NCBI GenBank assembly: GCA_963931925.1
Contig: OZ007579.1
Location: forward strand, 50,549,619 to 50,613,618
Source: Onchidella celtica
Lineage: Eukaryota; Mollusca; Gastropoda; Systellommatophora; Onchidiidae
Length of the DNA stretch: 64,000 bases
Direction: 5' to 3'
Below the pieces are notes generated by a model, which was not told where the DNA came from, ran no database searches, and was given only the letters and a program-made list of their open reading frames with translations. Shown here piece after piece: positions 1-64,000 of the stretch. The position numbers and the translations under genes were made by a program. Each line of letters starts with the position of its first letter. The first letter of the stretch is position 1.

Positions 1-1939
1 GTTTCGGCAGTTTCGGGCCATGCTGCGGGCTATCGCAGCCAATTACCCCCTGTAAATCTTTCCGGCCAAGGTAGGTGTATTTTTACCGGTTTTGGGGGGT
101 CAAATAATTTACGCACCTAAACTACACTTTTACCCTACAGTTTACCTTCCTCAAAGAATTTGTTTGAATCTTTCACACACCACAGCGTCATCTCGTCCCG
201 GCCGCAAATGCTCCTCCTTGTTCCCTCCGCGTCCCTCGTGCCTTTTGTTTCGTCGGCAGAGCAGAGGTTGAAGTTGAAGGTTCAAGGTTGAGGTTCTGTA
301 TTAGCCAGGGAAATTTTAAAATATTAAATCAAACTACTGGCTCAGATCGACACTTCCTTATAAATGTCCCATCATTTTAAACTCTTAAAGTCTGAATACA
401 TTTTGTTGTAAAGGATTATTCTACTGTAAACTATTTTAAACAGAAAATTCTCATCCAGGTTATGAAGGATAAAACATACGCCAAATCTTTTACAATTCAT
501 ACCTGGTATATTATACTAACATTTCGATAGGGTTGCCACATTGGCCTTTTTAGTGATGAATTTCAGAAATTTGCGAATTTTGAAAGTCCGTACGTATTTC
601 ACAGATGAAAAGGCATGTGTTGAGGTGTTTGTTTTCGGGGGATCTCTAGCTCTGCCCTTGCTATTTGTCTTGTTCTTGTTTTTGTATTTGTAAAATGTAA
701 AATGTAAAATGTAAAATGTATATATGTATATGTATATATGTATATACCTTTGATCCCATTCGAAAAGGGGGGGGGGGGCGTAAGGACTAATTATAAATTT
801 GCCCAGGCAGCCGGCACGGGCCATCCGAATTTTTCGTCCTTCTGAGAACACCAGGTGCTCGATCCTACAGTATCTACCATTGGATCAGGGGCAGGAAATT
901 TCCCCACATTTCCAACATGCCTGAGCCGACTGGGAACCGAATCGACGGTATCTTCAGCATGAGAAGCGAATACCTTGCCCATAGATCAACTTGCCTCCAA
1001 CAAAATAGCATTTTTCTTGGAGAAGTTTTTTTTCTAAATTATAATAGAGCCTCAAGTGTGAGGAGCTGAAGCGATTTTATAGTGTGAGAGACGGGTTGTT
1101 GTTGTTGTTGTTGTTGTTGATTTCAGTGTGTGACTCCTGCATTAATTCATGATAAGAGCCCTAACTAATATCATTAGCCCCTTGAAGCCTTTGATAAACT
1201 GACAACGAACTTTATATACTGTTATAGTAACATCTACAGAGCACAGTGTGCCCCATGACCCATTCCACTTACAGTTTCCTAACGTCGCATAACTGAAGGC
1301 AAGCCACCAAAGCAAAATGTTTATACTTCGGTAGTCTTGCCATAAATACGTTGCGCCTGGCAATTCTGCCCATCATGAGTAAGTCGATGAACGTACTTTT
1401 TTCAGTCTGTGAAAATCTTCCATTTTGTCAGTGCTTCTTTTAAGCTCTTGTAATTAGTGACCTTGACTTCGATAACATCTTTGTTGCCAACAAGCTTTCT
1501 GGTTGCTGAGTAGACATTAATTTAAACAGGTCTTTGTGTAGTGTTGTTGTAGATCTTTATAATTTAGGGAAGACTCCACAAAGCTAGCTCTGAACTGAGA
1601 GAGAGAGAGTCGCTGCTCTTGGCATGTATACCTCACTGTTCTTGTTAGTTTTAGTTGCTTGTTATTTTTCTCCTTGTTTCTTTGTTCCTAATCCCAGATT
1701 GGGCGGGAAACCGAGGAATTGGGCTTGTTTTGTTCGTGATTTGCGGGTTGTCGTTTTTTTCGTGTGCGGGTTTGCTAGTTCTGGGCTGGTTTTGGAAGAG
1801 CCGTTAAGCTGGAGGAAATTACAGTTTTGACTGAAAAAATCATGAAACCATTTTTTGGGGACAGTCTCTGTGCATGCACAGAATGATAAAATTCTGGCTT
1901 TTGCTAGGCTTGCCTCTTGGTTTCAGCAAGACTGCCAGA
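1..1939. other. Non-coding, nothing recognised
   Basis: AT-rich sequence with short repeats, including (GTT)n at about 1096-1119 and an alternating TATATG tract near 718-747. ORFs are short and lack motifs or splice support. Confidence 0.5.
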
Positions 1940-2001
1940 TTGCGTAACTGTGGGAGGTAGCTACAGTGGTGACTGGTGGGATGGTCCAGTGGTGGGATGG
2001 T
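1940..2001. repeat. 62-bp block duplicated at 3490
   Basis: Starts TTGCGTAACTGTGGGAGGTA and is identical to 3490-3551 in the same orientation. The 1488 bp between the copies shows no recognised element. Confidence 0.85.
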
Positions 2002-3489
2002 TGTTACGAGGTGGGTCCTCGAGTGTTACGAAAGTGTTACGTGGGGGATTACTAGACTCGTGTTATATGGGAATGGTTAATTACAGAATTTACGTGTTCG
2101 ACTGCATTTAATAAAATATCGAGAGGTTTTAGAAATTACTCTGCCATACCATGCCACATACACTAATAACAATTTCGAGTACGTTATATCAAGGACCTTG
2201 TAGGGCCACAAATTTATTACCTAAATACCTAACAATTTCGTCTATCGTTTACATATTAAAAGACAACATCAGCAGCATCAAATGAAAATACTAAAATACA
2301 TAACTATAAATCTCCTCTAGATTCTTAAAAGATTTGAAACTCTATATCATTCTGATTCATTCACAGTTTACTTAGTAATTATTTATCTTCAGAAATATAG
2401 ACTGCCTACTATCTCACAAATGATATACTTAGGTCTCAGACGACAATATTAACTCATTTAACTGCTTATAAAGGATCAAACCGTCAAGACACACTGACGT
2501 AGTTAAGATAGATCTAGATCTGTTCTAGGATGGGCTGGCAATCCCCAGCCTCATCCAGACACATCAATTACAATTTACAAATGTGTATATCAGTCACTCA
2601 TTCTAGATCTTAATTGCAAGTAAAACTTTATGGTCTTGCATCCCTTTGGTCGCACTTCTACTGGAAAATTAGGGTCAGATTCACATCATCTCGAATCATG
2701 GTGACGACACTTACAATTGGTTCCCTGAAACGATTTCAGGGAACTGGAGAAAATAGCTGTGGATTATTTTCATTGTCTATCCAGGACATAGACATGACGT
2801 TAACAGTCTGTTGGTTCTCTCTGGCTGAACCTTTGGCCGACCGCCCTCGTAGATGGAAGGTCTACATGGAAGTGAGGTAGCATAAAGATGTTCCCGCTTA
2901 TCTTCTGCTGCAAATCCACGTGACTGCTCAAATTTGATTGGTGCATCCACTTCGAGCTCCGCTCGCAGCGCCAATAGATTCTATTAATAGTAACAGACAA
3001 AGTAACTCAACTATGTCAAAACCGTTCGCAAAGTCTCTACACCCTAAACGTTTTATGTACGAATTTATTCACTCCTTATTCGCCCCGTCTTTCCCTGTTA
3101 AAGTACACCCAAACCACGGGGTCGAAAACTGCATCGTCACTGTTAATTTATCCATTCGTTCTATCTTGCCCCACTTTCTTTCCATCTCTAAGAAAAGCGT
3201 TACAAAAACAAACTGTCCACGGGAATAGTTCAAGGACGTTTGGACTGGCTAAAATCAATGATGCCATGTAATAAACAATGCGTGACCTAGCACGGCAATT
3301 CAAATCCTAACTCTGACAGAAATCTATGATCCCAACCAACCTCCCGCACTTAAACTAAACATATAATAAATAGTAAAATGGCCTGGAACACACACACAGA
3401 GCGGAAAGTACGTCGCCCTCCCCAAGACTGTTAGATAGATGGATCACTTATCTTTATTTTTGAGGAATTCAGATGTTAAATATCCTCTC

Positions 3490-3551
3490 TTGCGTAACTG
3501 TGGGAGGTAGCTACAGTGGTGACTGGTGGGATGGTCCAGTGGTGGGATGGT
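3490..3551. repeat. 62-bp block, second copy
   Basis: Identical to 1940-2001. Sequence on either side of the two copies differs at once. Confidence 0.85.
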
Positions 3552-4839
3552 CACCCACCACGGATGTGGGCGATGATGCAAGACTAGTCGCACGTGGTCA
3601 GTCCTTTGTGTGAAAGTATAGCCAATCAGGTAAACAGGCCCCACGAGGTTGTGAACCTAAAAGTAGGGAGTGGTCATTCTGCGCGTGCCTGAGACAACTC
3701 TGGTTTGGTCTGATGAAATTTCAGAGATGGGAACTACTGACAGAAAAATTTCCTGAACTTTTGATGCCTTGCGCCACTGGGTACTGCAATACACACATAC
3801 CGTTAAGGGCAATTCATATTGGACAACAAACAAAATACTGTCTACTAAGAAAAACAATTTTAAAAATCCGGATTTCAGGAAATTTCCCCAGAGAATCTTG
3901 TGGAACGTACTGAGGTACAAATAAAATGTGGTTTCATGTTTTTCTCAAGGAAACGAAACATAATTATAACTAGGGTGGCATTTTCACGTCACGTTAACTT
4001 CTTTGGATTAAAATTTCTGAAAAGTAGGCAAGAATTGAATATGCATTTGGGAATGGGGGTAGCATTATGCCATGTGAATGCAGTTTTAACTGCGCAGATT
4101 AAACCCACGCTCTTCAGAGCGCATGGCGTAAAATCTACAGAGATAGAAACCTTCGGCTGATTGGGAGCACTCATGGAGCTATTAATAGCACTAATGTTAT
4201 TAGTACCTCCATGGGAGCACTTGGTCTCCTCTCTACCTCACTACACCCCCCCCCCCCCAAAAACGCAGCATTTCTCTCAATCTCACCAACAGCAATAATG
4301 AAGACATGCTAATAGACTATAATTCTGCAATCTTCAATTCACAGACGTTACATATTTTGTCTAATAGTAATACAGGACACTCATTTTTCTTTTGCTTTAA
4401 ATAAGTTTCAGATTACAAGAAAATGATAGATGAAGACCGTCGTTCATTAATAATAATATTGCTTTAGTGTTTCTTTGGATTATCCAGTGAGTTTTATTCT
4501 TTATCCTCAATAATACTGTATCGTCCTATAAAACTCAGCTCTACTTGCTTTGCACGTTTACTGAACCTGTTTTACCTATAAATTTAATTCATACCCCCAA
4601 TTTTCTCACCAATATCGCATATGATATGTATTTCTAACATACTGCTAGGATTAGAGGCAATTAATCCATAGACACATTAGCTAATACCATTATTTGTTTA
4701 TTTACCTCAATAAAAAATGATTATTTTCAGTTGGCGGCTTTGGGCTGGAAAAAATTTGTCAGTTTGGGCGGTTTTTTGGCTAGTTTTTTTTTCCCCTAAC
4801 TTTGGCTGTTGTTTGTTTTTTTAATCTGGGAACATTGCC

Positions 4840-5122
4840 TGACGCAGTGAATGCAGTTGCCTGGCGGGCACATCGTTAAAAAGCGCGAATCGCCAGCAAG
4901 GCCGCCTAGCGAGGTGCCTGCCTCAGTTTTCCAGTATGGCGGCCCCCGTAGAATTCAAAATGGCGCAGTTTTCCAATATGGCGACCCTCATAGGATTCAG
5001 GATGACGCACTTAATTTCACCATTCTGCTCTGTGGTTGACATGTTGTTTCTGTAAAGCGCATAGAGCATTTTAAATGGATATGCGCTATATAAATGCTAT
5101 ACATTATTATTATTATTATTAC
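4840..5122 (+). mobile_element. SINE-like repeat with L2-type 3' tail
   Basis: The tail GTAAAGCGCATAGAGC..ATGCGCTATATAAATGC followed by (ATT)n is the widespread L2/CR1-type SINE tail. The 5' part has two similar blocks (CAGTTTTCCARTATGGCG). Confidence 0.6.
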
Positions 5123-8100
5123 AATTACAATATAATATTCCTAATAAGGCTTTACACAGCTACCAGCCTTCTCTAGAATTCGAAGTTTTACGATAATAAC
5201 ATGCTTTTATTTACATTTTATGTACGTGTAGTTAAGTGAATCAAAGAAACCATGATTACCAACACGGGATAATGGCTACCGTGTTATTTCCACCGTTACA
5301 TCCCCTGATTTTTTTTTTATGTAGGTTAAATGGGAAAATATTTAGGGCGTTCCAAATCGTTTTTAAGTACATGTAAATCTGCCAGCATGGTTCTATACTA
5401 TCTCAACAGTTGTTCACACTCACAGAGACGTTTGCATCGTCTATGCGAAAGTTAGTGCTTTCCTCATTAATCTGCACAATTCTATCCAACTTTTCCTCCA
5501 GTCAGGCGAGTCAGACGCAAGTCACTCCGTCCAGCGGAGTGTCCACCATGCATAAGTGCCGCGCGGATGCCGCAAGAGTTTTTCGGTAGGCTGCCTGCGC
5601 AACTGAACACCACAATTCTGATCGATACCATAGCAAAATTCAAAATTAATTCCCATCAAACACATCGCGTGACCATATAAAGTTGATCTTATGCTTTGCT
5701 GTGTATTCTTTTCAGCTTTCCAATCCCATTAAAATCGTGTGTGGCACATTGTATCGGTTATCTTGCTGGCATGCCAATATAATATACATGTATAACTAAA
5801 AAACTGGAGAAAAGCAGTGACTAATTTTCTTAACATTATTTACCCCTGCGTAAATTATATTTGTCTGTAGACTTTGACATGAGTCAAACAGCTTGAGATA
5901 TTATTATGTATGTTGTTTCAAAGGATTGATGTGAGCACTATATAGTTTTTAAGTTATCACTGAAATTAATTCAGTAAATAAAACACCATTTCAATTCAAA
6001 TATAAATATGAACCTTCTGTAGGTCAAAAGGAAGGCGCCATTAAAATTTCACGCAGATCCGAGCTGGGGGGCGACAGGGCTTGTTAAAATCCCGGGAGTT
6101 TTTATATATATATGAGAGGATGAACGACTTTCTATTTTTAATGTGCTTTCATGGTAACTCTAGTGCGTGAGTGAGGGACGGCCACTCATAGTAGTTTATG
6201 GACACTTGGCCGAGTACCATTAATTAGATTATTTCCCTTGTGATACTAGCGCGGGACCCGTTATTCACATCACGGTGAAAAGCGAGCATTTTGATTGGTC
6301 AGTTGGAAATGTTGACCACCGGGCTTCCAACTCTTATATAATGGCTTTAAGTTTCTTACAACTCGCTCCTTCGTTGTTATCCACCGACAGAAAGACGGGA
6401 ACCCGAATTCATTGTTGAGAGTAGGCAATACCCTATCGGTACAAAATAGGTACTCATGATAACGTTTGGTATCAATGGAGATACGTCGTATTAATGGACG
6501 AAAGTATCCCGCACAAATTTGTCCAATGTTGTTAGTCCTGAAGCTTTGAAAATTTATATTAAAACTATTACCGGGTTTCTGGTATAAGTAGTCAGTTAGA
6601 ATTGTAGCAGCAAGTTTCTACTTTATAATGGTACCAATTTTGTTGTACTTTGATGCACATGTCCTATTGAAATAATTAATAAGAGGGTCTCGGATTTAAA
6701 GTAAACCACGAGTTAGACGCACGTTATCCCCGATAAATCCAACCTGGGTCAAATTTATTCAATTATTGCTGGAGGGGACGTTAGAGTAATTTCTGCAGTT
6801 TACTGGGATACCTAATTGACTTTTGTGTGCACCCTTTTAACCGTACTGTAAATTCGATTGTGTTAGGACCCTAACCGGTTATGTTGTTCGGCTGGACTCA
6901 ATGTCCGAGCCTTTCACTTGTCCAACACTGGACTACGTACTAGCCCTCTCGGACGTCCGCGCGGGCTCATAAAGATGAGGCCAGTTAGAGTGGTCAAGCA
7001 GACTCCATCAAAGACGCCGCAACAATAGGAAGCGCAAGTGGACCTTGCAGTACAATAGACCGGCGGCGGCCTGCCGTGGTGCGCCTCGCCCAAACCATGG
7101 CCTAGTCCAGTTGCGCCAGTAGCAGAGAGACTTTGGGTAAGTTGGAGACTATATTAGAAGTGACTTTAATTTGCGCACCCCCCCCCCCCTTTTCGGGGAT
7201 GCCGCGTAGAGAATGCTGATCTACAGAGACTATTATGAGTCCGGCTCAACGGTAATTGCCATTGTCATAAAGATGCGCGGTGCAGTGCAGTGTCTTGATA
7301 TTGTGACTTTATTGTCAAAGTTAACGTTTGCGGTGCTAGATGATAATGATGGCTCGCTAACCAAGCTATCACGATTCGCTTGTGTGCATATATATAGTGT
7401 ATGTGTAGCATTGCCTTGTTGTGGTAGGCAGTGAGGATTTCCTGACATGTTAATGTGGATGGCTTATGTTATAGCGAGCGGCACTATACACTTGATTGTA
7501 TTACGGGCATTTGTGTACCTTGCCAGTACCACTATGCTATAGAGAGCAGTGTGATCGTGATTGCTGTTTAGTGTTTAAGATGTGTAATTAATTACATGTA
7601 TTGGAGATGTATAATATTAGTTGGGCCTCACATGGGTGAGTCCCAGGATTGTTCTATGTGCGGCGGTGGATGAACAATGTTTCAGTGAGTTTACACATGT
7701 TGCCATGAATCCCGCCTATAGATCTACCTATTATAGATTATAGATATTACAGACGTGCTGTGTTTCATTGAGTTCGTAGGTTGTGTGAAGGACATGGTTT
7801 CGAATGTACACACTACTTTATGTATCTAGTGGTGTGTCATACGCATATTAGCCTGGCGGCATAGCTCCGCGGCGAAGGTCAAAGGGCATGACCCTTCAGT
7901 ATCGATTGGGAAGGGAAGTAACCAATACAATAGCCCTGGGGCGGGTTAGTACTAATAATGGGAGTGGGCCTATGAGGATGGCCTGCATTGGGATGCAGCG
8001 TCTGTGTTATGGACGGTCAGTGGGCCATGTTGGCCACTGCGTTATTAAATGGAATGGCCACTCTGGATGTGCTGTACACCGGCTCAGTGGAGCGAAACTA

Positions 8101-8191
8101 TTGTGTTCTCGCCCCTTCATTTGTTATGTCCTTCATACTTTGATTAGTACATTAGTTTATGTTGCCAGTGTACTAGGAAACTCCTTGTGTG
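5123..8191. other. Non-coding stretch with promoter-like motifs
   Basis: No recognised gene. TATATAATGG near 6336 precedes a CT-rich start-like segment. A GC-richer stretch at 6900-7140 ends in a donor-like GGGTAAGTTGG near 7135. It may be part of an LTR or a non-coding transcript; I cannot decide. Confidence 0.35.
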
Positions 8192-8256
8192 TATGATATA
8201 GCCACTTGTAGTTGTTATTCATTAACCTTAGCGCTATTTTATTCCATGCATACATA
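8192..8256. repeat. 65-bp direct repeat, copy 1 (flanks LINE)
   Basis: This block, starting TATGATATAGCCACTTG, is identical base for base to 9687-9751. The pair brackets the LINE fragment and is most simply read as a very long target-site duplication. Confidence 0.88.
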
Positions 8257-9686
8257 ATAATAGTTCGTCCATCAGGTATGATGATGACCTTAACAACACC
8301 AGAGGAATAAAGAACAGAAATAGTTGAGAATTTCAACACATGGACAATAAAGAGAACTAAAGGACACAGAGGACAGAATGGAAAGACTGTTCTTTCATGA
8401 CTTATGGCTTCTCATGTGACTGATAAGTCCTATTTTTGCCCTGCAGACCCTTCCGCATAAATGACAAGAGTGCTCCGTTGGTTCAGTACCACTGGGCCTT
8501 TTCTTGCGCCGTTCTCTTTTTTTGATAGCCTGCTGGACTCTGTCAGCTTCCCATGCTTTGCTGCCTCTGGTAAGGGCCGCCCTCCAATTTGCACGATCAA
8601 GCGAGAGCTTTTCCCACTCACTCACATCAATGGCAAAGGCCTTCAGTGATTGCTTGAGAGTGTCTTTGTAACGTCTCTTTGGGGCCCCAACATTCCTCGT
8701 TCCATTGGAGAGCTCAGAGAAGAAGATTTGCTTAGGGAGTCTGGAGTCGGGCATTCTGACAACATGTCCTGCCCAACGTAGCTGAATTTTTTTCAGGTGG
8801 CAGAAGATGCTCAATTCCTTGGCACGATTGAGGACCTCAGTGTCTGGAATTTTATCCTGCCATTTGATCCTTAGGATCTTTCTAAGGCAGGCCAGATGAA
8901 AGTGATTTAGCTTTCTGGCATGCGATTGGTACACTGTCCAGGTTTCAGCCCCATAGAGTAGGGTGGGAAGGACCACAGCATTGTACACTTTCAGCTTAGT
9001 GTCTGTGCGAATGCCGGCAACATCCCACACTCTCTTTCGAAGCCTGCCAAATGCAGAGCTGGCTTTGCTGATTCTTGAGAGAATTTCAGTATCAACACGA
9101 GCCGCGGAAGACAGTGTACTGCCAAGATAGGTGAAGTTCTCCGACACCTTCAGAAGACTGTCATGGACTTTGATATTTGGGGTCATAGGATACTTGTCGT
9201 CTGGAGTAGGCTGATGGAGCACTTCCGTCTTCTTTGTGCTTATTGTGAGGCCAAAGTTGTCACAGGCACTAGAGAACTTATCAACACAGTTTTGCATGCT
9301 ATCCTCATCGTGTGCCAGAAGTGCACAATCATCAGCAAATAGTAGGTCACAGACTTGAGTACTTTTGGTTTTGGTTTTTGCCTGAAGTCTCCTGAGGTTG
9401 AATAGACTGCCATCAGTTCGGTACTTGATGCTTACCCCTTGAGGAGGAGAGCTGAAGGCTTCTTGTAGCATTGCAGAGAACATGATGCTGAACAGAGTTG
9501 GGGCTAAGACACAACCCTGTTTTACCCCATTTGTGACAGCAAAGGGCTCTGAAACACTGCCGTTGCGTTTGACTGCAGCTTGCATGCCATCATGAAACTG
9601 GCGCACTATTGTGATGAATTCGCGTGGACACCTAAACTTCGCCAAGATTTTCCAGAGGCCTTCACGACACACTGTGTCAAATGCTT
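8257..9686 (-). mobile_element. 5'-truncated non-LTR retrotransposon, reverse transcriptase part
   Basis: An uninterrupted minus-strand frame (8395-9686) encodes the RT from its KAFDT motif onward: GVKQGCVLAP, the catalytic FADD, FTYLGSTL and LRWAGHVVRMPDSRLP. It ends in a C2H2 finger (C-x2-C-x12-H-x3-H). The endonuclease and 5' part are missing. The 3' end carries GATGGACGAAC next to an ATT-rich tail. The element lies between perfect 65-bp direct repeats. The intact frame suggests a recent insertion. I cannot assign the clade with certainty. Confidence 0.9.
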
Positions 9687-9751
9687 TATGATATAGCCAC
9701 TTGTAGTTGTTATTCATTAACCTTAGCGCTATTTTATTCCATGCATACATA
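9687..9751. repeat. 65-bp direct repeat, copy 2 (flanks LINE)
   Basis: Identical to 8192-8256. It is translated as the first 21 residues of the open frame that runs into the LINE, but these residues are target sequence and not part of the RT. Confidence 0.88.
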
Positions 9752-10566
9752 TGCAGTTGGTTATTGCTTAAATTCTATATTATGTTGTTGTTGTTTGATT
9801 TAATACTTAATACTATTACTATGTATGTCCACCATTGATTGCCTGATTAATGTTGTCATTATATCCTAATCATATTTTTGTCTTTTTCTCTTGTTCCAGC
9901 TTATGGCTGGTTGGGCTTTTTGTTTGGTAGTGATACCTTTATGTTGAGGCATTTATCAATAAATAAGATTGCCAGCAGAACCCTGTGTTTTTAAATCCTG
10001 TGTATCCTTAAGGGAGTTACTATTGAACCCACGCAGTAACCACATTAGCCACTCGTAGTTCATCCAACATATATATTATATGGATGTATTTATGGAAAGA
10101 ACATCCGAAATTTTTTAAATTTCTGCTCTCTCAAGCCAGCGCGCGTCAGAAACACACTTTTAAATTAAAAAGAATTAACAAAAAACTGTACTCTCACTGG
10201 ATGACAGCCAGACTCCAGGTAACAATGTATTACATGTATCCTCTGGTCATGGTTGAAATCAAAGTGAGACCGATATACATACCTGCGTAGCCACGCTGGC
10301 ACCGTCTAGTCTCTACACTGTTCTGCGGAAAACAGTAGAATATGTGCCTAATTGTGGCCGCAGGGGTCCTTTCCAAGTTGGGATCGGCGGATGCCCCTGT
10401 CTCTCTCTATATATAATATACTGTATCAGTTAAGAGGCGCTAAAAAAGCCACAGCAAAGCATTCGTGGTAATTTTCGTGTGATCCGCAGAACCTCACAGA
10501 ACTCCTGCCCCCCTCCCCCTTTCATATCCCAGGGAGTTTTCAAAGGAGGGCGGGGGTTACATCATA

Positions 10567-11780
10567 AAAACGGAGAGACTCATGTCCATGCATGCTGTTC
10601 AGATTCATGAAAGTTAAACACACATCGCAGTTTGTGCAAACACGCTTTAGAAAAATGCATAATATAAAATAGTGTACTCACATTGTGCCCTCCGTGTGTA
10701 GTGCAGAAATCAAGTGAGAAAAACATTGATGGTCGTCGTATTAAAAAAAAAAAGAGGAAAGTTTAATCGCAAAAAAAAAACAACAACGCAATTATTACTC
10801 AATTGATCATATCGGTAGTTGTCACAAAATACGGAGACATGATCGAGCTGTCAACTCCTGCTTCCTACCTGGACTAGTAAACAAACAGAAACAAATACGC
10901 TAGCAAAAACCTGCTTTACAGTTCAGTTATTGTGCATGGTAATACATGTGTAATACATACAGACTTCTGAAAGCCTCCCTGGAGTCACTAGACATAGACC
11001 ACACGTCCTGGGGTCAGCAGCGCTCGATCGCTCCACCTGGCGCGGACTGATCACCAGGGGCGCCAAGTCAGCCGAAAAGAAACGGACAGCAGAGGCTGAA
11101 AGAAAGCGACGCCACCGAAAAGAGAGAGCGGCTAGCACATCCACTGCAGCCACCCCCCACCCCCACGCCTGCCCAGTGTGTGGGAAACACTTCTGTCCCC
11201 GGACCGGACTCACCAGCCATCTCCGGACACACCCAGTCCCAACCGGCCAACCCCACCATAGAAGGATGTCAGTGGCCCTCATCGCCTGCGATGGACGATC
11301 ATCATCATCATCATCAATACATACATGTATCGTCAGTACGCTGACATAATGGCCAAAGTAAAGACGTACGCCAACATTGCTGCGACCGTCCACGTTTTCC
11401 TCGAGACCAAGTCCAGTACTGTCCAGTAAACAAAGAAAGTACATGTACAACAGTTAACCAACTTCAGGATTCTTGTTCACTGACGACCATCATTTAAAGA
11501 GATTTCAAGAAGTTTCCATGAAAAATTTTAAAAACTTCACGGAGGTTATACACAAGGCTGGAAAATGAAAACTGACTAGCACATTGCTAGGGCCAAACGT
11601 TCCTGTGCTTGTAATTGAAGGAGGGGAGGACGAGGGTGGATTTGGGGGGGGGGGGGAGTGTCCTCTGGCAGCTGTTTTTCCAAGGAATTCCACGGAGTTT
11701 TAAAAAATGAAGGATTTTTCAAGGAAATTTCTTTGTGGAGCTCGTTTTCAAAGACTGCTGGAATTTAAGGATGTTGCAAG
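10567..11780. repeat. Long dispersed segment, copy 1
   Basis: Collinear patches match 56490-57920 in the same orientation: CCATGCATGCT.TTCAGATTCA, AACATTGATGGTCGT, AACTCAATTGATCATA.CGGTAGTT, TACATGTATCGTCAGTA and TTCAAAGACTGCT..ATTTAAGGA. This copy carries a LINE fragment (10962-11315) that the other lacks. Confidence 0.7.
10962..11315 (+). mobile_element. LINE 3' end fragment with zinc finger, frameshifted
   Basis: Plus-strand translation gives LKASLESLDIDHTSW, then after a frameshift DRSTWRGLITRGAKSAEKK and a C2H2 finger (CPVCGKHF...HLRTH). This is the same arrangement as the end of the 8.3-9.7 kb LINE. The 3' end reads GATGGACGA followed by (TCA)n. The 10-bp duplication aatacataca flanks it (10952-10961 and 11316-11325). 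Confidence 0.82.
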
Positions 11781-12960
11781 ACAATATGATTAACAAATTA
11801 TAATCATACTTTTCCATCATGCCACCCCCCCCCCCCCCCCACAACATACACACACAATCTCTGAAAAGATCCACAAATCTTAAAATCAAGAATAAACACA
11901 ATAACAAAGTGTTTCAAGAAATTTATTTCCCAAATTTTCTGTGTATGTTGACAATAAAATCATCAGTTGGAAGAAAAATAGACAATTTAAAAGAAAAAAG
12001 AAAAAAGAAAAATATGACAACTGACATACATGTAATAATAATTTATTTTTTTTAAATGAATCTTTTGATTTCTCGCCATACATGAAAAATTCTATACATG
12101 CACTGAGCATTATCACAAGAGGCTACATTAGAATATTCTTGTTTTTGCGAATTCATTCTCAGATAACCAAATTAGCAGGTGCAATGTTAGAGAGCCATGA
12201 AATTTTATTTCTGTGATGGGCAATCTGGCAAATGAAGCCATATTTGTGTTTTTTTGCACCTGCTCAGATCAAAGCTTTCCAGACACAGAGGCCCCACAAA
12301 AAAAAAAAAAAAGTTTGAAAATGATTTTGTGCATTTTGTTCAGTAAAGTCAGTTCTAAAAAATGACAGCATTAACATTATTATGCCAAACTGTAGAATAA
12401 GAAAGACATGAGATTTACTCCAAACAGTCATATGACAACATCAGCTTGGAAATTTAGTGTAACATTCCTGAAAGTGAAACATTGGCATATTGTGGTTACT
12501 ATTCACAAAGGTCCTTACAAATCAAAATAAAGGACTTTTTGGACAAAAAGTTAAGACTATTTAAGGACATTTCAGACTGATGTCATGTTGGTCAGCCGAA
12601 CTGAAAATCGTTAAAGACAAACCTTTCCATAATGCAGCACAACATAAAAATTTATGACTGTGTGATAGTAAGGACTTTTTTTGCTGGACCTTTCAACAAT
12701 TTTGGAAACATCAAGGATTTTACCTACTTCAAGGACTTCTCAGGAGCTGTGGAAACCCTTTAAAGCAATTTCTGTAAAAACTGTGCTGTTCTCACAAAAC
12801 AATCAAGTTACATTTATTGATCTGAGTGAACTCAACTAAACATGGTTTGGAATCAAAGCTGACATAAAATTTGAGACAAAGTCAAAATACGGCAAAAAGA
12901 AAACACTGTATGTGGCAATACCTCACATAAGATATACATGTATCTTATTTTATAAAATTG

Positions 12961-13110
12961 AAAAAGTCAACACAAGTTTTGACAAAAATATTCTATATTA
13001 AACAGAAAGCCATCTTTCCACCAAAATATGCTTGAAAAAGTCAACACAAGTTTTGACAAAAATATTCTATATTAAACAGAAAGCCATCTTTCCACCAAAA
13101 TATGCTTGAA
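12961..13110. repeat. 74-bp tandem repeat, two units
   Basis: Units start AAAAAGTCAACACAAGTTTT at 12961 and 13035. They are followed by CTTGAAAAAGGAAAGTAAGG, the same exit sequence as the array at 14290. Confidence 0.8.
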
Positions 13111-14289
13111 AAAGGAAAGTAAGGAATGAGAGATACAACTTATCAATGGAGCACGATTCGTTGATAGAAACTGCAGAAGGAGAATGTTGCCGTTGAATTT
13201 GTAAGCTGATTGGTGGGTACACATCATCCTGGGCGGGGTGCACATAATTATCCTGGGTAGAAACTGCATCAGGTTGGGCCGCTAAAGAACCGTCAGGAGT
13301 ACTGTCATTATATAAACTGAAAAGGAAAAATCTTGCAAACTTTCGAATGTCTGGTCACGGACATCTCTCAAGAGTTCATCATTGAAAGCCAAATTTGACA
13401 CATTCAAATCACTGGAAGTGGGGCACTTTTTAAGGGTCTGTTTATGAATTATTGCATTTTTCTTTGGAAACATCTTAGGATTTTCTGACCACGACTGAAT
13501 GCTTGACCTTATGAGATAACACATTACAAAAATCTATTTACTGTGTAAAGACTGGTGAACATGAAAATGCAGACAAACACAAGTAATAACCACCAGCTTG
13601 TATCGAATACTCATAAGAAATAAAAGGGTTGCTGGTATGGACAAATTATTTCCCCCTTCGGAATGGTGGACAGTCTATACTATGTCCTTATTTGGTCATG
13701 TAATTTGCTCGCAGAGAATGGATAGTCCTTATTGTGTCCTTAAATGGTCAAGTGATTTCCTCGTTGGGAAGGAAGACATGAACATAATTTGAAATTTAGT
13801 TGCATTGATTATGACAAACTTCAGAGTGCGGGAAGAAGAGGTAGTGACGGTGAGCTCTCAGCAAGCTTTGCCCAACACTGTACATTGTCCCAGATATTAT
13901 AGAGAGTACGGCAGTGGAAAAAAAATAGACAGTGAGCAAGACCTTAACTCACTAAACTTAAAACCACCGCTTGTAAGTGCCCCTAGTTGTCAAGCATCAC
14001 TGCATTTCAGTGTGATCAGAGCTCTCAAGCGACAGTCTTGGCGCTTACAAGGTCTGATCAAAATGGAAAAATGAGAGGGGGACATGCGTGTTTTATTTAT
14101 ATTGATTTAAAACACTTTTTCTCCAGTTTTCATATTTAGAGTCTCTGTGTCATGTGCATCTTGTCTCAGAGAGCGCATTTAACCTAAAAATTTGCCGAAA
14201 ATTTTGTCGCTTACGAGGTCTGATCAGACTGGTATCGATAAGCTATACATGTATCTTATTTCACAAAATTGAAAACAAACTCAGAGGAG

Positions 14290-14582
14290 AAAAAGTCAAC
14301 ACAAGTTTTGACAAAAATATTCTATATAAACAGAAAGCCATCTTTCCACCAAAATATGCTTGAAAAAGTCAACACAAGTTTTGACAAAAATATTCTATAT
14401 AAACAGAAAGCCATCTTTCCACCAAAATATGCTTGAAAAAGTCAACACAAGTTTTGACAAAAATATTCTATATAAACAGAAAGCCATCTTTCCACCAAAA
14501 TATGCTTGAAAAAGTCAACACAAGTTTTGACAAAAATATTCTATATAAACAGAAAGCCATCTTTCCACCAAAATAATTATAC
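14290..14582. repeat. 73-bp tandem repeat, four units
   Basis: Units start at 14290, 14363, 14436 and 14509. They are one base shorter than those at 12961. Both arrays are preceded by TATACATGTATCTTATTT and followed by the same flank. Confidence 0.82.
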
Positions 14583-15596
14583 TTGAAAAAGGAAAGTAAG
14601 GAATGGGAGATACAACTGAAACTGAAAAGAAAATCTTCGTTGTAGAAGACTCACAATACCAAAGAAACACCATAATATGTGAGATTAAGGTGAAAATGCT
14701 AACAGTAGAGAATGAGCCTCTCAAAACAAGGATTTCAGTTTCAAAATCTTATTATCTGCCACTGTTATAATACATGTAATAATATAATATAATATAATAT
14801 AAACGGAAAGCAAAGTTTAACCCAAAAATAATGCAGACATGAAAGAAATATGTCTTACAGAAGACAGATAATGAAAAAATAATGCCAATTGATAAAATCA
14901 TTGTGAAAGGTAAATTTAATTTGAATTTCTCAGCTGTTTCAAGAGTACTTTTTTTTTATTTTACAGTGATCTTTTTTGCAATTATTTTTATAATAAAGCA
15001 ATTCATACATCACTTTACATGTGTACTGTATTATTTTTTCTTGAGTATGACAGCAAAAATATCCTTACATAAGTCTGATCACAGGTGTAAAATGAACAGA
15101 AATCTAGCTTTTGAATAAGGATTAAGAGTACTGGTTAATTTCACTTGACGTCACAGACTTTGTGCTCCTACCAAATTTTGGATTTTATTTCATCTTTCAC
15201 TGAACTTCCAGGGCCATACAATTGTTCTCTTAAGAGTTTCAATTCTTCTTTTTGGATTACAGCTAAACTTTGCATGTTCACATGCCCACATGCTCAGCTA
15301 CTACTGTGCCAAAATAAAATAAAATAATCGCAAGAATGCATGCCCAGATGAGGGGCAGGGATATTGTATGATCAACATCACAAGTCTGGGTGACGTAAGT
15401 GAAACAAAAAAATTACAAAAATCACAAGCCAGATTTCATTCCGAGACTTTAGATACAGTTGTATAGTGATAAACCCCTGGGATGATTTTAGTAATAAACT
15501 GTATGACAAAAACCATGGCAGTATGGAATGAAAGAACAAATTCATCTGCAGAATTATTGGCACAGGAAATATCCACTGGTGTAGACATATTCTGTA

Positions 15597-15626
15597 TCAC
15601 TGAGTACAAGCTGCTGGCTTCCGGCC
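15597..15626 (-). CDS. IFI30-like: GILT exon 7: last nine residues and stop
   Basis: After acceptor TTTTTCAG the phase-0 frame reads GRKPAACTQ and then TGA at 15599-15597. This matches the G-K-K-P-x-x-C tail of the family. A longer open frame in the same region (down to 15436) is a different phase and is not used. Confidence 0.85.
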   Translation of the reverse strand, partial: GRKPAACTQ

Positions 15627-18600
15627 CTGAAAAACAAAATACCAAATGTCAATGAACAATTACATTTAGATCATAATTATAGGGCAGGAGGGAATGGGAA
15701 GAGATGGGGAAAGGAGAGTGAGATAGTTTTCCAACAATCTTGCACCTCTTTGACAATGTTTTTCCAGAACTGTTCCGAGACCAAAAAGTTCAATTCCAGG
15801 ACAGGAAAAGATGCGATAAGATGAGTGATAGAAGCATCAACCAAAGTTATCTCACTATGATATTATCTGTACAACTGTACAAGGTACTAAGTGATGGCAG
15901 AGACCTTCTTAATTAACTTGTTAATTTATTTTTGGGGGGGATAGAGTTTCTTTCACTTTTTAAAAATGTTTTTGAAACCCAAGGAAAACTCTAGGGCTTT
16001 TCCACAAATGTTCAATTCCAGGGCTTTTCCATTTAATCAAGCCCAGGGCTTTTCTTCAAATTTTCAATTCCGGGGCTTTTCAATTTAATCAAGCCCAGGG
16101 CTTTTCCTCAAATTTTCAATTCCAAAAAAATGCAGCTGTATAATAAGTAAACAAGACTTACCTCATCTGTACTGAGTTCTTCAAATTTTTGTTAATTTAT
16201 GCATTCTTCCTGGACTTTTCACAGTATTCAACTGCTGTGCCATTTCACCTAAACATTTTGTACAACTAGCGGAACAGCCCTTAGCTTCACTGCTTTTTCA
16301 TTCAACATTTCTTAACCCTCTTGCTGCCACAGGGCCAATATATTGGCCATATCATCATATGTTGCAGAAGACTGCCGTACCACCGATATATCAACCCTAT
16401 CGTTTCGAGCTAAAACTGTTGCAAGAACCATATATCAGCTGACACTGGTGACAGTGTTCCGGCATGTTTTGAACTCCTAATTTTATACTGCTTGGCAGTC
16501 TTCATTAAGATTATGTGATTAACCCCTTGAAGGAAAGAAGGGCTTTGGGCTTGGTAGCAAAAGGGTTAAAACTAGTGGAATAGTTCTTTGTTTCACTGGT
16601 TTTTCATTAATTCTTTCTTAAAACTGGTGAAACAATCATTAATTTCACTCCAATCTCATTTCAAGCAGAGTCCTTAATCTCGCTCCAGTTTTATTCAACA
16701 GTCTGTAGAACTAGTGGAACAGTCATCCTACCTTTCATTAGCACAGGTTACTGAAAGTTAAAACTTACTTTGTATGTATCACAGATAAGCTTGAGGAGAT
16801 TCCTCTCTGCAGCTTTCTCTATTTCTTCTGTGTGAACCTGGCAAAGAGTAACAAACAAATTTGTATCAATACAAATTATCCATCATAACATTTCTTACGC
16901 CAAACTGACGGTTAAACTTGTTAATACTGACTATGTTATCCTTTTCTTCCTGTGTTTCCAGTGGGTCTCCCAGAAATGCTGCCACATCAAATGTTACATA
17001 AATACCGAAGGAAAGTTCAGGCACAAGAAGATGAACTGATTAAATAAATTTTTTAAAAAGGTAGCTCAAGCCTGGTTAGAATGCATAGGCCCACCTCACA
17101 TTTTTACTTGCTAACCATTTGGGGTTTGCACACATTTATACATGTATGTTGCAAGGAAATGAGTGTAACTTCCTTATTCACAACAAAGCACAAAAAAATT
17201 GAGAATAAAAATAAACCCCTTCTGGTAATTCATTCAAAAAAATTGGACCGGACGAAATCGCAGAACTAAATGACTGTGCTGTCAATCCGGGTACACCTCA
17301 ATGTCATTTGAACTGGCATCCTGGACACTAAGAGTTAAATATGTTAAGCAAATGGTGAAAAGATTTTTGTTGTGAACTTTCACAAACACGTGTAGCTTGT
17401 CATGTTCCAGTCATCCCATCTCATCCATTTTTCTTGCAACCTGAAATAATTTTTATATTGTTTTAGGTGAAATGGACAGATTATTTTTTCACTGGGACCA
17501 ATACAGTCATGAGCAGTTAAATGGATTTTTTTTTACAATAATTTTAGTTTTCCTTGGTTTTCAGTCAGGCCTGCCAATCCAGTGCGGGAGTGATATAGAA
17601 GTAGACACTAATTCCTAATTGTTATGTTCAGTTCAGGGTTAGGATTAATACATGTATATGATGACATGTAGCTCATAAACTTTACTTTTTCTACCTTTTC
17701 TAGTTCATTCAAATTCAACAGAAAAGAAATTAGAGTATGAAAATTTTTATACCTGCACTCTGGTCAACAAAACTTCAAATCTCAGCTGTATTAGTCCAGT
17801 TCTCATTGAGGAAAACAACTTGTACTAAAATTTCTTTCAAACCACATCAATATTTTCCTTATTGGTAACTAGCTGAGTTCCCGGCCCTGCGCGGGATAAA
17901 TCGATTTATTAGTTTCAGTTCTGGGTGATTATTATGAACCTGCTTCATTTTGCCTGTGCCTTTAGCTTTATTTTATTTTTGTTTTTTTGTTTTTAGATAC
18001 GTTTTACTGCTCTCCCTTTGCGCGTTGGCGTCCTGCGCGTCACGCCAGCATCCCTCAAATGGCTATGATTTGCGCACGGGTTAGTTTGTTTGCACATCGC
18101 AGGAAGTGATAACGTCATGTGTTCATGGAAAATTATAATATTTTCCTATGCATAATATTTAAAACACAAACCTGTACTTTTGGCCCTGCTGCATCAATCT
18201 CCCAATTCCAGACCCTTTCTTTTTCCCAGTCTAGGCACATTGAGAACGCACAAAGTTGTATACTTGATAGTCTCAGAACTCAATCTCATCATTCAAACCA
18301 GTCCTAACCGGAAGTTGTTTTGTGAGTGTGATACAGTCTATACCGGAACCAATCTTAGTTACATTAATTTGCCGAAAAAATAGACCGAACGGCAATGTGT
18401 CGCAACCTAGCAACTAATACAAAGGTTCTGCGAGTTATTAATTATTTTTTTATTTTCTGTGCCGGGGACACGACGACAGTCTATACTAAGGATTGTATAA
18501 AATCTGAGGGCCACCGAATCAGCATTAACGGAGGAGTAGCGAAAGGCATGGTGCAATTGTCGTAAGGTTTCACTTTTATTAATATAGATATTAGTCCCAG

Positions 18601-21600
18601 AATATTCAAAGATTCTATCATCCTTTCACTTTGTCTGTGAACGCTTATTGTAATAATCAGAACTGAACAAACCAAAATCACTATTTAATTTACATCACTC
18701 AAAAGATGATTTTACAATTTTTGCCCCCCCCCCCCCCCCCCCCCCCCCGATCACAACTCAATAAGCAAAGGGTTAAGTGACATCTTACTCCGTTCAGGGT
18801 TACCCAAGGCACATATTCGTGAGTGGGACTGAGAGCATCTGTCTTCACTGCCATCTCATGCTCCAGTTTATTGCCATAGTCAGATGTGGTACAGTTCATA
18901 ATTTGTTGAAGAGGAACAGGGAACTTCTGTGCACACTGAAAATCGTAGAGAAAATTGTGTGTACACATCAAAAGTGTAGTGATTACAGGCCATTTTGCAA
19001 AACATTCAAATCACGTGTAATTTTCTCAGCTTTATGTACGAACTCATTATTCATATGCTATACATGTACTTTGTTCAACTTTGTTTAAGATAGGAAACTT
19101 CTCTTTTCTTAAGGGCCTCGGCATAAAGCTGTTGGCTTCCTGTTCTTGATTCTCTTTTTCTGCTTGCAGTCTGTAGCTGGCTGCAGTTTTTCTCTAAGTC
19201 AATGTCCAGGATGGTAGATAGTCAAAGAAAAAGATTTGCAGAAAGGAGGACAAGAAGGTTTTTTTTGTTTTTTTTTTATGATTCATTGACAGGCACACCC
19301 AGCATTTTGGCCTTTCCTGAAAGCACAACCCTTTTCCCAGGCTTTTTCTCCTCATTAAAGTAAAATAATGAAATAAAGGCTTTATTCCCATTTTTAAATA
19401 TGCAGCCAGTAGGCTACGTGTGAAATGCTTAGAAAGTTCTCTCTGCCACCAGGGTCTGTTTTCTGATTAGTATCATATGTATTTTAAAAGTATCATATGT
19501 ATTTTTTATTTGAAACTCTGTTTCAGATCTATTAATTCCAACATATAGGCCTACTGTATTTACAGGAAAGACTTCTCAGCAAATGGTTTATGTTTTAAAT
19601 CTCGAAGATCCACCTTAAGAAAATACAGTAACTGAGTAAGTAAAATGGCACTCAGAAATGTACCCCTATCAACATTTATGTCACAGCTATGGATGAAACA
19701 TTTATGTGTTATTATTAAACTAGTCTTTGTTGTCATATCTTCCCTTATTTTACTGTACGTGACAAGTGTTTTCCATCAACATAAGTATGACTTGAAAAAA
19801 ATCTTTGTCTCAGAGTTTACGTGTATGTGCTGAAAGTCACACACTGAAGATGTTCGTTAATAAGACTGCAGTTTAATTTTTCGTGATCCAAAAATTGAAG
19901 CGTTATTTCAAAAACACAACTGGAAATAAAGTTCCAATATTTCCTCTCTACTCAGTGTAAGCTTCTCTAAAGTACATTCACAATGTACCTTCTCTCTGTC
20001 CTTTGACTCCTTGTCTGCATAAACTTCCCTACACTTAGAGTCAGACCTTGATTACTTTGTAACTCATGCCCTACGGGTAACTTTTGTGGGTGTGGACAGG
20101 AACTTTCAACACCATCCAGTTTGAAATTTAGCTATAGTTCAAAGACATCTCTTCTTTCATTCAGTATTAACATAAGACATCATACAATAGACATTATGGT
20201 GTGGTTTATTTCTATTCAGAAACTAAAGTAAGATAAAAATGTAGAAACTAATGAAGAAAATACTGATGGGTAAGTTTCCTCTCATATTTTATATAACTTT
20301 AAATCACTAGTGTAAGGACTCATTCAAAGAACGGGTTGCAAACAACACGCACCATCAGCACACAGATTATGTAGATTTAGGAAAAAAACAACTCACAACT
20401 GGCACAGCAGCACCCGCATGGCCCGTACCGTGCATAAGGCAGACGGCACAGAAACTCATGCCTTCTAACTTTGAAACGCAACTCGAAGTTTAAAGTCGAA
20501 ACAAAATAAAGGCAGGAGGGAGGCAACCATTGTTGAGGAGAAAGCATTATTCAATTATGTACTCTCTCTCTCTCTCTTACAATAAAAGTAGTAATCTGCA
20601 GTCCTGCTTCAGAACTCATGCGCGCCAGGACACTGCGCACCAAGCCTGATATGATTACTTTTTATGACATGCACGGTACTAAAGTCGAAACAAAACAAAG
20701 GCAGGAGGGAGGCCATCATTGTTGAGGAGAAAGCATTATTCGATATTTATTACAAAATTACGATACTTCGCTTTCATGTCAAAGGAATAGACATAGTAGC
20801 AAAAAGAACTATCTTTCACATGTAATTTTTTCAGGTCTGGGCATTTCTTCTTCGCAGCAGTGAAATTTTTTTCCTTGCTGTTTTTTTTATATAGATACGA
20901 CTATTTTCATGTTGAGGTGCATATACGCAGTGCAGTGATAATCCAAAATCAAAGACCTTAACCCCACTATTTTTATATTTAACTACTGCTATTTGCAGTG
21001 ATAATTTATTTACAGCTTACACCTGCGTAATTGTTGAGACATACATGTATGTAACAGAAACTCCATCATCTCCATTACTTGAAATGAAGTTGAAAAAGTA
21101 ATAATACTGAATAATTTAAAATAACATTTACAAAGTGTTTCATCTCAAAATACAAGCTCGTCTCTTCCCTTCATAAACTCTCCAATTCTCTTCCGATATT
21201 CTGATTCACAGAAACTTACGTCATTTGACACAACTGCAAATTTCATAATAAAAACTGAAGTCTCATACCTTCTCAGCTGCCATTTTGGGCTTGCTCTTTG
21301 AACTTTCCATGCAGTTGATGAAGGGAAAGTATACAGAAATATTTTTCACAATGGCTATAGTGCAGGTCTGAGGAGGACAATTTAGAATAAACACTCTAGT
21401 ATATTTATATACACTGTGAGAGGGAGAGACCAGGTGATCTAAAATGTACTATTAACAATTTGGACAATTATTCAAACCAAATGTGAAACTTTGCCAGACA
21501 AAAATAACTGAACAAGATCTGCCAAAAATATATTTTTAAAAAAAAAATTCCTATGGTCCCCAGTACAACACGAGTCTCCCAATAAAGAAATCAGACTTTC

Positions 21601-24600
21601 TGTCAATCCTGACAATTATCATAGAACTTTTTTATTTAGCTTTTGAAGTTTCTCAAGAAATGTTACTGCTTTGAATTTTAATCTTTCATCGATATTTTTG
21701 GAAACCATTTTCTTGCTTAATGGAAAGTTTACATAGTAAGTTTACCTGAAAATATCATTTCATGACTTTCAAGCGTTTGGTGACTAAAATTCTTATAGAG
21801 AATGAAATTCTGAAATAATGAAACTAAAATGAATTTTTATAAACCAAATCAAATGTAGATTGAATAGATGTGCCATTTCTAAGAATAGGAGGTTTGATTT
21901 TAAAACATGTGCATTTTTCAGTAACTTTTGCATAATATGAGAGTGTGACAGAAAGCCATGGTTGCACATTTTGTCCAGTACCACATTCGGTACATTTAAA
22001 TGGTGAATTGGTATCCAGAATGGCAATTTTCCTAAGATGATGTTGTTGTTCATCAGTTGGACCTGACTACAAACCATCTAGTCATCAAGAGGATGGGGGT
22101 GGAGGTTGACCGTGAGTGCCCAGTGAGCTGATGAGTCCAATCTGCGCTCGGAAGACCTCTGACAGTGAGAGCAGGGAATGGTGGCTGCCGCATGAGAGTC
22201 ATTAACCCTGGATTTCCTTGCCTGCCGTCACTGATTCTGAGCATCAGTCCTGCTGGCCTGGCACAGAACAGCGCCTTTGCGGATGGAGGAGTGCCAGTTG
22301 GCTCTCTCCCAACAGGTGGTGTCCAGGTTGAAGGCCTTCAAGGAAGATTTTAGCATATCTTTGCAGCATTTTCGCTGGCCCCCTTGAGAACGTTTGGCAG
22401 CAGCTCACCGTGAAACAGTCTTTTTAGCAGCCAGTGGTCTGACATGCGAGCTAAGTGACTTGCCAAATGGAGCTGAGATACACCATGATGGTGTGGATGC
22501 TGAGCAGGTGTGCAAAGTCAAAATTGGGCAAAAAGAAAAGGTTGTATGTTGCGAAACCCTGCGTGAGAAATAAAACCCAAACAATACTCTATACTTTGTA
22601 TTGTTTGGGTTTTATTTCTCACGCAGGGTTTCGCAACATACAACCTTTTCTTTTTGCCCAATTTTGACTTTGCTTATAGCCCTGTTGCGATCCCACAGTT
22701 TTTCTGTGGTTTTTATGATATTTCATGAGCAGGTGTGCGCAGACAAGGACCTTGGTGCCTGGGATCTTGTCTTGCTATTTGAGGGCCAGGTGCCGTCTGA
22801 GGCAGGTGGTGTGAGAATGGTTCAGTTTCTTGGCGTGGTGTTGATATACTGTCCATGATTCACCCGAAGATAATATAACCAAATTGTCTGTCCATTTTAA
22901 TTTCTAATCAATCTTTGAACTCTTGATTTTCTATGTTGTTGTGCAAGTTACACCATTTATGTATAATGAATGTAGTACTGGACAAAACTGTGCAGCAGCA
23001 ACTTTTTGTCAATGTATCATATATCATCGTCCATTTCACATACTGGCATATCACTGATTTTGATTGTTTGAGTTTTAGCAACCTAATCAATGCTTATGGT
23101 AAGATCTATATTTTCAAAAAGTGTCACACAAGTATTGATAATTTTCACTCATTCCCTACAGCAATTTTTGTGGGTGTGGACATTATCCGGTTTGAAATTT
23201 AGTGGTAGATACAGTTCAAAGATGTTTTTTCTTTCACTCAGTATGAACACAAGATATATATATTATATACATTGACATGTTATACATTTAATTAAAGGAA
23301 AATCAATGAACCAGAATAGGACTTGATATTTCGAACAGTTGGCTTAGATATTAATGTTGGAAAATTGGTGCCCACTCAAGCTAAATATTCCGCTTTCCAT
23401 AGCAAAGCAAAAACCCGCAAGCCAAATATTCGGCTTACCATAGAAAATGCGTTAATAGTTGTAAAATTATAAACAGATGTTATTGCCATTTAAGCTTGTC
23501 TTTACATTTAAGGAATCTCCCTCACAAGAAGACTTAAATAAAATGTTCTCCTGCAAAATGGGAAAAATTGTTGATCTACTCAGAAACATGACATGGGCGA
23601 TGATATATTTGTTAAATTACAAAGACCCACCTCAATAATATTTCCCTCACATTCATGTTCACCATGTTGACAGTCAAAGTTCCAGTGGTCCCCCACTCTT
23701 CTCTCCTTGTGATAAGAAAAAACGCAAATTTGAAATTAGAACATTTCATCTCACAGCCATAATCTTCAATACATCTTTCTCATGTAGCCTATGATATACA
23801 CTACATAGGAAGCCAACTGCCTTGGCATCATTCCTAATAATCCATTTGAATTCAGTCTTGCATATTCTGAAGTAACTCAGAGTTTAATTAGGAGGGAAAA
23901 AAAGGCAACTAAAAGGACATTATCTTTAATGTGGCAACTTGGACACTATATTCTCACTTTCTGAAAAAAAACAACAGCTGAATGTACAGTCATGAAACTT
24001 TGGGAGGTGAAAGTTATGGAGTATGCTAGGTTTTTTACAGATCCAGTATATGGATGAATTGTTCTGAGAAGTAATTAGAAAACAAAAAAAAAGTCATCAG
24101 GCTGTGGATTTCCTGTTTAAGAATCCAATTCTCCCGCTAGGCACCATAGCACCATCAATCCATAGATAGCTCAGTGGCATCATCTTTTGGTAATTGGGTG
24201 ACACCCTCCAGTGTAGCATTAAATTATCATGGTGTATAACCTTTGCCACATGTCGCTACAGACCATGCATGGCATATGGCATAAATAATTGACACACAAC
24301 ACTCTTAAATAACAATTTATTGGGATACCCTCTTTAAAAGTAGGATGTCTTCAGACCCTGGAATGTGCCAATAAAGATTTAACAACAAAATCCTCATTTA
24401 GTATGTGGTGTATCTGAAACCCCAGTACCTACAACTATATGACAATAAAATCCCACAATAAAGCCTCTTTAAAAGTATCTAGAGTCTGTGAGGTCTCAGG
24501 GCGTCCAGGTAGGAATAGTAAAAATGCATGGGTGCTGGTGAGCACACACATACATATTTAAAATTTTAAACTATGGGAAGATAGACAGTGACGTCATTGA

Positions 24601-27530
24601 GGAATACCTGGAATTTAAAGGAAAAATTCCCAGAAATAAGATAATTGCAAACTTTTTAAATTTCTTCTGGGCTCTTTTAATCCACTACGTATGGCAAAAG
24701 TTAAAAAATGAAAACTGAAGTGCAAAGAAAGCATACTTTTGTGATTGCAGGGAATGCAGGTATTAACCCTCACCTTGCGAGGGGCGGTAATTGTCGGTAT
24801 TTACTCGCAAGCGCTCACGCCGCACGGGCGGCAAAAGTCGGGGAAGGTCAAGCTGACCGCGCCATGCGCAAGCCATATTTTCACGCATCAGGTCACTGAC
24901 CTTAAATTGTTCACTGTATCTCTTCTAAATCAAACGCATTGTGACATGGACATGTTAATTAGTGAACCACTGGTCGGAATCACAAAGACTAAGCTTTCAA
25001 ACTCAAAGGCTCTCCCCACACTTTCAAAAGATGTAACATCGACATGCGAACTGTTGCTCAACAAATTTGCAATATTATCTCATTTTCTCACAAGCTGACC
25101 ATCATCTGGAGTTGTCTGTATCTAAGAACCAATCAGAAACAAGCTCTGAAATAATCTTTGCCCCAAATGCCCACATTGGTTTATTAGTATGTGTCAATCA
25201 GGATGAAACCATTTGTGTAGGGCTTGGGAGGGCGTGGCTAGTTATCATGCTTCGTTCTCACGAAAACTACAGCTGTCAGTTTGGAATCATAAGTCAGATC
25301 CTTGGTTAGAGACTGACAGACTATGGTTTTGCTGGTTAATTCATTATCAAGCGTGATAAGGCATAGCAGCGAATGTTTTCATACCGATCAATAAAAACCG
25401 AACCACGTGGACAGCGTTTGTGGTCATCGCATAGCGGCACGGGTCAGTGACCCCAGATAAGATTCTCCGTGAGTAAGGTCACTGACCGTGCAGCGGGCTT
25501 TACAGGTACGGTAGTGCTCGGGGTATGGGTTAAACCAGCTTACTGTGCTTAGTCATTCTACCTTTGCATTTCCATATGGTACAAGAGTCAGATTCATGAT
25601 GTTTCCAATCTTTGTCCAGGTCGGGTATAACATGGTGGCAATGAACTGTTTACAGTCTGGGCAAAGGCTTTCATAGTACAGTGTCAGCCGGACAAGCTCT
25701 GCATCTTCAGCATTGGACCACTCATACTTTTTACATTGTTCATAAACCTGAGGAGGCAAAAGTGAAGTTGAGTTTCGTTTTATTAACTACCGAAAACAAA
25801 AATCAAATGTGGTGTGACAGTAAACAAACTTGCTAATGCTGCAGCTGCTCAAGTTGGGATAATTAAGCAAAATGATGGCTGGAGTTCAAAATATTAGGAA
25901 AAAAAAAAATTTAACAGGATAGCAAATTGAGCAAATAAAATTGGAAGAATAAAGAACTGTAGGAAGTTAAACAGAGTACTCAGGTGCGACTTCCAGACTT
26001 GGACTACAATTTTTTTCATTTGTTCAATTTTCTATATATATGTATATCCTGTCTCATTTTTTCCCTGATGAAGATCAGTCGATCGAAGCTTGATTAGTCT
26101 TCTGTTTTCTTTTCCGTGTTATTTTTTATTGTTTCTCTATTATTTCTTATATAACGAAGAGTTTATCCGTTGATACTGACGGATAAAATTTTCCCTAGGA
26201 TTTTTTTCATCCGTCAACATAAATTCTGTATTTAATTTGCGAGTCATCTCCCCTGATTTGAACCCTTTCTTCGTCTTCCTCCCTTGTTCCATACGAGCGT
26301 ACACCCCGACGTGATCAACGTTCATATTGGGCGAGTGTTGAAAACTATATTGAAATTGGAGAGACTTGGAATTTTTTTTTATTTAATGGATACACGAAGG
26401 TTCAGGTCTAATCCGTTGATATGGGTTTCTTGGTTTGGTCATGCTTATTTAGTAAGACTTTTCTCACGATTACCCAGGGTCTTCAGTAGCGTAGTTGTTA
26501 GCATCTCTCTCCGTCAGTCAAGTGGCAGTGGTTCCATTCTCAGAAACGCAGGTTGTTTTTTTTTCACAAGTCTTTTATTTTTATTTGGCATCAATCTTTT
26601 ATTTTTTTCAATCCAAGAACAATAACGGAAGAAATCCAGTTGTTTTGTTTTTTTTTTCTATCTACCTGTTAATCGGGGGTACAGCGGTTCGATTCTCAGC
26701 AGGGTAGGGTTTTATTTTCTTTCTTATAAAAGTCTTTTTATCAGTAATCAATCTGTTTGTTAATTTTTTTTAATCCAATAACATTAGGAATAAATCCAGT
26801 TTGCTTGTTTGTTTGTTGCTGTTTGTCATTAGGCAATAGTGCCGATAGTGTTGCCGGATAAACCCAAGTATCCGCCGATAATGTTGACGGATAAACCTGG
26901 GCAGTATCCGTCGATAATGTTGACTGATAAGGGCAGCCTTCTTATAATGCGAGGCTTTGCTACACAGGCCTACAGCTCTCTCTGTTTGCCATATTTTGAT
27001 TATTTCATTACAGTTAGGCCTACCTTAAACGGAATTTTTATTATGAAGTGTGACAGTGTGAGTGTAAGCAACCTCCACCATTTTGAACGGTGTAGGCCCC
27101 TACAATGGCTACATGTTCATATACAAGTAAAAAATGTTTTATTAAGAATCCTGGGCAAGTGATGCGTCCAGTTAGGCTTAGGTCTAGCTCTAGATCTAGA
27201 TCAATCTTGTTAGATCTATCTTATTTGGTTCAAGGATCAATCTCGCATCTCCATCACTGCATGGCTACGTCAAAAGTTTTTGAAAGCTAGATCTTGATCT
27301 CTCTAGATCTAGATCTAGGATAGATAGATCTAGAATCTATAGAGTCTAGGCTATAATACAAATAAAATTATAATAAAATAAGAACTTACACCACAAGATA
27401 AAGCAATTTCTTCACTGTTACACCAAAACTGGGATGGGATGTTACACGAGCCCACATATCCGCTTTGAAATAAAATAGACAAAGTCGACAGCAGACAGCA
27501 AACATTCACGAACTTCATGGTATACGCCAT
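15597..27530 (-). CDS. IFI30-like: GILT-family lysosomal thiol reductase, 7 coding exons (complete)
   Basis: Seven minus-strand exons join in phase 0: 27530-27390, 25747-25562, 23705-23631, 21367-21269, 18935-18789, 16837-16769 and 15626-15597, all with GT..AG introns. The product is 248 residues, close to the usual GILT length. Residues 1-29 form a hydrophobic signal peptide; Met5 is an alternative start. The redox site CPDC is at 76-79, within [10 protein letters not shown]. The family signature CQHGEHEC with following GN lies at 121-131. EYVPW..NG closes exon 5, and the tail GRKPAACTQ resembles the YQGKKPDVC end of vertebrate GILT. N-glycosylation sequons are at N99, N143 and N181. Family knowledge: soluble endolysosomal enzyme that reduces protein disulfides at acid pH and aids antigen or pathogen protein breakdown. 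CPDC replaces the vertebrate CGGC. Every intron carries a repeat or candidate mobile element. A possible poly(A) signal on the minus strand is at 15184-15189. Confidence 0.93.
15990..16125. repeat. Two-unit tandem repeat in GILT intron 6
   Basis: Two units of about 60 bp with CAATTCCAGGGCTTTTCCAT and AATCAAGCCCAGGGCTTTTC. Confidence 0.65.
16316..16565. mobile_element. piggyBac-like MITE in GILT intron 6
   Basis: Bounded by TTAA on both sides (16312-16315 and 16566-16569). Inverted ends are CCCTCTTGCTGCCA and TGGTAGCAAAAGGG (two mismatches in 14). TTAA duplication with CCC..GGG ends is the piggyBac pattern. No transposase is present. Confidence 0.72.
16769..16837 (-). CDS. IFI30-like: GILT exon 6
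   Basis: 23 codons ([23 protein letters not shown]) between acceptor TTGCCAG and donor GTAAGT. It corresponds to the helix with the conserved late cysteine (LLxLVCQLY in vertebrates). Both junctions are phase 0. Confidence 0.9.
17869..18588 (-). mobile_element. Non-autonomous Helitron in GILT intron 5
   Basis: On the minus strand the 5' end is TCTATATTAATAAAAGTG directly after host A, and the 3' end is a GC-rich stem region (CCCGCGCAGGGCCGGG) followed by AACTCAGCTAG before host T. The TC start, near-terminal hairpin, CTRR end and A/T insertion are the Helitron hallmarks. The 720 bp hold no Rep/helicase coding. Confidence 0.75.
18724..18749. repeat. Poly-C run in GILT intron 5
   Basis: An uninterrupted run of about 26 C on the plus strand, 40 bp beyond the exon 5 donor. 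Similar but shorter C or G runs occur at many sites in this window (for example 4246, 11826, 33092, 53047). Confidence 0.8.
18789..18935 (-). CDS. IFI30-like: GILT exon 5: [22 protein letters not shown]
   Basis: 49 codons between acceptor TTTTCAG and donor GTAAGA. It encodes the C-terminal cysteines, the N181-C-T sequon and the strongly conserved H-E-Y-V-P-W block. A 26-bp C run lies just beyond its donor in intron 5, on the plus strand near 18724. Confidence 0.93.
20553..20679 (-). mobile_element. Family A Helitron fragment in GILT intron 4
   Basis: The reverse complement reads ACCGTGCATGTCATAAAAAGTAATCATATCAGGCTTGGTGCGCAG..., matching the 3' half of family A without the terminal hairpin. 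It sits between 62-bp direct repeats (20491-20552 and 20680-20741; three mismatches). Confidence 0.6.
21269..21367 (-). CDS. IFI30-like: GILT exon 4
   Basis: 33 codons between acceptor CTCAG and donor GTATGA. It encodes [23 protein letters not shown], matching the segment with two conserved cysteines that follows the CQHG signature in this family. Confidence 0.9.
22080..22876 (-). mobile_element. Decayed LINE relic (same family), in GILT intron 3
   Basis: Minus-strand translation of 22739-22876 gives [32 protein letters not shown], close to TWTVYQSHARKLNHFHLACLRK of the 8.4-9.7 kb element. 22080-22500 gives [22 protein letters not shown] and a broken zinc finger (HCQR). Stops and frameshifts show it is dead. 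A hairpin insertion at 22514-22725 interrupts it. Confidence 0.8.
22514..22725. mobile_element. Insertion with perfect 76-bp inverted repeat, 13-bp TSD
   Basis: Arms 22512-22587 and 22598-22673 are exact reverse complements with a 10-nt loop. A further 52 bp follows, holding a small stem CCACAG/CTGTGG. The 13-bp repeat tgagcaggtgtgc stands on both sides (22501-22513 and 22726-22738). It lies inside the LINE relic. It has no coding capacity, and I cannot assign the element type. Confidence 0.85.
23631..23705 (-). CDS. IFI30-like: GILT exon 3: CQHGxxxC signature
   Basis: A short 25-codon exon between acceptor AAG and donor GTGGGT. It encodes [15 protein letters not shown], the diagnostic GILT signature downstream of the CXXC site. 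It is too short to show as a long ORF and was found by family knowledge. Confidence 0.92.
24767..25529. mobile_element. Candidate TTAA-flanked MITE in GILT intron 2
   Basis: TTAA at 24763-24766 and 25530-25533. The ends CCCTCACCTTGCGAG and CTCGGGGTATGGG are only partly inverted copies. The interior is GC-richer and has GGTCACTGACC motifs near both ends. It lies about 30 bp from the exon 2 donor. Confidence 0.4.
25562..25747 (-). CDS. IFI30-like: GILT exon 2: CPDC active site
   Basis: It encodes 62 residues between a pyrimidine-rich acceptor (CCTCCTCAG) and the donor GTAGAA. It carries [18 protein letters not shown] and LVPYGNAK, the thioredoxin-like active-site block of the GILT family. Translation past the donor meets a stop after two codons, consistent with an intron. 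Confidence 0.93.
26485..26815 (+). mobile_element. Two tandem tRNA-like SINE copies in GILT intron 1
   Basis: Unit 1 (from about 26485) has an A-box-like TAGCGTAGTTG and a B-box-like GGTTCCATTCTC. Unit 2 (from about 26660) has GGTTCGATTCTC. Both are followed by related tails ending in AATCCA.. and AAATCCAGTT. The acceptor-stem fold is poor, so neither is a functional tRNA gene. Confidence 0.5.
27390..27530 (-). CDS. IFI30-like: GILT exon 1: signal peptide and N-terminus
   Basis: It encodes 47 residues from ATG at 27530 to the donor GTAAGT at 27389. The first 25 or so residues are hydrophobic, followed by a cysteine-containing mature start ([10 protein letters not shown]). A second in-frame Met at codon 5 (MKF) would also give a signal peptide. 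Confidence 0.9.
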
Positions 27531-29062
27531 TTTGTACGAATCACATGATCGTCACGAGTGATGGCCAGATTTTAAACATGTGTAAAGTTTTACAATTTAA
27601 CTATTAAAAAAGCCAAAAATAATAAAACACTTTATATCAAAAGTTTCAGTCCAAAACATTCAGAGTTCAAAGTTTTATTAAGATAATTTACTAAAGTACA
27701 AAAGAGGTTTTCGAAAATTAAAATATGACACATATGCATCTTAAATGTAAGTTGTCAGTTGCGACAATGACCTTACTGGCAATATAGTCAGGTCTTTACA
27801 ACTCACTATCGTGTGATCAGTGTGTGACATTAATTAATCAATTCAAGGAGCCATCCATAAAGTATTAAGTACGTGCCCTTGGAGGGGGACGGGGGATTTA
27901 CCCCAGCGCGTAAAATTTATAGGTGGGATATGAAGGGTTCGGGGGTTATACTTACGTTTTTCAGTCATGCTCATGTATAAAATTTAAAAGTTCGTTTTTA
28001 TATTTACATGCACTTTTTTCCATCAGCAAACAAACGCCATACGAACATAATAATGATTGACTCGAGGGCCAGGTACGACCTTGCAAAATCTGAATACTGT
28101 ACGTTGCGTGTTAAGGGAGCATTCAAAATCTGACCCTCTTCAGCTTTAGGCCTATAGTGTGGATAAAAATCAAACAAGAGCGTATGTTTGAGATCAAACA
28201 GCCATGTAAAATGCCACTTACTCTGTTACAACATAGCCGCCCTAGCGGTTGTAAGCTCGTACAAGGAGGGAGGAAAGGGAGAGGAGGGGGAGGGGGGGGA
28301 GGCTGAAGCCATACATTTACTAGGAGAGGGGAGGAGAGAGGGTGAGTGAAAAATCGCCAGAAGCAAGTGTACAACATCAATGGATGCCCCCCCCCCCTAT
28401 GCACCAAGGGAAATACAAAAGGCAAAAGTCATGACAAAGATAAAAGCATATATTTGATATATGACTACACATGCACGCTCCGTCTGTCATTCTTTCACAT
28501 CGAGGCTGGATTCAGGCCAACTGATGCCCTAACCACAAGCCGACCTTGGTGCTCTTTGACCCTTCCAATGGCAAGACATCGCCAGAACTGACTTGACGCT
28601 AAATTTCAATAGAAGTGCTGAATGTGAAATATTAGATTCAAAATTCAGCGTTCTTCCAGAACAAACCCCATAATTGTTTTAAATACGTGCATAATGTGGT
28701 TTTTTGTTTTCGTTTTTGTTCAATTTAACACATTGTAGCGAAAAGTAATATAAGCAAATTAGTTACATACACTTATATCAACGCCTGTGGGAAAAAAACA
28801 ACAACAACATATTTTCGACAATTTATTCACCAGCACCACCACCAACATGAACAACAACGACAATAACAATGACATTTGCATCTGGCTAAAATAACTTTGA
28901 ATCAAGAAGCTTAATAATAATGGTTAATACTAATGCATATGAAGTTACATACAGGGAAAAGACCTGGTGCTTAGACTACAGTTACACTATAGCTCTGAAA
29001 AGCCAGTTTCAACCAAATCTGACATGAATACAATAACATATCATCATCATCTTCATACGTGT

Positions 29063-29272
29063 ATTGTAAAGGAAGTAAGGCCTTCAATGTAATCATGAAA
29101 GGCATTTTAACCGCCGAGACTTAAATTCTATAAAATATCAAAATACGCATAGAAAGAAGGATAGGTGTCCGTGGACATATTTTAAAAGGTCTTGAAGTTC
29201 GCCATATTTTTGATAGTTTCGTTGATTTTTGGCTACAATCGAGTTGAACAGAAGAAAGTGTTCCGACATTTT
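29063..29272. repeat. Dispersed repeat C, copy without MITE
   Basis: Starts ATTGTAAAGGAAGTAAGGCC and ends TTCCGACATTTT. It aligns in the same orientation with 33318-33502 plus 33831-33860. It shows the uninterrupted sequence (GAGTTGAACAGAAG) where the second copy holds MITE B. Confidence 0.75.
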
Positions 29273-29304
29273 GAGCCGGAGAAAAAGTGCATTTTCTTGT
29301 AGAA

Positions 29305-29706
29305 TCTATTAAGTACTATATATTTCAGTAACTTGCAACCTTTGGCATGACTAACTGACCAAACTATACACTCTTCAGGCCTTAAATTTGGCAGGAAGGT
29401 GGCAATTGAGATAAGGAAGATGGTGGCTATAATTAGAAGTTGTTTACTTCAAGCATGTGTTTTTAAAAAATAACAATGTTTATTGCTATGTAACATCTGT
29501 ATTTTTGCATGTTTGTTCCGTAATATATAGTACCGTGCATGTCATAAAAAGTAACCGTATCAAGCGTTCAGTATGGTGCGTAGTGTGTTCTGCTGCGCAT
29601 GAGTTCTGAAGCAAGACTGTAGTTTATTACTTTTATTATACTAGGGGGGGGGGGGGGGGAAATCACATGACTGTTTATTCCGGGCAATGCCCGGTAGCTC
29701 ATCTAG
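29305..29706 (+). mobile_element. Non-autonomous Helitron, family A copy 1
   Basis: It starts TCTATTAAGTACTATATATT after host A. It ends with the perfect hairpin CCGGGCAATGCCCGG, then TAGCTCATCTAG followed by T. The interior contains a G run. The next copy begins at the following base. Confidence 0.78.
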
Positions 29707-30150
29707 TCTATTATATATTTCAGTAACTCGCAACCTTTGGCATGACTAACTGACCAAACTACACACTCTTCAGGCCTTAAATTTGGCAGGGAGGTGGCAA
29801 TTGAGATAAGGAAGATGATGGCTATAATTAAAATTTGTTTACTTCAAGCATGTATTTTTAAAAAATAACAATGTTCATTGCTATATAACATCTGTATTTT
29901 TGCATGTTTGTTTCGTAATATTATAGTATCGTACATGTCATAAAAAGTAACCGTATCAAGCGTTCAGTTTGGCTATGCTGAGGTCCCCGAGAAACAAAAG
30001 AACTCATCCCGTTCAGTTTGGTGCGTAATGTTGTGGTGCGCATGAGTTCTGAAGCAAGACTGTAGTTTATTACTTTTATTATAGGCCTATGAGGGGGGGG
30101 GGGGGGGCACATGATTGTTTATTCCGGGCAATGCCCGGTAGGTCATCTAG
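29707..30150 (+). mobile_element. Non-autonomous Helitron, family A copy 2 (abuts copy 1)
   Basis: It starts TCTATTATATATTTCAG immediately after the CTAG end of copy 1 and ends CCGGGCAATGCCCGG..CATCTAG before T. It is about 90% similar to copy 1 by eye, with an extra block of about 50 bp near 29968-30016 that repeats the motif CGTTCAGTTTGG. Confidence 0.78.
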
Positions 30151-30257
30151 TTAAAAATTGTGACAGGAAATTTCATTCTGCGCCTCAATTTACACATTGG
30201 TAATCGAAACTCAACTTTGAAAATCACATGTGTGCCCCGTGTCTGCGGGACAACTTG

Positions 30258-30280
30258 TAATAATAATAATAATAATAATG

Positions 30281-30335
<55 letters not shown>

Positions 30336-30372
30336 TAATAATAATAATAATAATAATAATTATCATGATAAT
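30258..30372. repeat. (AAT)n microsatellite
   Basis: Nearly pure AAT trinucleotides with a few GAT and TAT variants, just after Helitron copy 2. Confidence 0.9.
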
Positions 30373-30969
30373 AGTGATAATCCCCGTGTGTTCATGAAGG
30401 TAGTCGCAACAGACACAAGGGGACACTGCATCAATGGTGATGAAACCGATCAAGTGCCAAGGACCGAACGATACAGTAGAGGAAAACACAAACAAAAAAT
30501 GCTTTACTGTGCTTCAGATGCATTTCTTACCTTAAATACATTACTAATCATACAGATAAACATCTGAAATATTCAGGTCCCTCTTAATCAAATGAACAGA
30601 AACAAAAAATGATAAAAAGAAAGTTCCTTCAAGAAGTTTATGGAATATAATATATTACAACAACAACAACAGCAACAGCAAAAACAGCAACGACAACGAC
30701 AACAACAAAAGAGTTGCCATTCTGTACAGGTGCGGATACAATTGTGCGGTTTCATTTGAAAGGTAAAAAACCACGGGTTACAGATTTTAGCTTGTAGGTG
30801 TAACAACTACAGACCTATAGAAAAGCCAATTTGTGCACTGTAATTTTAAAATTACACAAGTAGTTACAGTATTGTATTACTGAAATTTCTTCGAATCCGT
30901 ACTGGGATCTAAAAGTGGAAGCTGCTGGGACATCAATGTCTCTCTTCTTCCCATATTATATCATGATCT

Positions 30970-31430
30970 TTCATGTTTGTATGACCATTCACCAATATCT
31001 CTCTTGTGTCCATATAATAGTATCATGATCTTTTCTGTTTGTACGACCACTCCTCAATGCCTCTCTTGTGTCCGTATATCATGATCTTTCCTGTTTGTAT
31101 GACCATTCACCAATGTCCCTCTTGTGTCTGTATATCACGATCTTTCCTGTTTGTAGGACCACTCCTCAACGTCTCTCTTGTGTCCGTATATCATGATATT
31201 TCCTGTTTGTATGACCATTCACCAATGTCTCTCTTGCGTCTGTATATCACAATCTTTCCTGTTTGTATGACCACTCCTCAATGTCTCGCTTGTGTCCGTA
31301 TATCACGATCTTTCCTGTTTGTATGACAACTCCTCAATGTCCCTCTTGTGTCCGTATATCACAATCTTTCCTGTTTGTATGACCACATGCCTCTCTTCTG
31401 CCCGTATGACACGATCTTTCCCGTTTTTAA
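30970..31430. repeat. 56-bp minisatellite, alternating two unit types
   Basis: CTGTTTGTA recurs at 31091, 31147, 31203, 31259, 31315 and 31371, exactly 56 bp apart. Units alternate between GACCATTCACCAATGT and GACCACTCCTCAATGT. The array lies about 200 bp beyond the stop of the BTB-BACK gene, possibly in its 3' UTR. Confidence 0.85.
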
Positions 31431-31627
31431 GTCCACCCACCAATGTTGCTTGGTGTCCGTGTTTCAAAAATAGATTTGCGTGTTCTCGTCTTCTCCAATT
31501 CGTCCCTAAAATCTCCACCAACACGAGCGCCTCACCCCACTTCTCTCATTCTTCTTTTCCTTTCATACCAACTGACCGATTATGGCCGTTCAATGTACTC
31601 TTGCTTTCACTCCCGCTCTACCGTTAA

Positions 31628-33009
31628 CTATTTTTTGTTGTTGTTGGCTTTCTTTTTTTTCTTATCACCCGAGTGTCTAGGGCGATGTACGGGTGACGAG
31701 TCTACAGATAACTGATCACAGCTCCGAGACAACCGTTTGCTACTTGATAGCCCTTCATTTTGACAAGTCCCTGGACTGGCAGGCGGCGATGAAAACTTTT
31801 CTTTGGAACATAAGAGTGCAGAACTGGGGGTAAATGGAGGGAAGAAAGGTGAAGGATTACTTGGTAATGACGTAGGTGAATGGGGTGAGGGGGGGAGGCT
31901 ACTAGGTATAGATTCATTGCTACTGATGACAGATAGGGGGCCACACGGTGGAGGACTGGCAGGGGATATCAGCGATGGGGTCGATGACCAGAAAGCTTTC
32001 TTGCTTGTAGATAATGTTCCATTGTGCAACTTGTTTTTGCGGGCATGTTTGGAGGATGTTTGCTTGGGGAGCGCCGGGGGTCTGGGTTGTGCAGGTGGCT
32101 TGATAGGGGTCTTTGTTACTGGAATCTTGGTGTGAATAGACACTTTATTGTCAACGTTTTCATACTCATTGACGTTCAAACGGTATTCGACTTTTCGAAG
32201 AAGATTGACATAAACGTGAGAGTCTCGGAGCGGAGCAGCGTCACTCATATTCTTCAGCAGCAGCGCCAGACTTGGGTCGCTGACATTCTCTAAATCCACA
32301 TGTTTTAGTAAGTTCCCAAACAATTTTTGTGTGGAACCAGATTCACGCTGATGATGCTCGGTGCCTTGTCCTCCACTTCTCGCGCCATTGCCAAATTGTT
32401 GCTCTCTCCAATTGATCCATCTCATAATGGCGGCCACGACTTCGTCAACACTAGCCCTCAGATGCGGACTTGTCAGTACTGTCTGCAGGACATGTTCAGA
32501 AATTGATAAAAAACTATCAGATTTTGCGAACTCAAAGAAGGTTTGACTCATAATGTCAATGATTACATTTATGACTGGTCTTGAGTTCAAACGTTTCCCA
32601 CATTCATAAAATCTCACCATATTTTTAGATGAAATTTCTTTCAGTACAACACTTTCGCATGCTCTCCATAGAAACGCAATTCTGAGAAGATGAGCAGCAG
32701 ACCAGATATCAACAACATTTTCTCGGGTGATAACATTGCACCCCTTGTAGATAATAGTCAGTACCAGTTTTAGTGTGTCAGCGCTCATACCGTCGACTGT
32801 AACTTCTGTCGGGATACCATTGCTCGTGTCGGTGTGAAGACGGGCCCTAAAGACTTCTGAGCATGCGCAGAGAAAAATTCTATGACAAAAAAACGCCCTG
32901 TCCTCTACTTTTACTACAACATCTGCCAGCACCGGATCATCAAAATGTCTGCCCAAGCAGCTGAAAACCCCTTCTGCTAACGTCACATCAACTTGTCTCT
33001 TGGCACCGC
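31628..33009 (-). CDS. BTB/POZ-BACK domain protein, terminal exon
   Basis: A single long exon encodes about 460 residues and ends at a stop at 31628. The frame stays open upstream of the GTG at 32986 to an acceptor TTTTTGCAG at 33010, so the start lies in an earlier exon (phase 1 junction). Counting from that GTG, a BTB fold spans about 15-118 (ADVVVKVEDRAFFCHRIFLC, YKGCNVITRENVVDIWSAAHLL), and a BACK-like helical region spans 120-265 (YECGKRLNSRPVINVIIDIM through LRKVEYRL). Residues 275-452 are low-complexity Pro/Ser with a basic end (KKKKKANNNKK). No kelch repeats follow. Family knowledge: BTB-BACK proteins dimerise and often recruit cullin-3 to ubiquitylation targets, with kelch repeats usually binding the substrate. 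Function here is inferred only from the domains. Confidence 0.88.
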
Positions 33010-33151
33010 CTGCAAAAAGTAAAACAAAACAAAGTGAATCGAAACCCTTGGGAAAACACGATCATGGGGGATCTCCAGAGAAAGATACCCCCCCTCCCCC
33101 CTCCCCCCCCCCCAACCTCAAAACAAAAGTTTCCGCCCACGATTTCCTCAC

Positions 33152-33236
33152 AGGCCCGTGCAAAGCTGCTGACAGGCTCAGGCCAGATGGGACATGCAGG
33201 CTCCATCATTTCAAACTTCTCAAGTAGTCTTGTCAT
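33152..33236 (-). CDS. Possible first coding exon of the BTB-BACK gene
   Basis: An ATG at 33236 opens 28 codons (MTRLLEKFEMMEPACPIWPE...) and then one base before a donor GTGAGG at 33151. That phase 1 junction fits the acceptor at 33010 exactly and gives a 142-nt intron with a good pyrimidine tract. The frame is also open further upstream, so the true start could be earlier. I recognise no domain in these residues. Transcript data would decide. Confidence 0.4.
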
Positions 33237-33317
33237 TACAGCTAAATAGATATGATTTGTGTTTTGGGTAGAAACTTGAATGTACTTACGTGGAATAATA
33301 ATAATAATCATAATCAT

Positions 33318-33860
33318 ATTATAAAGGAAGTAAAGTCTTCCATGTAATCACTAAAGGCTTTTTAACCGCTGAACCCAAAATTCTACAAAAGATCAGATTA
33401 CGCATAGAAGAGATAAAGGTGTGCGTGCATTTCCAAAGGTCCCGATGTTCACTTTATTATTTTTAATACTTTCGTCAATATTGAGCCACAGCTGAGATGA
33501 ACCAGAGAGTATATAGAGAGAGGGTTCACTATTGGTCGATTTGCACTGCGAGACACGGGAGGCTCTGTGAAACCACTGTTAGCATGGAGCGGAAAGTAGG
33601 TCGCTGCGGTAAATAATATCCCTATGTGCATTTCCACGGGGCGTAAGAGCTTATAAACGGTTGTAAATAGTTTCAGTCAGCCCAAAAAATATGAACAAAC
33701 CACAATAAACAGATATGTACACTATCTTTAGTGAAGAAGGTCTCTTTCAATTCTTCAATTTCATTTTACCGCAGCGACCTAGTTTTGCAATTTTGGTGGA
33801 AGTGAACCCTCTCTATACATATACTACTTGGCTGAACAGAGGAAGGTGGTCCGACATTTT
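33318..33860. repeat. Dispersed repeat C, copy interrupted by MITE B
   Basis: Starts ATTATAAAGGAAGTAAAG and resumes after the MITE with GAACAGAGGAAGGTGGTCC. It aligns with the copy at 29063-29272. Confidence 0.72.
33503..33830. mobile_element. MITE family B, copy inside another repeat
   Basis: It starts CAGAGAGTATATAG and ends in a decayed TIR (CTACTTG). Flanks are gatgaac (33496-33502) and gctgaac (33831-33837), six of seven identical. The surrounding repeat is present without the MITE at 29063-29272. Confidence 0.82.
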
Positions 33861-34229
33861 CCTCAACCAGGCTGTCGCTAAACGTAAAATTAGGATCGGA
33901 TCATGGTGCGAAAACAAAGACATCAACACAATCGGCACGTGTTTCCTTTGTTGCTGTCATTCAGTGTTCCCAGATTGGGAGGGAAACCGCGGAATCTATA
34001 TAAAAGGCTTTTTTATTATGCCACCTGCAGTAACCAAATTTTGCATGTGGGTTTCAAATACCGTGGAGGGCGCACCGAAGTTTGCATTTTTTTTAAAAAT
34101 GGTTTTGTTTTTGAATTTATGGGAAATGCATTTAGTTCCATCATGCTGCCAACAGTTGTAATTAAAAAAATTTTCATTTTCCATCTTGGTGTCATTCTGT
34201 TACATGACATACATGACATACACTAGTGT

Positions 34230-34431
34230 ATATCTATGCATACAAGTCATAAAAAGAAACAATATCAAGCGTTCAATTTGGTGCGTAGTGTCCTGGCGCG
34301 CATGAGTTCTGAAGGAAAACTGTACGCTATCACTTTCATTATATTAGAGAGCAGACAGACAGACAGACATGCAGTCAGAGACGACAGACAGACAGACAGA
34401 GGGGTGGGGGTGGGGGAGTTACGTCATCTAG
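34230..34431 (+). mobile_element. Partial family A Helitron (3' part)
   Basis: It matches the family A interior (CATAAAAAGAAACAATATCAAGCGTTCA, GGCGCGCATGAGTTCTGAAG) and ends GTTACGTCATCTAG before T. The terminal hairpin is missing and the G run is replaced by a CAGA repeat. I do not see a clear 5' end. Confidence 0.55.
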
Positions 34432-34437
34432 TGATAA

Positions 34438-34869
34438 TCTTACTATAATTGAGCTAGAGGGTGAACCTGTAAGCAGCTAAAAAATCACGACTACGCCATC
34501 AAAAATGATGAAACTTGGTGTACTGCATCCATTTTTTAGGAAGAGTTACGTGGACACATATATTTTGAACAAAAATCAGTCTTTACTATTACTTATATTT
34601 AAAATGTTTGAACCACAAAGACAGAGACACATTTTTATCGGATAGAACCGAAAAGTTTCACCGGAAATTGCGCTCTACGTCACTATTTACACATTGCAGG
34701 CCAAAAGTCAAGCAATCATAATTATCTGTGTATTTCTACGTACGATCTAATTTAAGTCTAATGGTCATGGCATCGAATCCAAATGCTGCTTTTAATTTAG
34801 CCTAGAGCTAGAATACGATCGGGCTTCCTACAAAGAATCTGCAAGATTTATCTCGCGCGGGTCGGCTAG
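34438..34869 (+). mobile_element. Candidate second-type Helitron
   Basis: It starts TCTTACTATAATTGAGC after host A and ends GATTTATCTCGCGCGGGTCGGCTAG before T. The end resembles that of the 17869-18588 Helitron but is shorter. It begins seven bases after the family A fragment. Confidence 0.45.
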
Positions 34870-35263
34870 TGATAATGATAATGGTACTACAAGGTTCTGA
34901 TCTCTATGGCGCTCTGCTCCTGACTGCGGAAGTTGCCTAGATACAAGGAGAACAAACACTCTCATATACATACATGCGTACAAACACAAGTACGCATACG
35001 CACAGTCGGACACACACACGCATACAACATTTATTAAACACGGCACAGAAATTCCACCAATGGTCTAAATACTTTTTTAAAACAAATGGATTTATAATTA
35101 TATTTAAATCAAGTGATGGATTCCAGCTCTTTGATGGACGCCCATTCCCGATACTAGGATCAAAATCTGAAAACAAACGACAACTGAATATTTCCAGATT
35201 AAAATCTATGAAGTGAAATTATTGCTGGTACTAGATGTTAACGCCCTCACTGGTTTATGAATA

Positions 35264-35556
35264 GACCCTTTTCACTTCCGCGTTACGGTTGTTTGGGGGG
35301 AGCCGCACGGCACCGAAAAGTACCGTGTAGGGCAAAAACCTCCACTTGCCTTAGTGATAGCATTTGAATATGTGCACAGTCTAAGCAAAGATGCATTTTT
35401 ATGCCAGAACCAGCACGTAACGGATTTGTGCAGTTGGGTGCCCAACAAGAGGAGGCATCGTTCGACTGTTGTCCACCGCTTCCGCCCTACAAGTGGGGCA
35501 CGCCGCCATTTTGTTTGCAAGTCACGTGATATGGAGGACGGTAAATGAAACGGGTC
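35264..35556. mobile_element. Candidate MITE with TA target duplication
   Basis: Ends GACCCTTTTCACTTCCG and CGGTAAATGAAACGGGTC are imperfect inverted repeats bounded by TA on both sides. The interior is GC-rich for the region. I see no transposase. Confidence 0.5.
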
Positions 35557-36041
35557 TATAGGAACAAGCTCTGAGGGGAGAACATTTTTGAACGGCTACA
35601 TAAAACCGCGATTGTATATTCTAATGTAGCTCTAACTGTGAGCCATTGCAGCTGTTCTAAAACAGGAGTTACTTGGCTAAGTTTTGGTGTTTTAGTAATA
35701 AGACAAGCTGCATGGCTCTCTATGCTCTGTAATTTGTTTATTCTTTCATAATTAGGCTGGTTAAACTCCTGAGGTACACGCAATTCATCTGTTACCAATT
35801 TTAATATAAAGTTATGAAGCGACATCTTTGCATATTTTTGCAATTTGAATTAAAAACTAATTTCTAGCTGAGACAAAATGGTTTAGAAGGCGATGCCAAA
35901 TTTGGAAAAACGGATATACCGAGGGGCGAAGTTATCTTCAACAACAACAACAACAAAAAGCACTTCATTTATTTCCCCTGGACCATAGCAGATGTGGATC
36001 TCCACTGTGGGATCGAGTGGTCGTTGGGTGACGTGAAACAG

Positions 36042-36435
36042 CACAGAGTATAGATGTATAGAGAGATCTCACTTCAGCCAAATCGCGAACCTAGGTCGCC
36101 GCGGTAAACAAGAAATTGAAGAATTGAAAGAGACCTCCTTCACCAAAGATAGTGTGTATATCTGTTTACTGTGGTTTGTTCATATTTTTGGGCTGATTGA
36201 AACTATTTAGAGCCGTTTGTAAGCTCTTACGGCCCGTGGAAATGAACAAATGGGTATTGTATACCGCAACGACCTACTTTCGGCTCCATGCTAACAGTGG
36301 TTTTGCGGCTCCTCCCGCTGTGCAAATCGACCAATAGTGAAACATACATACATACATACATACATACATACATACATACATACATACATACATACATACA
36401 TACATACATACATACATACATACATACATACTCTG
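36042..36435. mobile_element. MITE family B, inverted copy with (CATA)n expansion
   Basis: It is in reverse orientation relative to the other copies. It starts CACAGAGTATAGATG and ends ..CTCTG, flanked by gaaacag on both sides (36035-36041 and 36436-36442). The distal TIR has expanded into about 20 CATA units (36342-36430). Confidence 0.82.
36342..36430. repeat. (CATA)n microsatellite inside a MITE end
   Basis: About 20 perfect tetranucleotide units replacing the distal TIR of the family B copy at 36042-36435. Confidence 0.9.
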
Positions 36436-37784
36436 GAAACAGTCAGGCACGAAATGAACTTACCATTGTGAGGCACTACAGAGTTACGGCCCGGGGACTT
36501 TGGTACTGTGTTTTCTCCCCTGTCACGGCTCATGTTTGGTTGATCTGTATCCAAGGGTAAACAATGTAAATTAATGTTCTATTATCAATGAAAAACCTAA
36601 TTATTAACGTGAAGCATGACTGTTTTTCAATAAATTCCAAAGGTGTCGATGAAGATAACAGTGCGCTGATGACAATAATGAGATGAGGATGACGGTGACG
36701 ATGATAATGAAAGGATAATTGAGAGTGAAGTTGGCCTTGATGACAGAGAATAGCCTGATGGTAAAGATGGTTGTATGAGATGGTGACCACTAGGTCTAAA
36801 AATAATTTTGAATGTTTTGGATTCTGTCAGACATACTATCAACCTCATCCAGTGATGGCTGGAGTTTCCAAACTATAACACAGCAAAGAGAAAGTGGCAA
36901 GTCTTACGACGAAAACTGTGAGACAATAACAAAACTTAAAAATATGCCGCTTTCACATAAATTCATTTTAAAATAGTTTACGATGGACGAATGAAATTGG
37001 GAGTACATAAATATTCTTATTATGCTCAAGGATAACAATTTTCAACATTTAAGCCTGCCTTTTCCACCCCGAGTTTTATGGTCTAGCATTCCTCAGCTTT
37101 CCCTGTTCATATTTTGTAGAAGTTACTTCTCCCTGTGTTATCTTTTGGTAGTTTGGCTGCACTTGCCAGTGCAGCATTCAACATGCAATATTAAACAAAC
37201 ACGAGATAAGAAGCCGAGAAAAGTATGATTCCCGTAAGCATGGGCCTAGGCTGAATTGGTTTGCTTTCGATATTAAGAAATACAAGGCGAATTTCCCCAC
37301 AGCATGAAAGGAAGCAGTGCATTAAGTGCTTGGTACCAAGGATATCACTGGGATCTTCAGTCAACAATCTAGTGCATATATATAATATAAAACGTTGGGG
37401 CCATGTACAAGAGAGGGCGCTCGATATTTTTTACCTCTTCCACACAATATACGCTTTTCATACGCTTGGATCCCCCCTCCCGCCCCCCCCTCCCAAATCC
37501 GTTCTTACAAATGTACACTGTTACTAGCCTGGTGAATGTCAATGACAAGATCTTGACGTTGATAACTTAAAAGTGGTACATGTATTCTTTCATTAGAGGT
37601 ACGATTTTTTTATTTTTAATTTTTTTTTTTGCACAATGAAACAATTTAATTTATTGGAAAAAATGTAAACAAAACCAGAATTTCCAATCCACAATTATTA
37701 ATAGTAATTGAAAAACGTGCGGTTAGCTGTCCAGAACCACTGCTACCCCAGTGTACATTTTTTTTTTTGGCAGTCTGGGAGCAA

Positions 37785-37787
<3 letters not shown>

Positions 37788-37841
<54 letters not shown>

Positions 37842-37858
37842 TGTCTCTCTCTCTCTCC
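37788..37858. repeat. (CT)n(GT)n(CT)n microsatellite
   Basis: Compound dinucleotide run. The open frames across it (Leu-Ser and Cys-Val repeats) are artefacts. Confidence 0.9.
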
Positions 37859-38002
37859 CTTCCGAGCCTACGCACTCTTTCGGGTACATGTATGGATAGC
37901 CCCTTGCATCAGATTACAGCAAGCTAGGGCGTGGTCGCGTTCTGTTGTCGAATTGAAAAGCAATGGCTGTTTGCTCTCCTTGCACACAGGATGTGTGTAG
38001 GA

Positions 38003-38759
38003 TCTGTAACTTGCAACCTTTGGCACGAGTCACTGACCAAACTATACACTCTTCAGGCCTCAAATTTTGCAGGAAGGTGGCAATTGAGATAAGGAAGATG
38101 GTGGCTATAATTAAAAGTTGTTTACTCCAAGCATGTATTTTTTTAAAAATAACAATGTTTATTGCTATGTAACATCTGTATTTTTGCATGTTTGTTTCGT
38201 AATATATAGTACCGTGCATGTCATAAAAAGTAACCGTATCAAGCGTTCAGTTTGGTGCGTAGTGTTCTGGTGCGGTTGAGTTCTGAAGCAAGACTGTAGT
38301 TTATTACTTTTATTATATGAGAGAGAGAGAGGGGGGGGGGGAGCACCACAGACTAATAAAATACCCAGACTAGATGATCCCATTGTGTGGCGTCACAAAA
38401 CAGCGAAAGGTCATGAACCATCCGCCATTCTAGGTTTACGGTAGCGACCGACGCTTCAGCATAGCTACAATTTTTAATGATACCATTTTGACGCGCCTGC
38501 TGAACGTGGAAGTTTGGTTCCGCACCAAGAAGCTAATACATGTACAACCAATCTTGACAAATAAAAAGAAATGTCTACTACAGATAGAACTAGAACCGGA
38601 ATTTCCCCAGCGGCGGCCATGTTGGTTATACAGTTGCCGCTCGGGAAATTCCGTAAAAAACGACATACCCCGAAGCTCGTGTTTCCAGCCTGGTTAATTT
38701 ATTAGTCTGTGGGGAGCACATGATAGTTTATTCTGGGCAATGCCCGGTAGGTCATCTAG
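38003..38759 (+). mobile_element. Non-autonomous Helitron, family A copy 3, split by a MITE
   Basis: It begins TCTGTAACTTGCAACC after host A and ends with CTGGGCAATGCCCGGTAGGTCATCTAG before T. A 365-bp MITE (38347-38711) is nested in its G-rich part. The interior matches the copies at 29.3-30.15 kb. Confidence 0.78.
38347..38711. mobile_element. MITE with 14-bp TIR and 8-bp TSD, nested in Helitron
   Basis: The ends are CACAGACTAATAAA and its exact reverse complement, flanked on both sides by gggagcac (38339-38346 and 38712-38719). An 8-bp duplication fits hAT- or P-type elements. The interior is GC-richer than its surroundings and has no recognisable coding. Confidence 0.8.
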
Positions 38760-39506
38760 TTTCTAGATATTGCATAGCGCAGCCAGGTCAGAGAGACCGA
38801 TTTTGTAACGCATACAAAAGGGAAACATTAAACGGATAGACTCACCTCTAAAGATCTTTTTACACATTTTATTTGGGCAATATATATGGCTGAAGACGAA
38901 ATCCCGATGCTTTCTGGTTATTTACAAATCAGCAGCAGCAGCAGCAACAACAACAACAACAACACGTAGGAAAAAGCCGTCTAACAGCATCAGCTGGGCT
39001 TTAGCTCAATGGTTGTTGGTTACGAACTGAATCGTCCGTCCGCACGGTATGGCAGAATTGACTTCAGCTAACAAGCCGAGACATATTCAGTTATTGTTGA
39101 TGTGTTTGTTCGTTGTTGTTGTTTTTTTTTTTGTAATTGAAGAGGGTTTTTCCAAAAGTGGGTAAGTCAAATTTTACATGACTTATGGTCTCTTCCAGAT
39201 AGTCATTCAAAATTAGTGTAAAACGAGATGTAGGCCTAAGTGTTCAGTTAAAACTGGCTATGAGCCCGTCTTTATCCGTACACTTACTTTAACTTACTTA
39301 CACTTTAACCGAACACTTACACCGCGTTTTACATTAATTTTGAATGGCTATTTGAAAGTGGCCGTAACTCAAGCAAAATTTCAATTTCATTTCAATTATT
39401 TTGGGCACGTTAAAGATATCTTGGCAGTTGAAAGTCGAGAAGAGCAGGCCGAACAAGGTCGGTTGCCGGGGCAAAATTCTCAAAAACAAATCCCTAGCAC
39501 AAATAA

Positions 39507-39600
39507 TAATAATGTATAGCATTTATATAGCGCATAGCCATTTAAAATGCTCTATGCGCTTTACAGAAACAACATGTCAACCACAGAGTAGAATGGAGCT
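39507..39600 (-). mobile_element. SINE tail fragment, same type
   Basis: The reverse complement of (AAT)n ATGTATAGCATTTATATAGC..GCTCTATGCGCTTTACAG matches the tail at 5040-5122, including the preceding CTCTGTGGTTGACATGTTG. Confidence 0.6.
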
Positions 39601-39710
39601 GCCTGCGAAGCGCTCAACACACTACACTGCTTCTTTCTCTCTCCCTGTCTCGCTCACCCTCTCTCTCTACCTCTCTATCTCAGAGAAATTGTAACGCAGC
39701 CTGTTAGGCG

Positions 39711-39862
39711 CAGTTCACAACTCACAACGGTTCACAACTCACAGCAGTTCACAACTCACAACAGTTCACAACTCACAGCAGTTCACAACTCACAACAGTT
39801 CACAACTCACAGCAGTTCACAACTCACAACGGTTCACAACTCACAACAGTTCACAACTCAAA
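39711..39862. repeat. 17-bp tandem repeat
   Basis: About nine units of GTTCACAACTCACAACA/G, alternating CACAAC and CACAGC endings in part. Confidence 0.88.
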
Positions 39863-41904
39863 TAATATTTGAATATCTATTAATAATAATATATATTTAA
39901 TAATGAACAATAAATTTTGTTGTTGCTGGTGGGTGGGGGGGGGGGGTGGTATGGATAAATTTTAATCTATTAAATTTTGATTTTGCCCGAGTAGATGAAA
40001 AAACACAAAAATTCAACCACAAAAACACACCGAAACAAGAAGAAGAAAAATGAAAAGAAGAAAAGTGAAGTGTAAATGTCAAGGACAGCGAAATCTCCTA
40101 CAATAAAGACGTATCAATCCAATTTCTAACTTCAATTTTTATTTTTTCCAGAATTCATTGCAGGTTTTGGTTTTGTGATTTCTAACGCGGGACTTGGCGA
40201 TCTACAATACCCGCGCCCCCTCCCCATACACAAATTCGAACTTTCTGGTTATTGATATCAAATATACTAGAAATGATAAGATGAGACAGTTCGGGGTTTT
40301 CGCGTACACGTGTTTCGCAGCGCCACCTTGTGGCGTCAGCGTGAGAGATGTAAACAACGGCATTTTTTACAAAGCCGAATAGAGAAAATGCCGAGTTTTT
40401 TTTTCATTGTTCGCCTATCACGCTAGGCCTTGGTGGATGTCGCTTTCTTTGTAATTATAAAGTAATTCGTTGTAGGAAACCTCTGACTATTTCTTTCCTT
40501 TTTGAATGTGATAACAATGACACAATCGTTTTATTCCTTTTCCACCATACCGAAGATAGATCTACTATATTAATTTTTTGGAATAAGATGAGACCGAGGC
40601 TGGATTTTTCGTTTATGACGTAACTCGCGGGCTCTGTCTCCAAGTGGCAAATGCAAGAAAGAACGTAAACAACAGCGGGAACTGTGAAGGGTTTTGAAAA
40701 CGTTTAAGAACTTTCCTTTAACAATAACAGACTAACCTTAGATTTTCCTTCTTCTCGTTTTTCTTCCTCTTCTTTTTCTTCTAAAAAATCACGAAAAATA
40801 CACCACCGGCGATAAACACATGAACCGCTGCACTAGAGAAGCCACACGCACATTTCTAGATAATTGCCTGTAGTGCCATCTCGTGAAAAATCGGTTTCTC
40901 TCTCTTTTTCCTTCCTTTATCCGCCCTTTTTGTGCTTTGCTTTATTAAAAAAATCATTATTAAATTAGATACTATATAATATTGAAATATTTGGACAGTG
41001 AAATTACCTCTGGAAGCGAAACCGGTAGGTGTTGTGTCTTATTTTCTATGCAAATCCATTGCACTAAGCGCTGGTTGTGCCCGCCGAGGGTGGGCGGTGC
41101 CCGGGACCGGATAAGAGGCCGGAAGAATTGAATGCCTGATCTTATCAATTTTGTATCTTTGTCAATATTACCCCCCCCCCACTCCCCCCCAGAAGCTTCT
41201 GGAAAATGTCTCTAGACGTTTGATATGGACAAATTTGTCTGAACTGAGTTTTTAAAATAATGTTCATGATTTAAGCTCTAGGCGAGAGAGACTGTTTAGA
41301 TGGTGGACATTCTTTCATTTGTGGTGAATGATGATGATGACGATGTTGACGACAATGGTAACGATGATGAAAATGGTGATGGTGATGATGAAAATCTTGA
41401 TGCCATGATGACAATTATTGTGGTAGATAATGATGGTGATGATGTCGATAATGAATGATGATGATGACGATGATGTGATTAAATAATGGTCATGATGGTG
41501 ATGATGATGATGATGATGATAATGATAATGACGGCATGATGACAGTTGTCATAAGATAATGATGACGATGATGATTATAATGTGATGATAATGTTGTAAT
41601 GATGAAAACGAAAAATGAAGACATGATTGAAATTGATGAAAATGAAAACGGAGTGATGTGCTTATAACAAAATGGAATGGCTGAAGTTGGAGAGAAGCTG
41701 AGACGGGTGAGGTTGTACGGATAACACACTGAAATTCAACTTACAGATCCTGAGAACAGATACACCGTCAACTTTACATCCCGTCAGAAAAGAGACGTTT
41801 GAAGAACAGACTTGCTATGCTTGCTCCGCAGGTTAAAATATGAAATGATGGGTTAAACTTACGTCCGTGTTTATATTTCTCGACGAAATCGCTTCTATCC
41901 TGCT
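39863..41904. other. Non-coding, one diverged repeat pair
   Basis: The segment at about 40300-40480 resembles 62990-63180 (TTTCGC.., GCCGAAT.., TTTGTAATTATAA). Otherwise GAT repeats and AT-rich sequence; no coding evidence. Confidence 0.4.
41330..41600. repeat. (GAT)-rich imperfect microsatellite
   Basis: Interrupted GATGAT and GACGAT runs, strongly asymmetric between strands. Confidence 0.8.
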
Positions 41905-42450
41905 TGTAGCGTCCCACTAGTAGGACGATCGATATTTTCTCACCCCCGCTTGGCGAGTCTCACTCGGCGACCTTCCTCCCCCCTCTCGCCAGCAAGGCCG
42001 GTATTTTTCTTTGATGTGGTTTGTTTGTTTCACTGTAGAATGTCTAGAAAATCTAGAAGGTACTGCAGTGTCCGAGATTACGCTAGGTCGACCTTGAGTG
42101 ATGTAATTCTGTGACGTGTCTGTGTACGATTGGGTGGCCTGTATGTGTCCCGAACGATCTAGGTCTGTCTCGTGCTTTTGGGGCGGTTAAGCCGCTTCCT
42201 GAACGTTCCTAGACAGAATATATATAAGGAGGGCCAGGCGAGTAGGAGTGGTGCAAATCGTGGGTGAAAATCGTAAGGTGCAAATCGTGGGTGAAAATCG
42301 TAAGGCGCAAATTGTAGGTGTAAATCCAGTTGTAGTAGAAGTGTAGTGCCTTCCCTGATAGGTGTAAGTAACTTGTGGATATCAGCTCTTGTTTACAGTT
42401 ATTAAACGCTAGTATTAATTGTTCATCGGATCCTGTTATTTATTTCTACA
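41905..42450 (+). mobile_element. Candidate LTR with TATA box
   Basis: TGTAG..CTACA ends, a TATATATAAGG box near 42218, two and a half copies of a 27-bp unit (GTGCAAATCGTGGGTGAAAA...) at about 42252-42320, and ATTAAA near 42400. No target duplication is visible, so it is tentative. Confidence 0.4.
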
Positions 42451-43219
42451 ACAGTTCGAGACAGTTTCGTTTTTAAGGGGTAGACGATCAGTTCATCTGA
42501 CTCTCCCCATTATAACGTGCTGAAATTTGCATCAACTGTTACACTGCTGTTTGCTATATACCTACCCACTTTTGCACCCAGGTTTGCAGTTTTTAGAAAT
42601 CATTCGTTCGTCGTATTTGTCCTTTTCCAAATACACAAAAGAAGGTTCACAATTGAGGCAGAACCAGCTACGTCGCCCCCGCAAATCTCATTTTTTAAAG
42701 TAATTTCAATTTACACTTCTACCACAATAAAACAGCCGGTAGAGGGGACATTTCAAAATAATGTTTTCAACATTACTATTGAAGTTCAAATAACAATAAA
42801 AAAAAATAGCACATGACAGTGTCGTTTTATTATTTATGAGCAGCAAATGATGAACAAAACAAAAAATGTGTACAAATCCAGAATCAGAACATTTATCCCC
42901 CTCGTAACCAAAAATTTACCCTCTGGACAGTGTAACAGGGTGACAGACCGGCAAGGTATAACTAGCGTGGGAAGATAGTTAACGGCGGGGAGACAGAGTT
43001 ATTGTAGGCCAGAGGGGGAAAGTAGCCGATGCAACTGAAGCGCTTTGACACCCGAAAAGGGTAGTGTTTACTTGACCGCCGTACTTGACGATCAGATCAC
43101 CTGGGAATTGCTTGGGGGGTAGAGATGCTTCAATAGTATTTGACGTGGAGTCGACGGGGGTGGCTATTAGGATAACTAATGTACACTCGGTGAGCGTCTT
43201 GGGACGCTACCCGACTGGG

Positions 43220-43254
43220 TATAAATCCCCGAACGCTCCTTCCAACTTCAGACC
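43220..43254 (+). promoter_or_regulatory. TATA box and initiator-like site
   Basis: TATAAAT at 43220-43226 is followed 30 bp later by an initiator-like TTCAGACC. A donor-like GTAAGT occurs near 43419. It could be an LTR promoter or the start of a non-coding transcript. No gene is recognised downstream. Confidence 0.35.
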
Positions 43255-43898
43255 GCTGAGATGCCTCACCAGCTTCGTGCCGAAGAGGAGACCACAACTG
43301 CAACTGTAACTTTGTACTAGTCTTGTGAGTGGGGAAGGTCAGGGAACCCGCAAACATCCTTTGTCAGAGCGTGGTATCTTTGGTATCTTGTCGGCATTTG
43401 AGCTGTTGCTGAGTGGTAAGTTAATTGTACGATGTATGTGTATTTTACTTAATGTTCATAATTGTAGAACCTAAATCTAGCGGGTTTACTTTGGTATAAC
43501 TACTGCCTCTGAGAGAGTCACGGAAACGCCGTTATATATATGTTACGAAACCTTATAGGATGGGGTCTGTTAGAGAGAGCGTTATTCTTCGTGGGGAACG
43601 TGTAAATATCATTAAAACTGTATTGATCGTTTATTCTATTGCCTATATGGGAGCCTATGGAGTATGGGAGCTGCAGCCTGACTTATAACAGTGTCAGCGG
43701 TTAAAAGTATTAATGATGAATATCCGTCATGGAGTAAGTATGGAAGTCATGCCTTCCAGCAGTAGATTAGGAAGTTGCGATTGTTTTTCAACAGAGGAGG
43801 AAGAACAACACCTTCTTGGCTTCTCAACTTCTTGTCCTTTGATTTACGACATCGTGGCGTCTTGGCTTCCCGACCTATTGGCACCTGCCGACACCTGT

Positions 43899-44238
43899 TG
43901 ATCTAACTGCGCAGTCAAGCCAGAGTAGAGAGGAAGAACCAGTGCCCAGATAGCGCCATACACCCCTAAAGGAGAGGTTTCCTTATGCTGAATGTACCCA
44001 TGTGTTTTATAAAATGTGCTAGAAATTGAATATTACGAAGCCCTTTTAATTATCATGTACTGATTTGCATTGATTTCATTCCATCGAAATTCACGTGAAA
44101 TTGTATGACCTATGTTCCTATTATTATTGAATGAATTAATAATTATTGTATAGATAAGCAATACAGATATCGTTTGTTATAACTTATAGAAGACAGATAG
44201 TGTGTTTGTGCCGTGCCTATCACGGCTGGTGTCAGAAG
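43899..44238 (+). mobile_element. Candidate LTR end with tRNA-Leu-type primer site
   Basis: TGGTGTCAGAAG at 44227-44238 is complementary to a 3' end CTTCTGACACCA, as in many Gypsy-type elements primed by tRNA-Leu. A possible LTR (TGATC..CTATCA) precedes it at 43899-44222. A similar GTGTCAGCGG follows another TATAACA end at 43690. No gag or pol follows; a minisatellite does. Confidence 0.35.
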
Positions 44239-44282
44239 AAAGTTAGTGAGAGGAAGAGTGAGAGAAAGTGGAAACAGCACAG

Positions 44283-45165
44283 ACAGGCAAAACTTATTCT
44301 TTGGGAATGCAAAACTTATTCTCTGTACAGGTAAAACTTTTTCTCTGGGCCTGCAAAACTTATTCTCTGGGCAGGTAAAACTTATTCTCTGTACAGGTAA
44401 AACTTTTTCTCTGGGCCTGCAAAACTTATTCTTTGGGCATGCAAAACTTATTCTCTGGGCAGGTAAAACTTATTCTCTGGGCCTGCCAAACCTATTCTTT
44501 GGGCATGCAAAACTTATTCTCTGTACAGGTAAAACTTTTTCTCTGGGCCTGCAAAACTTATTCTCTGGGCAGGTAAAACTTATTCTCTGTTCATGCAAAA
44601 CTTATTCTCTGTACAGGTAAAACTTATTCTCTGTACAGGTAAAACTTATTCTCTGGGCATGCAAAACTTATTCTATGGGCAGGTAAAACTTATTCTCTGG
44701 GCATGCAAAACTTATTCTCTGGGCAGATAAAACTTATTCTCTGTACAGGTAAAACTTATTCTCTGTACAGGTAAAACTTATTCTCTGGGCATGCAAAACT
44801 TATTCTCTGGGCAGGTAAAACTTATTCTCTGGGCATGCAAAACTTATTCTCTGGGCAGGTAAAACTTATTGTCTGTACAGGTAAAACTTATTCTCTGGGC
44901 ATGCAAAACTTATTCTATGGGCAGGTAAAACTTATTCTCTGGGCATGCAAAACTTATTCTCTGTACAGGCAAACCTTATTCTCTGGGCATGCAAAACTTA
45001 TTATATGGGCATGCAAAACTTATTCTCTAGGCATGCAAAACTTACCTTCTGGACAGAGAAACTTACCTTTTGGACAGACAAAACTTATTCTCTGGGCAGA
45101 CAAAACCTACTTTCTGGGCAGAGAAACTTACATTCGGGACTGGCAAAACTTATCCTCAGCGGGTC
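44283..45165. repeat. 22-bp minisatellite, about 40 units
   Basis: The unit AAAACTTATTCTCTGGGCAG repeats with three junction variants (GGGCATGC, GGGCAGGT, GTACAGGT). Units near the 3' end are more diverged. Because 22 is not a multiple of three, the array cycles through frames without stops and gives long spurious ORFs. Confidence 0.92.
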
Positions 45166-46188
45166 ACTTTATCCCAGGTTGGGGACCGCTGGTTTAGCAC
45201 AAGGACGCCACGCTACAGGGAACACATTTTGAATTGGGTGTCCGATGTTTGTCTCGTCCAGTTGTTGAAAACAATAGAAAACATTTCAGAGCCACTCACG
45301 CGTGTAGACAGCCGCATGAAATCTTGATATTATTATAAAACAAACTGTTGCAGCGCTGAGGAAGCAGTCGACATCTACAACACTGAGGTTGGTGAGGAGG
45401 ATCTTGACTAAGCTGTGGCTCTCCTGTGAGTACTTCTGTTAATACTGTCAGTGTCGGGATGGAACCAGCTCTCCTTGTCCAAATTAAAAGGAAAACATAT
45501 TAACGGCCATTTCAAATGCCCAGAATGTTCTTTTTCTCTTTCAAATCCAAGAAAAATAAATCCCAAATGATATGACTTAAACCTGGAATTACGCTTTACT
45601 GATAGGTTCCAACCCTGTACCAGAAATATGTTTGTAGTCCCTTTGAACGTACTTAAAATACGCATGTGAGATTAAAAAAAAACAACATCAAAACTAACAT
45701 GCTAAATGGTCTAAAAACTGTTGCATTGTTCAATTCTCCATGAAATCACATCTTCATGTCATATTTCTTCTGAAATGCTCCGGTTGTAAAATTTTGCAGC
45801 ATTTATTGACAATAGACATTGCTGCTTGGTCCATAATCATGAACACAGCAAAACGGGCTTCCGTAATGAGTTTTCGCTGCCGAGGGGGGTAATAAATTTT
45901 GCGGTGACACCGGAATTCATTCCGGGCATCAGCCAGCTTCGTCGGCTATGGTACCCCATTTTGGTCGTGTAAGCGCAAAAGTCCAGATTTCAATTTTTTT
46001 TATTGAAAATTTTAGTGTGTTAGCTCCCTTCAAAATGGGTAAACAATGATTCATTTTACCCAGGCAATCATATAGATTCACGTGCAGTAAAAATAATTTA
46101 TGTTGCAATTAGTTTGAGGTTAAAGTGTATCCTTACTGGACCAAACACGTTAATGTTGGTACTGAATAAATAGCAAGTTGAGGGAGAC

Positions 46189-46518
46189 CAGAGAGTATAG
46201 ATGTATAGAGAGACTTTACTATTGGTCGATTTGCACTGCGAGACACGGGAGGCTCTGCGAAACCACTGTTAGCGTGGAGCGGAAAGTAGGTCGCCGCGGT
46301 AAACAATATCCGTATGTGCATTTCCACGGGGCGTAGGAGTTACAAACGGCACTAAATAGTTTCAATCAGCCCAAAACTATGAACAAACCACAGTAAACAG
46401 ATATGTACACTATCTTTGGTGAAGGCGGTCTCTTTCAATTCTTCAATTTCTTGTTTACCGCAGCGACCTAGTTTCGCGATTTGGCGGGTGAACCCTCTCT
46501 ATACATCTATACTCTCTG
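46189..46518. mobile_element. MITE family B, copy with 7-bp TSD
   Basis: TIR CAGAGAGTATAGATGTATAG at both ends in inverted orientation. It is flanked by gggagac (46182-46188 and 46519-46525). The interior has conserved blocks CGATTTGCACTGCGAGACAC and AACAAACCACAGTAAACAG. It has no coding capacity. Confidence 0.85.
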
Positions 46519-47079
46519 GGGAGACACACAAACACTAGTACACAACAGATTTCAATATTATCATCCTAATATAGAAGGCTGTGGAAAGTATAGATTATTG
46601 ATAATGGAGTATTTACACTTGTATAGAATATGTCTCCGCGAAGTGGCCTATAGCCACAGTGTGGACACAAGGCAGAAACGGTCATAACTAAATCTCCCCC
46701 CCCCCTCTCTATCTCTCTCTCTCTTTCACACACACACACACACTCTGCCCCCTCTCTCTCTTCCCGCCTCTCTTTCTCTCCCCCCCCCCCTCTCTCCGCA
46801 TACTCACACACAAGTTTCAAGTTCAAGTTCATTGTAGGCCTTGACGGCTGGTTCAAAAAATATACAGGAGGATCATGCCAAGAAGCCCTGAAGAAACATT
46901 GTAAACAGAACGCACGGTCATTCACTCTCTCCGCTCCTTGCTGCCTATTACTTATTTACTTATAATAATATACAATAAAATATAACGACTGATAATTGTC
47001 ATCTTTCTTCAACCCCTTCCAACCCACCTTTATCTGTCAAATTTACATTTCAACACATGGAAAAATTCAGTATCCTGAC

Positions 47080-48129
47080 TGTCACGAGCGAGTGAGCGAG
47101 GATCAATAGTTACGGGGAGAAGGGGGTAGAGTAAGAGTAACTCACGGCCCACAATTAATGGAAAGCATGGAATGTTGTGAGTTGGGGGGTTTGGAGGAGG
47201 CGAGATCGGTGTACTACAAGTCACTGCAAGTTAAGAAGTCCAAGGGGACAGACGTGAAGAAAGCAGTCGGGAGATTGTTGTGTTTTCCAGTGATGACTGG
47301 TAGGTTGAACTATGATTGATAATTATGATGATTGATGTACTATATTCACCTATGACCATGATGTAAATAAGTTATATGTGAGGAATGTGAAAGTCATTGA
47401 TTACTGTGTATAGAGATGTGCGCAATGAGCGATAGATGTAAGTTAGGATCATGGATTCGTACCGAGTCTGAGTACTGTGTAATACGGTAGAGGTGTGTTA
47501 CCGTAGAGAAGTGCAGATGTGTGGTGAGTGAAATGTGGACTGTTGTGTGTACGCTTGATGGTTCGTAATGAGTGGTGAAGTGGATAGTAATTGTATGGTG
47601 TTATAGAGATGTAATGTTATTCTTATAGGTGCCGGGGTCGGGCCGTGAGGCTACCCGTGGTGGAGAGACTAAGGCAGGGGATAGGCCAGCCTGAGTGAAG
47701 CTGTCGCGCAGGACAGCGAGAGCACATTAATCGTGGCAGTCTGGCCACAGACAGGGACGTTATGTATTAAGATATTAATGTGCTATTAAGATATTGAGGG
47801 GAGATTGAGATACTGAGATTAGGTTGAGCAGGAGCCAGTAAGATAGGCCCGCAAGTAGTACATACATTGAGGTGAGGCTGAGGCCGGAGTATATTTTAGA
47901 AAGTTATTATCGGGTTGTGGACCCGGAGATAGAATGAATGTTGGGAATAACGACCATTGGATGGTATTTGAATTGAATAATGTACTGTATGTAATTGCAC
48001 GTATATCTTTATCTTTATGTATAATAAATGTGTGAGTCTGTTTGGTTGTTCTGTTAAGTGTTATACTTGTTCGTTCGTGATTGTTGTCCTGTCATAATCA
48101 TTACATCTCCCAGTCTGGGATTTGTGACA
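47080..48129. mobile_element. Solo LTR with 5-bp TSD
   Basis: Begins TGTCACGAGCG and ends TTTGTGACA (inverted TGTCAC/GTGACA). It is flanked by ctgac on both sides (47075-47079 and 48130-48134). It contains ATAATAAATGTG near 48022, a poly(A) signal on the plus strand. No internal retrotransposon region remains. Confidence 0.75.
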
Positions 48130-49024
48130 CTGACCTGAGACACATAGGCTACAAACATACTTCCATACTGTACAACACATACAAGGCTTTAAGGGAGACA
48201 TCGGCAGTTAGTCAGTAGATAGTTCAGATACGGGGCGGATTTTACTTCCGCTTGGAAATTCTCAGAACAAACGGATAGCGTCCTTATTGTGTAGCTACCC
48301 TTCGGCCAATTATATCCGGCAGTTCTTTTTTTAGCCCGGGGGGGATTGTACTGATATTGTGGGATTTCAATTACATTTTTTGTTTGTTTTTACTTAAGAA
48401 ATGACGTTATAAAGCTTCCTCTATTAAGCTGACGTAAATTCTGACGCATCTCGATTTTGTGACGCAGCCTTGTATTCATACAATTTCACACGATTAATTC
48501 TTTCTTTGTCAGAATACGCTCTGCATTCTTTGGAGTAACTAGAGTCGTGACTTCTAGTGATTCGGGACTTGGCCTGAGTACAGTGATACAGGTGTTGATA
48601 CTGAAAAGCTATCCAAATCTAGGTAAATATTTCAATTCAAGTACAACAGTTTTTCCCCTCTCCTGTTGACACTAATGTCAGGTTCTTCGCAGGTGCAGTT
48701 TCCTCCTCCAGGCTTCACAGTCTATGGTTTGAAACATCACCTGATGTGTCAAAGGTCAACAAAGGACAACATTTCAGGGTTCACACAGAAAAAATTCGCA
48801 GCTATTCAACTGGGATTTTGGAATTTGAATTAACATCCTCATTTATGTTGTCTCGTTTTTCCCCCCTTCTTTCACTGTGTAGATCTCTCCTAACCTCGTT
48901 TCACTGAATTCAGGGTCGACCATGTGCAGTTTCATTCGAGCGTAAAGCCTTCCTTTCTTCACAGTCTCGGGTGGCTTCAATTTGGTTAAATTTACTTTCT
49001 TTCAAACATAACCTTTCACCAATG

Positions 49025-49115
49025 AATTCGATAAGATGAAAGGGTTGAGGATAAGGACGGGGTTAGGGATAGATACGTGTACGTACGCGCCCCTAGGGCA
49101 AAAGGTTTGGGGTGC
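49025..49115. repeat. Single unit of the 54-kb minisatellite, inverted
   Basis: GATAAGATGAAAGGGTTGAG, GATAAGGACGGGGTTAGGGA and then TACGTACGCGCCCCTAGGGC match the reverse complement of 54375-54450, including its flank GCGCGGACGTATACGTACC. Confidence 0.75.
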
Positions 49116-49224
49116 GTACGTACAAGTAACAACAGTCATTTCGATGACATTGCCCATGATACACCTCTCTCCTGGGCAGCTGATGAAATAGCAAAAGAAC
49201 AGAACCGATGGTGGACATTAGGGT

Positions 49225-49530
49225 ATGGTGTACAATTGTGGGAGGCCAGAGAGAGGGAGAAAGTCAGAGACGGAGAGAAAGAGAGAGAGAGAGAAAGAAA
49301 AAAGGAGAGAAAGAGAGAGGGAAAGAAAGAGAGAAGGAGAGAGAGAAAGAGAGACAAAAGAGAGAGACAAAGAGAGAGACAAAAGAGAGAGAAAGAGAGA
49401 GTCAAAAAGAGAGAGAGAGAGAAAGAGGGAGATTAAAGGAGAGACAAAAAGAGAGAGACAAAAAAGAGAGCGAGAAAGAGAGAGACAAAAAAGAGAAAGA
49501 GAGAGACAAAAAGAGAGAGAGACATACATA
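49225..49530. repeat. Purine-rich GA/GAGACAAAA satellite
   Basis: Purine-only stretches of GAGAGA with GAGAGACAAAA units. Open frames of R/E/K on one strand and L/S on the other are compositional. Confidence 0.9.
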
Positions 49531-49734
49531 AAGGATGTAGCCTACTTGTGAAAAGCTAAGAGAGTGAATGCACAACTCTAAAACATGACAACTGGAGGTC
49601 AGATTAGATCATTGACAAACTTAGAACAGACATAGACATAAGACTAAGAGTTTTCGGTCACAGTGACCTCCATCAGGCATTATAATATCCACTGTATTTG
49701 TACACAAAACAGATGAAGGAGAGAAATAATTAGG

Positions 49735-49990
49735 TTGATGAATGAATGAGTGAATAAAAAAATGGTTGAATGAATGAATGAATGGTTGAATAAAGGAATG
49801 AATGAATTAATGAATGAATGATTGAATGATTGAGGAATGAATGAATGAATGAATGATAGAGTGAGAGAATGAATGGTTGAATGAATGAATCAGTCAAATC
49901 AATCAATGAATCAAGGAGCGATTAAAGGAACGATTGAATGAACGAAAGAATGAATGAATGAATGAATGAATAAATGAATGAATGGAAACA
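49735..49990. repeat. (GAAT)n microsatellite
   Basis: Interrupted tetranucleotide GAAT/GATT run. Confidence 0.88.
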
Positions 49991-50432
49991 CTAACAGTAT
50001 GTAAATGAATGATGTGGGTTGCCACAAACCAGACAGAGGATGGACAAATAATGAAATAATAAACAAATACTTTTATAAAAAACAAATTATAAATAACAGA
50101 AGAATATGAATTGGCACATACACCTTTTCAAACATCGGTCTAAGTGATGGAGGTAGTACACAAAAGAACAACAGAACTATAGTAAATGTAGAAAACGTTT
50201 CTTTTTTATTGCAGAAAAATGATTCCGCTCTAAACAAATGGGCAAAAAATGCAACAATAACTTTAAAAAAAAACACCAAACCAGTTTGAGTTTGGAGAAG
50301 TACAGAAAAACAACAACGACGATATCAAAATGCCTGTAGATCTGCCGTGTGCATGGATTGAGTCAAAAGTGTGCTGCACGGTGCGATGTGATACTGAACG
50401 AGAAGTAAGTGAATATATGTGCTAAATATTAC

Positions 50433-50769
50433 CAGAGAGTATGTATGTGTAGAGAGGTTTCACTATTGGTCGATTTGCACTGCGAGACACGGGAGGCTCT
50501 GCGAAACCATTGTTTGTTAGCATGGAGTGGAAAGTAGGTCGCTGCGGTAAACAATATCCGTATGTGCATTTCCACGGGGCCTACTAGCTTACAAACGGTT
50601 GTAAATAGTTTCAGTCAGCCCCAAAATATGTACAAACCACAGTAAATAGATATGCACACTGTGTTTGGTGACGACGGTCTCTTTCAATTCTTCAATTTCT
50701 TGTTTACCGCAGCGACCTAGTGTCTCGATTTGGCGGAAGTGAGATCTCTCTATAAATCTATACTCTCTG
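50433..50769. mobile_element. MITE family B, copy with 7-bp TSD
   Basis: Same TIRs (CAGAGAGTATGTATG and TCTATACTCTCTG) and interior as the 46.2-kb copy. It is flanked by atattac on both sides (50426-50432 and 50770-50776). Confidence 0.85.
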
Positions 50770-50834
50770 ATATTACAAAAAAGCCATCAATTAGCCCCGA
50801 ATAGCCTAGATGTTATTGAGGGAGGGAGAGAGCT

Positions 50835-51022
<188 letters not shown>

Positions 51023-51272
51023 GAACAAACAAACTCGGGAAAATACATCCATGAAGTTTGCTCTTACGGCGTTTTGATTTTGAATTCCTCATTTGATGCT
51101 GTTGAATTATATAAACGAGACAGCAGTACAAAGTGCTGAAAATTTCAGTACAATATGGTACAAAATATCTACATGTAGGGGACCGACTTGTGCTCCAGAC
51201 AAATGTCTACGTTACTGCCTGCTTTCGTGGGTAATGGCCGCACGATCAACTTTCGTAACTCCAATTTTTTTT

Positions 51273-51475
51273 TTCAACAAGTAGATGAAGTTCCCGGCAT
51301 TATCCGGGATAAACCTGTGAAACCACTGCTCTATCTCTCTCTCTCTGTTTTTGGTCTAAAAAGCTTCCCATATTCTACAGTCTTATTACAGATTTCATGC
51401 GCACCAGAGCACTAGTATGCACTCATTTCTGGTAGAGAAATTGCGCATACCGAACTGAATGCGTATTAACATCGT
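51273..51475 (-). mobile_element. Degenerate family A Helitron remnant
   Basis: The reverse complement resembles family A (GCGTATTGA/CATTCAGTT.., GGTGCGCATGA.., CCCGGATAATGCCGGG). The final CTAG has become CTAC. It is strongly diverged. Confidence 0.4.
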
Positions 51476-54396
51476 TTCCGGTGCGGTGGGCTTACCACAG
51501 GGAGTCAAATCAAAGACCATTGTATTTTACTTTTTTACTACTTTTTCATTTAAACATACCTGAAACTTGAATCAACACAATCGGTCGATACAAAAGCGAT
51601 TGGGCTGGATTAGTTGACACTTAAGAAAATTAATCTTACAATATTTTTTTGAAACTGTCATTTAGGCTGTATCGTCGAGCAAATAAAAGGGCCAAAATTT
51701 GCACCACAATGAATTACTCCCGCCACTATTTTTTTAATGATAAGATTGAGGTAACTGGCATGCTTGTATGTTGTGGTGGAAGTTATGGATCAAATACTGA
51801 AAGTTAAGGGTTAAATAAGTTGTGTTTTTTTTTAAATATCGTAGTTACATGTGACGTTAGATAAAGAACGCTATCTGGATTTTTTGCTTCTCTTGAAAGA
51901 CATAGTAAAAACCGAGTTACGACAGCTCACCAGGCGGACCTCGACATATTAGGGTTGTATTTGGGGTCAGGGTTACAGGTAGGTTTGGGGTTAAGCTTAC
52001 TGTTTATCTCAGCATTCAGTCAGAGGCGTGTCCAGTTCGGTCTGCTACACATATTGGGGGTAACATAATTATAGGGTAAGAGATCAAGGTGAAGGTGAGC
52101 GTAGGGTTGAGATTATCTTTCAAAGGCCACTAGTCAGCACATTTAACAAGGGTACGGTAGTTCCAACCTTTTAACATCAGTTCTTCGGCTTCTCGAGGGT
52201 CTCAGCCTGAGGTGTTGCTCTCTCCCGCCTCCCAACCTTTTAATATCAGCCGGCCTTGCACTTAAAATAAGCCGGACCTCACGTGTATCTTCGATTATAT
52301 TATGAATAAACATACATGTATTATATCTATAATGTACCCCCCCCCCCCCCACCACATTACTAACAAATTGAAATCAAAATGACAAAGTTACATAGACTGA
52401 ATATCAATTACGTTTGGACCTGTGAACTATCAGGGATTGGATATCAAGACAAAAAAAAGCCCGCCCACACCCCCCGAAAAAAAAACTTCAACACAGCGTC
52501 CAAACTCTCACCAAAGCGGCTTAAGATTCAACCAATCAAAAAAAAAAAAAAGTGCCTGTTCCTTATCTGTTGTTTTTAGTGTGAGCTAAAACTCAACACA
52601 TTTTGATGACTCTAGAATAAATCATGTCAAAAAGAAAAAAAAAAAATCTGCAATAATTGTGCCCGTGATGATGATGGTATGAGGGAAGGTAGGCCTACAA
52701 TAAATATAATGATGATAATGATTTCCATTATACTGCTCAACAATTACATAAACAGAAGTTAAAATAATAATAATAATAATAATAATAAACATGGTCTTCC
52801 ACAATGAAGGTTTCTCTCTCTGTTCAAATCTCAACATTCCATTCACTGACAAAAAAAAATCCTGACCAAATCTCATTCTACAAAAATCCAACCTTCTCAA
52901 AGCTGCACTGATCTTTCTTTCATTTTCTGACACTGTTGTTGCTACTGTACATTTCAAATCTACTAAATTGTTATTTTTCTCACAACCTGGAACTCCCATG
53001 GACTTCCATTTAAGCAACTGCCAAACTGCCCATAATTTTAGAGAAAGGGTGGTGGGGGGGGGGGGGGGGGAGAAGAAGAAAAGAACAGCACTTAGGCTTT
53101 AATCTTCATTCCACCAAGTGGAATTTGTCCACAAATAGCATTAAATAACCAAAGACGTCCCAAAACAAAAATCCAAATAGAATTTAATTTTTTTTAAATA
53201 TGAAAGTACAAAAAAGTCCCATTAACTGCATAAAAATTTATTCGATTTTAAAATTCAGACTGTAATTTCCTCATAGTCTGGCATATTCTGTTCAAAGTTT
53301 TTGTTATTTTCCAAACTACATTACTTAAGCATTGATTCATAAACATCTTGTACAAGCAACTTGCTCAACAGGGGAAGATTCCATCTTAAGCTAAGTTTCC
53401 ATGTGTACGGAAACGGAAACGAAAACATCAAAACCCTTGCAGGTGGAGAAATACAAAGAAAATATTCATGGCGTTTCTGCCATGCACGATGGAAAACACG
53501 GGTTCTTTTTACATCTGAGTCGATTTTTGACGTTTTCACTGCCATTTCCGTACACACGAAAAACACAGGTTCAGTATGTTTCACACACCAGGACAGTGAC
53601 CACTGGGATCCAGTCACAGGCTTGGAGCCTGTTCGGGACGTTGTTCAGTCCGGCTCAATCTAGTAAATATCTCCCCCGTGTTATTTTTAAACTCTTATTA
53701 GCCTAAACAACTCTCATGCCTTATTGTGTGAAGTTTTTGAACTTGCGTCTGTTCAATTTCCTTTAACTTGATATAACTCTAATAAGTGCATAGTGCATAA
53801 TATAAAAAAAATGTATTTAAAAAAAACTTAATAATAAAATACGGGCAAAACCGAAAAAAAACACAAACACCAACACAACTGACGTCATTCTGGAGGATCT
53901 AGGGGGGGGGGGGGTGGGGGGAAACTTGAGCTAACATTTAGCCTGTATTCTAGGATCATTGTACTAAAAAGGAATCAAAATACAATAATTCCCCCAGCCC
54001 GAGAGGTATTGCAATGAAAGGGACGTTTTGGGAGGCACTCGGTGCTGTAAAGAAAAAATTGTAAACAACCGTAAGCCTTTCATCTTTCACTGAACAAATC
54101 ATTCAAGGCTCGTTGCTGACGCACATAAATGACGTTCACATCGACAGATTTCGAAAATGGGTCAATGGGAATTTTTTTCGTATTTCAACAGCCTCCATTC
54201 CGGTTCAACCACCAAATGCAGCAAAGCCAGATGTGGTTTCTCGGCCTGGTGTTGTTGCTTGCACTTAGGACATCACAGTGGTGGTGGTGGGAGGAGGGGG
54301 TGTACAATAGAAACTTTCAAAACATTCTAAACTGGCTGTTGTTATAAGAACGTACGGTTTCCAAGCGTTTTGCCCCAGAGGCGCGGACGTATACGT
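51476..54396. other. Non-coding, nothing recognised
   Basis: AT-rich sequence with C, G and A runs. Part of 51835-51945 resembles 58262-58375 (ATATCGTAGTTAC.., TTTTTGCTTC). No motif-bearing ORF. Confidence 0.4.
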
Positions 54397-55085
54397 ACCT
54401 ATCCCTAACCCTGTCCTTATCCTCAACACTAAATCTTATCCAATCCCTAACCCCGTCCTTATCCTCAACCATAAATCTTATCCAATCCCTAACCCCGTCC
54501 TTATCCTCAACACTAAATCTTATCCAATCCCTAACCCTGTCCTTATCCTCAACCCTAAATCTTATCCAATCCCTAACCCTGTCCTTATCCTCAACACTAA
54601 ATCTTATCCAATCCCTAACCCCGTCCTTATCCTCAACACTAAATCTTATCCAATCCCTAACCCCGTCCTTATCCTCAACACTAAATCTTATCGAATCACT
54701 AACCCTGTCCTTATCCTCAACACTAAATCTTATCCAATCCCTAACCCCGTCCTTATCCTCAACACTAAATCTTATCGAATCACTAACCCTGTCCTTATCC
54801 TCAACACTAATCTTATCGAATCACTAACCCTGTCCTTATCCTCAACACTAAATCTTATCGAATCACTAACCCTGTCCTTATCCTCAACACTAAATCTTAT
54901 CGAATCACTAACCCTGTCCTTATCCTCAACACTAAATCTTATCGAATCACTAACCCTGTCCTTATCCTCAACACTAAATCTTATCGAATCACTAACCCTG
55001 TCCTTATCCTCAACACTAAATCTTATCGCATCACTAACCCTGTCCTTATCCTCAACACTAAATCTTATCGAATCCCTAAACCTTG
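54397..55085. repeat. 42-bp minisatellite, about 16 units
   Basis: The unit includes CTAACCCTGTCCTTATCCTC and AACACTAAATCTTATCGAAT. Early units read CCAATCC and late units CGAATCA, so variants are ordered along the array. A single inverted unit lies at about 49025-49110. Confidence 0.92.
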
Positions 55086-56489
55086 CTTCTTACCCTTTCA
55101 ACGAAAAAAAAAAAAAAAGAAAATCTGAAAGAATAATAAAATTGAGGTTGTTGTGGAGTATTTCGGGAGGAGCTCTCTAGCCGTGGAGTCACAAAAGGAT
55201 TTAAAATGCCCACCCCTAGCGCAAGAAAACTTTTGGGACATACGTCCTTGTACAACATTCTTCTGAAATCTGATCTGACATGGGGTTGCCGCTGGTGTCT
55301 TGCACCATCGCGCGTTTTAGATTTAGGATCCGGTTCGATTGACAGAACTGTACGAATTGGGAGTTAAGGTACATGTTACAAATACCATATCACACGAGGG
55401 GACGGCATGAGATCGCGCCTCAGCGCACACGCCACTTCCTGCTTCACTGAAGCTTCGAACCCGCTCGCGGGAATTTTCACGCCGGGCGTGTTTGCAATAC
55501 AAAGAAGACTATTGCGGCAGACAGAGGAGCGTGAATTCACACCAGCTGCTCTGGGTTAACTTCGATATCTCTATATCACATTGTAAAACTGGTATTTAGT
55601 TGACAATCCGAAACTACAAACTATTATAATATAAAGTCATGGAAACTGCACACCAAGCCGCCAGTGAACTCCCGCTCGTCGAAAAGAACCCAATGCAACT
55701 GCACGCCAAACCACAGCGTGAACCGTGAACTTCCGCTCGGCCAACAGTGCCCGAATCTAATCCTTGGATCGCTAGGGGACAGTAATATTGTGCATTGTAA
55801 TCTACAGTTGAACAGTGAACACAACTCTCTGTTTTATCTATTCGGCTTTGCCATTAGACCACGCGTCTCCCACCAACTGCCAGTTGGAAAGCTATTCTGT
55901 ACGACAGAAAATCAGGTGCTGGCAACAACAGATGAACATGGACATTGTGTTGTGAAATCATCACAGGCATTGTGGAAGTGAAAGTGAACATTCATCACAC
56001 GAAAAATTACACTTCGCTGAGAAAGGAATGTTGAAGGAGGTTCCAAAAACAAACAGACAAACAAGTCAAATTGTGATCCGACGGCAGAAATATGACAAAT
56101 CTATTCCTGGACAAATGCGCAAATAGCGCAAAAATTGCAGGTTATCAAAACAACCCCAGGAACATCTTTTGTTCCAGCCGAGACACAGAATACCGAGACG
56201 AACCATTCCTTCTCCAGCTATACGTCCACAAATTGCGCTGCGTATAGATACGGTGAGTACCCCCAAAACTATAGGTTTCTGAATCGTCATCCTGAATCGT
56301 CATCCTCGGGGACAAACCACAGCTTTGTAGCTCACTGTCCTATTCATTGATTATTTGAAAAACAATTTTTTGGTTGGTTGTTGTGGTTTTTTTGTAGGGA
56401 TTTGAACTCATGACGATTGTCCCAGTCCCAGACGTTTTGTTGTTGTTATTTTTTTGTCTGTCTCAGATCACAGATGGGATTTGATTCCT
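55086..56489. other. Non-coding, locally CpG-richer
   Basis: 55400-55550 is GC-richer (GCTCGCGGGAATTTTCACGC). A 105-codon plus-strand ORF at 55664-55981 has no recognisable motif and no splice support, so I do not call it a gene. Confidence 0.35.
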
Positions 56490-57920
56490 CCTATCTCCAT
56501 GCATGCTATTCAGATTCAAGAAAATTAAACACACATCACAGTAAGTGCAAACACGTTTTCGAAAAGGCAGTGGCTACGTTTACGGCCGATTACGCTCATA
56601 CCTCCAATAGAAAAAAACAACGAAAGGAAGCGCTCCTGCACGAACCGGAGTAAAGCTGAACAAAGAAAAATGGTGAGTTGTGCTCACCGGCTGCCGTAAC
56701 AGTAGCCACTGCCCTTCGAAAAACTGCCCGATAAATAGTATACATGTACTAATATTGTGCCCTCAGTGTATATTGTACAGAATTCAAATGAAAAAAACAT
56801 TGATGGTCGTTGCATTAAAAAAAAGGAAAGGTTAATCGAAAAAAATCAAGTATAACTCAATTGATCATACCGGTAGTTATCACAAAATACTGAGACATGG
56901 GCGGAAGATCAAAAATCAAGAAACAAAATAACAAAGGATCGAAGAAAAATATTTGACTTAAGACGTTCTTAACAAACTGCCAACTCCTACTTCCAATCTA
57001 TAACAAATATACAAACAAACAATTAATAAATAAACGAGCAAAGCTCAAACCTGCTTTATAATTAAGTCATTATGTGCAGTAATAACATACATGTATCGTC
57101 AGTATCCCAACATAATGGCCAAACTCGGACTTAGGCCCTAACTGCATTGAGCGTTCCTGTTTGTTTTGAGGTGAATTCCTACTGTCATGAAAAGAAAAAA
57201 CAGTCTGAACCTGTCTCAAGGTTCCTGCCCACTGCATGTACCTGCCATCACTTTCAAGACGTTGAAGGAGTTTCCAAGATTATTATTTTTTAATTAACGG
57301 AGGTTCTACACGAGGCTGAAAGATGAGACCTGATGAGACCTGACCTGCACTGCTAAAGCCTTGTTTTCCTGTCTTTGTTATTAAGGGGAGACAGGTCTCA
57401 GGTCTCCCTTACTTTTAAGGAGTTTTAGGAGATCTTTTAAAATTCAAGGATTTTTTTCAAGGAGATTTTATAAAAAATTCATGAAAGTTAACTCTTTGTG
57501 TGCCATGAATATTTCCACGTTTGCCAGAGACAGGAAGACAACCGTAGGGGAGATGTATGAAGACTAACTACAGCAACATCTACTAATAGAAAGTCGACTT
57601 TCTTTCTTCTCGAAACAAATGGCCTAGCATTCTTCTGCGCCGATACATCGGTGATTGGCACAAACGTGACCAGCGGAAGAACCGATATGTCGGTGATTGG
57701 CATACAAAAAGTTAAGGATGAAAACTGACCAGTATTAGCAACAGCATACCAGTCCTGTATAAAAGAATGGGAGAAAGGGAAGGGGAGGGGGGGGGGGTCC
57801 GTTTTCAGTTGTTTTTCAAAGAGTTTCACTGCGATTTTTACAAATACAAGGATTTTCAAGGAAATTTACATGCGAGGCTGAACTCAAGTTTTCAAAGACT
57901 GCTTAAATTTAAGGACGTCG
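56490..57920. repeat. Long dispersed segment, copy 2
   Basis: Collinear with 10567-11780. It has AATAACATACATGTATCGTC where copy 1 has the LINE insertion, and extra sequence around 57480-57760, including two GATAYRTCGGTGATTGGCA blocks. Confidence 0.7.
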
Positions 57921-58525
57921 CAAGAATCCCGCTTTCTGCAGTACATAAATAAAATAAGCAAAAGACACCTCAAAATAAAAAATATTTCAGCCTGATAAAC
58001 ATTTTCATCCGTGTTTCTCAAAAACTATGAAGCATGAGATAAGCCATTGTGCTGGGGCACTGACGATGCGCAAAAGTTCGAATATCTCTGTCTTTGAGAC
58101 AGGAACAATGTGCTATCTCGAGGACCGCACCGTAAATGTTCGTAACTCGACTTAAAAAACAAAACAAAACAAAACAAAATGATATTTGCCATGCTCACAG
58201 GTTGTTTTGTAACTTGGGAGTTAAATTCTGAAAAGCAAAGGTTGGATGACATTTTTTTTTTTTTGGTTAAAATATCGTAACTACTACGTTTGATTGAGAA
58301 AGTTATTCTGTTTTTGCTTCGCCTGAAACAAATGTGTTACGAGTTACCACTGTTTACCACGCTGCCCTCGATCTGAAACGTGAAATTCCACGTCTGGACA
58401 TGAAATATACAAAAACAGGCACTGTGCATATAATATTGAACATCCATTAATTTCTAAATAGCTTCAGTTCTCTTTTTAATTTTAGACATGTTTGACTTAT
58501 TGAACACAATATGAAAAGGAAGTGT

Positions 58526-58984
58526 ATATCCGTACAACGTGTTGTATGGATATGACAGTGCATATCCGTACAACATGTTTACCAAAAAGAGCGACTGGTG
58601 AAGGTTTGCTGAAACAAAACTTGGTATGGTGTTCACGGATTTAAAGTGAAAACACATGGAATAGTCAGATGGACCTGGGGGCGAGAGGGTCTAGTCAGTT
58701 TGTATCAATGGGCGGTAGTCAGATTGACTAATCAGGCGAAAAGGGGCTGGGGTAGCCATTGGTGATCGACGTACACTCAAGTATATTATTAGCGCAGATC
58801 AAGCAATCGCCAAGCAGAAGCGGGATTGTTTTGCTACTAAGCCGATTCATATTTTTAAAGACTATGCAAATTAACAAGGTCAGTAATAATTTATAGTATT
58901 CCGGTGTGTGTTCTACGTCATCGAATTGTGTGCGTTGTACGGATATGCACTGTCCATATCCGTACAACATGTTGTATGGATATG
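58526..58984. mobile_element. Inverted-repeat element with palindromic ends
   Basis: Arms 58526-58574 and 58934-58984 are inverted copies. Each arm is itself built from the palindrome ATATCCGTACAACATGTTGT with its mirror. The 32-bp stretch 58954-58985 is a palindrome with one mismatched pair. No target duplication is clear. Confidence 0.6.
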
Positions 58985-59083
58985 GGCTTCCATATGAAAA
59001 ACTCAGAAACCACTTAAAAACATTCTCAGCACAAGCTTTCCAAGTTTTCCCACAAGCTCTATACATACAGAGAGCAACCCCTT

Positions 59084-59262
59084 TTAGCCGATCTGCACTG
59101 CAAGACACATGCGGGCCCCGCGAAAGCACAGTTGGCATAAAGTGAAAAACTCGGTCAGCGTGGTTAACCATGCCCTTTTTTTTACGTTTCCATCGAGAGA
59201 AAGACCTTCCGACAGCGGCAAATAGTTTCAATTAACCCAAAAATATGAACAAACCACAGCAA
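59084..59262. mobile_element. Strongly diverged MITE family B remnant
   Basis: Blocks such as GATCTGCACTGCAAGACACA, AAATAGTTTCAATTAACCCA and ATGAACAAACCACAGC match the family B interior in order. The ends are not recognisable. Confidence 0.55.
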
Positions 59263-62200
59263 GTGAATCCTTCCACTGACTTTATTGTACATGCTTGCTT
59301 GTGTTCTCAGGGCAAACACTCCTTTAGCTACATGTCATATTTTACTGAGCAAATATTTGGTGAAACGTTTCAAAACGTTATTATGCACTTTCATATTCAG
59401 TGTACAACAATCATTTCCAGGTTTAGACATGGGGGAAGCCCCAAGGCATAATAGTATACAAAGCTTAGGGAGCCCCTTGTTAAAACGTAATACAAGAAGG
59501 TCAAAAAAAAAAACACAACTGTGTACCTTTCGCCACAAAACCACAGAATTCACGTGACACATTCTAGCCTACCTGTTTAAAGAGGCTTGAAAAGATTACT
59601 AAAACTAATTACATAAAGTAATAATAGAAAAAATTAAAGGGCCAAAAATAATCACACCAAAAAAAAAAAAAAAAATTTAAAAAAAAAAGAAATTTGGTGA
59701 GGCCCCCGGCTGTAGTTTGTTCAGCTTATGCCTAACTGCGACACTGGCACCGACATTTTTGTTCCGGTACATTTGACAAAAACGTTTGTGTTCTAGCATT
59801 TTCCATGACCTTACATGCTGCCTTCAGTCAATTCAGAACCATCGGTCAAGCAGGCATGGAAAATACCACACACCTCTGCTTTAGTTACAATAACAGAATT
59901 ACATAAATCAAACCAGTATCTGAAATATTCATAATTTCAGACTTCTGGCACGAGCAAAGGGAATTAATCAAGGAATGCTAAGGGGAGATAATACAACTCC
60001 CCCCCCCCCCCCCCAAAAGCATCATGGAACAGAAGTAGAAAATATTATGCTTTAATTCACGTGAGTTTTCAACTACATCGTTTTTACGGTATGTTACTTC
60101 AGATCACGTGAGTAAAACATTCCAGTACATTCGTCACAGAGACAAACGGACCATCTGCTCAGTACAGAGAATATCATGAAAATTATCTCAAATGAAACTC
60201 AGGTGTGCCATAACAAAACAAAAAATATGTGTTGATTAAACAGACATCATGCCAAAGGCTTGTGCAATCTAGCCGTCTCAAGTATGAATAGTGTGGAAGA
60301 CCAAATGTGAAAGATTGTGGAATAATCTTCAGTGGTAAAATAAAAAATTAAAAATCCGAGGAGTATAGCGGTGATAATTTTAGGAAATTTTACTTCAAAG
60401 TCCAGAATTTTCAGCAATCTCAGCCTGATATGATAGTGAGACACCAGAACAATCTTGACAGCTTAAATGATTAACATGATATTAATTAACAAAAGCAAAC
60501 ATAAAAACAGTCATTTGACAGAAGGGTGTAGTATGTATGATTCTATGATTCTATAATTTTTAATTGTTAGTTATTTGGGATCCGTCAGTCTCGAAAGACT
60601 ATGAGCTTGTGCCCTAAATGTCTGTATGTTTCAGTCTGGTGCAACGTTGTGTGTGGCTGTACAAGCCTATCCTATTCCACAGGTGCTTTGATCTGAATGA
60701 CACAAAGGCCAAGAGATGGCTTTCAAGTTAGTTCTTCAGGGTAATATCTAGAATCCGGCCATCCTATTTTGTCATCCTCACGCCCATGTTTGATTTCAAT
60801 TCTTACTAGTCTAGTTCTTGCCACATCTTTTCCCGTTTTGTCTGTCTCAAGGAAGTAAATGAAAATGCAAGTTTGTTTTGTTTTGCCAGGAAGTAAATAA
60901 ATCAGCGGTCCCGGGGACAAAGTGCAAAAGCTAAACTTTGAATTCCTGCCGTTTTGTCATTTCTTGGTAGAAAAAAAAATCGACCCCTTAAAGTGACAAG
61001 GTTCTAACTCCATTCTGTCAACATTTGAGAAACTGGTGATTGAAGTTTCATAATTTTATGCTCATAGATTTTCCTGATGTGGTTTTTTTTTCTTTTTATT
61101 CGTACTTACAAATTACATATCGAATTCGTTTGATACTTTGGCACACAGTAGATATATGCCTGTAGAAGTTGTGTATAGTGTGTAACTCAGTTCAGCCAAA
61201 ACGTGGAGATAGAACCTTGTCTTTCTAAGGGGACCAAATGACGAGTTTATTCGACATAGAACGAAATGGAAAAACACACACACAAAAAGAGCACATTATG
61301 ATCAAACAGACTATCTCTGTTTACTGGTTCCTTACTCATCTGTTCTTCCTTTCTCCTGTAACTTTGACCTTTATAGACATTCTAGTTGATGCCAGAGACA
61401 TTAATACATGTATTTAACATGGGAAATGCACAAGTATTTGGTAATATTATACGCAAGATTCTGGATTAATTGCTGTTCTAAATAGTGACTAAAACATTTT
61501 TCCACAACTTATTACATTCAGACCTAACTGATCTCACCACAGATATATAGTCCTGTACATTGCACAGTTATAAGATAAGCAACTTTATCATTCGAAGGTT
61601 TAGCATTAAAAAAAAAAGCTTTTCGATATCTGACAGCTATCTCATATCACAGATCATACAAAAACTCATCCAAACAGGAATACTGAAAGAGAATGAATCA
61701 TCATTATCCGTGCAAAATGTTCAGATATTTCATTTGCAGTCTGCTTTTGGATGCTGACACTTAAGCAACATCGTTGAATACAGAAATTTATCAGGAAATC
61801 CACACACACACACACACACACACGCACCAAAAGAAAACTTCACCCACCTGGCGAACTCATGAGCCGTTACAAGCTCCAGTTTCCACATACAGTCCCCAAT
61901 AGTTTCAAGAACAAAAATACTCACATACAAAAGGGAATTTACAATCACTGCCTTCTTTTGTGCTTGGAGATGCAACAAACGCAAACCCTAACGCAGGTTC
62001 CGGAATGGTATCTCAAAAATCCACACATATTCTATGAACTCAGATCAGTCCATGAGTGCCAAAGCTTTTTTTTTCCAGTAGCAGACAGAAATTTGGTCAC
62101 ATTCCCGACATGGAACGCCCATCTATGTACAATTCAAGATTTTTGTTAACAGTTATAACATGTGCAAACTGCAGCACAACTAGGAAATTAGTGACAGCTA

Positions 62201-63746
62201 TAGAGAAATTATGCGAAATTGATTTCCATGCCTGAATCTTAGCTTACAACAATTCTCTACTCTTTGCAAAGAAAACAAAACATAAATGGTAACAATAACA
62301 ATTATTATAATAATAACAAAATAAAATTCAAGAAACAAATTGTCAGCATTTGGAATGATATAACGAATTCAGCTCCAAAAAAAACCAGTCCCATTGTGAA
62401 GCAAATGACTCATAAAATATCACACTGCTGCAGTTGTTAAGCTTTTATACAATGACAGAATAATTAAACAATATTACTAACAAATAATACTTATGTTTTT
62501 GGAATTTCTTCGTAAATGTTGTGGAAAGGAAGATATTTGAATTTAATCAAACATACAGTCGTTGCCACAAATATTAATTAAGTGTGCATTAACGCATAAT
62601 TAAGTGCAACAAGTGCGAACTATCTCACATTAATTAGCCCAGAACAAATTTTACAAGATAGATTGTGCATTGGGCCAATACACCATGTATCTCATTTGAT
62701 CGTTTTCATATTGTGATCAACAGAGAGAGGATAGACGTGCTCCAACAGCTTGACACCGGATCGTAGGTCCAGTTATGTGTGTGAACAAGTTGTAAGTAAG
62801 TGTTCCCCTCTGTTGGAAGTTGTCTTCCCTTGTGGGTTGAAATGAAAGGTGCTAGCCAATCAGATGATCTGACATGTGTCACGTGGGTAGGTGCTGAACT
62901 GCTAAGACTAGATCTGGAAAGACAAAACAGAACAAAGAATAGGTTACTTGGTTACACTAAAGATACCAGGTACGATAAAATGGACAGCTAGGGCTTTTTG
63001 CGTTCACTCGTTTCGCCAACGCCGCCTAGCAGCCAATGCTTAGGAGACATACAAAATGGCATGTTTCGTAATGCCGAATTATAGACAGAAAATACTGAGT
63101 TCAGTGCACTATTCACCTATCACTCTGGGTCCTGACTGAAGTAGCTTACTTTGTAATTATAACGCTGCAAGAAAAATCTGGCCCTTTTAGGAACTGATCA
63201 GTCGCATTTTTAACTTATCGATACACCAAGCACTTTCCTCACAGGCTCCGTCCCCGATCAGAGCATTAACTCTGTGCATGCTATTTTTAGAGGTTCAAAG
63301 ATGGTGTCTTGTCATTTTATGTAGCTCCATTGTCTTTGATTACACGGTGTTGGGCAGTTAGCTATTGCATAACAGCATCTACCTTGAACTGCCACTATTA
63401 TTACCACCATAAAATTCCTTTACACTTCCAGCAATCTTATCGCTACAACAGCAACCACATTAGGTGTAATTAGTTACTGCTTGTATCAGCATCATCGTCA
63501 TCACTACAGCTGTAACCGCAATCTCCTTCCACCATCACTGTCTCAAAATAATCATCACCACAAAAGTCTATCAACAACAACAACAACAACATCTACACCT
63601 ACCACCACTACAAGCATCAGTCCGAATCTTCATCACTATGATCACTACATCACAACTTTCAGCATCACCACCATTTTTTAGCAACATCAGGTACCACCAC
63701 CACCATCACCACCACCGCCACCACCACAACCACCAGCACCACCTAC
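59263..63746. other. Non-coding, possibly intron of the EF-hand gene
   Basis: AT-rich with poly-A, poly-C and (CA)n tracts and (CAC)n/(CAA)n repeats at 63540-63740. It lies downstream of the EF-hand exon on the minus strand, so it should contain that gene's next exon, which I could not find. Confidence 0.4.
60580..60720 (+). repeat. Possible dispersed repeat with AGTCTCGAAAGACT stem
   Basis: GATCCGTCAGTCTCGAAAGA contains a perfect 5-bp stem with a CGAA loop. I recall similar phrases from repeats in other marine invertebrates, but cannot confirm here. Confidence 0.25.
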
Positions 63747-63894
63747 CTCTGTACTCTATATAATCTTTGCCATCCTGTATAGTTCTGGCGATCAATTCCT
63801 CCGCCTCCTCGTGCGACATCCTCTCCCCCATGGTGGTGAGGAAATGACGGAAGTCTGACACCGTGATCCGGCCACTCCCTGTCTTGTCCAACAC
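63747..63894 (-). CDS. EF-hand protein, one internal exon (calmodulin/myosin light chain type)
   Basis: Acceptor GTGTGCAG and donor GTAGGT bound 49 codons plus one base (phase 0 in, phase 1 out). Residues 3-14 (DKTGSGRITVSD) form an EF-hand calcium loop with D instead of the usual E at position 12. The helix FRHFLTTMGERMSHEEAEELI resembles the third EF-hand region of calmodulin and myosin essential light chains. The fourth loop (QDGKDYIEYR) looks degenerate and is cut by the donor. Upstream exons lie beyond the window edge, and I could not identify the next exon downstream. The exact family is open. Confidence 0.75.
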
Positions 63895-64000
63895 CTGCAC
63901 ACACAAACCATAGCCAAAATATTGTATGCATGATAACTTTCACGACGTTAGAAACACAAAATTCTAGACGATTATCACGACATCAGAAATAATGGTTCTT

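Follow-up and report, generated by a model that had tools for sequence, protein, structure and literature searches.

P elements move by a cut-and-paste mechanism in which strand transfer takes place at positions 8 bp apart (available portion of PMC7776569). Their short relatives in Anopheles gambiae, the P-MITEs, carry 8-bp target site duplications (TSDs) and are present in 44-571 copies, according to the extracts at hand (PMC1562414). Galileo, a member of the P superfamily in Drosophila, has 7-bp TSDs, except for three copies with 8 bp, and these are palindromes of the form GTANTAC or GTATTAC in the sections of the two papers available (PMC4168063, PMC2775673); one of them gives the TSD consensus as GTAGTAC (PMC2775673). 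TSDs of 6-7 bp are also made by Dada, a superfamily whose 2013 description, in the portion available, reports elements without TIRs and states that families with clear termini were all inserted into small RNA genes (PMC3706591), while the accessible part of a later paper has "many of which" instead (PMC8869645). The terms "P element" and "P superfamily" have 0 occurrences in the available text of a bivalve transposon survey (PMC10294476).

The MITE family and its target site duplications

The window, a 64,000-nucleotide stretch of the Onchidella celtica genome, holds four copies of a MITE: copy 1 (33503..33830, + strand), copy 2 (36042..36435, - strand, i.e., inverted), copy 3 (46189..46518, +), which is the best preserved of the window, and copy 4 (50433..50769, +). 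The original prediction had placed four copies with a common TIR and interior here, each flanked by 7-bp direct repeats, and both parts held up on direct reading and in a blast search, in which copy 3 as the query retrieved the other three at 87.6-89.1% identity. A fifth match in the window is a diverged fragment of the MITE interior (59081..59262, +) with 70% identity and ends that are not clear. The TIR pattern occurs five times at no more than two mismatches, against 0.07 expected. Copy 2 starts with CACAGAG and its other TIR is largely overwritten by a (CATA)n microsatellite. An inner, sub-terminal inverted repeat, with arms at 46282..46303 (+) and 46454..46475 (-) in copy 3, is present in the other three copies too.

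The direct repeats lie exactly at the TIR ends and are perfect in three of the four copies, with GAAACAG on both sides of copy 2, GGGAGAC on both sides of copy 3 and ATATTAC on both sides of copy 4; copy 1 is flanked by GATGAAC (33496-33502) and GCTGAAC (33831-33837), a 6/7 match. When the flanks were compared at the exact TIR ends for k = 2 to 12, the best match was found at k = 7, with a perfect match at no other k in this range. At a given position, a perfect 7-mer arises by chance with a probability of about 6e-5, so that three such 7-mers among four copies are not accidental. An empty site is represented by 29062-29272, which aligns over the joined flanks of copy 1 at 75% and, within this repeat paralogous to the copy 1 flanks, contains a single target GTTGAAC (29243-29249, +).

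A first look at the assembly that holds the window (1.14 Gb in 43 contigs) revealed 3597 candidate MITE copies, of which 40 were scored and the 30 best fetched. With one of these 30 loci being window copy 3, addition of the three other window copies gave 33 tabulated copies, which constitute a biased sample because they are the best-scoring ones. A perfect 7-bp TSD is present in 28 of the 33, and the original prediction, a MITE family characterized by 7-bp TSDs, is thereby borne out: across these best-scoring genomic copies 7 bp, and not 8 bp, prevails. In two others, L028 and window copy 1, the flanks agree at 6/7 positions, L014 seems to have an 8-bp TSD with one mismatch, and no TSD is readable at the remaining two, L009, which adjoins another copy, and L022, which has lost its left end. 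L006 and L016 have an identical flank and are not independent.

The consensus built from 32 copies is 333 bp long. Its TIR spans 32 bp (97%) and its inner inverted repeat 25 bp (94-118 vs. 264-288, 96%), an arrangement that agrees with the P superfamily, where a TIR of about 30 bp is accompanied by a sub-terminal inverted repeat; its longest stop-free stretch is 59 codons. The 29 copies from genome loci, window copy 3 (94.9%) included, are 94.6-98.2% identical to the consensus and the other three window copies 90.2-92.7%.

A palindromic motif, RT...AY, recurs among the MITE targets, accompanied by a less pronounced T at -3 and A at +3; the aligned rows are of mixed direction, which is immaterial for a palindrome. 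All four motif places are fitted by 15 of 27 perfect MITE TSDs, L016 with its repeated flank being omitted, as compared to 2% of the window 7-mers.

A P element with the ends of the MITE

Because Galileo, with its 7-bp TSDs and GTANTAC consensus, belongs to the P superfamily, the genome was searched for the P RNaseH domain. The first look gave 1146 candidates, 150 of which were scored, all 150 exceeding the cut-off. Eight P regions were retrieved with a length of 8 kb each, and among them L074 is the only one that has MITE ends at its own two ends; the MITE sequence in L068 is that of a MITE copy interrupted by the P element. Consensus positions 278-333 match the 5' end of L074 at 87.5% (E 2e-15), the similarity to its 3' end is about 76% and extends over positions 1-118 (E 4e-19) and 173-234 (E 1e-7), and the inner repeat GGTCGCYGYGGTAAA is found near both ends. 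Between these MITE-like ends lies an open frame of 870 aa in which THAP, Tnp_P_element HTH, RNaseH N, GBD and RNaseH C domains each score above the Pfam cut-off. This is the domain set of the P superfamily, with THAP, HTH and an RNaseH domain split by a GTP-binding insertion; the MITE itself is non-coding. The L074 protein matches the solved Drosophila P transposase (6p5a) at E 1.6e-49, with the D, D and E residues aligned. A THAP-like start, MANSQC..., is present upstream of the 870-aa frame, in another frame, and may represent a first exon. The element follows a decayed copy of its own kind in tandem arrangement, so that its own TSD is unreadable, and its 3' end has additional TIR-like sequence.

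At 76-88% identity, the ends of L074 are not a close match to the MITE. The search for autonomous copies sharing the TIR, which the original prediction had proposed, gave a P element similar at both ends; one with a near-identical TIR was not found, either in the 30 P loci of 3.4 kb or at the two places fetched out of 58 at which the TIR pattern has a non-MITE continuation in the genome (vs. 10 in the control). Small indels in what is evidently a MITE end account for many of these 58 places, and L065 and L066, which were fetched, were rejected as autonomous copies, both being MITEs interrupted by other inserts. One of the inserts is LTR-retrotransposon-like, as judged from repeated end frames, and the other is SINE-like with a duplicated CTTCCACC. 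In the 30 P loci, which include only 1.5 kb of flanks, neither a search for the MITE TIR nor a TIR-plus-TSD scan returned anything. Viral contigs gave 0 matches for two patterns, phages gave no match and bacterial genome contigs contained four stray 18-mers.

TSD length among the P families of the genome

When the proteins of 38 loci were compared to L074, identity was 54% for L072, 40% for L070 and 41% for L055 (inside L076), and 22.7-28.8% for the remaining loci. The group formed by L074, L072, L070 and L055 has support of 100/100 in a tree of 19 of the 38 rows, which is midpoint-rooted only. Within this group, the L072 family, with the TIR CAGAGACC, has eight perfect 7-bp TSDs and one 6/7 match among the nine readable copies of ten; one of the ten is without a recognizable 5' TIR in the fetched piece. 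In the L070 family the 7-bp TSD is perfect in 4/4, although the duplication of L075 can, with a shift, also be read as 8 bp, and L076 has a 7-bp TSD in 1/1, picked by the TIR-plus-TSD scan. The L072 family also offers an independent test of the target motif, which had been read from the very MITE sites it describes and with the Galileo motif in mind: RT...AY is fitted by 7/8 perfect TSDs of this family vs. 2% of the window 7-mers.

Outside the L074 clade, TSDs of 8 bp are found in L067 and L068 (2/2, from printed junctions), in the L071 family (4/4) and in L073 (1/1). The automatic scan had placed the TIR of L067 one base out, giving 6 bp, and the left side of L068 is without that extra base; the ends of L069 were not found and its TSD is unreadable. 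The readings from the individual families indicate that TSD length does not vary within any family read and here follows the clade, with four 7-bp families (one of them read via the MITE) vs. three 8-bp families. A fragment of the Drosophila P transposase joins the 7-bp clade with support of 100/99, on a branch 3.84 long for which the tool flags the meeting of long branches; as the Drosophila P element makes 8-bp duplications, this placement counts against a simple two-lineage rule.

It is conceivable, and is put forward here tentatively, that TSD length is inherited within lineages of P transposases. Two deeply split lineages, each with near-identical and hence recent copies and with a TIR start of its own, would then exist side by side in this genome, one (TIR start CARAGA) cutting target strands 7 bp and the other (TIR start CATxGA/CAAGGAG) 8 bp apart, with the 7-bp lineage, which has Galileo-like targets, driving a MITE family whose candidate copies number in the thousands. 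The occurrence in one genome of P families with 7-bp and others with 8-bp TSDs makes the transposase basis of strand-transfer spacing testable by comparing relatives.

Origin of the MITE and its place among described systems

The MITE consensus resembles L074, a P-superfamily element, at both of its ends, which identifies the family as a P-MITE rather than a Dada derivative. It is highly probable that the family consists of internally deleted P-type elements with CAGAGAG termini that are moved in trans by a P-type THAP transposase. The original prediction had treated the transposase as an open question and named Dada- or P-like elements; judged from sequence, the question appears largely settled at the superfamily level in favor of P, through L074. 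In the proposed pathway, a P-type element with CAGAGAG termini would have lost its transposase gene through internal deletion, leaving a remnant of about 330 bp. The right end of the present MITE would stem from the P 5' end, with its TIR and sub-terminal repeat, and about 230 bp of the remnant from the 3' end. Encoded elsewhere in the genome, a P-type THAP transposase may bind the sub-terminal inverted repeats, excise the MITE and insert it by strand transfer staggered by 7 bp at a palindromic RT...AY site, and repair after insertion would produce the 7-bp duplication. Cut-and-paste transposition in trans is suggested by the ends and TSDs held in common with P elements, and the divergence of the L074 ends from those of the MITE suggests that the actual master is closely related to L074 but not identical with it.

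Other transposases have to be weighed against this assignment. The part of the original prediction that pointed to Dada did not stand: such an origin can be practically dismissed, as TSD length only speaks for it in the available text of the two papers (PMC3706591, PMC8869645), and the candidate was rejected on the presence of TIRs, here 32 bp long, and on target, no small RNA gene having been found at the window sites (no tRNA in the window and no Rfam match in 33000-51500). Some hAT families are annotated with 7-bp TSDs, and the CAGAG start of the MITE TIR presumably fits the hAT pattern; it is nevertheless very improbable that the MITE belongs to the hAT superfamily, with a TSD atypical in its 7 bp, and depends on a hAT transposase for its movement, given that both MITE ends match a P element, that its target motif and TSD length are those of P-transposase elements of the same genome, and that its TSD is 7 bp and not the 8 bp of hAT.

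A third possibility remains within the P superfamily, namely cross-mobilization, in which the P-derived MITE would now be moved mainly by an L072-type transposase. The L072 element starts with CAGAGA, exists in several near-identical copies, has its TIR at both ends in eight of nine fetched end pairs and shares the target motif and 7-bp TSD with the MITE; at least ten stop-free open frames of 616 aa, taken as the L072 family, are among the matches listed. Past the first TIR bases, however, L072 and the MITE have no significant similarity, and the inner repeat of the MITE was not found in L072, which makes this alternative unlikely, if less so than hAT. The reading preferred here is still that of a P-MITE with a master close to L074.

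A search in print for the MITE TIR (as a 15-mer, and as "cagagag" with transposon terms) did not find it, and among the papers listed that concern P elements in connection with MITEs, THAP and molluscs or snails, in a library mostly without subscription papers, none was recognized as describing the same. Among described systems, the P-MITEs of Anopheles gambiae are similar in being short, in having the 5' and 3' ends of P and in far outnumbering their P masters; in the extracts available they differ in TSD length (8 bp vs. 7 bp), in copy number (44-571 vs. 3597 first-look candidates) and in a center unrelated to P, whereas most of the length of the present MITE can be aligned to P ends (PMC1562414). 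Galileo, in the portions of its descriptions at hand, combines a P-superfamily transposase with a 7-bp, GTANTAC-like palindromic TSD such as the MITE has, and its TIRs are long and internally repetitive, in contrast to the 32-bp TIR of the MITE (PMC4168063, PMC2775673). The Drosophila P element and zebrafish Pdre2 share with the present elements the TIR plus sub-terminal inverted repeat, the P-type transposase and the occurrence of internally deleted copies, and are set apart by a TSD of 8 bp vs. 7 bp in the accessible text (PMC7776569, PMC10983969). The classical 8-bp TSD of P, which the MITE lacks, is not defining for the superfamily, as Galileo is a member with 7 bp (PMC4168063, in part). 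An orphan MITE family has thus been given a superfamily, and the P-MITEs gain a 7-bp case. In the parts of the sources available, both the 8-bp P-MITEs of Anopheles and P-superfamily elements with 7-bp TSDs, in the form of Drosophila Galileo, are already in print; their combination in a 7-bp P-MITE, and a TSD length that tracks the transposase clade in one genome, seem to be new.

Open frames and other repeats in the window

Two open frames lie on the minus strand: one carries a BTB/BACK domain (31628-33061) and is located about 440 bp from the MITE-B copy at 33503-33830, and the other, a reverse transcriptase frame of 459 aa with an RVT_1 domain (8395-9774), probably derives from a non-LTR element. 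The window also carries a perfect inverted repeat of 76 bp with a 10-bp spacer (22512-22673), a tandem array of 42-bp units (54306-55209) and another of 22-bp units, listed at 44151-45088 and continuing four copies past that span.

A second MITE family

A further MITE, distinct from MITE-B, occupies 38347-38711; its TIR, CACAGACTAATAAA, matches at 14/14 positions, and its flanks are of 8 bp, GGGAGCAC, adjoining a poly-G run. Its host is itself a repeat, a relative of which stands uninterrupted at 29369-29722.

Interrupted MITE-B copies elsewhere in the genome

Within the MITE-B copy at L066 (G000:C13:18326800-18331800) lies a 20-bp insert, CACAGACTTATTAGTCTGTG, accompanied by an 8-bp duplication, AGGTCACT; the insert apparently consists of just both TIRs of the 38347-38711 family. 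At L068 (G000:C17:39312390-39320389), a P element of 916 aa with an 8-bp TSD interrupts the MITE-B copy, and the lineage of this element was therefore active later than the insertion of that MITE.
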